64,000 nt of DNA, from assembly GCA_921293015.1 (NCBI GenBank), contig OV121084.1:52487864-52551863 (forward strand). Reading direction: 5' to 3'. Below the pieces are notes generated by a model. It was given only the letters and a program-made list of their open reading frames with translations, searched no databases and was not told the origin of the DNA. A program made the translations under genes and the position numbers. The stretch comes from Phorcus lineatus. Lineage: Eukaryota; Mollusca; Gastropoda; Trochida; Trochidae. Below are positions 1-64,000 of this stretch, one piece after another (position 1 is the first letter of the stretch; each line of letters begins with the position of its first letter).

Positions 1-3000
1 AATAGTACAGGTCTCATGGACACCACCTGGCAACCCCAATGGAATTCTATCCCAGTACCACTTGGACCGCCGCCTGAATAACACCGACAGCGCCACTCTG
101 GTGGTGACTCTCCCCGCCGGTGCAGATCTAGCACATATTGATGACTCACCGACCCTCTCCCCCTTCACTGCCTACCAGTACCGGGTCCGTGTTGTCAACT
201 CAGCAGGGGAGGGGCTCGGGCCCTGGGCTACTGTTGTGACCAAACCTTCTCGTAAGTGTCTGATGTTGATTACGTTCATCATCTCTGCAAGTTCCGCTTC
301 TGATGTTACATACAAACTTGCATAAAATCTCGTCTATTTTGTAATTCATTAATGTGTTTCTGTCACCTAACGAATGTATGTATTAAAATATATGTCAAAT
401 TTGTTTTGCAAACATCCCAAAACCAATTGATCTGTTGGTTTTGGACACCTCGCTCTATGGTAAATCACATTAAATCAACTGACTTAAATATGACAGCTTT
501 TTCACATTTACTGTTAATGACAAGCTGTAGGAGAAAGGCTTGTTTGAGTCTCATTATAGGGCTGCCTATCCTTGAATGTGTTTGACTCTTAATACGGAAT
601 GTGTATGACTCTTAATACGGAATGTGTATGACTCTTAATACGGAATGTGTTTGACTCTAATACGGAATGTGTTTGACTCTAATACGGTATGTGTTTGACT
701 CTAATACGGAATGTGTTTGACTCTAATACGGAATGTGTTTGACTCTAATACGGAATGTGTATGACTCTTAATACGGAATGTGTTTGACTCTAATACGGAA
801 TGTGTTTGACTCTAATACGGTATGTGTTTGACTCTAATACGGAATGTGTTTGACTCTAATACGGTATGTGTTTGACTCTAATACGGAATGTGTTTGACTC
901 TAATACGGAATGTGTTTGACTCTAATACGGAATGTGTTTGACTCTCCAGGACCAGCAGGAGTGAACCCACCCAGCGTGGAGGTCCAGAGTTCCACGTCAG
1001 TAAATGTAACCTGGCAGCGCCCTCGACAGATGAATGGAGTTCTTGAGTTCTACATCATCCGCCTACCGGAACCACGGGTGGAAATCCGTAATGTGACCCA
1101 GCTGAGTGTGATAGTGTCTGATCTTATCCCCTACACTGAATACGCTGTCACTCTCACAGCCTGTACATGTAGGTGTCATCCTCACTGGTATATGTTTATA
1201 ATCTGTTGTTCCTGTGAGCTTAAAGAGATGAGCTGTTTATGACATTTGATTTTACTTTGACACAAGCAATGCTACCTTAGGTGCTGATTCATTAAAAACA
1301 CAATTGATAATGTGTGGTTTTATGAGAATCAAGCAACACTAGATTAGAACGCCTGTTTAAAAGGCAGCAGATGTAAAAAGGAAATGGAAAACATAGATAA
1401 CTCATCATATGTATGACATCAAAATACAGATTTTCTTTTGCAACATTTGATTAACAAGTTTATTGAAACAGCTAGAATGTAAATGAATATGATTGGTTCC
1501 AGCTGGCGGGTGTACGGAGAGCACTGCGATGTATGTGCGTACAGACCCAGACATCCCAGATGGCCAAGCTCCACCCACTCCAACTCCTGTTTCCCAGTCC
1601 ATGATCTCGGTACTATGGCAACGACCTGCACGACCCAATGGGCCAGAGGTCAACTATGAGCTTTCCAGACAAAAAATCAGACAACCACTTGATGGTAAGA
1701 ACGCTTGTTTCTAATTTCTTGTTAAATTGATTAATTAATTTGGTCTGAACATTAATACATTATCTAAAGATTCTAGAAGAAGACTTACTGAAGTGCCATA
1801 GATTTAAATCAAAAGGGACATTTTTATCGATCATTGCCTTCAACTAGCTATTCTTCTGACACTAGGTGGTTTTAATGGGCCCGGGGAGTGGCAGTCCATC
1901 TACACAGGGAGTGACTTCTTCTACGAGGACCGTGGACTCCCTATGTTCACAACCTTCCGATACCGTGTCACCGTCTTCAACAACATCGGTCAGAAGACGA
2001 GCAATGCGTCAAGGGAGGTAACTACATTTGGAGGGTTCCCGCGTCGAGCCGTGAACGTGACCCTGACTGTGGTAGATCATCTCTCACTGCTTGTTGAGTG
2101 GTCAGTACCAGGTGAGCATTGAGCCAAACATCGTGTTCCTCTGTCATGTTTCTGTCTGTCATGAATTGTTCCATTCCAATTTTGCTCCTCGCATAATTGT
2201 CTTGAATATGATCATTAAAGAAAGTAAGGCAGAGAAACTGTTTTTACACATCACATGGCATATTTGACAAATTTTGGGGAGAAAGTGGAATGCTTCTTTA
2301 GATACCTCTCAGTTAAAAAAGTGACATATTATCATCCTTTTGATAAATCTACTTGTGTTTGCCTGAAAACTTTCATCACATACTTTTTGCCCCTCCTTCC
2401 TTAAGAGATTTTTCCAAATCTGTGAAACAACCCATCAATTTGGTCAGGCCAGACGATATCAAGTTAAGCTACAGTTATTGAAAATTATTTGATGTTTTAA
2501 TCTCGACATAACTATCCATTGGTTTTGACGGGGTATTAATTTTAAGGAGACACGATTCAGATACCGTTATAAACTGATGATCATCTTGCTATAATTACCA
2601 TTGATATCCCTAACATGCTAACTGCACAAAGCCATTCAACAATGTCTGCTTCCAGGGCCTGTGGATCTCCAGGGTGATGTTGATTTCTTCCGTGTGAACG
2701 TGTCAAGTGTACAAGGGACATTTAGTCGGACCGTGCTAGGGGGAGAGAACTCTACTTTGTTACGGAACTTGATCCCAAGTACAGATTACAGTGTGCGAGT
2801 GACCCTCACCATATATGGCGGCGCCTCCATCACTAGTCAGACTAAAACAGCTCGCACTGAGGATGGAGGTGAGGATATGTCTATCTATATTTTTACATTG
2901 AAAATAATCAACAAAATGACAAAAAGTATATAGATGTTTTACTATTCTTTTTCTTAAAGAGGCACATTGAGCTTCCAATGGTGCCAGTTTGAAGGATACT

Positions 3001-3933
3001 TATTCTAATGTTTTTTGACCATAGAAAATTCATAACATACAGGGAGTGAAACCTATTAATTGCATCTGCCTGATGAGCCACAGAAGAAGGGTTAAGGTAA
3101 AAATTGACAAAAACATAATTTTGACTGCAGCTCCATCTGGTCTGTCCGCCCCGACACTTACAGTGATTAGTGACCAATCAATGCGAGTCTCCTGGACCGA
3201 GCCTGAAAGTCCAAATGGTGAAATCTCCTCGTACGTGGTCTACGTGGACGGCAGGAGCATCAAGACCAACCAGACCACAGCTGGATCCATCGTAGTCGCA
3301 GGACTTCAACCATACACTGTGTACAAGATCTGGGTATGTTCAGGGGGGTTTAGAACAATGATCATTGAGATAGGCATTTTATCTTACTAATTGTTGGGTA
3401 ATTTAGTTATTGTCATTGGTACAACTGGAAGGTGTGTATCTTATTTAAGTTCAGTTACAGGTATATTGTGAGAAACGTCATCTTTGTGAAAAATTATCAA
3501 TAATTAGATTATCAATAATCACTCTTGTCTTATAAGATGAATTGTAAAAGCTGTTGTAACCCTAACCAAAATTTGTGGTATCATCTTGTTTACATTGTTT
3601 CTGTATCTTTCAAAATGCTACAATGTTTTCTAAGAGGCCTACTCATATCAAAGTTAAATTATGAAAACTGCACCCATCAATCACTATTGTAAAGATTTTA
3701 TAAAGACTGTCGCTTTGACCCCAGTATGAGGTGTGTACAGAGTTCAACTGCACAAACAGCCCTGTTGCCTTGGGAACCACATCTGAAGCCGTGCCTCAGG
3801 GAGTGTCGGCGCCAACGGTGCGGGCTCTGAGTGCAACAGAAGCGGAGGTCACGTGGACGGCACCGTCTGAGCCAAACGGGATCACCGTCAGATATGAGGT
3901 GTGGAGACACACACTTCAGAAGTGCTCAGACAT
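1..3933 (+). CDS. USH2A: USH2A exons 1-7 of window: FN3 domains upstream of the Cys-rich block
   Basis: The first exon enters mid-domain (frame starts at base 2, ending with one base of a split codon). Most introns here are phase 1, as usual for FN3 genes. Domains start at PPSVEVQSSTSVNVTW (from 974), at SQSMISVLW (about 1595), at VVDHLSLLVEW (about 2070) and at APTLTVISDQSMRVSW (about 3150). Each is split by an intron near its middle. The last exon here (3725-3933) ends one domain and opens another with the TEAEVTWTAPSEPNG core. That domain then runs into the cysteine-rich exons rather than completing. Confidence 0.88.
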
Positions 3934-6900
3934 GTAAGTGTTAGATAAGCTAAGGTTGTTGCATTCATCACTGTTAAAAATGCAAGGTAGTTTTATCCTC
4001 AAGTGATAAATAGAGAATCTCACCCAAGTGTCTTCTGATATAGATTATATCAACACGAGTTGATGAAAGTTACAAAATATCCGAGGCTTGCCGAGGATAT
4101 TTTTACTTTAATCAATGTGTGTTGATATATTTGATATCAGAAGACACGAGGGTGAGATTCTATTTATCATCCAAAATCATTTTTCATTACATTTGAATGA
4201 CAAATGAACATTACTGAACACCGTGCTGCCCTAAGACTCCAAGTGGGGTGATGTCATAGCATTGTGACGTCGTAGTGTTTATGACATCATAGCATTGTGA
4301 TGTCATTACTTGATGATGTAAAACAACTGTGATGTCATATACTTGACGTCAGAAGGGCATTGTTCAAGATTTACTGCCACAAGATATCTCCCAGGAGATA
4401 TCGCTTGATCTTCCACAAGCGATATCTCCTGTGGAACACAGTTTTGGATGATAAATACTACTTATGAACTGTTAAAACATGTCTCTACAAGCCAACTAAA
4501 GAAAGTTTTGAATTTAGAAGTATTGTCTATTTTGCTTTCTTGACATATATATGAGATTGCCGCTTTGAAAATAAGTAAATATTGGAGGGTAATATGGAGC
4601 TATTTTTGCATGTTTGATGACAATTTACATCAATGATCAATAGGTTAAAGTCCAAGAAGGTACATTATGTTCACATTTTATGTTGGCATAAGATATTAAG
4701 AAGGTGTATGCTAAGGGGTTTAACGTAAATACATAAATGTTAACATATTCTTTGCTTTCAACAGCCCTGTTCCAAGCCCAGACCCGGAGATGACTAAGTG
4801 TACATACATCCAGTGCAGTTCTCTTGAGAGTTTGTGTGGCGCCACCTGCTACACAGGTGTCAAGGTAGGTAACTTCCTGGAAACACTATTTACAGCATTT
4901 TTAACTATCACTTTAGAATGAATTTTTTTCTTAGCATAACATAAGGCGTGCCCTTCACATTATATATTTTTTACATGATTACTCTTTCGGTTAGATGATC
5001 AGAATGATAGTCCCTTTAAGATAAGTTGTAATTAACCTAATGCACTCAGTTGAAGATTTGTTATGTTACGAAAAGTTAGTGATGAAGATCCACTTCATTG
5101 ATTGAATAAAGAAATATTAAAGGACATTATAAAAATTTTAAAAATTTGAATGTTTATTATTCATACACATCACTTTGTGTGCCTTGCTAGGTAACTTATA
5201 ACAAAAGTAAGAATAACACAACTATCACAGTTCCTCTTAATGATGACATTAGGAATTATATTGTGTTTGAAGAAACTCATTATCATAATGTCATAACGAC
5301 ATAATGTAATAGATTTTTTTAACTATATGAGAAATACATAAACTAAAAGCCTTACATAGACATAAGACCAAACAAAGATACATTATACAAAAACACTTAT
5401 AGCAATAAGATAACCAAAATCATTCCTCTTGATGGTGACTGCAGGAGTGTTGTGAGGGAGTTCTGTATGACATCCAGCCCGGGTTTGCGTGTTGTGGACA
5501 AAAGTACCTAAAACAACCGACCCCTGACGCTGTGTGCTGCCGCGACAAGTTCTTCTCTCCAATCACTGGATACAAGTGTTGTGGCAGTAGGTGGGTACAT
5601 GGTTTGTGGTTCTATCCCAAAAATATTATGTATTGGCACAATGCCCATTTCCCCACAAGATATATTTATACCAGTACTCTTGACCTCTGGGTTGCTCAGT
5701 CTTGTAATTTTTTCTGTGTCACGTTCTGCAGAAGAACTTCATAATCCAGTTAGAAATCTCAGGTAGGTTACTAAGTACAGCTGATGGGGGCCCTTCACTG
5801 AAACCATGAAGTTTGGCAGCATTCAGCAAGTCTTCAACCATCCAATCTTGTGAGTGAAGTTGGCACAATGTATCCTGCATTGTCATCAAAAACTTCTCTA
5901 TCTTAGAATCAAGAAATTTGTATATAGAGGATATTATATGAGTGTCCATGACATGCTATGTTTACGACACGAGTGCCTAAATATTAGTATTTCTCGGGCA
6001 AGATATACTGATATTGAGACACGAGTATCGTGAATATAGCATGTCATGGACAGGAATATGATACTCTGTTTATTATATTAGAGTCGCGATATCAAAGGAA
6101 GTTATCAAAATCAACCTCCAAGGATAGGCTGTTTACCCCCTGTCATCACATCATAGACAAACTATGATGTCACAGAATTGTTTATGACGTGATGTCACAA
6201 AGAAAAAGGGATGTTTTGCCCTAGGACATCATATGAATAATATTATCCCCCAATATGATTGCCCTCATAGGTAATAAAAAATTTTTAGTCTTACTATTTT
6301 TTCACCATGATCATAATACAGCTGACAATAAGAAATGTGTATCTTCATTAAAATCTCACAATGACTTCTTAAAATAAAAAATTAAATTTCTTTTTTATCA
6401 TTTCTCAATTTCGGCACACTTAGTGAGTTTGTTGTAACTCAACCTTTTTATATGATTCAAGGACCTGCTGACAACTCTATGTTATTGCAGAATGTCATGA
6501 AGCTAGAGATCTTTACAGATCACTGACAGAAGTGTCGATGGAAGCCTGAACTCCTAATTATTCTTTGCTTATTTAGGTTAGCATATTTCCTCAAATAGAT
6601 GCCCCTTGCATCTACTATTGCAGACCACTTGCAGCCCCAGCATCAATTCAAGATCCGCTGTCTATTCGAGACTGGCCTCTATATGTTGTTTGCATGTCAA
6701 TGTAAAAAGTACAAATATGCCTTATGGCAAGCTTTTTAAAAAATCAATTGTGTTTGGTGCATCTTTCTTCATAATTGACCGTGAACATATGATTGAATTG
6801 CATATGTATCTCATGTTTCAGAAAATAAGTTTCTAGTCAATTGTTTTTTTTTATCCACCAGTGTCAAAATGAGACCCAGGGTATATTTCTTACAGTTGTA

Positions 6901-9900
6901 ACCCCGGCTTCTATTTTACCCACAGCGTCAACTCTAGACCTGACCTCTATTCAAGGAAATTTGATATTCACCATTCACCTTTCTTATTCTAAAATTTGAT
7001 GTATGATTTAACCCATGTAACTTCCTCTCTCTTCCTGTTAACTGTCTTTTACAATTATTATTTGAAACTTGCTCTTCCTCAGAAATAGGTTGTTTTTCGG
7101 TTTGACAATGTATCAATATTGACTTTGAGATAACCTTGCATTGCGGTGTTTTCAGTGGTGGTGTCTCATGGTACCTACCTTATATAGTACATCACAATCA
7201 AATGTCTCATCGACTGTTAAGCCTCTGTCTCACCCACCGATAATACATCCTCTGTTAAGATTTAAACATAATGTGTCTTATCCAAATTATGAAAATCATG
7301 TCGGCAGGTATGTCAATGTGCGACGAGAGGAAGTGTGTTGCCCTGACAACCAGGAAGACAGGGTGTCTGTGGGTGTCGGAGATCAGTGCTGTGGGTCAGT
7401 CCCTTTCTCTTCAACGGGGGCCCAGATGTGCTGTGCAGGTATTAAGCTATGAAATTTGCTTGCCGTGAAATGCTTTGTATCGTTTTTAGGATCATTGCGA
7501 TGAAAACATTATTGTTTTGTGATACAAACACACAATTTATCTCTTTGATAATAATTGCATACCTTTTTAATAAGAATGACAAATATTGGTTTTTCAGTAA
7601 ATAAAACCATGTTTGATGCAGTGTTTATTACTTTGAAACATGTAATTTAACAACTTTGTCCTCTTACTTAGATGAGCTGCACACAAGGTATGGGAGGATG
7701 TGCTGTGGGGGGATGGTTACGACAAGCTCCGCTGTGTGTTGCGGGAACTCTTCTGTGGGGGAGGTGTATCTGCAGCAGAACCTCAAGACATGCTGTGGGA
7801 GTCAGTATGTCGACTCGGAGACCACGCTCTGCTGCTCTAGTGACACTCAACACTCTAAGGTGAGTGCACACTCTCAGCTTTTTATCAGATTAAGAAATTG
7901 TGATTTTAACTCCTAAAAACGTGAAGGATCAGGTATAATTATTAGGATTCAGTTTGTTTATAAAATGTAGGTAGTAGGTTAAAGCTGCTTTATGGAAAGG
8001 AAATATGCAAGAATTGGGGACTTACCCATAAGAGTTTTTCTCAGAAACTGACACAGGACTATCAGAACATTTACATGACAAGCACTGCCAAAGAGACCAG
8101 TTTGAAAAGTGCAAAGCCATTGGTTGGTCATTAAATAGACTTTTATTTCAGTGCTGCCTTTGTAAAACTTAATTGATGATTAGCTATTGATAATGATATT
8201 AAGTACATGGATGTAATTAGCAACTCTTCTTCTCTGCAGAAAACAAACTTGAGTTAAATGTGTTTTCCAAGTATCTTTAAATCAAGAAACAAACACTTAA
8301 GAGAATTCTAACCATGGGATATCATTATTATATTTACAAGAATGTACCTGTAGACTAGTATTCAAGTACACAGGTATGCCTCAAACAATGTCTGACATAG
8401 GTACACTACTACGAGGATGCAGCAGCCAAGACAACAGCTAACGAGGAATGCTGCGGCCTGGAGAAGATGTCTGCAGGGCTGAGCTGCTGTAACTTTGTAG
8501 GGTACAATCCAATCAGTCAGGTGTGTGCTGACATATCCAACTCTACCTCAGGTAGGTGTCAAAAGACCTTTATTTAGAGTTGTATATCATAGTATAATGT
8601 TTTGATATCCAGAATGAATATCATTTTATCATTTTTTAACATAATATTTTTCCTGTGAACTATCAATACGTGTCTCTTAAGTAAATCTATAAAGTTGATG
8701 TCTTATTGTCTTACTTTGTCCTCATTCCTGAACAGTGATTCCCATTTAATTCTGCTCTATGCCATGTAATATGATGTTGATGTGAAAACTTTATACAAGA
8801 ATATGACAGTAAAAAATTTTATCTGTTCCTAGGTTGTGGAATGGGTCGGGTGTGTCCGTTCAGCCAGCGTCGCTCTGCATTCTGTGATGTGTGCGACTTT
8901 GACCAAGGTACATCTCGGTGCGGATCTGTGAGTGGGTACCATGTAGAGATGCAGACCACGACCACACCAGCGGAGACGTGCAGCACCGCACACGACAAGG
9001 TCTACTCTGGACTCAACCTCACTTACACAGGTAGCTTAGAACTTTTATATTCTTGTTATTTGGACCAAATGTACATTTCTTACACACTGATTTATCTGTG
9101 ATAATCAAGGCTAAATGTTCAATGTCTATATTCCTATTCTCTACACTCCCCAGACCCAGAGCTGTCTCCTTACTCAGACTACGAGTACTCAGTGTCCGTG
9201 ATCAACAGTGCAGGGAGCAGTGCCAGTGACTACGTGGCCGTGAGGACACTACAGGCGCCACCTAGTGAGGTCAGACCACCAGTTCCCCGCGTCAACCCTG
9301 ACACACTCTATGTCATCTACCTTACTTGGGACCCACCAGGCAAACCAAATGGTAAACATTTTTAAGGATATAGTTTATAAGGAAATTAACAGGAGTGAAG
9401 TAGGCTACAGGTCTTAAGATTATATTTTGAATTTTCATTACTTTAGGAGATAAACATAAGCAGTGTCATTTGCAATTAAATTGTTTCACGTAGGTGAGAT
9501 AACACGTTACATCTTGACAAGGGATGGAGTGGAGTTGTACCGTGGTCTGGACTCAAGCTACACAGATGACAACGCTGTGCTTCCATACAAAACCTACACC
9601 TACACCTTGTCTGTGTGCACAATGGTTGGATGTACTGAGAGCAACGAGGTCAGTAATCATTGTAGTGTATTTCCATGTGACAAGAAAATATCTTTCCAAT
9701 AGATGGGATGCAGGTAGTGCAGTGATTAGGGCGCGCAAGACAGGGTTTGTCTTTTGATCAGTACTATAGAAAATAAAAACTTTTTTTGATGCAATACCTG
9801 CTGCCATGTCTCATCAGTTTCAACCAATACAAGTTCACTTACATGTTTGCTAACATGCTGTTTTATCAGCTTTCTGGGTGATATGATTCAAGCCTTGCTG

Positions 9901-12900
9901 TAAGACAAGAAGTCTTTATTTCAGAAATACCCAATATCATTGAACCGCAAGTTCATTCTATTAACACTTAATAGTACTGGTGTCATAATTCTTTATATGG
10001 AGAGCAGTTGGTTGCATATATGAGTTGAGTCAGATCACAAGAATATAGAGATAGTAACAATCCATGTGCATTTTCTTGATATTGACAGCTGAATTTTTAA
10101 GAATAAACAGGTAATTATTTGAAAAATAAAAAAATAATTCATTTTCAAACCCCCTTAGGTGAAGGTAGCCACAGCCCAGGCTCCGCCTGAAGATGTGATC
10201 CCACCAACGCTAAACGTTGAGAGTTCCACCACAATCCGCCTGACATGGGAGCCGCCTACCACACCAAACGGTGTAATCACCATGTACAGAGTTATCTTCC
10301 CTGATTTGGGCCGAGCCTACAACCACACCCCTGACAGCATGGAGATGACTGTCACTAGTGAGTCAAAAACAAAAATTGGAAATTGCATTGAAATGTTGTC
10401 TTCTGAACAAACATACACAGATCCCTCTTAGACAAAGAGAATCATAACTTAAAGTTCTAAACAAGTTAAGATCATCATATGTATATTGAAGGACTTTGTG
10501 AAATTGGATAAGGTAATGTTAAGTTCAAATTGAAAACACCCAATTTATGGTTTGTTAATTTGATATAGAAAAACAGATATTCCAATTATCAAAAGTCTTA
10601 TATCATTTGCTTGATTAATGTCACATATTTTCTACAATTCATTGATAAAACAATGGTCAGTATTTCAGGACGAAATTTCAGCACTTGGTCCAATGTGTTC
10701 TTTGATCTACTTTCAGACATGAAACCATTCACAGAGTATGTTGCTTATCTTGAGGTCTGTTCGGAAGCTGGATGTACACAAAGTGAAAATGCCACAGCCA
10801 TCACTGATGAGGCACCCCCAGAAGGTATGAAAATTGTTTATTATTACTCTTTATCAATAAATATTAATTGATAATTTGATGAAAACTTACTCTATCAACA
10901 TTAAATATATGAATCATTTGTCTGTCCCCAGGCATCAAGCCTCCGAGAGTGGTGATTATCAACTCAACAACTGTGCAGCTCTACTGGCGTGAGCCAAGTG
11001 TTCTGAATGGGGTGTTGCTCGGATACAAGATAACTAGGGTGGGAACCACTGGGGTTCTCGTCATTTACGAGGGGTTGGACACGACTGTTGCTGACAATGA
11101 ACTGACACCAGGTGGCGTGTACACATACTCAGTTACAGCAGGAACCCAGGGAGGAGAGACACCTAGTGAGAACATTGCAGTGATCCTGCCAGTGATGACC
11201 CCGCCGACCATTCCCCCACCCCAGCGGGTGGTGGTGCTGAGTGCAGAGGAGATCTCAGTGTCCTGGGACCCAGTGCTCACAGATGTGGGAGAGATTGACC
11301 AGTACAAAGTGTTGCTCAATGTTGGTCAGGAGACTGAGGTGGAAGAGAGTGTCGGCACCCAGACCTTTGTTATCGTCTCAAACCTCAGACCCTTCACAGA
11401 CTATGAGGTTCGTATCCAGGCATGTCTGAAGGATGTCCAGAATGGATGTGGAACAAGTGATGGTGTAACCGTGAAGACAGAAGAAGCACCTCCCCTGAAT
11501 CAGCATCCCCCAGAGTTAGAAGCCCAGGCTGCTGACACCATACACATATCCTGGAGGGAACCAACCAGTCCTAATGGGGAGATAACTCTCTACAGGATCT
11601 ACCAGAGAAGGTCGGGTGACTCAAATGAGATCCTCATTAACCAGGTCCCGGGCAACATCTTCGAGTTCACTCACTCAGGGACAGACCTGCTCCCATACAC
11701 TCTGTATGAGTACCGCATCAAGGCTCTAAATGGTGAGGGAGAAACTGTGAGTGACTGGGCTAGAGTGAGGACACTTGAAGCTCCTCCTGAGGAATTCAGT
11801 GCACCTTTTGTTTCTCCTGCTGGTCCCTATGGATTCTCCCTTCAGTGGACTTCTCCAGCAAAACCTAATGGAGTCATCACCCGATACCGCGTCCTGTACA
11901 AAGCAGTGTCTTCAGATCCCACAGTCCAGAACCCTCAGAAAACACTGGCAGTGGAGCCTGATGTCACATCTACCTCTATAAGTGGACTACTGCCCAACAC
12001 AAACTATGAGATATGGCTGGAGGCTGTGAACAAGGCTGGGAGTGTCACAAGCTCTGCTGTACCTGTAACAACTGGGGAGGCATCACCAGCGGGACTTGGA
12101 ACCTTTCAGGTAGAGAAAATCTTTACAGGACAAGCTGTGATTCTGCGTTGGAATTTACCCCTCAAACCCAATGGTGTTGTGACAAATTTCCGCATCTATG
12201 AAGTTGGATCTGATGTTCCAATTTATCAAGGACTGAACAGAGAGTTTGAGTTCAGGAGACTAACTCCATTCACTGAGTATTTTGTGCAGCTAGAAGCATG
12301 TACACTATCCGGCTGCACATTAGGCCAAATTCAATCATTTACTACAGCTGAAATATCTCCATCGAACCAACAGCCTCCGACTCTGGGCTTTGTAAACTCC
12401 ACTCATGTTGTGATAGAGTGGAATGCTCCAAGCAATCCAAATGGTAGAATAACTTCATTTGAAGTCCTCAGACGTGCAGACACACTGACTGCATCCAGAA
12501 GAAAACGTGAACTGAGTGAACCAACAGTTGTCTATAAGACTACAGAGACAGACAGAGATAAGTATAGTTTCACAGACCTTGACGTGCAACCCTATACTGA
12601 GTACCAGTACAAGATCAGAGCCAACAACTCACGAGGATCAGCCGACTCTCCCTGGCAGACTGTGTTCACTGCTCAAGCTGCACCAGAAGGGGTTGCTCCC
12701 CCAACCCTGACCCACACAGATGATGTCAACTCCCTTCTTGTCACCTGGACTCCTCCTGATGTTCCTAACGGAGTCATTCAAAGCTACCAGCTCCAGAGAA
12801 ACAACAGTGTCCCGCTCAGCTTCCCAGCAAATCCAACATTCCAACACATAGACAGTGGACTAGAGGCATACACTGTCTACTCCTACCGGGTTACAGTGTG

Positions 12901-15900
12901 TTCTGGAGGTGGGTGTACAACTAGTGATGTAACCTCCATGAGAACCAAGGAAGCGGCTCCACTCCAGGTCATGCCTCCAGAACTGGTACACATGGGTTCC
13001 ACTGCAATAAAGGCAACATGGGAGAAGCCTCAGATAACCAACGGTGAGGTGAACAGGTATGAGCTGCTAATGGATGGAGCTTCGGTGTATGAAGGGTTAG
13101 CTATGGAGTTTGTGGTTGGAGATCTCATCCCTTACCATGAGTACTCGTTCATCCTTAGAGCCTGCACAACAGGCGGATGTTCAGACAGCAGGGAAGTGAT
13201 GGGTCGCCCAGATGACGCTAAACCTGTTGGGATGAACATACCAATCCTGAGGGTGATGAGCTCCTCTTCTATAGAAGTGTCATGGTCTCCTCCTACCAAC
13301 CCAAATGGAATCATTACATCTTATGATGTCATCCGAGATGGAACGCTAATCTTCACAGACAGTCTGGAGACTTCGGGAGTGCTGAGGACCCTGTACACTG
13401 ACTACAGTTTAGATGCAGGGGAGGAGTACACCTATTCTGTGGTTGCCCGCAACAGGAAGGGGAGTGTTGAGAGTCCCCCATCTAAAGCAAAGACATACTC
13501 CTCCTCACCATCTGGTCTCAACCCCCCGTCCCTCCTCCCGATGTCCCCCTCCTCGATCCAGGTGACCTGGGAGCCCCCAGTCCGACCCAACGGAGACATC
13601 ATTAAGTACCAGCTGTACACAGGCAATGACAAGGTGTATGAAGGAGGTCCGGATCAGCTATCGTACACAGTCCCTGGCCTCGACTTCTACACCGAGTACA
13701 CCTTTAGGGTGGAGGCCTGCACCGAACGAGGTTGTGAGCTGAGCGAAGGTGTTACTGAGAGGACATTAGAAGCTCTTCCTGAGGGCCAGGCACCTCCGAC
13801 ACTGTTGGCTCTAGCCAATGAGCAGCGAGCTCATAGCGGAGTCCTTGTCACATGGAAAGCTCCAGAGGAGCCCAATGGTGTGATCATTCGATACGAATTG
13901 TTGCGACGTCATGTTGTTCTTGAGGATACAGGTGAGCATTTGTAACTGCAGTTTCATTATGTTTGAATTTTTTAAAAAGAATACAAAATTGTAGTATGCA
14001 TTAAATTTTTAAAAACATGTGAAACGGAATTAGAAAATATCATGTATGTAGTTTATAACATGAATTGTAATAGAATATATTAATCCTTTGAGAAGGATTC
14101 AAAGATCAGCTTGACTTGAGCAATGCTGAGCAATCCATGTTTTAAAGCAATATTTTCTCATCATCATTAATGACACAACTCTGATTTCCCCAGGTTCAGT
14201 GTATGGAGATGCAGTGAGTGTGTTCAATGGCTCAGCCCTCAGTTTGACTGACAGTGACCCTCTGATTAAACCATTCTCCACCTATCAATACATGGTCACT
14301 TCCTTCAACAGTGTGGGCGGAGTCAGCAGCATCTGGGCGCAGGTTATCACCAAGGAGGCTCCGCCCACTTCTGTAGCTCCACCCACTATTGAGGTTAGTG
14401 TGTTATTTGCTTATATATTGTAAACAAATATTATATGGTTAACTTTATTAAATTATGATTTAAGCAAAATAAAATTTTTTCAGTGATAGTTAAATAAAAA
14501 GTTTTAAGCGTAATAAAATTATGATGTGGCCAAACACTCTTGTACAACTCCTTTCCTCCAAAGGTAGCTTCTTCATTTTCATTTCTTGTAGCGGACAACC
14601 TCCACCACTATTACAGTTGGCATCACACCACCTCTCAAGCCTAACGGGATAATTCGAGAATACAATGTGCTTGTTAACAACACTGTGGTAAGTATCACAG
14701 AAAACTCATAAAGAAGTGCTTGCTGTGTAGAAGCGATATGAAGCAAAGCCTGTAAAGACAATCAGTGGGTTGTAGTAGCTTGGCAGAATGAGAAGTTGCC
14801 ACCTGGTTGTAAACTACAGAGTTGTTTCATTACCAATATATTGTTATGGCAGTCTTATTTCAATGTATATGTACTAAAGAAGTTATAAAAAAACAATTGC
14901 CATCTTTAGATAACTAATCCTGTCCTATTTCATTGGAAATGTACTATAGATGCCTTAAAACCATACTTTGCCCTCTGTGCATAACTAAACCTTTCATTAA
15001 CAGTTTCTTCTACTCACACATTTCCCGACAGGCTTCCTCTGGTGTGATCCTGAACCAGACCGCAGGGCTGACTCGCCCTCTGCTCCCCTTCATGACCTAT
15101 CTGGTCCAGGTTCGAGCCTGCACTGGTGGTGGGTGCACTGACAGCTCAGGAGTCAAGGTCATCACTGGCACTGCCAAGCCAATGGGTCTTGCACCAGTAG
15201 AGATCAGCTCCAAGACTGGGACGACAGTTACACTGGAGTGGAAGAAACCCACTCAGCCTAATGGGCACATCCAGAGGTGAGGATTGATGATGAAGTGGAC
15301 TAGGTGTCAGGGACATACATTTGAATTATGGCCAACCTGCTTAAAAATTTAATTTGTAGGCTGTTTATATCATAACTGTTGTAATTAAAACCCTTGGTAG
15401 TGCCTTTTCAAGGAGTATGTAAATGTCATTTTGGAAGCAATATGGTAGGTGTTACTTGAAATTAAAATGGAACTGGTATTTATAGTTTATGAATCATCAT
15501 TTTGATAATCCTTGATACAACAGACATTTGAAACTGTTTGCCACCCACCACCACTGGCCATGTGTCACCCTGTCACATGAAAATTATATTTGTAATTGTG
15601 GCATGTGCACTAGGATGTTACATACCCCCCCCCCCCCCTCTTTCTGATACAGATACCCAGGCTATTCCTCTGACCCCTCCCCCTGCTACAGATACCACAG
15701 TCTGGTCGTTAACTATCCTCTACCCCTCCTCCAGATATCTGCTGTACCAGAGAAAGGGGTGTCCCCCCACAGACCAGCCCTTTCAGCAGAGCTGCTTGCC
15801 GGGGGATGTGTTCGAGGTGTACAGCGGACTGGAGATGTTTGCAACCGCAGAGGAGCTGCTCCCATACACACGCTACCAGTTCCAGATTCAGGCTGAGAAC

Positions 15901-18900
15901 GAGGCGGGGGTTGTCGACTTTCCTCAGTGGGTGTCCACCATCACAGATCCTGAGTGTATGTTGTGTTCAACTTTATCGTCATATTTATATTTTTGTATTT
16001 TTTAGCAAGATCCAAAAGGTTGTCAACAACAAGAATAGCTCTTTTTTCTCTTTTTATAAATGCATTATTCTGGTTTTAAAATAATGGCTTTCACTGGATT
16101 ATAAACCACAAGTGACATATACTTTCCCTGCTGGACCCTTTTCTTGTAATTTCCCTTAATTTGGGCTATGTTTTATCCTATACATGTACATCCTTAGGAT
16201 CATCAAATGCAAGTGCATGTATTGTAACCATTTCACTTATCTTTTCAACCCTCAACCCTGTAAACAGATTCGATAGAACGATTCATCAGAAAATGTGACA
16301 ATATATCATACTCATTGTGTAAAGTTACAGTAAAAATTGATGTGACTTGTGAGTCAGCGAGCAAGTTTTTGTTCAGTGCCACTTCGGCTATATTTCAGCC
16401 AGTTTAATGCTATGATAGTTGATGATTTTGTACTTAAGAAACTATTTCATAAATTAGGTTTTATCTTGAATTTAGGTTTAGATACAGCAAAAATATTGTC
16501 ATCTTGTAAATATAAAGCGCAATATATATTTATATATATAATCTAAATACAGTATTAGATAAAAATGTTCATAAGATACCATTTCATCACATTGGTTTGA
16601 TCATCAGTGCCGGAGTACGTTGCCTTCCCACGACTCACAACCAACCTGACTAAAGCTCTCATTGACTGGACGGGGAGCTTCCAGCTCAACAGTCGACTGA
16701 GAGAGTATATTCTGATGGCTGATGGGAAGGTTGTCTTCAGAGGCGTCACAACCAGAGATGGAGTAGAGAGAGAAACCAAAGATCAAGGTTGTTTTTCTCA
16801 TCGATTTCCATTGTTTACATTTGTTTGATCATTTCACTGAAGACATTTGACCATTGGATTTTCAAAAGAGTAAAATTTCACTAAACTTAAGTGTTATATA
16901 TAGGACTCATTATGTATTCTGACCCGTCCTTTGCACAAGGGTCAACATCTATTTGAGGGCCAGCCCAGTTTTATTTGATGTTTTGTTTTGACTTTGATGC
17001 CAAAATACCATATAAGTTTGTGTAAATGTTGATATATTACATGTCCTATATCCATAGACAAGTTTAGTTATGTAAATTTTCATACACCATTAGCTCTGAT
17101 CTGTCTTTCTATCTGCTTTAGAGAAGTTTCCATTTGACTACATTTCTTTGTGTCGGCCGTATTACATTGTCTAGGTTGTTTTTTTTATCAAATTTGTAAC
17201 CCTAAACATTTATATTGTCACTATCGTGAACTGATAGGCAATTATATAACTCTTTTCAGTGGCAAGAAATACTCATTACCCACATGGGCAATCATATCGG
17301 GGGTAATATTTTTCAGACGATGCCCTAGGGCAAAATATCACTTTTACATTGTGATGTCACATCAAAAACAATGCTTTGACGTCACAGTTCTAAATGCGCC
17401 TATGCCTATGCTTGGATGTTGATTTTGATTAGTTTCTTTGATTTCTCGACTTCGGTAAGAAACAGAATATCATATTCGTGCCCATGACATACCATGTTTA
17501 CGACGCTCCTTCCTTTATATCAGTATGTCCCTCGCTCTCTCTCGGGAAATACTAATATTAAGAACTCTTGTCGTGAAAAAAGGTATGTCATGGACACTCA
17601 TATAATATCCTCTATTTCCTGATAAAATTACTCTTTTTGAAAAGTATTGATATATATTTGTGATTCAACAGAGTGTTAGCATGTAGAATGTATACCTTCT
17701 TCCAATCCTGGTGTTCTATTGCAGTGATCAAGTTTGTGGTCCAGGCAGTCACAGAGACAGGACAGACGGAGTCACCCACTGTCATCTTTGATCCCAGCGC
17801 CATCGACAACATCGGTATGTGGCATTTCATTAAGTATCACATGTTTTGCCTTCTACAAGTTGTTTCATGACAAAGAGTGACTAGTTTGGTATGTGATTGT
17901 ACTCATTATGGAAGAGCCATTCTCTAAACATCTGGTGGATTCTTGAGCAATTCTTGTTAAAATCTCAGTCTCAATAATATTGTAGGTAGGGCATTCTTTG
18001 GTTTTCATCTTGCTGTCAATTCATTCTTACGTCTGCACCGATGTGGTGTCTTCTGTACTAATATGCCTGTGGCCTTAAATCATTAAAATAAAAGATTTGT
18101 GTTTCTTCACATTGCAATTACAGGCATCACAGAGCCTCCACCCGAGGAACTCCAGGAGACGGTGACCCCGTTCTACTCGGAGATCTGGTTCATCATCATC
18201 ATGATCTGCATTGCCCTCTTCATCCTCTTCCTCATCATCTTCCTCTGTATGAGGTCATTCGGTGCTCGCAAAGCATACGTCAGGGAGAGGGCGCCACTTC
18301 ATGGGCGATACCAGAAACCTCCTCGTACACAACCCTACTACATCGATGTCAACAGCGGAAGTGTGGTTGAGTCGGTTAGTTCACATATGCTGTGGCTTTT
18401 TATTCATATAGAATTTTCATTCCCTGCCTTTAGATTAGAAGTTTGTGTTTGTTCATTGAGCTCCTGTCATTTCATACAATTTTAATAAAAAAAAGTTATT
18501 ATCAGTGAATTGAGTGTAGAATATAAATAGCTTAACATCGAATGAAAACAAATTTCATTGCATCATTTATTGTCTCTTCATGACCTAATTTCACTTCCCC
18601 ATATATTCCAGGACTTTATGGTTAGACGTGAGAGTCGAGCAGAGAACATGGCAACGTATCACGGACCTGACATGGGAGTCATCAATCCAGCCTTCCTCAA
18701 CCCAGCCCCTACAAGATACACCTTTGATAAACTCTCTCGGTCATCTAAAACTGAAGATGATGACGATGATGAAAATGATGTGTATTGGGAGAAGAATTTT
18801 GACAGTGGATGGGTGAGTCAACAGAATATCACAAATTTCAGATGATACATGTTGGCAGATCCAAGACAGGGATCCTGGGGTTTGATGTTGGCAGGGTGAA

Positions 18901-19175
18901 ACTCTTGTCAATAGGTGATCATTACCTTGAAAAATACTGGGTGCTTCATTATTGTTATTTAATGAGACTGTAACGACCATTTCATTTCACAAAAAGTCAA
19001 AGCATGTTGTATTTGTGAAGTTCTGTATGTAATTATATGAAGCAAGGAGGGCTTCTGTCTTAAGTTTATGGTCTCTCTGTTCCTGTTTCAGTATGACGAA
19101 GATGCTGAGAGTTTGAGCGGACCTGCCTACAGCTACACACGGGAACAAACAGTGTTCACAGACACACATCTGTGA
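1..19175 (+). CDS. USH2A: Usherin (USH2A), C-terminal half, 27 exons in window
   Basis: Usherin is a large adhesion protein of hair-cell ankle links and the photoreceptor periciliary membrane; its tail binds PDZ proteins such as whirlin and harmonin. Exons placed by reading frame and GT/AG sites: 1-251, 950-1168, 1503-1694, 1866-2111, 2656-2868, 3131-3333, 3725-3933, 4765-4864, 5445-5590, 7308-7438, 7672-7859, 8401-8551, 8833-9030, 9154-9351, 9494-9648, 10159-10357, 10669-10824, 10932-13931, 14194-14393, 14592-14687, 15032-15276, 15735-15955, 16608-16787, 17725-17814, 18124-18374, 18612-18812, 19092-19175. Phases agree at every junction, giving about 2570 codons without an internal stop. FN3 hallmarks (W..P..PNG, then PYT.Y.Y) recur about 22 times. 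A cysteine-rich block, one TM helix and a terminal DTHL follow the vertebrate usherin order. The 5' half lies before the window. A generic FN3 receptor is excluded by the C-terminus. Confidence 0.93.
573..948 (+). repeat. 22-23 bp minisatellite ending in a 3' splice site
   Basis: About 17 head-to-tail copies of a 22-23 bp unit, AATGTGTTTGACTCTAATAC plus GG, with a TTAATACGG variant (one base longer) and a GGTATG variant. The array fills the intron between exons 1 and 2 of the window up to the acceptor. The last unit reads GTGTTTGACTCTCCAG and its CCAG is the acceptor of exon 950-1168, so the array supplies the polypyrimidine tract. Low divergence between units suggests recent expansion. Confidence 0.95.
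4004..4168. repeat. Foldback (MITE-like) element, cruciform type
   Basis: Two arms of about 50 bp pair: GATAAATAGAGAATCTCACC with GTGTCTTCTGATAT on the left, and ATATCAGAAGACAC with GGTGAGATTCTATTTATC on the right. The loop contains a second hairpin (AAATATCCGAGGC/CGAGGATATTTT). It lies in the intron after exon 3725-3933. No target duplication is clear. Confidence 0.8.
4161..4458. repeat. Second foldback adjoining the first
   Basis: TATTTATCATCCAAAATC at 4161 pairs with GTTTTGGATGATAAATA near 4442-4457. Inside are repeats of TGATGTCATAGCATTGTGA and a shorter hairpin, GATATCTCC.../...GCGATATCTCC, around 4385-4432. It probably belongs to the same composite element as the preceding foldback. 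Confidence 0.65.
4765..9030 (+). CDS. USH2A: USH2A cysteine-pair-rich block, six exons
   Basis: Exons 4765-4864, 5445-5590, 7308-7438, 7672-7859, 8401-8551 and 8833-9030. The translation is full of CC pairs: ECCEGVLYD, FACCGQKY, VCCRDKFFS, KCCGSRYV, EVCCPDNQ, QCCGSVPF, MCCAGDEL, MCCGGMVT, VCCGNSSV, TCCGSQYV, LCCSSDTQ, ECCGLEKM and SCCNFVGYN, roughly one pair every 15-20 residues, each often followed by G..Y. This is a tandem short repeat with several disulphides inferred. It begins after the first half of one FN3 domain (exon 3725-3933). The FN3 second half (SPYSDYEYSVSVINSAG) appears in exon 9154-9351, so the block reads as an insertion in an FN3 fold. I believe vertebrate usherin has a comparable region, but could not align it. 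Confidence 0.85.
5924..6285 (+). repeat. Dispersed foldback family B, copy 1
   Basis: About 350 bp beginning GAGGATATTATATGAGTGTC and containing an inverted pair, CATGACATGCTAT with ATAGCATGTCATG (5949-6050). It continues through TTTTGCCCTAGGACATC to ATATGATTGCCC. It matches, collinearly and in reverse orientation, the sequence at about 17265-17612. It sits in the USH2A intron 5591-7307. Confidence 0.8.
9154..10824 (+). CDS. USH2A: USH2A exons 14-17: FN3 domains after the Cys-rich block
   Basis: Exons 9154-9351, 9494-9648, 10159-10357 and 10669-10824. The first finishes the interrupted FN3 domain and opens the next (YLTWDPPGKPNG). The second completes it with PYKTYTYTLSVCTMVGC. The third and fourth form another domain (STTIRLTWEPPTTPNG, then MKPFTEYVAYLEVCSEAGC). 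The VC..VGC and VC..AGC pairs near the domain ends recur through the whole protein and probably form a conserved intradomain disulphide. Confidence 0.88.
10932..13931 (+). CDS. USH2A: USH2A giant exon, 3000 nt, ten complete FN3 domains
   Basis: One uninterrupted exon of exactly 3000 nt, phase 1 at both ends, so it is symmetric and could be skipped without a frame change. It holds ten complete FN3 domains and the start of an eleventh (VLVTWKAPEEPNG), which is finished in exon 14194-14393. Domain cores read LYWREP, VSWDPV, ISWREP, LQWTSP, LRWNLP, IEWNAP, VTWTPP, ATWEKP, VSWSPP and VTWEPP, nine of the ten followed by an NG turn. Elsewhere in the gene each domain is cut by one or two introns, so this looks like loss of many introns or retroposition of an mRNA segment. 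A basic RRKR motif lies at 12497-12508. Confidence 0.92.
14194..17814 (+). CDS. USH2A: USH2A exons 19-24: last FN3 domains before the membrane
   Basis: Exons 14194-14393, 14592-14687, 15032-15276, 15735-15955, 16608-16787 and 17725-17814. They finish the eleventh domain of the giant exon, then encode three more: TTSTTITVGITPPLKPNG, TGTTVTLEWKKPTQPNG, and a more diverged final one (LTKALIDWTG, then IKFVVQAVTETGQ). Exon 15735-15955 contains a loop with two extra cysteines (KGCPPTD and QQSCLPG). Its donor must be the GTATGT at 15956, not the GTGTAT two bases upstream, because only that keeps frame with exon 16608. Confidence 0.87.
15625..15642 (+). repeat. Poly-C run within a USH2A pyrimidine-rich intron end
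   Basis: A run of about 13 consecutive C bases followed by a CT-rich stretch of about 90 bp leads to the acceptor CTCCAG at 15734. The first AG after the run is weak; the exon start at 15735 is fixed by frame. Confidence 0.75.
17265..17612 (-). repeat. Dispersed foldback family B, copy 2
   Basis: Read on the minus strand it reproduces copy 1 (GAGGATATTATATGAGTGTC, ATTAGTATTTC, TTTTGCCCTAGGGCATC, ATATGATTGCCC) with clear divergence. It lies in the USH2A intron 16788-17724, inverted relative to copy 1. Confidence 0.8.
18124..19175 (+). CDS. USH2A: USH2A membrane span, cytoplasmic tail and PDZ ligand
   Basis: Exon 18124-18374 encodes a short juxtamembrane stretch, then a single helix (EIWFIIIMICIALFILFLI and on to FLCMR) followed by basic residues (RSFGARKAYVRERAP), giving an outside-to-inside orientation. 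Exon 18612-18812 carries a conserved-looking tail with GPDMGVINPAFLNPAP and an acidic run (EDDDDDEND). Exon 19092-19175 encodes 27 residues ending REQTVFTDTHL and a TGA stop at 19173-19175. DTHL is the class I PDZ ligand known from vertebrate usherin, which supports the gene name and suggests a conserved link to whirlin- or harmonin-like scaffolds. Confidence 0.93.
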
Positions 19176-19790
19176 GGAGACACACATCTTAAGGAGACAC
19201 ACATCTTAAAGAGCCACTCCGTGATTTTTATAACATTACATTTACTTTTGATACGAACCTAAATGTCATATGTGGTGATATAAAATCCAAACATCTTAAC
19301 TTTTCATGCCCAAAAGACATACATATGACAAATACTGGTTTTCCATGAAATTCTAAAAACAGCCTTATAAATGCACAGAGGTGTAGATATCACGTCCAAA
19401 ATACATGGATACTAGTTATATAACCTCAAAAACATTATCAACTGCTAACTGCCCTCCTGGCTGTTTAAGATAAGTCTCCAAAATTACGTTTGACTATTTG
19501 ACGCGCGCCACTATCCGGTTTTCAATCATAATTGCGACGTTCTACCTTCAAACCAATAAGCTTTAAAATGTGGTTTTTTTGTAAAATGTGTTTTTTTGGT
19601 AACAGTCGATACTTCGCGATCAAATGACACCATTGATTAAGTTTGGCATATATGACTCCAACAACCAACGGAGTGGCTCTTTAAGGAGACACACATCTGT
19701 GAGGAGACACAAACCTGTTAAGAGACACTCATCTGTGAGGAAACACACATCTTAAGGAGACACACATATCTGAGGAGACATAACTCTTAT
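19158..19790 (+). repeat. 17-18 bp minisatellite starting in the USH2A stop region
   Basis: Units of the form GGAGACACACATCTGTGA or GGAGACACACATCTTAA follow one another: three between 19158 and 19209, then, after an inserted MITE, about six more to 19790 (GAGACACAAACCTGTTA, GAGACACTCATCTGTGA and so on). The first unit is the coding sequence ACAGACACACATCTGTGA, giving T-D-T-H-L-stop. Later units keep the stop-like TGA or TAA at the same place. Confidence 0.9.
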
Positions 19791-20675
19791 GCATGTACAA
19801 AGCAAGAGTTAGTAAAACCTCTTTGAGAAAGCAAAACATGAATGAATGATGAGAGGAGGTCAAAGTGCAAAATATCTGAGTTATGATTTTCTGACTGTAG
19901 AACTGTCTCATTGGATGTGTCAGACAGTAGGGATCAGAGGACTTACTATCAAGTGTCACTGACACATTGTCCCCATAGAAGTGACTGTGCTGAAACACAG
20001 ATGAGGTGCTAGAAGCTTGAAGTTGACGGTCACAACTTCTTCTGGCATGAAATACTTTCATAAATGATTTTCATCATGGGTTTGCTGAAAACTGCAAAAT
20101 GACAATTGAATGGAGTGAGACAAGTCACATTGGTGTCAATATAATCTTGACTTTGATCTGCAATAAGGTTGTGATTCTGTGACCAGACTGCGGAACATTA
20201 GCGTGTCACCATGAGTTAAAAGATTGTTGTTGATACAATGTGAAAGTCTTCATGGAATGATCATCAACACTGATCTCACATCAGTAATCTACATTATAGA
20301 GAAGAACAGCATAACATATACAATTGTCACAATACACAGTGAATAGTTTTGTTTGATCACCCATCACTGACGACGTTTTTCCATGAACATTTAAATATTA
20401 TGTTTACAAATCTATGCATGATGTCTCGTAGTACAAAAATTACATCATTTTTCATTGTATGTTTGTATATATATTTATATGTATTTAGCAAAGAGATCTT
20501 TAGATAACACAGACCTATGTTTGTTAATTGTGATTTATTATTTATTACTATGTGCATAAGTGGGTTGCCTTGTCTGAAGTCAGACATCATTTAATACATG
20601 TTCATTCACATCTAGACCAACATTACCATTCTATGTATACCAGTGTGCGAAATAAAGAGTGTCTGACGACCCATA
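19176..20675 (+). other. USH2A: USH2A 3' UTR with probable poly(A) signal
   Basis: After the stop come the minisatellite and MITE, then unique AT-rich sequence. AATAAA at 20651-20656 (context GCGAAATAAAGAG) is followed by TG-rich sequence (GTGTCTGACG) and is the best poly(A) signal. A second AATAAA at 21155-21160 could be an alternative. Confidence 0.6.
19206..19684. mobile_element. TTAA-flanked MITE in the USH2A 3' UTR
   Basis: A 471-bp element (19210-19680) with 12-bp inverted ends, AGAGCCACTCCG...CGGAGTGGCTCT, lies between two TTAA copies (19206-19209 and 19681-19684). TTAA target duplications are typical of piggyBac and Kolobok superfamilies; the ends alone do not decide. It has no coding capacity. 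It interrupts the 17-18 bp minisatellite inside a unit that naturally contains CTTAA. Confidence 0.88.
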
Positions 20676-22779
20676 ACCTGGTCAATTTTGGTGTCAAAGC
20701 AGGCAGCTGTTAAAATTGTTCTTCAATTTGCAAATGGCCACTGTCATAAGTCATTGTCTCATTTTAAATCTGATCTGATCAAAACTCTGCTGATGTTATT
20801 TAAGCAATTAAAACAATTGGGAAAATATCAAATGTGTTTTACTTATGTCAAATTATAAGTATTTGGAAAATTGCTTTTTCTGTTAATTCCGTCATGGACC
20901 ACAGGAAAGATTAATGTGTGTGATGAACTTATCCATTAGCAAGCATAGATATTTGCTGTGTAAAACTGACTCGATTACTTTATTCTAACTTCAAAACACA
21001 TTTGGGCTGGCAAGCTTATTTAATAAACTGTACATAAACCTATCATACATTTAAATGACTCCACAATTTTGTTGTAATCTCATTCCATTCGACTTTATTC
21101 TCTAGCGACGAAGAATATTGTTTTATCTGTGTTTGTAAAGAAAAAATGTTTTACAATAAATTTCATAAAATTAGTATTGTTATTTATACTTTTTGATGTT
21201 TTCCTATTGGTTGTTTTGGACAAAGTGAACACAATCTGAGATGAGAATAATGACGTGTGTCAAAGAGAACAATTGTACCTCTAGCTGGAACCACTCTCCA
21301 TGTTGATTGAGCAATTTGTTGCAGAATATTTTTTAAAGTGTCGTACAGCTACAGTAAAATTTTAAAACAAGCCATTGGCTTTGCAGCTAATCAGATACAT
21401 AACTTTTCATCATTTCCATGTTTGAAGACAAACACATATCGTGCACATCTAAATCTCCATCCTTCAAATATATTCAAAAACTTTAGGATTCCTATCATTA
21501 ATGGTGTCTGAAGGAAGGAAGTACCTTCCATGTTCTGAAAGAGACATTGAAATGCCCTTTAAACATTCTGAATTGAGTATCTTGGTGACGAAGGTGAACA
21601 CAGGTCCTTCTACCTCTACCGCACGGTAGCCTGAAACTTTTCACTTTCAACACCCAGAAAATGTACCAAAAAAACTAATAAAAAAGAAATTTAAAAAATT
21701 ATTTTTATTTTACAAATCACGATACATTTCAATAATAATGTCAATCATCTATTTTAACAAAACAGTAAGTATATAACAGCTAGAAAAGGAATGGCATAAC
21801 AGGGTAGCTAAATCAAACTAAAATCTCCTTTGTCACTTTGTTGAACGTTTTAGACACAAAGTTCTAATAATTGTGCAAAACATATGTTGCAACTTTACCT
21901 TTCTATCAAAATGAAGGTTCTCTGACAAACATATCTCCTTTAAGACATAAAATGCTTATGAATAGGTTCATATTTTGCATGAATATTCAAACAAGGTCTT
22001 AGCTAAAAATTCCTCAGCTTATGGAAATAAAACATCATGGTTAAGTAAACTAAAGACACTATTTCTCCAACTATTTGCTTATGATGTACAAATAAGTTCA
22101 CTAATATAAAATCTATTTAAAATCAACAACTAGATCATGTAGTCACTACATTAATGATTTTGAAAGTTGTTCAAGCATCTTTTGGAAATGAAGTCGCCAA
22201 CATCTGTTCAAGAACCCCAACCATCAAACACTACAAGTCCCCTGTTTAACACCAATTATCAGGGACCATACATGATACAGAGGGAATCAGACAGATTGAA
22301 GTGGCTAGAGGCAAAAATACTCTGAAAAGGAAATCATCTGGTCAATGGTGAAAGCATTGCGCTTGTCGTCAAAGATATTATCACAGAAAATATCTCTGAT
22401 GAGAAACTAACAAGGATAAACACAATAGTGAGTGAACGAGCTTTTGCACGAAGAGAGAAGAAAAGAAATGTCAAAGGCCACTCAGGTGAGAGCACTCATC
22501 ACAGAAGGAAAGGAGGATGGAAAAGAGATTGAGGAACAGGACTCTACGAGAACTGAAAGTAGAGGTAAAGGCATTAAGGAAGGAACTGCACAAGACCAAA
22601 AGAAACCACCGAGGATGTAATTAGTGTCTTGTGTGAGGTGCAGGAGAGTTAACAAATTTGGAAGAATAAAGTAAACAAAGAATTAATACAAAATCTCTGA
22701 TCATATGCTTAAGTCTCTATACACAATTTGCTTATAAAGTTGCGCTCTAAATTTTGGATGCAATACAACCTCCAAGTCC
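20676..22779. other. Convergent intergenic region, no gene recognised
   Basis: This separates the 3' ends of USH2A (+) and DCAF4 (-). A 62-codon open frame at 22432-22620 is rich in K, E and R and matches nothing I recognise; it is probably chance or a remnant. I see no RNA gene or clear mobile element. Confidence 0.55.
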
Positions 22780-22949
22780 TTGTGTCACACAACATGATTG
22801 AAGTATATGTTCAATCAATGGTTTATGTTCTTGTATCACACAACATGATTTAAGTATGTTCAATCAATGGTTTATGTTCTTGTATCACACAACATGATTT
22901 AAGTATGTTTAATCAAAGGTTTATGTTCTTGCATCACACAACATGATTG
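22780..22949 (+). repeat. 49-50 bp tandem repeat near the DCAF4 3' end
   Basis: About 3.4 copies of a unit containing TGTATCACACAACATGATTT then AAGTATGTTCAATCAATGGT and TTATGTTCT. Copies start near 22780, 22830, 22879 and 22928. The array begins about 45 bp beyond the DCAF4 stop, so it lies in its 3' UTR. Confidence 0.9.
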
Positions 22950-22992
22950 GCAGAAGTAACCAAAATAAACCCCTTAAACACGATCCCCCAGT

Positions 22993-25900
22993 TCACACAT
23001 CCCCGGAGTAGAAGTACAGTTCGTCATTCAGTCCCATGATGAGTCCTGTGTTGCCACTTCGGTTTCCCCAGCGAGTCGAGTACTGCACAGTCGGGATTGT
23101 CTCCCTTGAAGCCAGACAAGGAGGAGGTAGTGACTTGAGCAGCTCCCCCGTCTTCAAACTCCAGAATCGTGTGTAGCAGTCCTGCCCAGCTGTAGTGGAG
23201 AAAAGAGTTTATCATGAAGGATGATCACAACTAAACTCTGTAAATTAAGACGAGGTCCACACTAGCTAATAATCAATTTTAAAGATTTATATGGATTATT
23301 AGAAGAACAATAGAATACAACAGAATGAAAATAGTCCTAAACCTTAACTTATCATGCTGAGTAAATAATATTAATGAGGATAATTCTATTGCACTTGACT
23401 CCGCACCACACAGGCCAAACATTAGGACAAACATCTCTCCTATCTACATTCTCCACTCCTTAGGAATATGTAACCCAGCAACTGAGTTGCACTTTAAGGG
23501 TACACTGACATCACTTCCAAACCAGGTACCCAATTCTACTGCAGGGTGAAAAAGGAGTTTCAAACAAAGTTCCTCAACTAGTGTCTCAGTGTGGCATGGG
23601 GCAGGTAATTCACCCATCTATAACATTAACTTGTATTCTTTGCAATTATTTTATCAATCATGACACTAATCAAAGGAATAGTTTGAATATGTTGCAAATT
23701 AAATAAACAACATAAGAATTAATTACAGAGTTCTCTTTAATTATCCAGAAACCCATATTCCCTGCCAAAACCTGGCTGATTGAAAGCTACACATTAGGAC
23801 TGCGATTCTGAATTCAAGATGTTTAACATAAAATTGGAAGAAAATCAGTAAAGCCATATAATAAACCCATGGGGGGAGAAAAATCACAAAGAAATCGCAA
23901 TTGGGTTTCCATATGCTCAGTGATAAGACTATAAGATTGCTGACCATCTTATGTATATATTTTGCTTGTTCATTGTGCTACAGACATGAACTTTGGCTTG
24001 TTTTAATAACCATTATCAGATCCATATTATTTAATTTTTTACAAAGCTTTAAAAAAGGTAACCTCTTTTATTTGCAACCTTGCAAAACCAAATATACCTC
24101 TGGGTAGGCAAATGAAATTTATATATATTTTTCTCAATCCTACAAATATAAGATTCTCAAAATTTTCAATTCCTAGCATGGTTGGTCACTTAAAAAAGAC
24201 AACAGAAGATTTGAGGCTGGGTACAAAATTCTACTTACAAATTGAAATTGGTAAATCATGTCACACCCTGTTATTGTGTATCTTATTTCCGAATAAGATC
24301 AAAATGAGATAATTTGTTTAGAACTTATGAGCAGGACAAGAATCTTTAAAGCATCTTTTGATGTTGTAGGAGGATATTTTAAAAATTAATAATTATGACA
24401 CAATAAACATATTTCTCCATTGCCATTACATTTGAATGGTTGATAATTTAAAAAGTTATGAGCCGCAAATGTGTGTCTGATAAACAATGCCCATTATAAC
24501 ACCTTCCCTAAATATTTTTTTCAAAATATAAACCAAGGAAAGATTGTTGATGACTTGTAATGCGTGACATTAATGCTTAATGTTCATAAACTTGTGGCTT
24601 CCAGTAGCACTTATTCCAAACTCTAACTGACCACACCCCTTGATTTGTGACTCACCATCACAAGGCACAATTCACTACAGTGAAGTTGTTGTTTGAGAGG
24701 CTTCACATGACTGTTCAACATCCCTTCCAAAGAAAATTGATTTCACTTCATTTCGAAAAGTCTTAGAACAAAATCCATAAACGAAAGGGTTCACAATACA
24801 GTTGACATACGGCATCTGAATCAGGAAGTCAAACACGTGGACGTGTGCCATATTCATTGATGACAGGTCTTTCAATTCTTTGAGATAAACGGCCATTCCG
24901 ATCCGAGGAATGATTGTGATCATGTAAAACACTGCCAGAATACAGAACACTTTCGTCACCATTATCATGCGCGATCGGCTTTGGTTCAAAACGTGCGAGA
25001 TGTTTAGATCATGCTTTTTGATATGCCGTCCAATCAGGGCATAGAGTACAATCAGCGTTGTCACAATACTGACAAGAAGTACAAACACCCATGTTGTAAA
25101 AGCCAAGGCAGTATGAGATTTCTTTGATTCCTTAGTAAAATCACACTTTGGTACTTTCCCTAAATAAGTTTCATTTCCAGTCTGAATTTTTACGCTTAGA
25201 TAACTTTCTGTCGCAATAAAAAGCAATGGTATTCCACTAAGAAAGGAAAAGGCAAGACAGCCAAGGATAAGCCTCTTAGCACAAGAAACTTTTATCTGGT
25301 ACCCATGAGGATGACATATTTGTTTATATCTCTGAACAGCAATGGTCACATACAACGACCCTGTCACACAGAAATTGAAATTTTGTGTCATGGCAATAAA
25401 CTTGCATAACGGTGGTGTATGGAATTCTGGGACAAATTTGGACGCTGCAAAGGCTAATGAGAACCCTATCATGTTCATGATGTCAAGAATAGCAAGTGTT
25501 TTGATAAATATTCCAAATATGTTATTAAAGCATTTTGTGTATACATAGAGAATCATTACATTGCCAGGGATACCGATAAACAGAAAGAGTCCATTGAAAA
25601 CAAATACTGTTGGATGAATTCCAAAGTAGTCCAAAGAACTTGGTTTGAAAAGTGGATATATTGTCGTATCATTCTCCATCTTAACCCTTTGACCTCATGA
25701 TCACCCAAAGCATAGTTACATGTGTTGGATCTAAAATGAGAAAAAAACTTAACATGAAAAAATACAGTCACAATTATATGAAACTTAAATTTAATTTCAT
25801 TGCTGCAATTCCACAAGATATAAAAACATCTATAAACAGATAAACTGTCTTTTCTTGACAAATATCACATCTATCTTATTAAGCGGGGTTAGAAGTTTAT

Positions 25901-28900
25901 ATTTTCACAATTGAAAATATTCCACTTTCTCTCTCATGTGAAGTTTTAAGAGAATTAGTTAGAAAGAGTAAACATTAACCTTTCAAAAGCGATCTAAAAA
26001 TCAATCAGTAAAGGTTCTCACAACAATCAACCGACAGCAGGTTGACAGAAGGCAGTTTTCTCTGTTAGTCATGGCATAAAAAGGGATAAACAATATCTAC
26101 ATAAATTCATTGCTTATAGTGATATAACTTGTCATTTCTCCTTAAGCATTTCACTCTGTCAAAGTATAAAAAATTATAAATAGTGATTAAGAAAACAAAG
26201 TTCTGAAATCAGAGGGATGTAAAGCTCACCGTTTAGTTTATAGCTCTCCTTTGAGCTGTCTGAGATAAGCTTTGAAATTACTAGAAAGAATTGAGTTTTA
26301 TTCAGGAACATGATAATTTCCTCATGTTAATTATAGTCTATTCAAATGGAAATGACAATGTTGCCACATGATAGATAACGATTTTAAATACAGGGAAGTT
26401 TACTCAATTAGTTTTCAAAACAATGGGGTAACATATATATTTGATGCAAACTGGTATTGAAAAAATGAATGCAATTTATTTTAGCTTGAGAAGTCTAAAA
26501 TGTCAACTTTGTATGGCAAAAATAACCAACCTAAAATTTATCAGTCTTAAACAAAAGTTACCAGGCAACCTGACTTTTGCGATTGGACAGGCCTTATTTT
26601 GTTAAAAGATTCATGCACTCAATTTCAACATGATTTTTAAAAATAAAATAAGCACATATATTATATTGCTAAGTTACTTAACGCCAAAGGCCCAGGTCCA
26701 AATCCCAGTGGAGACACAAAAAATTTGTGACCTAGCCACTCTATCCACATTGCATTCAGTCAACCCAGCTGTTAAATGGGTACCTGAAAACAGGGACGTA
26801 TGGATCTACACAGTCGCGCTTGGCGCTAAGAAGCTGCAACATATCCCTCAGGGTTATGATGTAGGTAGGGCTTAGCGTATCAATACATGGAAAAGATGCT
26901 ACATAAATATCATCATTATCATTTATTATTAAAGTCATAGTCTCATTTTTGTAAGGCAACTAAACTGAACTAATTATTCTTCACGAACAAAATCTGATCA
27001 CTAACACAAATATTCCCTGTTGCATTTGCAAAGATTTTCATTTTTATGCCTGTCAGGGATCGACACTCACGCTAGTCCGCTGGCCCGAGGCTAGTGAAAA
27101 ATCGTAAGGGCTAGCAAATTTTTGTGTATGCAAGCCCGGCGGACTAGAAATATTTTTTGGGGAAATTATCATTTCTATGTGGTCGAAGTTAAATGAATTC
27201 TCCTTGGCTACAATTAATATGTTTTTAAAAATCCATTTAATGAGTTGGAGTTATTTTATAAATACGAGTAGGGTGGAAAATCAGTGTCAGTCAAGTTGAT
27301 TTGATATTCTAACTGGACCGTTGAGAAGTAGATCTATATATACCGAAGTGCCACATGAAAAGATAAATGTAGAGTAACAGCCAAGGTCAATTTCAGCAAC
27401 GATGTCTTTTATATACAATCTAAGTGCATTTTCTTTCCTTTGAAACGTTTGACCACAAAAAATATTATCAATATTCTTCGTCAATATGCTTACCCAATCG
27501 ATCTATTTTTAGAACTGTCATTTAATGTCACAAATCAAAGAATTACAAAAAGATTGATAAGATATAAATGTTTGGAATGTAATTATTTTGACCAACAATA
27601 AGTCCCCTTCTCAGAAATAATTTAAATTCTCTCTTCATTAAAAAAACCCAAAACTTTCTTCATCAAACTTCCCATGTTCACCATTGGCCTCAATCAACAG
27701 TGACAGCACCATACTGGACTGAACCATTTGCTTAGGGGTGATAGTTTCTGTACAATCATGAGAGTTTCACATAACATTATAGTTCTAATGAAGAGAACAA
27801 ATGCAAAGGGTAGGGTTAGTGTTTTGGTATCTTGTTGACTTAGTTATTCATTATGTTATAATTTTGATAAATAAAAGAATTAACAAATTTTGATGTAATT
27901 GGATATGGTACATAGTAACAACCTGTCACCACTATTTCTTGTTAGGCCAGGCCACATAGCAAGAACATGATAATCTATAAATAGTAACAAAGCCGATTTA
28001 TTCTGATAGATGGGACATCAAAGGTTCGAGTTTTTAGTTTATACTGTTTTTTTTTTAAATTTTGTTTTTAGAAATATTGTAGCATTATTGTCTTTCATAT
28101 ATAGACTAAAAGTAAAGTATTTTATACGCATTATATTCTAGGATATTTGTGATAGTGAACTGAAAGTTAGAATTACAACTTGGTTTTGTTGGTTCTCCAT
28201 GTCTGAAGAATTAGGTAAAAAAAGGAGATTGTTGTCAGTATTAGATAATTGTCAAAATAAACAGTTATTTCAATATGACTAAAACTTATTAATATTTAAA
28301 TCAAATAATTATATTTACTTAGTATCATCTAAGACAATTTTTTGTTAAGTTTATGAAATTGTTTGATTAAAATAATAAATTTTGCATTATGTGAGAGGCT
28401 GAAAAACAGAATTTTTTTACTTGACTTTAGATTCATAACTTTCATAAAAACAAAAAGCAATAAATATGTATACTGAAATTGAAACAGAAACTGTTATTCA
28501 CTTAAGTGATTGTTAACCTGAAAAAGTGATCAACTGAAAATTTATTTTGATGAAGTTAAGTTTCACTCATAAAATCTTCAGTGTGTGGAGTTTGTGTTTC
28601 TACTACTAAGTCTTACTGGTTAGGCCAGGGTTTTTGTTACTAGATTTACGGATCTGCCTAACCTAAAATTTGTCGAATAAAATTTCTATCTTGGGATTTT
28701 ATTCTTTATCACCAACTGCATTTTGCGACTGTCTCATATTTCTGTGTAAATTTACCAGTCGTTGCAAAGAACTTAAAAGATTATTGTAGGGGACTTAAGG
28801 TAAACTAATTTCATTTGTCATTAGAAACCATGCATCTATAACTTCCTAAGGATTGCAGTTACACTTAAAGAAAGTTTTAATTTTTCATGTTAAAGTGTAG

Positions 28901-31900
28901 GGCTAGTAACTTATTGAAAGGACTAGTGAATTTCAAAATCTACTAGCCCACAGGACTAGTAAACATTTCTGGTGAGCCTCTATCCCTGCATAACAGTTTT
29001 GGATGAAGCAGCTTATTGGCGTATGCCGTTTCAGACCGATGAGGTACCGAATCAAGTGCAATCCCATCGCGAGTACGAAACACCGGAAATCTAGTCATCG
29101 CAGCGCCGATACTTATGACAGACGCATTCTTCACTGAGTTTACCACCTTTTTGTTATTTCTGTATTTGAAAAAGTGTAAGCTATTAGCTATTTTCATTGG
29201 ATATTCAGCTGGGAAATTTTATGTGTTCTTCCTCACGGCCTTGGCGAAATGACGTGGTAAGGACTAACGCTTGCAAAAAACATAATATTCGGGTAGGGTA
29301 GGGTAGTTTGAACTTCATTATTGAGGGCTAGAATGCCTGCAGACTTCTGAAAATTGTTGCAAACGTCAGGGGAAAGATTTCTGTGAGTGGTGAACTATTT
29401 GTCCGGCATTTATTACATTTTGCTTTGCAAAAATGAGACTATGACTTTAACTAACCTATGCAACAATCTTTGAACTTCAGCAATGTTAGCAATACCTCTG
29501 ATTTTTGCTTAGAATCTTATTGGTATTCCTTGCCTTGCCTTCTTTATGAACTTTTAAACATTAATCATGATGCCCATTGTGCAGGCCACAATGGAAAGTT
29601 ATCACACTGCTCTGGTGTTTCCTAGATATCTAAAGTTGGGTATTAACGAACAAACTATGATACTATGCAAGGAAATCATTTTGTAAAAAAATGAAATTCA
29701 TACATAGAGAATTATGTGAATCAGTGGACAAAGAAGTGGCCTGAGAACAGGTTTTGGAACAAAGGAGAAAAAGAGACACTCAGTTGAAATCTTAAATTTA
29801 CAATCTTTTGAAAAATAACACTGATTATCTCAAAAGTATTGGTATTTTCTGCTATATGAATAATGACTAATGACATTTTAATTTGACATTCTTATAGTTT
29901 GAAATACTTCAACAAGATGATGGTCAATTACTTTGTAACTACTTCCTTAAAAGTCAAGTTTGACACAAACAGGAAATGAGAAAATAGAATAGACTGGTGA
30001 TGAAGAATCTGTAAGAATAATTACTTTACTTAACTGATAAAAGACAATTTTTGAAATTTGTGTATGGAACAACAACCATGTTTTTTACTTTCCAAATTTT
30101 GTGACATGTTAAATAGACCAAGAGAAAGTCTAAACATTGCTTTTCTGCATAAACTACAATAATGGATGCTGTGGCTTTATCAATTTGTACAGCCTGATGA
30201 AAACAAAACATATGTGTTGATAGAAGATAGAAAAAATTACCAATCAGTAATAAGGGTGCGCAGTATTATCAGTATATCGGTATATTGCAATACAGAAACA
30301 ACTCGATACGTACCGTACATTCTTCTGAAAATATCCCATATATCAAATGTTTTAAACAATTTTCGTGTAAAATTGCAGAAAAATGTAACCAAAAAATGTG
30401 ATTTTACTGAATTTTGTAAAACAAAGTGTTAACTCGCAAAATGAAAGTAGCACAGACATGTAAAAGTCTAAAAGCAGCCACTGAATTAGCTCTCTTTACA
30501 AAACGACGGGCCAATTGTGCATTGATCACTGTTCTAATTGTTGTTATTTAGTCAAGAGTGCATGGAAAAAAATTAAATATGAAAATTACCGACATATTGC
30601 AATACGCTTTTCTGTATCGCAATATATTGCAATATGGAAATGAGGAGCGATACCCATCCTTTATCAGTTGTGATGAGACTAATCAACAATGCCCTGTCTT
30701 GCTGCAGCAATTAACTAAGGCTTTCAACACTACACAATGAACACAGGTGAATAGCTTCAATTCTCAATGTTTTCCTTTTCTGAGTATGACTATGAGTGTT
30801 TTTGTTTATCAAATTGCGGATCTTCAGAATACAAAATATTACCCCAGTAACATGTTTCAAGTTGACTGTGTTAGAACTAACTAGTTAAGAATTTGCAACC
30901 CAAAACTGAGGTTCTGACTTTCTCCTGTTCAGTCTTTCCCGAGAAGCCATAATGGAACCATTATCAAACGGGCAATTTTGACTAAATATACCACATGAGA
31001 TAACTGAAAATCAAAGCAAAGAAACTGCACTTACAACTATAAGCACTATGGATATCATGACTATTAGGTTGATATCACAATGTTGATCATTATTTTTAGT
31101 GATTTCAGAATGTGAGACTTTGAGGTGAGGTGAGTTGGTGTTTAACGCTGCTTTCAAGATTATTTCACTTATATTGCGGCTGCTAGTATTATTGCAGGGA
31201 AAAAGCCTGCAACACCATTGTGGCTTTGCATTGCAGTGAAACCTGCGAGCATTGGCTGGAACTAGCGAACCATGGGTAGTAGTGCTCTGAAATTCAGTGT
31301 AGCATTTCACCCAAACCTGAATGCGTGTAGAACAGTTCTCTACTGCAGACAAAGTTGCCGAGCCCCTGGCGGGATTCGAACCACGGACCTCTTGATCCAA
31401 AGCCGAATGCACTAACCATTGCGGTATCGCGCCCCCTGGAAACATGATAAGTAAGTTTGAATCGCCTGACCACTGACCAGTCTTTCTTATCATTAGCAAC
31501 TTACATTTTTTTTCATCAGAAATAATGTGTTACAATAAACAAAATGCAAAAATCATAAGGAATGCAACAGAAGGAAATAATCAAAGATTCATTATCTTTC
31601 TTAAATGGAACTGATGTACAAATATTTCATAAGAACTCTATCATAAATGGACTTTTGTTCACAAAATTCAACATGAAGCAATTTTCTGTAGAAGTAAACA
31701 GGAAAGGCAGACCACTGGATCAACGACAATAACAACATAACAAACAAAAACTATCACTTGTTATAGTTGCTCAAAAATGACTTGAAAGCTGCCTCTTAGT
31801 GATTAATTATTTCAATTTTACAAGCTTACATACAATCAGTATAAGGTATGTAACTTCAAACTTTCATTCAATTCACTTTCAGCTCCTTTATATTATTGTG

Positions 31901-34900
31901 TGCATAAGCTAATCAATATGCAATTAAAGAAAATATTTTCCTCCTTTCACGATGTAAACATACTCAAAATGAGCCAAGCAGTTCAAAAGATATAAGGTGG
32001 GAAAGGAAGAGATATGATAAACGTGCCACTCAGTTCAAAAGTTAAGAAAGAGAAGTTTCCTTTTTGTGTGGTGCTTGCTGTTTCTTTCTTTTATCGAAAA
32101 TGTAAAAATATGTTGAATATGGTTTTCAAGTCATGAGCCTGCAGAGTCAATTTTATATAACTTTTTTTCCTCGGAACACCGTCGATTTTAATCAGACTAA
32201 GTCTTAGTAGGGTGACAGGTCCCATATGAGTGTGTGAGCGAGTTATTGTTTAATGCCTCTTTGACAATATTTCAGCCATTAGAGTTGTGATAGGTCCACG
32301 AGCTGTAGTGCATATGACACTTGGCATGGGTACTTGGACTTTTAGCATTGTGTTTTTCAATACTGTAGAGGTGAACAATGTCTGTCAAACTTTGTGACCC
32401 TTTGACCAAACCATTTACCACAATATCCACACACACAAAAAAAACATCATAGAAGGATGTGTAACAAACCTAGGTGTACTTAACTAGAACACCTTAGTTT
32501 ATAAACTAATTGGGACCCACTGGGGAGCTAGTTGGTAATGACTTTCTCTTGGGTACCTAGTAGTAGGGATAATTCATCCCGGAATATACCAAGGATATTA
32601 CAGACTATTATCCTCAATTAGGCACAAGAACTGTTCTCTCCCATCTTGATAAAGATCAATCAGTGCCTTAAAGAAGAACATAAAGAAAAAGATGTCTCCT
32701 AACCTCCATAGAGGAGCTGATCTGTCTCATCCAGCTGGAGCGGGATACGGCTGTAGCGGTTGAATAGAGAGGGATAATCCATCACTGCACGCCGCACACG
32801 GATATCCCACATATACACCTGAAGACAAATATCATTTACAATTCCCATAAAACATAATTGGCAATAAATGTGATGTTATTCTAAAAGTCAATTACTAGGA
32901 AAAAAACTCTTAAAGTGAGTCAAAATTTCCCACAAAGGGGACAGCTTGAATAATTTGTCTCAAATAAGTAATTAAACTTATGAAAAGATGATTGGTCTCT
33001 CATTTTGATTTCTAATTGTTAAGAAATGTTACAAGTGACATATTTTCTTAAAAGTTTTGCAGCTATACCTTCCCAGAGATATCAGCAGAGAGGATGTAGT
33101 TTCCACAACTTGTCATCTTGAGGGCACACACGCTGGTCCGGTGCTTGTCAAGGGTTAAGGCTCGTGCAGAGAGACATCGGAGGTCATTACCAAGAACCAT
33201 TCCATTCCTGCCACCACTGAACAGGTACTCTCCATTCTAGGTCCAAAGATATCAGAGATATTATCATTTAGCTACCTATTTGCTAGGTTTCACAAATCAT
33301 CTTCCATATAACAATTAATCGAGCCCATTTGGTCTTTGAGACCAGATGAGCTAAAATATTTACCTAAAGAACAGGGCCTAGATTTTTTAAGCTCTCTTAG
33401 TACTAAGAAAGTTGTATGTATCATACAATAACATTGGCTTAAGACAATCTTATCACTACGAGAGCTTAAAAAATATGGGTCCAGATAGGTTGTCAGCTCA
33501 AGAATCAACAACTATAAGAACCTTTTATAGCTATCACGACTGATAATGAGATCTGAAAGTTCTATAACCTTCTACCACTCACATCTGGAGAGAAGAGTTG
33601 AGCAAAGGGGTCCGTGACACACTGAAACTCCCATAGTCTTCGAGTCTCAACGTCAATCAACATTCCCTTCTTCTCGCTCCCCACACTGAACTGTTGCTTG
33701 TGGGAGTTCCATGCACAAGTCCATGCCACATGACATCCCAGGTTGTAGTCGAAGTTACACGAGATATCCTCGCACCTCGTCCTATCGAGGTTCCTTATAA
33801 ACGCTAAACTGAAGTTGTAGGAAGTGTGGCACATAGCTGTATACAGTACATTATGTTTGGAGGGAGAGTTTGAGAATGGCGCCCAACACACATTCGACAC
33901 CTTACTGGAGGTTTGTATGACTGCGGTATCTGCGACACTCACATGAACCGACATCGGGTTATCGTTATCAGCCACTCGAGGTTTTTCGGATAGATACACA
34001 AGCTGCAGTCGTCGCCTCATGCTGTCCTTAACTGACCACAAGCTCAACAACTTGTCGTAGTCTGGATTCGAATCCATGAGCATCATATGCTCCAAGGGTT
34101 CACCGATACCATCAGGGGTGTCGATGAGAGACCAGGACCCACATGGCTTCATAGTCCGAACATTATGCATCAAGAGTTGGTTCTCCATTTCTACAGCCGT
34201 CACTCTCCCCCGCTCACTGCCTATCAGTAAGTGGGATAAGTTCTGAGTCCTCGAGGATACCCCTCTATGATCACTTTTTGATTGTGTTGAGCTTGAAAGA
34301 TTAGAAATATCTTTGAGTCTTTTTTTCTCAGCAGCATCTGATTCTATCTTCTCTTTGGTGACCACATTGACACTGTTAGTACTTGACAAGATCTTGAAGT
34401 ATTTCTTCTTCTCCACATCATAGTAAAACCCTGGTAACTGTGACAATCATTAAGGTTTTAACTTTTTTTTTTTTAATCAGCAACAAACCCAGCTCTTTTG
34501 GAAAATATAATTCTATTATCAACAAGAAATATTCACTAACATGTTCACATTTTAAAGATGAACAGGTCAGAAAAAAAATAATTTTGTTTTGCAATTATAC
34601 ATTATATAACCATCAGATGGGCACACAAACAGTCATGTGGCCAGGACATTTTCTCATGAACCTAATGCAACACAGACATATTTGATCATTCACACAAATA
34701 AAACTTCAAAATTTCAAGTAAGCCAAAGAACAAACGAGTTATGAATTGTACTTAATTAAAAAAAAACGGCAACTATTGAAACTTTGAATCATAATTCAAA
34801 ATATGCTATCACAGTCAAACTTCCTGCAGTCAATAATGCAACTGAAACAGTACAGATTTAGATCAAGTCTTTAAAGTGCATTTAGAAGAGCCATAAACAA

Positions 34901-35435
34901 GAACAGCAACAGCTAATGGATAACAACTTGAAATCATGGGCTTCATCCTTCCTGATAAAGTAGTTGGCATATCATACTTGTTACGTGCTATGGACAAAGC
35001 ATGCTTAGTTGCTTTCATTGTTATGTATTTGTTACTTTGTGGATATTCTATCATTACTATTAGGCCTACATATATTTCTTTTATTCATATAGTTGTAAAA
35101 CTAGGAAAACAGAAGTGGATGTTTTTCACATTGTGCAAAATAACAAAATGGCTGACATGGAAGCTGATAAATCTGAGACTTAAAAGGATATCTGGAGCTT
35201 GTCCTGTTTCAGATCCCGAAGTTGACGCACCATGAGAGTTGCCAGCTAAAGTCTCATCTTGAGACCTCTTCCACCTCTTACGACGACTCCCAGAGAATTG
35301 TTCTGAAGAATTTCCACTGAATTGTCGATCCTCATGGAGTGAATCATTGTCCCTCGGCCTATTTGCCCTTCTTTCCTCTGAGAACTGTTTACGTCTCTTG
35401 CCACGTCTTTTGTTCCTATACTGATTGTTACTCAT
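22993..35435 (-). CDS. DCAF4: DDB1- and CUL4-associated factor 4 (DCAF4), five coding exons
   Basis: DCAF4 is a WD40 substrate receptor of the CUL4-DDB1 ubiquitin ligase, in nucleus and cytoplasm. Coding exons, in order: 35435-35192, 34439-33583, 33236-33069, 32818-32704, 23189-22993 (526 aa; human about 495). The basic N-terminus (NQYRNKRRGKRRK), the start of the folded part (ELPGFYYDVEKKKYFK), the WD units (GNYILSADISGKVYMWDIR) and the end (GQDCYTRFWSLKTGELL, then LNDELYFYSGDV-stop) all match the DCAF4 pattern. I chose ATG 35435 because an acceptor-like TTTCAG lies just upstream, implying a 5' UTR exon. Most of exon 2 (about residues 95-365) is diverged. The first coding intron is AT-AC. 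The last intron (23190-32703) holds a same-strand GPCR gene. It is head-to-head with RRP15. Confidence 0.92.
24675..25679 (-). CDS. Class A (rhodopsin-like) GPCR, single exon, 334 aa
   Basis: A plasma-membrane receptor of unknown ligand. ATG at 25679, TAG stop at 24677-24675. Seven hydrophobic segments are visible. TM1 has IPGNVMILYVY and TM2 has LAILDIMNM. Cysteines PLCKF (TM3) and PKCDF (extracellular loop 2) can form the usual disulphide. TM3 ends AVQRYKQICHP, a QRY variant of DRY. TM6 is FCILAVFYMITIIPRIG, without the usual CWxP. TM7 is NCIVNPFVYGFC, a good NPxxY, then a helix-8-like KTFRNEV. The N-terminus (MENDTT) has a possible N-glycosylation site. It lies wholly inside the last DCAF4 intron on the same strand and has no intron in its coding part. 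Short loops fit an orphan lophotrochozoan peptide- or amine-like receptor; I cannot name the subfamily. Confidence 0.88.
   Translation of the reverse strand: MENDTTIYPLFKPSSLDYFGIHPTVFVFNGLFLFIGIPGNVMILYVYTKCFNNIFGIFIKTLAILDIMNMIGFSLAFAASKFVPEFHTPPLCKFIAMTQNFNFCVTGSLYVTIAVQRYKQICHPHGYQIKVSCAKRLILGCLAFSFLSGIPLLFIATESYLSVKIQTGNETYLGKVPKCDFTKESKKSHTALAFTTWVFVLLVSIVTTLIVLYALIGRHIKKHDLNISHVLNQSRSRMIMVTKVFCILAVFYMITIIPRIGMAVYLKELKDLSSMNMAHVHVFDFLIQMPYVNCIVNPFVYGFCSKTFRNEVKSIFFGRDVEQSCEASQTTTSL
26665..26940 (+). repeat. SINE-like element
   Basis: It contains a box-B-like GGTCCAAATCCCAGTGG, then the motif CAACCCAGCTGTTAAATGGG plus TACCTG that is widespread in invertebrate SINEs. It ends in a short TTATTATTA tail (ATCATTATCATTTATTATTA). 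It lies in the DCAF4 last intron. Its 5' end is not sharp. Confidence 0.65.
27054..28988. mobile_element. Probable non-autonomous hAT-like DNA transposon
   Basis: The left end CAGGGATCGACACTCACGC and the right end, read inverted, CAGGGATAGAGGCTCACC are similar. Both flank repeated CTAGTCC/GGACTAG motifs (27075-27150 and 28900-28960). The interior, about 1.9 kb, is AT-rich with no coding region. No 8-bp target duplication could be confirmed, so the boundaries may join two insertions. Confidence 0.5.
30247..30660. repeat. Dispersed element family C, copy 1
   Basis: It starts AAGGGTGCGCAGTATTATCA with GGTATATTGCAATACAG, runs through TGTAAAATTGCAGAAAAATG, and ends with inverted-like TGTATCGCAATATATTGCAA and GCGATACCC. 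The first about 170 bp match 62914-63090. Imperfect inverted ends suggest a DNA-transposon-derived repeat. Confidence 0.7.
31112..31437 (-). repeat. tRNA-headed SINE
   Basis: On the minus strand it begins GGGGGCGCGATACCGCAATG with an A box (TGGTTAGTGCATTCGG) and a B box (GGTTCGAATCC), i.e. a tRNA-like head. After a body of about 230 bp it ends in the conserved stretch AATATAAGTGAAATAATCTT / GCAGCGTTAAACACC. The same 3' module recurs at 32225-32300 and 58396-58499, showing a shared SINE tail domain. A functional tRNA is excluded: no complete cloverleaf. Confidence 0.85.
32225..32350 (-). repeat. SINE tail fragment
   Basis: GTGTGTGAGCGAGTTATTGT and TTAATGCCTCTTTGACAATA with TTTCAGCC repeat the 3' module of the SINE at 31112-31437 in the same orientation, more diverged. 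No tRNA head is seen. Confidence 0.6.
33368..33485. repeat. Palindromic MITE-like repeat in a DCAF4 intron
   Basis: GGGCCTAGATTTTTTAAGCT with CTC pairs with GAGAGCTTAAAAAATATGGG with TCC. The centre is also symmetric (CTTAGTACTAAG). It lies between DCAF4 exons 2 and 3. This pattern is common in mollusc genomes as I recall them. Confidence 0.7.
34440..35191 (-). other. DCAF4: AT-AC, U12-type intron of DCAF4
   Basis: No usable GT donor exists after the first coding exon. The frame runs ...CAAGCTCCAG then ATATCCTTTT, a full match to the U12 donor consensus ATATCCTTT. At the other end, CCTTAAT (U12 branch consensus TTCCTTRAY) lies about 10 nt before a terminal AC at 34441-34440, followed by AGTTACCAGGG. 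Joining G to AG gives GAG, hence APELPGFYYD, the expected DCAF4 sequence. The intron is 752 nt. Confidence 0.9.
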
Positions 35436-36580
35436 GCTCAAGTCCTTTGAATTTCTTTCTTCTCTATGTCCTGAAACAAAACAGAGATTAGGAACAGTTA
35501 CAAAGAAAAAATGCCAGTGATATTCTTAGGCAGACTTGTGCAAGCAAGCAATACAGTAGGGCTGGGACAGGTACGTACCCTGGATACCTATGATGGGTGG
35601 GTAAAGAGTTAGACCCGGGTACCAATCACATTACTTGGACTTTTTTTGTTCATTTGACAAATATGTGCAGAATTGATTAAAATCTCAGCACATGTTATAT
35701 CTAATTCACAATGAAATTGCAAGTAATGATTGCGATTTAATAAAAATCATATTGTGTGAAAATTTGCTTTGGTCCAAATACATACAACTGCAGGAGGCCA
35801 GAAGGTATAGTGCCAACAACAGTCTGACATAGTTTTATTAATACTGGAACCATAGTCAACACCAGGACAAACAGTGTCCAATCTTCATACTTTATTATAT
35901 TTTCTCATAGATTAACCAATAGGGGGAAAGTCCTTTGAAAACTGTCAGTGTCACTAACAAACGCATTTAAACATGTACATTTTACATTAATATTATCAGT
36001 GAAGCTCTAAAACTTTAACAATGAAGCCGTTTTAATCCCATATACTGTATTTTTCTCGGAAGAATGAACATGTATCTCTTAGGTGCGTAGCTTTACCCGA
36101 CAGCACTGTACTAACAAGAGCTAAATGACCAATGTAGTAGATCTTTACCTAAATTAAAGTTAACTGATAAGTGTCCTTTTTTACTTGAACGATTTTGTGA
36201 TATTATTGTAGACAAGCAATGACTCAATAATTATATAATGACAATGCCAAAAATATATCATAAAACAGCTACCACATGAAGTTATTGAACTTATTACGCG
36301 TTATCGTTGTTCAGAGCTTCTCTCTTTTCTTCAGTCTCATCTTGGGTAATTGCAAAATTTGAATCTCGATTAAATGGTAATTCCTGACGCAAAAATATAC
36401 AATTTTTGTGCATATATTTTTTAAATAATGTTTTAGATTAATCTGGGTCAATTTTTCTGATTTCCCCGCATACAACTACAAGAGATATATCGATAAAACA
36501 TATAGGTAAATATACATATAATTTCTTTTCGTTCTAGAGATCAGGATTTTGTACATCTTATAATAACTTCCGGTATAAAC
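35436..36580. promoter_or_regulatory. Head-to-head interval of DCAF4 and RRP15
   Basis: The two start codons diverge, 1145 bp apart. Minus-strand TTTGTTTCAG at 35473-35482 looks like an acceptor just before the DCAF4 ATG exon, so the DCAF4 5' UTR is spliced and its transcription start lies further right, toward RRP15. I see no TATA box. A shared promoter near 36450-36580 is inference. Confidence 0.5.
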
Positions 36581-39500
36581 ATGGCCCACGTGCAAGTTCG
36601 CGAAGAATTGTCATCTTCACAATCAGAAGCTGAATCGGGTAGTGATAGTCTCTTGAGTGGTAAGAATGGTTTCTTCCGTGTGAATATTGTTGCTGTTATC
36701 AAAAAATGTATCCTTGCGAAGAAATTAGGACAATGATGTGAAATACATTAAGAAGGAAAATCTATGTAATCGTCATCTAAGTTCGTGATCAAGTCGATAC
36801 TAGCTAAAACCTCTTCTGACGCTTACTAAAACAGCTACAACCCAAACGACTACAGAAAGTCGGGCTAAAAACGGCTAAAGTTGGGAGGAACGTTTACAAC
36901 TATTTTTTTTAATTTCGAAAAAAATAACTTCCAACAATTTCAATATTATGTTTTTAATCCAATCGGTCATTGTTCATCACGTTAAATGAATTGCTTTGTT
37001 GAACAGATTGCTTTATTGACAATACTTTTGGTTTGATCCGTTCAAGAATATGGATTAGAAATTTTCTTCACCCTCTAAAATTTTATAAGATTTGGTGGAT
37101 TAACAATTAAATTCTTGTAATTTTACAACACACAATATTTTTAATGATTGCAATTAGTTTTATGGCAATTATATGCTCTTTTTCTACACATAGATGTCAA
37201 TAAGAAATGTTTTGACTACAGAGATTTATATGAATAAAATATAAGTTTCGTAAATATCCCAGAAACTTGTCTAACAGAACTACAATTTTCATAGTACATA
37301 GCAAATAACGTGAGAAGCCACTTTCTGTTTAAGTTTATTTCATTCAATTTACTGAATAAGCATTGTCATTGAGATGATCCCTGAATTTATCCACTTTACT
37401 AAAACAACAAGGTGTGATTGGCCTTGGTCATTAAGATCATAAACGAATCTTCATGGACTTCACACTTCCTGGGCGACTGTATAGTTTGCCACAAAGAAGA
37501 ATGAAGATGGCATACGATAAATGAGTTAATGGGAAATCTGTGCAACGCTGGAATTGTGACCAACCAACTGGTCAACCCATTCAAAAGATCTACTTATACA
37601 AGTACAAATAGTAGCTCTTAGCATTCTAAAAAGTTCAAAAGTATTTTGAGACTTGAATCTGGCATGTCATTTAAGAATATTAAATGTTGACAACATTTGT
37701 ATTTATTCCTTCTTCAGCCTTCTAAATCTGTCGATTGAAAACATTGCCATCTTGCAATTTGCAGTTGAATGTTACAACTTTTCAGATTTTGTCATGGTTC
37801 TTTTAACAGACAAAGTATGGCGCTCATTTATTTAATTTTATTACCAAGCTTGTTGACATTAAAGCACTTATCACCAAATTTGGTATGGTGTTTTTCTATG
37901 TAATGTAGTGGTACCTTTTAGAGGTTTTAGGATCTTTACAATAATGTGGCAACACTGTTTACTTTGTTTTTTAAGTAAGTGTTTGTTTCTAAAGTATAAT
38001 TCTGAAACTATTTGACCCATTGTCGTCATATTTGGAATGCTAACTCTCAATATAATGTAGATGTGATTTTGGGGGGTTTGAGCTTTTGGCAAATTTATTT
38101 TTTCTCTTTTTATCAGACATGGCAACAATTATATTTTTTCTTTGCACAAAGAAGCTTCTTTAGAGCATAATACTGCTTAGAGATTTTAAAAATTAGGTAA
38201 AGGAGCTAGGTGACTCTCGTGTTCAACCCTTGCTGCGTTTCCTTAACCTTTCTATTAGAGTTCTCTAGGTTCCACTGCCTGAACTTGATAATCCTGTCAG
38301 TGATCTCTTCCACATCCCAACTTAACAAAGAAAACGGGAGTCTCAAGCAAGGTTTTTGTTAGCCATTGATGAAGATTCACATGAGTTCGGTCTTGCAGGG
38401 GAAGGTGTTGACATTGTACTTGGTTGTGTCCTGTGGATGCTGCTGTAGGAAGTTTGTAAACTGGTTCGCAGCAGTTATTCGGGCTGAGTATGGAAGTATT
38501 CAGCCATCAATATTATCTTTTAATGTACCTTGAAATACATTTTTCAATATTTTCAGATGAAGATAAAAAGGATGAGGAAGAAAAACATGGAGACGAAGCT
38601 CCGTCTGGTGGTCTTGCTGATGTCATGGCAGCCATCTTGAATAAGTCGGTAGCAAAGAAGGGTAATGTAATTCTAGCCAAGGGTCAAACAGATAAGGAAA
38701 TCCAAGTGCGGAAGAGAAAAAGAGACAAAGAGGAGGGGAAGCTGAAAGACAGCGACTCTGAACCTGAGCCAGAGAAGAAACAAGAAAAACTTAACAAGGT
38801 GGTTTCAAAGTTTATGATGTTTGTGATAATGTTGTTGGAATTAATAAAAGTTTGAAGTAATCCATTTTATTGAAAGTATTTCTTTAGGCTGGTGCTTAAT
38901 ATTTTTACACAGAATTTAAGGATTTACATATAGTTTTATTTCTTATCCGTAAGGAGTTAATATTTGTGCCACAGATTTCTATGAAACATGCCTTTTTTAC
39001 CTTAAGATGGTGAATTATTCAGAACTCGACCAATCCCAGTGGTCAGTTTACAGGAATTAAGTCTTTTATTGAATATTTCTAGATTCATAGATACATGTTG
39101 AAGTCATTTGAAATGTTGTTTTCAGAAAAGAGAATGGAATAATATGAACAGAGTAAAACCGAACCCACTTGAGCGTGAGAGAGAGCGCCGTTTACAGAGA
39201 ATAGCAACAAGGTTTGATTTCTTCATTCTTGCCTGTGTTTTAGTCAATTTAAATTATTGTTTGGATGTTCAGAGAAAATAGAGTCTGTGAAATGTAAACC
39301 AATGATTGTTTATCAGGTATTTTGACTATTGTTTACATTTTATTTCCTCCCTTGGGCTTTAGTCCGTAAAATTTCTTACTCGAGCGAGTGAAGCATTACT
39401 TCTCAATTGTAATGAGTGCAATGTTCAGTATAAATACTAACACCATTATAAAGCAAGTATTAGTATCTACACAGAAAAATTGCACTCAAAGAAAACGAAA

Positions 39501-42500
39501 GGTGACTTTCCATAAAACCTGGTTTTCCTTAAAATCTACTTTTATAGATGTGATGTGTTAAGATTCAAACCATACACTGTCCATCATTCTCGAAAGTATT
39601 CTGTTTTGACTGCTGACACTGTATTTGAGCAAATATTTTATTTTCATTTCATTGCACTTGTAAAGACTAATTTATTGACTTTATCCCTGAAGAGGAGTCG
39701 TCCAGTTGTTCAATGCAGTTCGACAGCAACAGAAAACACTCGAGGACAAACTGTCAGAAGCTGGTTCTTCGATAAAGAAGTCAGAAAAAGCCCTTGAGTC
39801 CATGAATAAAGGAAAGTTCCTAGACTTACTGAAGGGCTCTAAACCAACAACACAGTCGGACAACAAGAGGAGGAAAGACAAGGTAAGAAGTTCCAGGATA
39901 AAGATTTGTCACATTTTAATCATTAGTTTACCATGTATTTATGATTAGGCTTTAGTCCATTTACGTTGTCTTTAAGCCTTTCAAATTTCCCACTTTACCG
40001 CTATAACCAATAAAACTTCGATGTTTGATGAGATCATAGTTTGAAAGGCTAAGAATCTTCTCTTTTTTTTTTAGAATAATAAATTTGTTGGATGAGGACC
40101 ATATAACATAAACCATTTACTTGATAATCAAACGAGCCTTACCTGTAAGGTGAAGGTTGATTGTAATTCTACGTAGTCTCTGAAAGGAATGGAGTATTCA
40201 CGTGAGATAGCGCATGCGTACTAGCCTCATTCTTTAAAAAAACTGAATGGACACATATTTGGAGTATTCTTGTATGGGTGGGTTAATACCAGTGCTCTGG
40301 GAGGGCACGTGAATACTCCATTCCTTTCAGAGACTACGTAGAATTACAATCAACCTTCACCTTACAGGTAAGGCTCGTTTGATTATCAATTCTACTACGT
40401 CTCTGACGTCATTCGTATCCACGTGAGACTTGAAAGCATATGGGTCCATGAAGAAAATACCAACAATCACGACAAAGACATTTTATGTCAGGGTTAGATA
40501 CCCAAATTTAATTGAACATTAACTCAATTCAAAGATTGCAAAAACATCGAACCATAATTTTTCAATGATACAACCGGTTTACGGTAGAATTTTTGGAAAG
40601 TACTCTCTCTTTTCCAACCAGCACTTTTCATGATAATGTCCACTGGAATTCCATTAGACACGGCAGTAGAAGTGGAGGCTGCCCTCACGCTGTGGGCCTT
40701 ATAAACACTTGTATCAACACCAGACTGCTTTAACACAGACTTAAGCCACCTTCCTATTGTGTCGCACGACACAGGACCATGCGGTTTATGGTAACTCACA
40801 AGTAGTTGGTTGTCAGATCGCAGAGTTTCAGTTCTTTGTAAATAAGTTTTTAAACATGAAACTACACAAAGGTCAGAGTCCTCATAAGGCACGAGCTCTA
40901 CTGGCAGCACATGAGTGCCAGGTTTAGATTGTTTCACAGATTCAGTTATCACAAACACAACCCTGTCACAGAATTCTTTCATGTTATCAATTTTTAACAG
41001 CCTTAAAGTCTGACATCTCTGGCCCGTGACTAGCGCTAACAACATCACCAGCTTTAAGGTCAACTCTTTCAAATTTATCACTGAAGTGTCTTGACTCTTA
41101 ATGAATTTCAAAACGGTATTTGGGTCCCAAATCTCTGTATATCGCAGAACAGAAGGCTTAACCTCAAACAGTCCTTTCATAAAACGACATACAAGCGGGT
41201 GTTCCCCAAAAGTTCTGTTGTTCGGTAGTAAGATAATACTCAAAAGAGCACTTCTCGCGGTATTTACAGCACTATAACCACATCTCAGAGAAAGTTCAGC
41301 AAGAAAGTCAATTCCAAGTTCTACAGGTGAACAAAAGGGATCAGCTTGCCGTTTACTGCAATACAACTGCCACTGTTTAAGATATGTTGAGTACTGCTGC
41401 TGTGTACTTGGTCGCCAGCTTCTAGCGATAATCTCTGTAGACCGCTTTGAAAGTCCCTTACCATCAAGCAGTTGCCCGACAAGCGGCATGCTACAAGTCT
41501 TAGAGTTTTGTGCAAAGGATGAACTTCTTTTGGTTGACTGGGTAGTACTAGAGTCCTCTGCCCCTTGGGTAGTAGTACTGGATAGGCTATGAGCAACCTC
41601 ACAAGGCGTGGCCACCAGGTCTGCGTTGTCCAGTAAGGAACAATGATCGTCCCCGTCGCCCCCTCCCCCTCTGCTTTCTGCAACACCAGCGGTATTATAC
41701 TGAAAGGAGGGAAAACATGGAAATCATAATCTTTCCACGAGACAGAGAAACAATCGACAGCATAAGCTTCTGGATCTGGCAAAAAGGAGATATATGGCTT
41801 CAGTTGATAATTTAATCTTGAGACAAATAAATCAACATTAGGAAAGTGATTCAATCTTTTAAACAGTCGAGTAAAAATTTGCTCATTCAGTTTCCATTCA
41901 GCTTATTGGCGAATTTTTCGAGATTCAAAGTCAGCCTCAACATTATGAATACCAGGTATATGAGAAGCGGTCAGCCAAATATTTTCTAATATGCAGAATT
42001 CCCATATCTGTCTTGTAACACTGTTACACAATTTTGAGTGACTAGTTCCCATATGGGAGATACACGAGATGGCAGTTGTATTATCACTTAGGATTTTAAC
42101 ACTCTTACCACAAATTTCTCTGTGAAAAGATTTTATGGCCATTAAGATAGCATATAAATCAAGATAGTTGATATGTAGACACGCCTCCTGAGGGGTCCAC
42201 TGACCCCCAGTTCTAACACTATCTAATGTAGCACCCCAGCCGGTATGACTAGCATCAGTAGTGACGATATGCTCGGGCACAGGCCTATCTACAACATTGT
42301 AACCTGTTTCAATGGAATTTTCCCACCATAACAAATCTGCTTTGGCAATATCAGACAAAAACATAGTTTTATCAAAGTTCCAACCAACTCTACTTAGTGC
42401 CTCAGCTTTCTCTATTTCCAACTGTCTATAATACAGAGGGCCGTACATGACCCCGGGGAAACTGGCTACCATGAGACCAACGAGTTGAGCGACTTCCTTA

Positions 42501-45500
42501 ATGAAAGGGAGATAACTCTCTCTGAGCTTTTGAACAGCATTTTTTAATTTTAGAGCTTTTTCACGGGTAAGTTTTACTGTCATGTCAACAGAATTTAAGA
42601 TGAAACCCAAGAAAATTATTTCCTGTGTGGGCTTGAAGACCGACTTGTGAGGGTGAACAACAAATCCCAGACTATTCATCATATCAACAGTTTGTCTCAC
42701 ACTTTCTTTACATTCACCGAAATTTTCTCCAAATAGGATAGAGTCATCAATATAAGCACTGGAGACATGGCCCTTTTTCCTAAGAGCAGAAAAAACTGGT
42801 TTTAAAAGTTTTGTAAACTTCCTAGGACAGTAACATAGCCCATTTGCAAAACATGTATATTGATAGAGTTTTCCTTCCCATTCAAATTTGAGATATTTTC
42901 TGTCTTTTTTAGCTATGGGAACACAATAATAAGCATCTTTCAGATCGACAGATGCCATATAACAGCCTTTTTGCATGAGCCTGACAGCCGAAGATAAAGA
43001 ATCCATCATAAAATGATGGTACTCAACATGTTTATTGAAACTTTTCAAGTTCAAAATCATTCTGAATGTATTATCTTTCTTAGGCGTAAGAAAAACATTA
43101 GAAATGTATTCGCCTGATTCATGATTAGTCAACTCAATGACCTTTTTCCCCAATAAATTTTGTATTTCCAAGGAAATAATTTCTCTTTCACTTTCACAAA
43201 ATTTAAAGCCACATGGCAAATTTGATTGATAAGGGAAACTTTCAAGCTCAATACTTGCACCTTTTACCATATCTAAAACTTCCGGGTCAGAAGTCAACTG
43301 TCGCCAGCTTTCAAATTAATATCTCAATCTACCGGCCTCAAATTGTTCAACTTTATCTATCAGATAATTGATGAAGTTAGTATCAACATCACTCACCTTC
43401 AAGGCGCTAGTGGAGTCTACTGCTCCCCCCTCTCTCCTTTCTTCTTGGAGAATTTTTGAAACTTGAACTTGTTGTTCGACCAAGTTTTTTCGCCTTGATT
43501 CTGGTAACGGTTCAACTGCCCCTGACCGTTCCGATTGAATAAAAAAGACTTCTTCTGAGGAAAGTTTTTGGTATCATTTTTCATCATGCCACCAATCTTA
43601 CTCATGTCCTTGACGTCCTTAAGCAGTTTGCTCAAATCATCCCCAAATAAAAATTTGGTAACCGGCACATGTGCAGCACACATTTCACCGTATTCTTTAC
43701 CAACTACATGACGTAAACTTTCACGTCGCTTAAGCGAAAGGTCATGGGTCACATGACCCAGCAAGGCCAGTGTGTCAGCTGACAATTGCAACATTGTTTT
43801 CCAATCCGGCATTTTGCCTTCAACACGTGCTTTCAATGCAGAGTCTGCAAATTTCGAGACACACGTGCTCGCTTTTATGATGGATTTCTGAATGTTGCAA
43901 AAACGCAAATCTTTCCTTTTGTCTCTGTTGTTCATCTTTTTCCAAATTTCTAAGTTCACTTTCGGCACATTTAATTTCCGATAAAGGCCGATGGTATTTT
44001 TCATTCAAAGCTTTAATCTTGTCCACTGATAGTTTACCAGAAAAACGTTTATCAACTAATTTGGACAAACTCTCAGAAATAGGTTCTGAGGTCACATCTT
44101 CGACGTCATAAGACTGCTCGATGTCTTGCAAAAAAGCATCGCACGATTCAGGGTCTAGCCCCACATTTCCCCCGTCAGGAACCGGGGAAGCCGAACTCGG
44201 TGGATTGTTTCTCAATAAATCCAATACATCATCGTCGTCAGACGAAACAACTGAGTCAGTTTTCAAAATTTTTCTTGGACCATTTTCAACCTCAGAAACA
44301 TTCATAGGTCGTTTACCCGGGTTTTGAGTGGCCGTCTGCCACGCCGCATTCATGCTAGCCATAGAGTCTGCCATAAGAGACATGTTGTCACTCAATTTCC
44401 CAAGGAAAGACATCAACTGGTTATTTTCCGAGGATTTAGTAACTGGTGAGTCACCCTCTAACAAAATATCCTCATCAGTTGTGAGACACACCTCCTCTGC
44501 CCCCAGTTCAATGTCCAAATCCACCGACGAGGTGGATTGGCCCGCCATTTTGTTTCAGAGACGTTCACGTTGAAAGCTAATCTCTTGAAAGAGGCGACAG
44601 GTAGGGTAGGGAAGTAATTAAAACAAGATTTCGCTCACTTGGTATAAAGTTGGTAGCGTCTACCAACTAACTCACCGAGTAATAGCGTCTATTCTCGGTA
44701 TTAGAGGCAAAAATGACGTAAAATCGACGGACAGGTTGACCGACGTTCATTACGCTCCAGGCATGCAGCTTAGAATGAGGCTAGTACGCATGCGCTATCT
44801 CACGTGGATACGAATGACGTCAGAGACGTAGTAGAATTCATGTCTAAGTCTTTCACATTACATGCAAAGACTGAGGAACTACAGGAACAATGGCTCCATT
44901 TTGTTTAAGATTTCATCCTAGCATAGGCGTAAGAACACTTCAAAACTTGGGGGGCAAGATTTTCATTTGTTGGGGGGGGGATGGAGGCTTAGAAGAAACG
45001 TCGTGCAGTATCATGACAGAAGGCTTTGCTCTTTTAGAACATTTAATCAATGTTAGTCATCGTTAATACAGTGTCACCTGTTATCTGTCACGGTGGTACA
45101 TTACAGTCGTATGGTTTTCACGAGAGCTTCCATGACAAATATATCAATGGCTATCATGTACATCATGCTTAAAATATGGATTCTATCGTTAACGGAATTA
45201 AACACGTTATTTTTATTTTACCTGAGAGAACTAAAAACATGTCTTCATCTCAATTATAGTGCTTAAAATTAATTTTCAAAATGTAAAATCCTGGGGGGCA
45301 GTGTGCCTAGTGCTCTTTATGTGTGACAATGACCAGGGAGTCTTGTGATATCCAACGACAAGATAAACAATGTCAAGACTTAATCGTCACTCTCCCTATG
45401 GTCACTATAAGGGATGCCATTGTAGAAATAACGCCTCACAGTCGAGGCTATTTTATTTTCAGTAAGATTTTGAAGTAGAAGAGGATGATTGGCTCCCAAA

Positions 45501-45741
45501 AGGTTTAGCATAGTCCAAATATACCAAAACTTTTGACATTGAAGTTAGAGATTAAATTCTATGAATGTATGTTGTATTTTTGCAGAACTTGACAAGTGAT
45601 ACAAAATGGAGGATCCTGCGAGACGACTTCATGATGGGGGCAAAGATGAAAGACTGGGACAAGGAGGCGGAGGGGAGTGATGGGGAGGAGGAGTCAGGGG
45701 AATCAGGGGGGGACCAATCAGATATGTCAGATAGCGAATAA
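36581..45741 (+). CDS. RRP15: RRP15 ribosomal RNA-processing factor, five exons
   Basis: RRP15 is a nucleolar factor for maturation of pre-60S rRNA. Exons: 36581-36659, 38557-38798, 39126-39211, 39693-39882, 45586-45741; phases agree and give 250 aa (human 282). It starts MAHVQVREELSSSQSEAESG, an acidic serine-rich leader, then GGLADVMAAILNK, a lysine/glutamate-rich middle, and the conserved core RRLQRIATRGVVQLFNAV. It ends with WRILRDDFMMGAKMKDWDKE and an acidic tail. The core matches human RRP15 nearly residue for residue. The exon-4 acceptor is at 39692, where AG+A keeps Arg before GVVQLF. The stop TAA overlaps an AATAAA. The last intron (39883-45585) carries a DIRS-like retrotransposon on the opposite strand. 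Confidence 0.93.
40121..40427. repeat. DIRS 3' inverted terminal repeat and internal complementary region
   Basis: 40199-40233 (with the GCGCATGCGTACTAGCC core) pairs with 44772-44806 at the other end. 40306-40387 is the complement of the left terminus 40121-40204. 40388-40427 is the complement of the right terminus 44799-44838. The internal region therefore abuts the complements of both element ends, which fixes the boundaries to within two bases. Confidence 0.9.
40524..41615 (-). other. DIRS tyrosine-recombinase region
   Basis: Phage-integrase-like fold: a SAM-like core-binding part (ARSWRPSTQQQYSTYLKQW) followed by a catalytic part with Arg in VTGQRCQTLRL, HxxR in KAHSVRAAST and a candidate nucleophile Tyr in STFQKFYRKP. 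It is the integration enzyme of the element and looks open throughout. Confidence 0.88.
41321..43297 (-). other. DIRS reverse transcriptase and RNase H region
   Basis: Reverse-transcriptase motifs include FLTPKKDNTFRMILNLKSF and the active-site box SAYIDDSILFG. RNase H motifs include VTTDASHTGWGATL and ILSDNTTAISC. A downstream part with DLFVSRLNYQL and FPPFSIIPLVLQK is typical of DIRS polyproteins and overlaps the recombinase region in another frame. Confidence 0.88.
43417..44548 (-). other. DIRS gag-like region
   Basis: An acidic N-terminal part, then a helical part and a basic, asparagine- and glutamine-rich end (RNGQGQLNRYQNQGEK). No zinc knuckle is seen. Position and composition fit DIRS gag; the region appears interrupted about once. 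Confidence 0.7.
44768..44838. repeat. DIRS 5' inverted terminal repeat
   Basis: The end carries AGAATGAGGCTAGTACGCAT (pairing with 40199-40233), then CACGTGGATACGAATGACGT and on to GTAGTAGAATT, whose complement forms half of the internal region at 40388-40427. Host intron sequence resumes at about 44839. Confidence 0.88.
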
Positions 45742-47131
45742 ATGTGTTCTTAAAATCTGGTTTCATTCTTTTTGTATATTGAAGGCATCACAGAATCTGT
45801 CAAACATGCTTCGTAATGATGAATACTGTTCAATCATCAGTTGACAATTTATTCCATTCAATTTCTGATCAATATGAACCATGGGCCCCATTTGGATTAT
45901 TCCCATTTGACATCCTTATTTTTCACCCTACAAGTAATTGTCTTAATCTCTAATCTAAAAAAAAAAATATAAGTTTAAAAAAAAAAATTGTCTTAATCTC
46001 TGACTGACTTCTGTCTGTTAGAAACGTGTGTGCATCTCACAGATGAAAGAACTCCAGTCTTTTAGTGGAAATGTTCAGTTTGAGAGTGCTTAACTCTTTT
46101 GGAATGCAACAAGTCAGAATTTATATTGAAGCAAAAGTATATGCAAGGATTTGAACAGAGGTAGTGTTTGAAGAACTATCATTCAAGCAACATTTTCTTG
46201 ATAAGGAACCTAAGAGTATCCCAGCACAGTCAGATGGAGTGAATATTCTGTATGGAGAGAATGTGTGTGGATTAATGGTTAGCAAGGTTAAGTGGATCAA
46301 GGAATATAAATGAAGTAGTTTGCTTCCTCAGTAAGACAGTGTATATGGCTGTTGTGTTGCACGAAGGAAAAGAGGAGGATCAAGAGAAGAGAGCAAAATT
46401 GTTTCAAAGAGTTTTATTTAAATATTTATTCGTAAAGGTTAAAACAATTATTAACAATATGATAAACATGAAAATGATACATACATGAAAAGAATTCTAC
46501 ATGCCTTTTGACATTAAGACATGAAAAATTCATAATACTGACGTCACAGATATCCAATATGAAATGTTCCCTAGGATTTGCTAGCAGCATTGGAACATAT
46601 GTAGTGCAGGGGTCAAAATTAACTGCCAATTCCTGCTAGAAGCCAAATACATCTCAATGATCGTATCATTTCAAATTTTAACTAGTCCTTCAGACTACCA
46701 GTTATAACACTTTAATGGCCCATCTTCTTTATGACAGTCCACTGGGATCATTCCAAACGCTTTGTGTGGCATTGTATTGAACAAATATCACTGATCACAG
46801 GTCTCATGATATGGCAACCAAACACAGGAAATTGGAAATAATCAATATTAGAATTTGTATCAAATATAAATCATATTATCTCCTTTCCTGTTAAGCCTAT
46901 GACAACATCCTTTGAAAGGCTAATCAAACCACTGGCTGTTTAAACCTCGCATGTTGGCAACATTTGGCAGCCTCTGTATCAAGATCAGCTGCAGGAGCCT
47001 GAAGAGTTATAAGAGAACAATTGAGTAGATGTAGCAAGGCTTAGATTGGCCAGCATTGGAGACGGGCACAAGTTATAACTTGCGAGGAAAGTTGGAACTG
47101 TAACCAGATGTCAAATGGTCTTGAAAGAAGT
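45742..47131. other. Convergent 3' region between RRP15 and PGGHG
   Basis: RRP15 transcripts may end soon after the AATAAA at its stop codon (45737-45742). On the minus strand, AATAAA signals for PGGHG lie near 46408-46430. Between them is AT-rich sequence with short A runs (45957-45985). No other gene is seen; a 67-codon frame at 46426-46629 is not convincing. Confidence 0.5.
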
Positions 47132-50100
47132 CTATCCAGTGACAAACACAGATGCCTTCTGTCTAGGGTAGGTCTGAGGGATGTTCTGCCCAAGTTGATG
47201 AGTCTCCCCTGACCCCAGGAGTGTTAGGGTCATCGGTCTGTTCAAGAGAGTGGCGGTGAGCGTCATACTGCTGCTGTTGATGTGGAGGTTGAAGGAGTTG
47301 CTGGAGTAGTCGAGGCCGGTGAGGGTGAAGCCGGTGGTGGAAGGGGGTAGAGTCGGATTGAGGGTGAGCCTGGTATCTTCTATCCTGATCCCTCCGTAGC
47401 CGAAGATTAGGGCCTGGAGATACCCGCCCATTCCAGTATGGAAGTTGACAGCGCCTGTCCCATCAGCATTCTCTGTCCAGATCTGCCACAGGGTATCAAA
47501 TTGACACCATTTACAAAGATGATAATGGCAAAACTTGTTTTAAAGGCAGATAATGCATATAAAGCACACTATAGTGTAACTCTCATGTATACTGTTTGAC
47601 CTCTTTCATACATTACATTTCGATTGACTTCAGCTACAAAGTTGTTTCTCCAGAAGTAAACATCTATCAAGGGGTCATGGATCATCTGAGAATGGTGTTC
47701 ATGTATGATACTATAACAAAGAAGTCATCGTCTTTGACAAAGTGTTCCTTGAACAGCTTACCAACTTTCAGTTTCTTTCAAAATGGAAATTAAGATTTCA
47801 TTGCATAAAACACATGGGGCTTTTTAGAGGCTAAAACCACATGAATTAAATTATCAATCAAAATTTGACTACATAACAAATATTCTTTTCCATATAAACA
47901 TTTTCAAAAACTCATTGGATCAAAGATCAAAGCATCGAGAGTGATAAGCGTTTGGTATTATCTATTTTCATGTTTCCAGAAAGCAGCACAACCAACAAGT
48001 CCCTGATTATGTATCCTTCTCTTAGAGGAACACTGGTAGTCATGTTAACTGTCACGTGGTGCCATAATATATTTACTAGAATTGAGTCGAGTTTGAAAAT
48101 GATACGGGGTTGTGTTTTAAGAAGAACTACGGTATTTACATAGAAGGGTTGCCTGGCATTGAGACTGGTCCTGGTGAAGAGCTGGTCAGCCTTGGTCTTG
48201 TTGCCTAGCTCCAGCCAGGAGATACAGAATATACCCCACGTCATGGCCGGACCTCCTGGTGTCGCCTGGATGATAACAAATTCAAATTCTAAATTCTCTA
48301 TACACCACCAGCGGTGGTACAAGAGCATATGAATATATACATGAGAGATAAAGTACATACACTGTGAAGGTCAAGTTAAACCAATTTTTTCAATAATATT
48401 TTCAACTTATAAATGTTTGGAAATATATAACGATATTCGGGTATATAAACCTTTCATATGTCGGCGAATGCTAAACATCTAAAAAGATAGTGGAATTCAT
48501 CTGCTACTGCTGGGGAGTTGCAGAGTGGGCAATTTCTATTTTCACGTGCGATGCCTCTAGGCAGATAGTGATTACTTGTTCGGAAAAGCCAGAGAGGATA
48601 ATATATGGATTTAAATGTTTGAAACCGTAACGGTCATGGGAGATGCCACATTAAGCTAGGATGAGTAGTTATTTTTCAATAGATTAAAGTTGGCATTGAT
48701 ACGTGACAAAATTACCGTTATGTAGTGATTTAAGTTAAAGTCATGTCAAGTCACTTCTTTTCGATAATGCCAAGCGTAAGCACAGGTACTTGATATCGTA
48801 AATAAAACGTAGGTAAAAAGTAGATTCATTTTACCTACGTTTTATTTACGATATCAAGTTCCTGTGAGCGTAAGACACATACAGATAAAAAAATACACAC
48901 ACCATAACCATGACTACTAGTTACATTACCCATTATACAGTACCAATCCATGTCTGCATTTCTGTCTACTAAAGACAATTTTCAAAAATATGTGTTGCTA
49001 TCTTGCGCTCACAGACCGGGGTACCGTCCAGTTTACGATCCAAAACACCGTCATATTGTCTCTATACTGAACCAATTCGCATTTGATTGGTAAATTTTCT
49101 TGGCAAGTCCGTCCATGTCGATAAAATAACACCATCTTGCGAGGTCCTCTAATTACACCCCAACAGCATAATGTATGTGTTTAATAATGTCTTAATTTTC
49201 CTTAAATTGTTGAGAGCCAATTCACCCTTTTAAACGAATTTACAGTAGTACTGGGGCAAACAAGTCAACTCGGTTCTTACCAAAACATCGATTAAATAGA
49301 AATCATCAAAATGCCAATAAAGTTGTTAAGGATTGCTGAACATGGTTAAAATCAACACCAATTTCGGTGCTTGTACATTTTCCATTTCCCCCCATGTGTA
49401 ATATAGTTAGGTTTCTGTAAACATTTATACCATCCTCCACTATTGTATTCAGAGAAGGGCAAAGATTGTATAGTAAGGAGTTCTTGATTCTGATGAACCG
49501 AGAAACGAGCCATCTAATAAGCATCATGCTTGTGTTGATCTTCAAACAATCCTGACCTTTGTAGTAGTTACTTCATCCATAAACGAGAGGTGGATCTAGT
49601 TACACCACACCTGATCGCTGTTTGATTGACAGCTGAATTCGTCGAGGACGGTAGTCCGAGACTCAAATTCAGCTGTCAATCAAACAGCGATCAGGTGTGG
49701 TGTAACTAGATCCATCTCGAGTGATCGGATGAAGTAACTGCTTTGTACCACGCCCACATTGCACGTTGTCAAAATCTGAACGAGATCTGCGCGGGATATT
49801 TGAATTTGTAATCATTCAGTTTCACACCGCCACAATGTCGAGTCACGAGTGGGATGACATGATTGACGACGCCTCACAAATAATGAAAAATGGATTATCT
49901 TTGATAGTTCAATTTGTTTGAATGTGTATGGTGCTCGTTGCCATTAAAACTTGAATTACTTGTCATTTTTTAGAAAATTTACATCCTTTCAACTAATTCC
50001 TTAAGGGCGTGAACAAAAGGCGTGGCTTGCTAAACTGCAGCGAGCCAATGAGATAGCTATGTTCAATGGTTACTTCAGGCCGTGGTGTAACTATTAGATA

Positions 50101-53100
50101 CACCACGGCCGACATCAAAGGGACCGACGCGTGGGCATGGTACAAATTTTAGAAATGACAATACCTAGTAGCATTTAAAAGGATACTTCAATTTCAAGAA
50201 TACGGGAACTTCATGTGATACTGAGCCCAATGTATGAGAGCTTGAACAGGCAGAATAACATTGTTAATTAAGAAACCACACCTCTTCATAAGCTTCTAGA
50301 TCGTTCTGCTGGACCTGAGAGTTTGGCTGGGACATGAGAGGGAAGCCCAGCATCACTGTATCAGCCTGCTTCACGTCCGTACCTACAACAGTCATGGTCA
50401 GCTGAATGCAATATGTTATTTTCACAGTTGTACTTTCACAAGCACTGATACTTTTTTGGTAGTCAAGGGTGTATTCACTTCCATTGTTATACTATCTGGA
50501 CTAGATGTCGATCTGGCCCTCTTTTGCACGGAGTCGACGTCATACTATTGCAAATGTCAAGAGTTCTTGGAAGGGTAGAACAAACAAGTCAATGGCATCA
50601 TGTAAAGGCATGGATCGAACTTATTCTACAAATATTTGAAATAACCATGGTTTATAACAAGCTCTGTTTGGTAAGAAACTATGAGAGACCAATCCTAAAC
50701 AAGCCCCCAAAGACAGAAGCCTTCCCAATAGCTTAATGCGTCATGGTATTGATGTTGCAAAAAACAAACAACCCAAATGATGAATCCCCAATAGTACACT
50801 CCCTTTAAAGAGTTACAGTTAACTGAATGCTGTTTGATGTTTGAATGAACATATAAACCAGAAATGGACTCGTAATATACCACCATCAATGACATAGTTT
50901 CCTGTGTAGTGACCTCACCCTTTATGTAGCCATCATACTCCGGATGATACTGCTTCTTCTCATCAAATGGAATATACATGTTATCAGCCACCTGCTGCCA
51001 AGTGCTCGGAGGAGTCCGACCAATCAGATTGTAGGCGTATACAGCAGTGCGCAGACTCAGTTGCGCGACGGTGTTGGTGTAGACGGAGTTATCGACGCCA
51101 TAGTGCCATTCGTCCGGTGGCATCACGTCTGAATGTCAGAAACATCCCACATAACGATCACTCAATACTCGAGAAGTATTTGATAACTATTGACTATATA
51201 GGGGGACTCTCAACTTACGACCTTCTATGCAATACTGTTTTTCAATACAAGTAAATGATTTGGAATATATAAAGCGAAGGGGAGCATGGTATCAAATTAT
51301 TGATACTTCCTTCCTTCCTTCCTCATGAAAGATTTGATATGAAAATAGCGCTCTCCGGAATGTAATTTAATCCTTTACTCTTTACTCTTTGCTTGCAGAC
51401 TCGTTTAGAATCTTCTAAATCAAATATCAATGACACTTCTTAAATACGTATACCATCCAATGTGGTGGTTTTCAAAGTCAACTGAGGTAAACAGAGGTTT
51501 GTTATAATGATAAATATCTTTGTTGAAGACATAAATTACTGTGCTGAGCAATTTCTTGTGATATGAAGGTAAACTAACTTCTATTTTCTTAAATAACCTT
51601 TTCATGGAATATTACTGTGTTGAATGTCGTAGAAAGTCAAGTGTAATAACAAAAGGCAATCAAGTGTTCTAAATACTAAGAACGTGATATCATAGGCTTA
51701 TTAATATCTTGCTCTTAAACTGTGTTATATACATATAATTAGTATCTGCACCAAAAGGTAGGCTAACATATCAACATGGAAACCAATAAACCTTTGAACT
51801 TATTGACGTGATATGTGGTGTATACTTTCTGCGTGTCTCTTCTTATTGAAGTCAAAAGAAGAGAAATCTCACTGCATTGTCAAATATAAATTTTTCCAAA
51901 TAGCTCACACATGCGATATATATATAACATGGCATTGACGGTGTGCTACCGCTGTGTGTCTGTGGCAGTGGCAGTGCCCGTATTAACAAAGCTATCTTAA
52001 TACTTAGGTAGTCGTAAGGCAATTCTAATGGATGGAGTAGGTAAAAAACCTTATTATTACCTACTGTTTGGTCCTTACGTTTAAGTGTCTATGATCATTC
52101 TTGTACTGGTTTCACAAAACCATCTCTTCATTCTTAGTTCGTGTTAGCTAGTTGCATTTAAACTTTATTTCACAGTTAAGCTATCCGTGACGTTTTCAAA
52201 GAATATACCCTTTATTTCCCACATCTTTTTGGAGTTGTTCAGAATCACCCTTGATGCCCAAAACTCCGCCATGGCGGTAATGGCTTCGAGACCTTGACCT
52301 TGCTTGAGGAAGTCAGAGTCGTTGGTGAGCTGGAGGTATTGTCTGAAAGCGAGGCTCACGTCGCCCGTGATGTGCTGTTCAAGGTCCCCACATGTCTTGG
52401 ACGGACTGGTCTCCAGACCTTTGGAGATAATTTAAAAATGAACCTGTAATGTAATGTATACTAATTTGACGTGATATTGTCAACGACCCCCAAGATACAA
52501 GTGGAATCTTTGTAAAAGAAAAACATAAATGCAATAAATATACCAACAATGAATATGTTTAAAATAACGCCAAGAAAGATATAAGTAAGTCCTTACCCTT
52601 AAAGGTTCTTTGGTAACATATATATATAGCTGTCCTGGACATTCCGTAAAGAAAGAAAACATTAAGGATTCCCATCATCTGATTAAAGGTTTCATGAAAG
52701 GACACTTTATGTCATATTAAATTTATTTCACAGTAATTATTATATCTCAACCTGTAAATGCTGATTCCCAAGGGTATCGAGCCCCTTTGTACCCTGTCGA
52801 CCTGGCCAGCAGTTTAGCAGCGTTCAAGGTTCGAATCCTTGTTCCGATTATGATGCGGCTTATGTCAGCATGAAGTATCAGAATTGGCGGGAACATCCAC
52901 GTGTCTTGGTCCCAAAACACGTGTCCATTATAATCCTTTAAACAAGAATAATTTGAAGAAGAATGAGTAATTTGAAAACATAGTAACGTTAAATTTAGTT
53001 AATAAAAGTTTGATAATAATGAAATATCATGTGGAGAAACATATTAGTTTTCCTTATGCATTGAGTCTAAAGAAACATAAAAGGGATAAAGAATATGCAT

Positions 53101-56100
53101 GAACTACTTCATTTGGGTGGTAATAATCTACATGCAATTTAAAATCAATAGCATTCCATGATTAGTCCAAAGGCAAATGAATCGAACTTGGTTTCCATAA
53201 CCAGCTGTGGGTGAAAATAATTTTGTAATCAATATGAAACCCTTTCAACGTAAGAATAGGAAAACTGTTTGTCCTTTTGGATTTGAAATCTTACCTGACC
53301 ACGTGCTCCGTGAGCAAGTCCTCCAGGAGCCAGACCAATGAAAGGCCAGTCCGACTCTTCTTTGAAAGGGAGAGAACTCATGAGGTAGTACAGACTGGCA
53401 TAATTAACCCGGGCCAAAGTGAGGTTCCCAACCACATCGACACGCCCCTTCTCCCACAACCCAGCCCACTCTGCCACGTGACTGGAGAACACTGTGCCGT
53501 TCATTATCATCTGCATGACTGAAAACAGACAAGGAAGTCAAAGAGTATAATGGTTCTTAAGGGTCGCGTCAGATGGCCTTTTGAAATGCAGCCAATCAGC
53601 GACGAGGCTAAAAAGCCATCGACATGATTCGATATTTTGGCGGGCCACTTTGAATTTATGAAGTTCACAGACAAGACAACAAGACAATGACCACTATGAA
53701 GATGATCAGAAACGCAACGAGCTCCAAGTTTCGCTCTGGTTTAAATGAGGTTGAATATGTGAAGTAGTGTGTACCCTTAATGAACCTTAAGGATAGGCAA
53801 AAGGCACACATGCATGGTCTCGATACTGTTGATTTCAAGGAATATCTAAAGAGGACAACATCAATTCATCAGCATATTCATCAAAAGAATCCCCGGATCA
53901 TTTGCAAAACACCATCAGCAGGGCAGACCTTAGGCATAGAAAACACCAAGTCAACCAAAAGTGAAGAAAGAATATGGGCTTGATTGGCTACACCAGATCG
54001 ACATCGTCAGACAAAGGCTAAAAGTGAATCGGCAGAAGAACGGAGATGCAGGCCTTAGCAAATAATGGTGACCTTAATATTTCTCGGAGGCATTTGGTGA
54101 GGGTGATTTTGGCTCTCCAGATGTTTTAATGAAGGAAACAAGTGCATTGAACGACACTGAAAGTTATTAATGACTGAATTTCAGAGTAAACTAGAAAGTG
54201 TTTTTCCGGTTAAAAACAGATTTCCTCCCCTCCCACGAATTCTGAAAGTTGTTTAAGAATGATGCTCCAAATCAAATCCTTTATTCAAAAGACAAAGTCT
54301 AAATGGATGCTATAAAAACATCATAACTGAAAGAAGGTCCAACCCCAAAAGGCCCAACTACATATTATTGAGAAGCAGTATTCTAACTTGGTGATGATCA
54401 CTTACTGGCGTTCCAGTTGCTGATGGCCTTTTCGCTGCTGGTGCTGACGGCCGTGACGAAGAAGACGTCTGCCCCGGATAGACTAAGAGGGAGGGTAAAG
54501 TTGTTGGGGATGTTGCTGGACATAATGGCGACGGGCGTTACAGGGGATTGAGATGGATATTCGGCCTCGTCGGTGTGTCCGGTTTTCATTCTGTGGCATA
54601 TTGAATTTTTATAATAGTGAAGCTGGTTGTGAAATTAGTTTGTGTGCCAAGGGTAAGATTTTCAAACTTGTTGCCATTTCTTTTGTAATGGACACCATAC
54701 GTATTAAAAAAATGAGAAATCCATATGGAACTCATAAGCGTACTCACGTCACCTGTCCATTATCATCGACGTGTGTCCATGTTATATCGTCCGTGGCGGT
54801 GCCGTTGTCCACCCGGAGACCAACAACTATGTCGTCACGGCGTCCATTGGCCGTCTCTTTGACGATCAGCTCTACTACGATAGACGCCGTCACCAGTCGG
54901 TGTGCGTACAAGCGCAGCTCCACGTAGAAACCTTCCCCTTCATAACGCTCGTAGTAAGCACCTTAAATGGTAGGTTTTATGTTAAAACGCATGGTTTATA
55001 AATGTTCATTCGTCATTTATTTATAAAGACAAAGTATAAATGTTATTGCAATGCTACCATTAACTTTAAATGCTACGAATCGAGACTTAGAAGAACTCGC
55101 GCACGAAGTAACAACTAGATCTAATAAAAAAACTAATTAAAAAAAATAAAAAACACAACAACAAAAACAACTAGATCTCAGTGATGTTAGACCCAAGTCT
55201 GTTTTCTAAGAATCATTAAAAATCATATTATGATTTTCACGTCCTTATCAGGTCCAAATTTCCAAGCCAATGTTCATAAACAAAATATAGGCTATTTATT
55301 TATACACAAATCGTTTCAAGGTAACTTTTTAATTTGTGTTCGTAGACGTAGACATTGCATTTACTAGAACTAAGCATTTAAAAGTACAATTGGATTTGGA
55401 GCTCAACATTAAACCATCGTATAAAACCAATAACGTCACCTCTTCCAGTGTCAAGGACGAATTTCTGAGTGACGTTGCCAGGGGTAATGGAGGTGATGGT
55501 AACGGCAACAGGGGAGGGAATTCTGGCTCTGTGACTGTCGCGGTCCTTTCCGTTATACAATCCATTCATGAAGATTGAGTTGCCCTTGACAACCGTTGCT
55601 ACGTGACCATTTCCAATTTCTGGCCATAACTTTTCGAAGAAAGGATACCTGATGAAATCACAAAATCATTTGTGATACGTTCGACCTTTGTCACTTTTTG
55701 TCACGAACATTCATGATTTTTCACGTTCATTTGGAATCGGAAAGTTATCGAAATTTCATTAAAATTGCATTTCAATATATTATCTAAAGTGTTTTACAGT
55801 GCTCTTAAACCATCTTTTTATTGACTGGTTGTAACTAGATGTAATACTGTAATATAGGCCTGTATAGATCTAAGTTAATAACGTCTTCAATAGCAAGGTG
55901 TCGATGAAGTTTCTCTGCCTATAGCTGGATCAATGGTTATACAGCACCCCCATACAAAAGACTTGCAAAAGGTCGAAGGCTACTTCTAAAGTTGTTATGC
56001 CATGTTCATGTTAATATACTCACTGATTTGTCTCCAGAACCGTGGCCTCCTGATTCAAAACAGACGGAGGACGAGCGAGGGACGAGCAGGGGACGGGATG

Positions 56101-56710
56101 GGAGCTGACTCCATGTCTGGCTACGCACTCTGCACCTGTGTGTGCTTGACGTGCTCTCTCTGGAGTCTCCCCTAGTCTTTCGCTTTGTCCTGTTATACTG
56201 TTGGCGTTGTTAGCGTTGTGGTTTGCTAATGACAACTTTTTATCCGTGTGACGTAACTCATGATCAGTTTGACGTAACATAGGATTCGTTTGACGTAACG
56301 TGTGAACATTGATATCTTTAGGGTGATAAGCTAGTGATTCCTCTGCATTTGGGAATAATATTTCTTGTTCGACTTTGACTGGACGTAGAATTTTAAGATA
56401 TGTATTTCCTCCAGAATTTGAGCCACCAGCTTGAGATATTTTTTCCACATGTCCACCAATTTCATTCGTCTTTCGAGGAAATGTCATTTTTTTTGGCCAT
56501 GACAGGATGGAGGCTTTCTTCAAAGTTTTTGGCCTGTTCGTCACGTATAAGTACGTTATGTTGGAAACTCCCCCCACCCGACGTGTCCCCACCCCCGGAG
56601 TGTTTCAGGTTGACGGCCTCCCCTTGTCTCCCCAGGGAGTGGATCCATATCAGGACAGTCAACGCAACCAGGCAGGTCGTGGCCATTGCTGAGTCTAGTG
56701 GGGTAAACAT
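47132..56710 (-). CDS. PGGHG: Protein-glucosylgalactosylhydroxylysine glucosidase (PGGHG), GH65 family, eleven exons
   Basis: This enzyme removes glucose from glucosyl-galactosyl-hydroxylysine of collagen and was formerly called acid trehalase-like 1 (ATHL1). Exons: 56710-56024, 55648-55440, 54961-54748, 54590-54406, 53518-53295, 52935-52752, 52418-52209, 51128-50919, 50382-50282, 48265-48140, 47482-47132. Phases agree from exon 2 on. Family landmarks: GNGHVATVVKGNSIFMNGLYNG, here GLYNGKDRDSHRARIPSP; FIGLAPGGLAHG; GHVFWDQDTWMFPP; MPPDEWHYGVDNSVYTN; PGGPAMTWGIF; IWTENADGTGAVNF. The Asp of FWDQD, the Glu of PDEWH and the Glu of WTENADG correspond to the three acidic residues I recall as essential in the human enzyme. 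Length is about 825-891 aa by start (human 737); the extra is N-terminal. Confidence 0.92.
48773..48874. mobile_element. 86-bp palindromic hAT-like mini-element with 8-bp flanking repeats
   Basis: Two 38-bp arms (48781-48818 and 48829-48866) pair at 37 of 38 positions around a 10-nt loop. They begin CACAGGTACTTGATATCG. The direct repeat AGCGTAAG flanks both sides (48773-48780, 48867-48874). An 8-bp duplication and CA...TG ends are typical of hAT transposition. It sits in a PGGHG intron. Confidence 0.8.
49567..49739. repeat. 173-bp foldback element
   Basis: The arms run from GTTACTTCATCC through GGATCTAGTTACACCACACC and TGATCGCTGTTTGATTGACA to a short centre at about 49645-49665, and back to GGATGAAGTAAC, with few mismatches. 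CTTTGTA occurs just outside both ends (49557 and 49741), a possible target duplication. It lies in the PGGHG intron 48266-50281. Confidence 0.8.
49745..50147. repeat. Second inverted-repeat element, abutting the 173-bp foldback
   Basis: GTACCACGCCCAC at 49745 pairs imperfectly with GTGGGCATGGTAC near 50132. Inside, GGCCGTGGTGTA (50073) pairs with TACACCACGGCC (50093). It shares the GGTGTAACTA motif with the preceding foldback, so the two are related. Confidence 0.6.
56024..56710 (-). CDS. PGGHG: PGGHG first exon: signal-peptide frame and N-terminal extension
   Basis: Two frames are open in turn. The upstream one (ATG 56710 or 56686) begins MATTCLVALTVLIWIHSLG, a good signal peptide, and ends in TGA at 56462. 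The downstream one joins exon 2 in frame (VLETNQ to YPFFEKLW), and its first ATG is at 56487-56485, inside or beside an A8 run (56487-56494). One A fewer in that run would fuse them into one protein. Otherwise translation starts at 56487 without a signal peptide. The extension (about 150 residues, with repeated RQT and RHT) is low in complexity and not conserved with human. Confidence 0.7.
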
Positions 56711-56761
56711 GCACGTTTATTTCATGATGAGAAATGAAGTACATAGAGAATTCTAAACGGT

Positions 56762-57002
56762 GTCCCGTTAAATAACAAAAATGTAATTATACGGGACTGA
56801 GTTTAGTTTTTTATTTATTACTCGCTGAATTATATCAAAGAAAAAGCATGAAAATCGCAGAGATTACCACTGCTTCCGCGCCGCTTACATTGTGACGCCA
56901 TGCTTAACGATCGTGACGTCATGTGACGTCAATCAACACGCGATTTGTAATAACATTGTAGATTAATTAAACGGCAGTATCTTCAACGGGCGAGTAATAA
57001 AT
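56762..57002. repeat. Inverted repeats upstream of PGGHG
   Basis: TTATTTATTACTCG at 56811 pairs with CGAGTAATAAAT at 56991, and GTCCCGT/ACGGGAC forms a hairpin at 56762-56796. The region holds TGACGTCATGTGACGTCA (CRE-like sites, near 56920). It overlaps the likely PGGHG promoter, so these may be promoter elements or a MITE. Confidence 0.5.
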
Positions 57003-57428
57003 GGATTTATTGTCTCGATAAACTGTCCATCAACTTACAGTGACGATATTGCTATTTTCAATGTTTCGAGTGAAGAACTTTACTTGTAAGTAACCGAAGA
57101 TATTTTCACTTTGTAAACAAATTAGGTTTATGTATAGATAAACTACTTTTACGAATCGTTCTTTTTAAATTATTTACACTTCACAAATTATAATTGAAAT
57201 ATGTAATGAATATAATATCTAGCGGAGGTGTTGTTATATGCACAGCTGGTGAAAAATATTTTTTTCCAACGATATATAATGAAATAAAGCAGGAATTCGG
57301 CGAATGGGTATCCTTAATATATTCGTCAGATATTTAAAAAAATCTATATCTGAATAAATTTGAGGTTACTATGCCCCTGAGCCCCCTTAAGTATTCTCTT
57401 CGGGTTATGGCTAAAACGGAACCGTGAA
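57003..57428. other. Intergenic, nothing recognised
   Basis: AT-rich unique-looking sequence upstream of PGGHG. No coding exon, RNA gene or clear repeat is seen apart from the AAAACGGAAC motif at its right end (57415), which recurs downstream. Confidence 0.5.
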
Positions 57429-58258
57429 CAAACGGCTAGGGCTGAAACGGGTAAGAAAAATGTTACTCGAGTACTCAGACCTCATTACTCGACTCGTACT
57501 CGAGTACTCGCACGCAAGTCACGAAGTGACTTGCCCGAGGTTACGTAGCAACCGAGTATTCTAGGGGGGTCCGGGGGCATGCCCCCCCCGGAAAATTTTC
57601 AAATATTAAACGCTCTAAAACGCTATTTCCTTCATTTTTAGTGGATTTTAAACATATTTTTCTCTCCAAATAAACGACACTTTCATCTCTCTCAAAAATT
57701 TATTTGCCATAAAATTTGTTTTTAAATTTCACAAACTGTCTTTCTCAGACGTTCAGCTTAATGAAGCATGGTACAAAACTTTTGCAATGAAACAATTTTA
57801 AAACAAAACATAATCAGTCCGACGCAGTAGTTGCTTTGTGTCTTGAAATTTTAAGATAATTATTCTTTATTTTACTAAGTAAGAATTATAACATATATTA
57901 CTACAATGTCTATTATGACGATGTGTAGTTGTATTCACTTGTATACATCATATATATCTTATATGATGAGAAATTCAACATTAGTAATTATTGAACATTA
58001 GCGTAAATCTAAAACAAACAAGACGAGAATAACTTGGCACTCGTAATGACGTTTACATGTTGTTTTTGTCTTTTCCTTATCTAAGTCAAAGACTTCCCAT
58101 ACTGATGAGCGCGAATTGTCAGCCATTTTGCGTGCAAGGTCTTACAAGGGAGATAACTCTATCTCCCGAGTACTCGAGTACCAAATCGTTACTCGAGTAA
58201 TGACTGTACCCGACTCGTACTCGAGTACCCGGTTAACCGTTTCAGCCCTACAAACGGC
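57429..58258. mobile_element. 814-bp non-autonomous hAT element with 8-bp target duplication
   Basis: Element 57437-58250, with ends TAGGGCTGAAACGG...CCGTTTCAGCCCTA (14 bp, perfect). The 8-bp direct repeat CAAACGGC lies on both sides (57429-57436 and 58251-58258). Subterminal arrays of TACTCGAGTACTCG and its complement occur at both ends and are likely transposase-binding sites. No open frame encodes a transposase. It is inserted within another repeat built on AAAACGGAAC. Confidence 0.93.
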
Positions 58259-58310
58259 ACCAAACTTCATTGGTTTAAACGGAACCAATTTGGAACCAGT
58301 TTTTTGCTAG

Positions 58311-58565
58311 CGAAAACGTAACTACTGATGGCGAAAACGGAACAAAGGGACAGGATGAAACGGAAACAAATTCCTTTTTTCACCGTAATGTATAGCCACC
58401 ATGGCATGATGTTGCGGGCTTTCTCCCTGCACTAGCGGCCGCGATATAAGTGAAATACTCTTGAAAGCGGCTTTAAACCCCATATCACCTCACCTCACTA
58501 GCGAAAACGTAACCACTCATGATGGCGAAAACGGAACCAAGGACAGGATGATACGAACCAAATTC
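58311..58565 (+). repeat. Duplicated AAAACGGAAC block around a SINE-tail fragment
   Basis: GCTAGCGAAAACGTAACTAC then GATGGCGAAAACGGAACAAA and GGACAGGATGA occur at 58311-58375 and again at 58497-58560. Between them, 58396-58499 is the 3' module of the tRNA SINE (inverted: TCAAGAGTATTTCACTTATA). Confidence 0.7.
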
Positions 58566-59039
58566 ATTTGTTATTTCATTCATCATATTTCATCATAAAT
58601 TATTTTTTAATGATTAATGATTACATTTCAATTAATTCACAGAAAATAGTCGTGGAGTTTACAAATTACAAAACTGTTCACAAACTTGAGTGACACAGTG
58701 GCACCAAATCTATGACAAATCTATGACATTAATGACATGTGATTAATGTCCTTAGATTAAATTTTTTTAATGTTAAATAGTTGTTGCGAGAAGAATTATA
58801 GAGTAAAAGAGACTACTAATAGGAATTTGCCAAAAGGACTTTAAATAATAATAATCAACAGCTAATTAACATGTAAGTCTAAAGGATGTACGCCATATAT
58901 ACGTAGTAATATTGTCGGTTCCCGTCAAAACGCAGAATTCAAACGCATAAATTCAAATTAAATGAAATCAAAGTAATGAACATTTAAGCAAAATAAATGC
59001 TAACCACAACAATCTGTAATTGTTTTATTTGGGTCATTC

Positions 59040-59092
59040 CATTATACAGGGACCTTATATACATTATATGTATATAAGGTCCCTGCATTATA
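59040..59092. mobile_element. 39-bp palindrome with 7-bp flanking repeats
   Basis: 59047-59085 reads CAGGGACCTTATATACA, five loop bases, then TGTATATAAGGTCCCTG, a perfect 17-bp-arm palindrome. CATTATA flanks it on both sides (59040-59046, 59086-59092). CAGGG ends with a 7-8 bp duplication suggest a hAT-derived minimal element. It also could be a chance hairpin. Confidence 0.65.
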
Positions 59093-60199
59093 GTAGAGGG
59101 GTCAGGTGTGTGCAGCCAACCGTTAATGTTGTTTAAACCGTTCTGCGTTTCGCAGTTCTGCGTTTAGGACGATACCATATTGCCACCAGCTGTAACTCTG
59201 CCCTCAAGCAATCGACAGATCAAAAGGTCAACTGCAACTGGGCGTTGTCTCCACGTGTTTGTTATACTTACCTTTGTGGCGTACTGGCACTCTAACAGTT
59301 TCCAATCCCTTGACCGTTCGTGAATATCGGATTATAACAGATTGATCTGAATTCGCTTAATCAAGCTGGCAAGTTTCATGGCGTAGTGACATGTCGGCTG
59401 CGTTGCACGTATGCAAAATGTAATCAATGAAATTTTAAAATCTATAAATAAATTTCATTTGCCCAACCAATAAAGATATAACCAATATTAAAGCCATATC
59501 TTGTGAAACGATTTACGTTTTAGGTTCTCTACTATGAGTATTATCTGTATTAAATCTAAATACAACTTATTTTTTTTAGATTTTTAGTCGTTTCTGTAAA
59601 GTCATTACTTTATAATAAGACTTAATTTCATTCATTCCTTTCGAGGACATAAACTTCATCATGAAATAATGTTTTTGAAATGTTGAATTGTGACAGATTT
59701 GGAACATATGGTCTTCGTGTGGGCACATACCAGGGACGTCGTCTGTATCTTTGCATTCTACCTTGTTTTATAGAAATAACCTGCATATCAGAACATGCTC
59801 TTTAGTAGGCCTATATAGAAAATCCTACTATGAAGCATTTACAAGTATAACCTTTACACATTTAATCAAAGCACATTGGTTTGCATAAGGCACTTTCTTA
59901 GTATACTTTATTTAGGAAAGTAAAAGCGGTCTCAAAAACGATTCTAGTACATTTTAAAAATTTATTTCAACATTTGTGTATGGTTTAAACGGTTTTATTT
60001 CCGTAAAAAGTAACGGTCTGGAAAGAAGACAAGCTTAAACCAATCTGGGATACCGTGAGAACATGTCACTGTGAATTCAGAATGCATGATAGATTTACAT
60101 TAACAAGTAATGATAATTAATGCAGTAAAGTACAGGTTTAAAAAACCTATTAACTTGTTCTCTTTAAAATGTCTATAAATTGAGTATATAATGTCATTT

Positions 60200-60345
60200 T
60201 AAATGTTTGGTTCCTTTTTGTCCTTTTGTTGGTTCCGTTCTCGCCATCAATGATTCTGTTTTCGCCAGTAAAAATCGGTACCGTTTCCGCCAATTTTGTT
60301 CCGTTTTCGCCAATGCTTTTTGGCGCCTTTTTTTCATGGTTCCGC
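60200..60345 (-). repeat. Inverted copy of the AAAACGGAAC block
   Basis: On the minus strand: GGCGAAAACGGAACAAAATT, GGCGGAAACGGTACCG and GATGGCGAGAACGGAACC with AAAGGACA, matching the block at 58311-58565. The two could be arms of one larger element spanning about 57.4-60.4 kb. Confidence 0.6.
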
Positions 60346-62913
60346 TTTGGCTTGCACCCTCTTAATCCATGTAATACTTCATAACTAAACATGATACAAT
60401 TTTCGATGTTCACTCATTGGAGACGAGACAACCCTAATACACTGCTGAAATGGATTCGTCCAAGCTCGTGAATTGCCATTTGTACGCACCGAGATTGCAC
60501 GCTTGAATCATCCTGTCCATGTTCGCCACGTGGGTCATAAAACAGAATAGGGCAGTTTGATTGGTTTAGAGGGATGATGCTATCTGTTACTTTCATTGTG
60601 TTTGTTATTGAATGTTATTAATTGATTCGATTTAAAATGTGTTTATTCCAAATCGTTTATAATTGATTTAATCGCACAGAAGGGTGTAATTTGTTACAAT
60701 ATTGAATTTGCTTCTTCAGTTGCGTTTACTAGGGATGCATTTCATTCGGTACATATTATATATAATGCAATTGTTTAGGAAAGTTAACAACCAGCTTAGA
60801 ATTTATTTGATTCAACTTCTATTGCGATATTTCACATAAGAGGCTTGGTTTTTATGTGATACTTTTTTGTGTACATTAATAATTTGCATTTGATTTGTGA
60901 AAGCGTCATTCCATAGGGTTTAGAATAGTGTTGTTCTATTTGATGTAGAATTTGCATGCTTTGTATTGGAATTTAGTTGTAATGCTTCATTTGTGTTCAT
61001 TTGATTGTCATCCATAGCACTTCGTCAAAAATTAAATTGCATTCATGACAATTACTGTTGTTGCATTTTAATTTTAATCACTCTTTATTGCACTACGGTT
61101 TGATTACACTTTTTCAGAATTTGTTTCAGAATGCATTGTCTCCGTCCATCTAGAATTCGTTGAATTCTAGAATTAGTAAATGGTTAATGAGGTTGTAGTT
61201 GGCATCAACCCTGATTCCCTTTTGCGTGGAACGCATTCTATGATATGGTACTATTTTGCATTAAGCATAAAATGCGTTTGCCGCATTTGTTTTAAAAAAT
61301 TGAACGCTCGAACTGCATTCGTTTTTGAATGCTTTTACTACGGGTTATGTATGAGTTAATGCATTGCCTGTTGTTAGTAAAACAATGAAATAGTACCACA
61401 GTCAATAGTTATCTCACCAATCGTAATATATAAATACTGATAATGTTTTATATTTTCCGCCAGTACCGAACTCGTGCAATGACAATTTTGGACATTTTTT
61501 TAACATCACATTTTTACCATTACTGCAGACTTTTAATCTCGAACGTAGAGACGTGGAATTCTTTGGCGCTTCTGCTACTCGGAGAGCGCTTCATGTTGTT
61601 TACAAGAGGCTATATTGATAGCGTCTTGTTCATGTATCCGGGTTAAAACAAGGAAACGCGTTGTCGGTAATCTAAGATTAAAAATGATCTTGTTGAATGT
61701 GCTGACATAGTGAAAACCGAGAGGAACAAATGCACAGTTTCAAAGTCTTGTGCCAGTGAAGAGGAAAATGTTATATGTAATCAACCGAGCAGAGCTAAAT
61801 AAAAAACGAGGTAATGTTTGGTCCCTTGAAGGTTATGAGTAAACGCACATAAAACTTGAAAGTGTCTCACGTGAAAAAACACACTTGACAGGAAAGTATA
61901 AGGAAGCGTTAACGAGAGTCTGAGTGCTTAAATACTTTGCATTCATGATACAGTGTATGTGTCATGTACGGCCTTGTATATATGTTTTTAAGTGCTTGAA
62001 GCAGCTACTCACGTTGTTTTGGGATCAACCTCAAAATCCATATCACGTGACGCCCGGCTATCTTGAACTTTGACCTGCATCTATCCCAGGGACCCTGGTG
62101 CATGATATAAACAAGATACCTACCAGCTACACATCCTTGACTCAGGCCGGGAAATATAGAACATACTGCACAACAGTGTCACTCGAACATGTCCAATCAA
62201 ATCATTTGTTTTTATCCATGTGAGAAATGACCTATGTCTTTGTTGGAAACTATCTGCATCTAATTTATCCATTAACGCGTTTATATGCGCCCTGTAGTAT
62301 GTTTCTGATAAGATATATATATATTGGCAACGAGTGTTTACGACGTAAAGATACCTGGGTCAAAGCGACCTTGCCTTACAGCACTGCTGCCAGTTCCATA
62401 AGAGATATAAACTTTGTGTAACAAGGGACACAAATAGAACAAAACTCCACATGTTTCATCCCTTACTCATTTTGTTGGCAGAAAAATCGCAGCAAATACG
62501 CCCTATTTGCCTTAATTCTAAACTGAGTTTGATTTTAAAATACGAAATATCTTTGAAATATACGTTCACAACGCATTTTTTAATGAATGTCAATGTGTTA
62601 CATGTCGCCCAGTCAGTTGGGTTAAAGGGTTAAAAGATGTAAGTCCCTTACAAAGATTGACGTGTAAATTACAGCTTTGTAAACAACACTAGAGCTAAAC
62701 ATGGTGACATGAGACAGTGATAAAAAGTTAAAGTTGTTGGCCATTGTCCTTTCCTGTACCTTAGCATATTTTATATAACATAAGAAGGGATCACAAGTAT
62801 TTATTTATATGAAAATATTCGTAATCGTTACATTGCAAAGTACAAGAATCGATTTTTTACCATTACGTGTAAATGACTATTTCTATAGTTCTGCTGTTAC
62901 TACATGTAGTTAG
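60346..62913. other. Intergenic, nothing recognised
   Basis: AT-rich sequence with only short open frames of 60-67 codons that resemble no protein I know. TTGAATTCTAGAATT near 61160 is a small local palindrome. No tRNA, SINE or transposon end is clear. Confidence 0.5.
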
Positions 62914-63200
62914 TAAGGGAACACGGTATTATCGGTAATTCGGTATATTGCAATAAAGAAACGACATGATACGTACCGATACACTCTTCTGAAAATAAAA
63001 AATATATCGGAAGTTTGGAATTAACAATTTTCATGTAAAATTGCAGAAAAACGTAACCAAAAAAAACCCCTGAAAAATGACCACAGAAATTCATCGAGAA
63101 TAAATTTTCAAACAAATTTATGGAAATGTGGAAAGTGCAAAAAATTAGACCTTTTTCTTCCATGCATTGTTTTCTGTGACTATCATTATAAAAATAAGTG
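62914..63200. repeat. Dispersed element family C, copy 2
   Basis: AAGGGAACACGGTATTATCG, GGTATATTGCAATAAAG, ATACGTACCGATACA and TGTAAAATTGCAGAAAAACG follow the order of copy 1 (30247) over about 170 bp. Beyond about 63090 the match fades. Confidence 0.7.
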
Positions 63201-63469
63201 TGTAATTTTAAAAAGAAATTGTAAACAGAAAGGACCCAAAATTAAATTGGCAAACGTTACGAGGGTTGGTGCAAGAAGTTGGTGCGGATGTGATAACCAA
63301 AGAGGGGACCTATTTTGGATAAGCAAATTCTTCATTCTATGAAAGCGACGTTCCAGCATAGCTTATAATGTCTCCAAACAAATCGTCAGTCCTTCATCAG
63401 TTCTGTTTGTGAATAAGGGTGATTATTGGCTAGCAAAGGACTATTACAATTATAATAGTCTATTGCTTC

Positions 63470-63611
63470 TTACTATTGCGATAACGATCGTCTACTGTTA
63501 CCTACTATTGCGATAACGATCGTCTACTGTTACCTACTATTGCGATAACGATCGTCTACTGTTACCTACTATTGCGATAACGATCGTCTACTGTTACCTA
63601 CTATTGCGATA
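63470..63611 (+). repeat. 32-bp minisatellite
   Basis: Four nearly identical copies plus a partial of a 32-bp unit, TACTATTGCGATAACGATCG then TCTACTGTTACC. Each unit contains CGATAACGATCG. There are no spacers, so it is not a CRISPR array. Downstream (63620-63840) ACGATACGAT-type sequence resembles a diverged DNA-transposon end. Confidence 0.93.
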
Positions 63612-64000
63612 GCTACATAGAGGTTTGAGACGTTTCACGATACGATAGATACGATATCTCTTAACGACTCGATTCGATATGATACATGTCAAGATCACTT
63701 TAATTGTTGATTTGTTATGAATAGAACGATTAACTTTTGACTAACACCTGATTTTAAGCCAAAATAAACAATTTTAAAGTCAACGATACGTAGCACGATA
63801 CAGAGACCGTCTAACGTCACGATTTTCGATACTTATGGCCATAGCTACTAGCTATTGCGTTTATCAATGAATGAAATGACACAAATTTCGGATTCCCGAA
63901 AAATTACTTCTTCCAAAGTGACAGAACGTGGATTACTCTTGCACCTGTTACACCCCTCAAACCAATGGGCACTGACTTGATTTGCAACTAAAGCTTATTG

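What the first reader, a model, noticed from the sequence alone, without database searches (positions are those of the whole stretch)
34440..35191. AT-AC (U12-type) intron in DCAF4, recovered from protein logic
The junction cannot be made with GT-AG: no in-frame GT donor exists. Using ATATCCTTTT as donor and a terminal AC preceded by CCTTAAT gives APELPGFYYD, which agrees with DCAF4. Donor, branch site and spacing all fit the minor spliceosome. Standard gene predictors will miss or mis-splice this exon pair. It also shows that the species keeps U12 splicing.
Basis: partly seen in the sequence, partly recalled or inferred. Interest (0 to 1): 0.75.

Follow-up and report, generated by a model that had tools for sequence, protein, structure and literature searches.

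The report
Minor-spliceosome AT-AC intron in DCAF4
The gene DCAF4 in this animal appears to be interrupted by one intron of the rare kind that begins with AT and ends with AC and is cut out by the minor spliceosome; it is a clean but ordinary example of a well-known class.

Summary
On the minus strand, 35191..34440 (752 nt) starts ATATCCTTTT and ends CCTTAATGATTGTCAC, at phase 1 of DCAF4. I extended the gene to 5 coding exons (526 aa, 35435 to 22993); the product matches Pfam Beta-prop_DCAF4 at E=1.5e-49. The other three introns between coding exons are GT-AG without a U12 donor.

Donor, branch core and in-phase AC coincide by chance about 2 times in a million under a Markov null.

Two corrections. 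'No in-frame GT donor' is false: 23 phase-compatible GT-AG junctions exist, though none restores PELPGF and all score below AT-AC (best 122 against 142). And the protein logic is thinner than it looks: the comparison sequence, human DCAF4, is recalled, and exon 1 itself has no significant similarity to it (572 of 2000 shuffles do as well). Only the two residues PE tie exon 1 in, so the splice signals carry the case.

No transcript, orthologous intron or minor snRNA could be examined. Minor introns are well known in animals: a new member of a known kind, low surprise.

The parts
35192..35435 (-). putative DCAF4 first coding exon (ATG at 35435, start codon chosen by me; ends ...GGACAAGCTCCAG, phase 1)
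   Evidence: open frame and junction; no significant similarity of its own to recalled human DCAF4
35182..35191 (-). U12-type 5' splice site ATATCCTTTT
   Evidence: 8 of 8 to ATATCCTT as given in PMC2831892
34440..35191 (-). AT-AC intron, 752 nt, phase 1
34449..34455 (-). branch-site core CCTTAAT; second A at 34450, 10 nt before the end of the intron
   Evidence: ACCTTAAT is 6 of 8 to TCCTTAAC, 7 of 8 if the last base may be T
34440..34441 (-). AC 3' splice site
33583..34439 (-). DCAF4 second coding exon (starts AG TTA CCA GGG)
33069..33236 (-). DCAF4 third coding exon (GT-AG introns on both sides)
32704..32818 (-). DCAF4 fourth coding exon
22993..23189 (-). DCAF4 last coding exon, after a 9514-nt GT-AG intron

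Best explanation
Bases 35191..34440 (minus strand) are a minor-spliceosome (U12-type) intron with AT-AC ends, lying at phase 1 between the first two coding exons of DCAF4, a CUL4-DDB1-associated WD40 protein. [quoted passage not shown] Shown here: sequence anatomy, open joined frame, gene identity of exons 2-5, and improbability of the signals by chance. Inferred: that exon 1 is the true partner, that the sites are used, and the machinery.
For: Exact sites and open joined frame. The 5-exon model matches PF23761 with 169.2 bits against a cut-off of 27, over residues 245-523; the partial 367-aa model fell just below that cut-off (25.7 bits). A tblastn of human DCAF4, recalled from memory, matches 4 of the 5 exons (2-5; not exon 1), and its exon-2 match begins with the codon at 34440-34438, one base from the proposed boundary; five shuffled copies gave no match below E 0.86. 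Of the AT-AC junction, two acceptor variants of it and all 23 GT-AG pairs, AT-AC scores best against the recalled N-terminus: 142, next 128, best GT-AG 122, and it alone holds PELPGF. Joint chance of the signals about 2e-6. The other 3 introns between coding exons are GT-AG, with 6, 3 and 6 donor mismatches to RTATCCTT. Phase 1 and lack of a polypyrimidine tract (50% C/T in the 20 nt before the AG at 34437) fit the class: minor introns average 22% phase 0 (section 29 of PMC10639083), and the review states no distinct tract and an optimum of 11-13 nt from branch to 3' splice site (passages of PMC3584512).
Against: No transcript data. No orthologous intron could be fetched: 6 and 264 pattern matches in viral and prokaryote contigs, none encoding a relative, as expected for an animal gene. 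Exon 1 alone scores 39 against recalled human residues 1-63, reached by 572 of 2000 shuffles, and exon 2 joined to a shuffled exon 1 plus E reaches 142 in 353 of 2000, so the alignment score does not prove exon 1. The branch motif has A instead of T before CCTTAAT, and its spacing is at the short edge of the optimum. Two later phase-1 acceptors with the same donor exist. A branch-like TCCTTCAT (one mismatch) also occurs in the ordinary last intron, so that element alone is weak. Motifs were chosen after the site was known.
Confidence: 0.88

Rival explanations
1. Exon 1 as drawn is not the partner, or is not the only one: exon 2 is joined to another upstream exon, or a small extra exon lies within the 752 nt.
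For: Exon 1 has no significant similarity to the recalled human N-terminus and was not found by tblastn. Internal exons were not enumerated.
Against: Open frame ending at a perfect U12 donor in the right phase, 752 nt before a U12-like branch and AC. The recalled human protein is contiguous over PELPGFY.
Confidence: 0.05
2. Same U12 donor and branch, but a different phase-1 acceptor: AC with exon from 34433 (..QAPAGFYYD) or AG with exon from 34430 (..QAPGFYYD), constitutively or as a minor alternative.
For: Both keep the frame; 16 and 19 nt from the second branch A.
Against: Both lose part of PELPGF; alignment scores 117 and 128 against 142 (recalled human sequence). AT-AG combinations appear disfavoured (passage of PMC3584512).
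Confidence: 0.04
3. Ordinary U2-type GT-AG splicing at another pair, for example GT 35230 with AG 34430 (..NSHGFYYD) or GT 35156 with AG 34437 (..SFHLPGFYYD).
For: 23 phase-compatible pairs exist; the donor ATG|GTGCGT, 39 nt upstream of the U12 donor, scores in the 98th percentile of all GT in the window and CAT|GTCAGC, 35 nt downstream, in the 91st (matrix recalled).
Against: All 23 score 62-122 against 142 and none holds PELPGF. Weak polypyrimidine tracts, 50% and 55% C/T. Leaves the perfect U12 donor and the branch core unexplained.
Confidence: 0.03

Closest known systems
U12-type AT-AC introns (minor spliceosome); passages of PMC3584512, PMC2831892 and PMC7367187, sections 23 (part 1 of 2), 29 and 30 of PMC10639083
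   Same: Donor ATATCCTT 8 of 8, CCTTAAY branch core close to the end, AC terminus, no clear polypyrimidine tract, phase 1.
   Different: Nothing of note; first base of the branch motif is A rather than T, and spacing is at the short end.
U2-type AT-AC introns (for example human SCN4A intron 21; passage of PMC2831892)
   Same: AT-AC termini.
   Different: Those in sodium channel genes have G at +5; here +5 is C within a full U12 donor.
DCAF4 / WDR21 (Pfam PF23761)
   Same: Residues 245-523 of the 526-aa model match positions 70-352 of 353.
   Different: The N-terminal part, where the intron lies, is outside this match.

Membership tests
U12-type AT-AC intron | 5' splice site ATATCCTT at +1 to +8 | tested here: met
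   ATATCCTTTT, 8 of 8; consensus from a passage of PMC2831892
U12-type AT-AC intron | Branch motif TCCTTAAC close to the 3' end (optimum 11-13 nt) | tested here: met
   ACCTTAAT, 6 of 8, or 7 of 8 if the last base may be T; 10 or 11 nt from second or first A (PMC3584512 passage). Imperfect, at the short edge of the optimum.
U12-type AT-AC intron | Terminal AC in frame with the next exon | tested here: met
   Joined frame open through both exons, phase 1
U12-type AT-AC intron | No distinct polypyrimidine tract | tested here: met
   50% C/T in the 20 nt before the AG at 34437
U12-type AT-AC intron | Spliced in RNA by the U12-dependent spliceosome | not testable with these tools
   No RNA data and no whole genome held; no Rfam match at gathering score in the window
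U12-type AT-AC intron | Conserved as a minor intron at the same position in orthologues | not testable with these tools
   No eukaryotic collection; scans of viral and prokaryote contigs gave no relative
U2-type AT-AC intron | G at +5 of the donor | tested here: not met
   +5 is C
DCAF4 | DCAF4 beta-propeller above the Pfam cut-off | tested here: met
   PF23761, 169.2 bits against 27

The most novel reading that the evidence does not exclude
The minor intron at PE|LPGFYYD of DCAF4 is an old, conserved position that the main texts I could search do not discuss, and its removal makes DCAF4 output depend on minor-spliceosome activity in this lineage.
Probability: 0.2. Interest if true: 0.3.

Novelty: new member of a known kind. 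Interest (0 to 1): 0.15.

Why it matters
It is a practical annotation point: a predictor limited to GT-AG would have to truncate or mis-splice DCAF4 here. [quoted passage not shown] section 23, part 1, of PMC10639083). It does not change any view of splicing or of DCAF4.

Tried and rejected
A search of the window's own genome failed because none is held. Scans for DCAF4 relatives in viral contigs and genome contigs gave 6 and 264 pattern matches and no relative. A search of solved structures gave two weak matches, both protease inhibitors (textilinin) at E 1.4 and 1.6, taken as chance. Rfam at gathering score found nothing in the window, and ARAGORN found no tRNA.

A second U12-like donor, GTATCCTTTT at 50186 (-), was considered as another U12 intron. 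I rejected it: by my own reading of the sequence it lies 95 nt inside an intron of a glycosyl-hydrolase-65-like gene whose exon ends at GAAGAG|GTGTGG; that gene model was not tested by alignment. It shows that a donor string alone is weak evidence.

Using the similarity of exon 1 to human DCAF4 as support was tried and failed.

Paper searches for DCAF4 with U12-type, minor intron and minor spliceosome, and for WDR21 with U12, gave 0 papers. DCAF4 with U12 gave 1 paper, in which DCAF4 stands only in a variant table and U12 was not found in the main text (passages). A full-text search for PELPGFY gave 0. Two wider searches listed 20 of 77 papers and 10 of 11; of those I read only the parts named in this report. 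Supplementary gene lists could not be read, so I cannot say that the intron is unlisted.

Full report
What is there.

The gene. A partial coding sequence matched Pfam Beta-prop_DCAF4 just below its cut-off (25.7 bits against 27). A tblastn of human DCAF4, which I recalled from memory and which is therefore a lead and not a record, matched four stretches on the minus strand that became exons 2 to 5, down to 23005; the exon-2 match begins with the codon at 34440-34438; five shuffled copies gave no match below E 0.86. Exon 1 was not matched. The resulting model has coding exons 35435..35192, 34439..33583, 33236..33069, 32818..32704 and 23189..22993, 526 aa, and matches PF23761 with 169.2 bits, E 1.5e-49, over residues 245-523. 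So the gene is DCAF4. The N-terminal part at the junction is outside the Pfam match.

Class of the intron. The donor agrees 8 of 8 with ATATCCTT; the branch motif ACCTTAAT agrees 6 of 8 with TCCTTAAC, or 7 of 8 if the last base may be T (consensus in passages of PMC2831892). The second branch A is 10 nt and the first 11 nt from the end of the intron, at the short edge of the published optimum of 11-13 nt (passages of PMC3584512). There is no clear polypyrimidine tract, and the phase is 1, in line with the bias of minor introns away from phase 0 (section 29 of PMC10639083). The +5 base is C, unlike the G of the U2-type AT-AC introns of sodium channel genes. The other three introns between coding exons of the model are GT-AG, with donors 6, 3 and 6 mismatches from RTATCCTT; the last of them holds a branch-like TCCTTCAT, one mismatch, 25 nt before its end by the script's measure, so the branch motif alone is weak evidence. 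Introns upstream of the start codon were not examined.

Chance. Each motif alone is unremarkable in 64 kb: ATATCCTTTT is seen once, null mean 0.6, and CCTTAAY 15 times, null mean 19. Their coincidence at the two ends of one reading-frame gap is not: 1 of 400,000 simulations with the intron's composition, and 1 of 300,000 (exact donor) or 12 of 300,000 (up to one mismatch) with looser zones. The motif set was fixed after the fact and exon 1 is taken as given, so these are guides.

GT donors compatible with the frame do exist: 19 GT in the exon-1 frame and 5 AG in the stretch scanned for exon 2 give 23 phase-matched pairs. Acceptors further upstream would run into a stop in the exon-2 frame 12 nt before LPG. 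Aligned with the recalled human N-terminus, AT-AC scores 142, the same donor with the later AG 128 and with the later AC 117, and the 23 GT-AG pairs 62 to 122; only AT-AC holds PELPGF, and 3 of the 23 keep LPGFYYD. But this preference rests on very few residues: exon 1 alone scores 39 against human residues 1-63, reached by 572 of 2000 shuffles, and exon 2 joined to a shuffled exon 1 plus the split-codon E reaches 142 in 353 of 2000. The protein therefore supports the acceptor and the split E, and hardly the rest of exon 1. What ties the two exons together is the pair of splice signals and the frame. Internal extra exons were not enumerated.

Novelty. [quoted passage not shown] AT-AC makes up about 26% of human minor introns (same part). 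I found no paper in the open-licence library whose main text links DCAF4 or WDR21 with minor splicing, but gene lists sit in supplements and databases that I could not read. The finding is a well-supported new member of a known kind, of low general interest.

Noticed in passing
window 24675-25694 (-): A 339-codon open frame of a rhodopsin-family receptor (Pfam 7tm_1, E 3.3e-22) lies inside the 9.5-kb last intron of DCAF4, on the same strand.
   Followed up: partly
window 40121-44841: Retroelement with reverse transcriptase, RNase H and tyrosine-recombinase (Phage_integrase) frames, a 100% complementary 84-nt inverted repeat and two 98% inverted pairs: DIRS-like (label recalled).
   Followed up: partly
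window 10913-13945 (+): A 1010-codon open frame with 10 fibronectin type III stretches looks like usherin (USH2A; name recalled). With the RRP15-like gene from 36581 on (name recalled; its 131-codon frame matched no Pfam family) this may be conserved microsynteny, since both are, as I recall, in human 1q41.
   Followed up: no
window 50186 (-): A GT-type U12 donor string GTATCCTTTT inside what I read as an intron of a glycosyl-hydrolase-65-like gene; apparently a chance decoy.
   Followed up: partly
window 31121-31187 and 58431-58497: Two copies (88%, opposite strands) of a dispersed repeat, the first beside a stretch that looks tRNA-derived to me (ARAGORN calls no tRNA); resembles SINEs that I recall from molluscs, so the species may be a mollusc.
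   Followed up: no
window 35435-36581: DCAF4 and the RRP15-like gene appear head to head, with putative start codons about 1.1 kb apart (35435; 36581), suggesting a shared promoter region.
   Followed up: no
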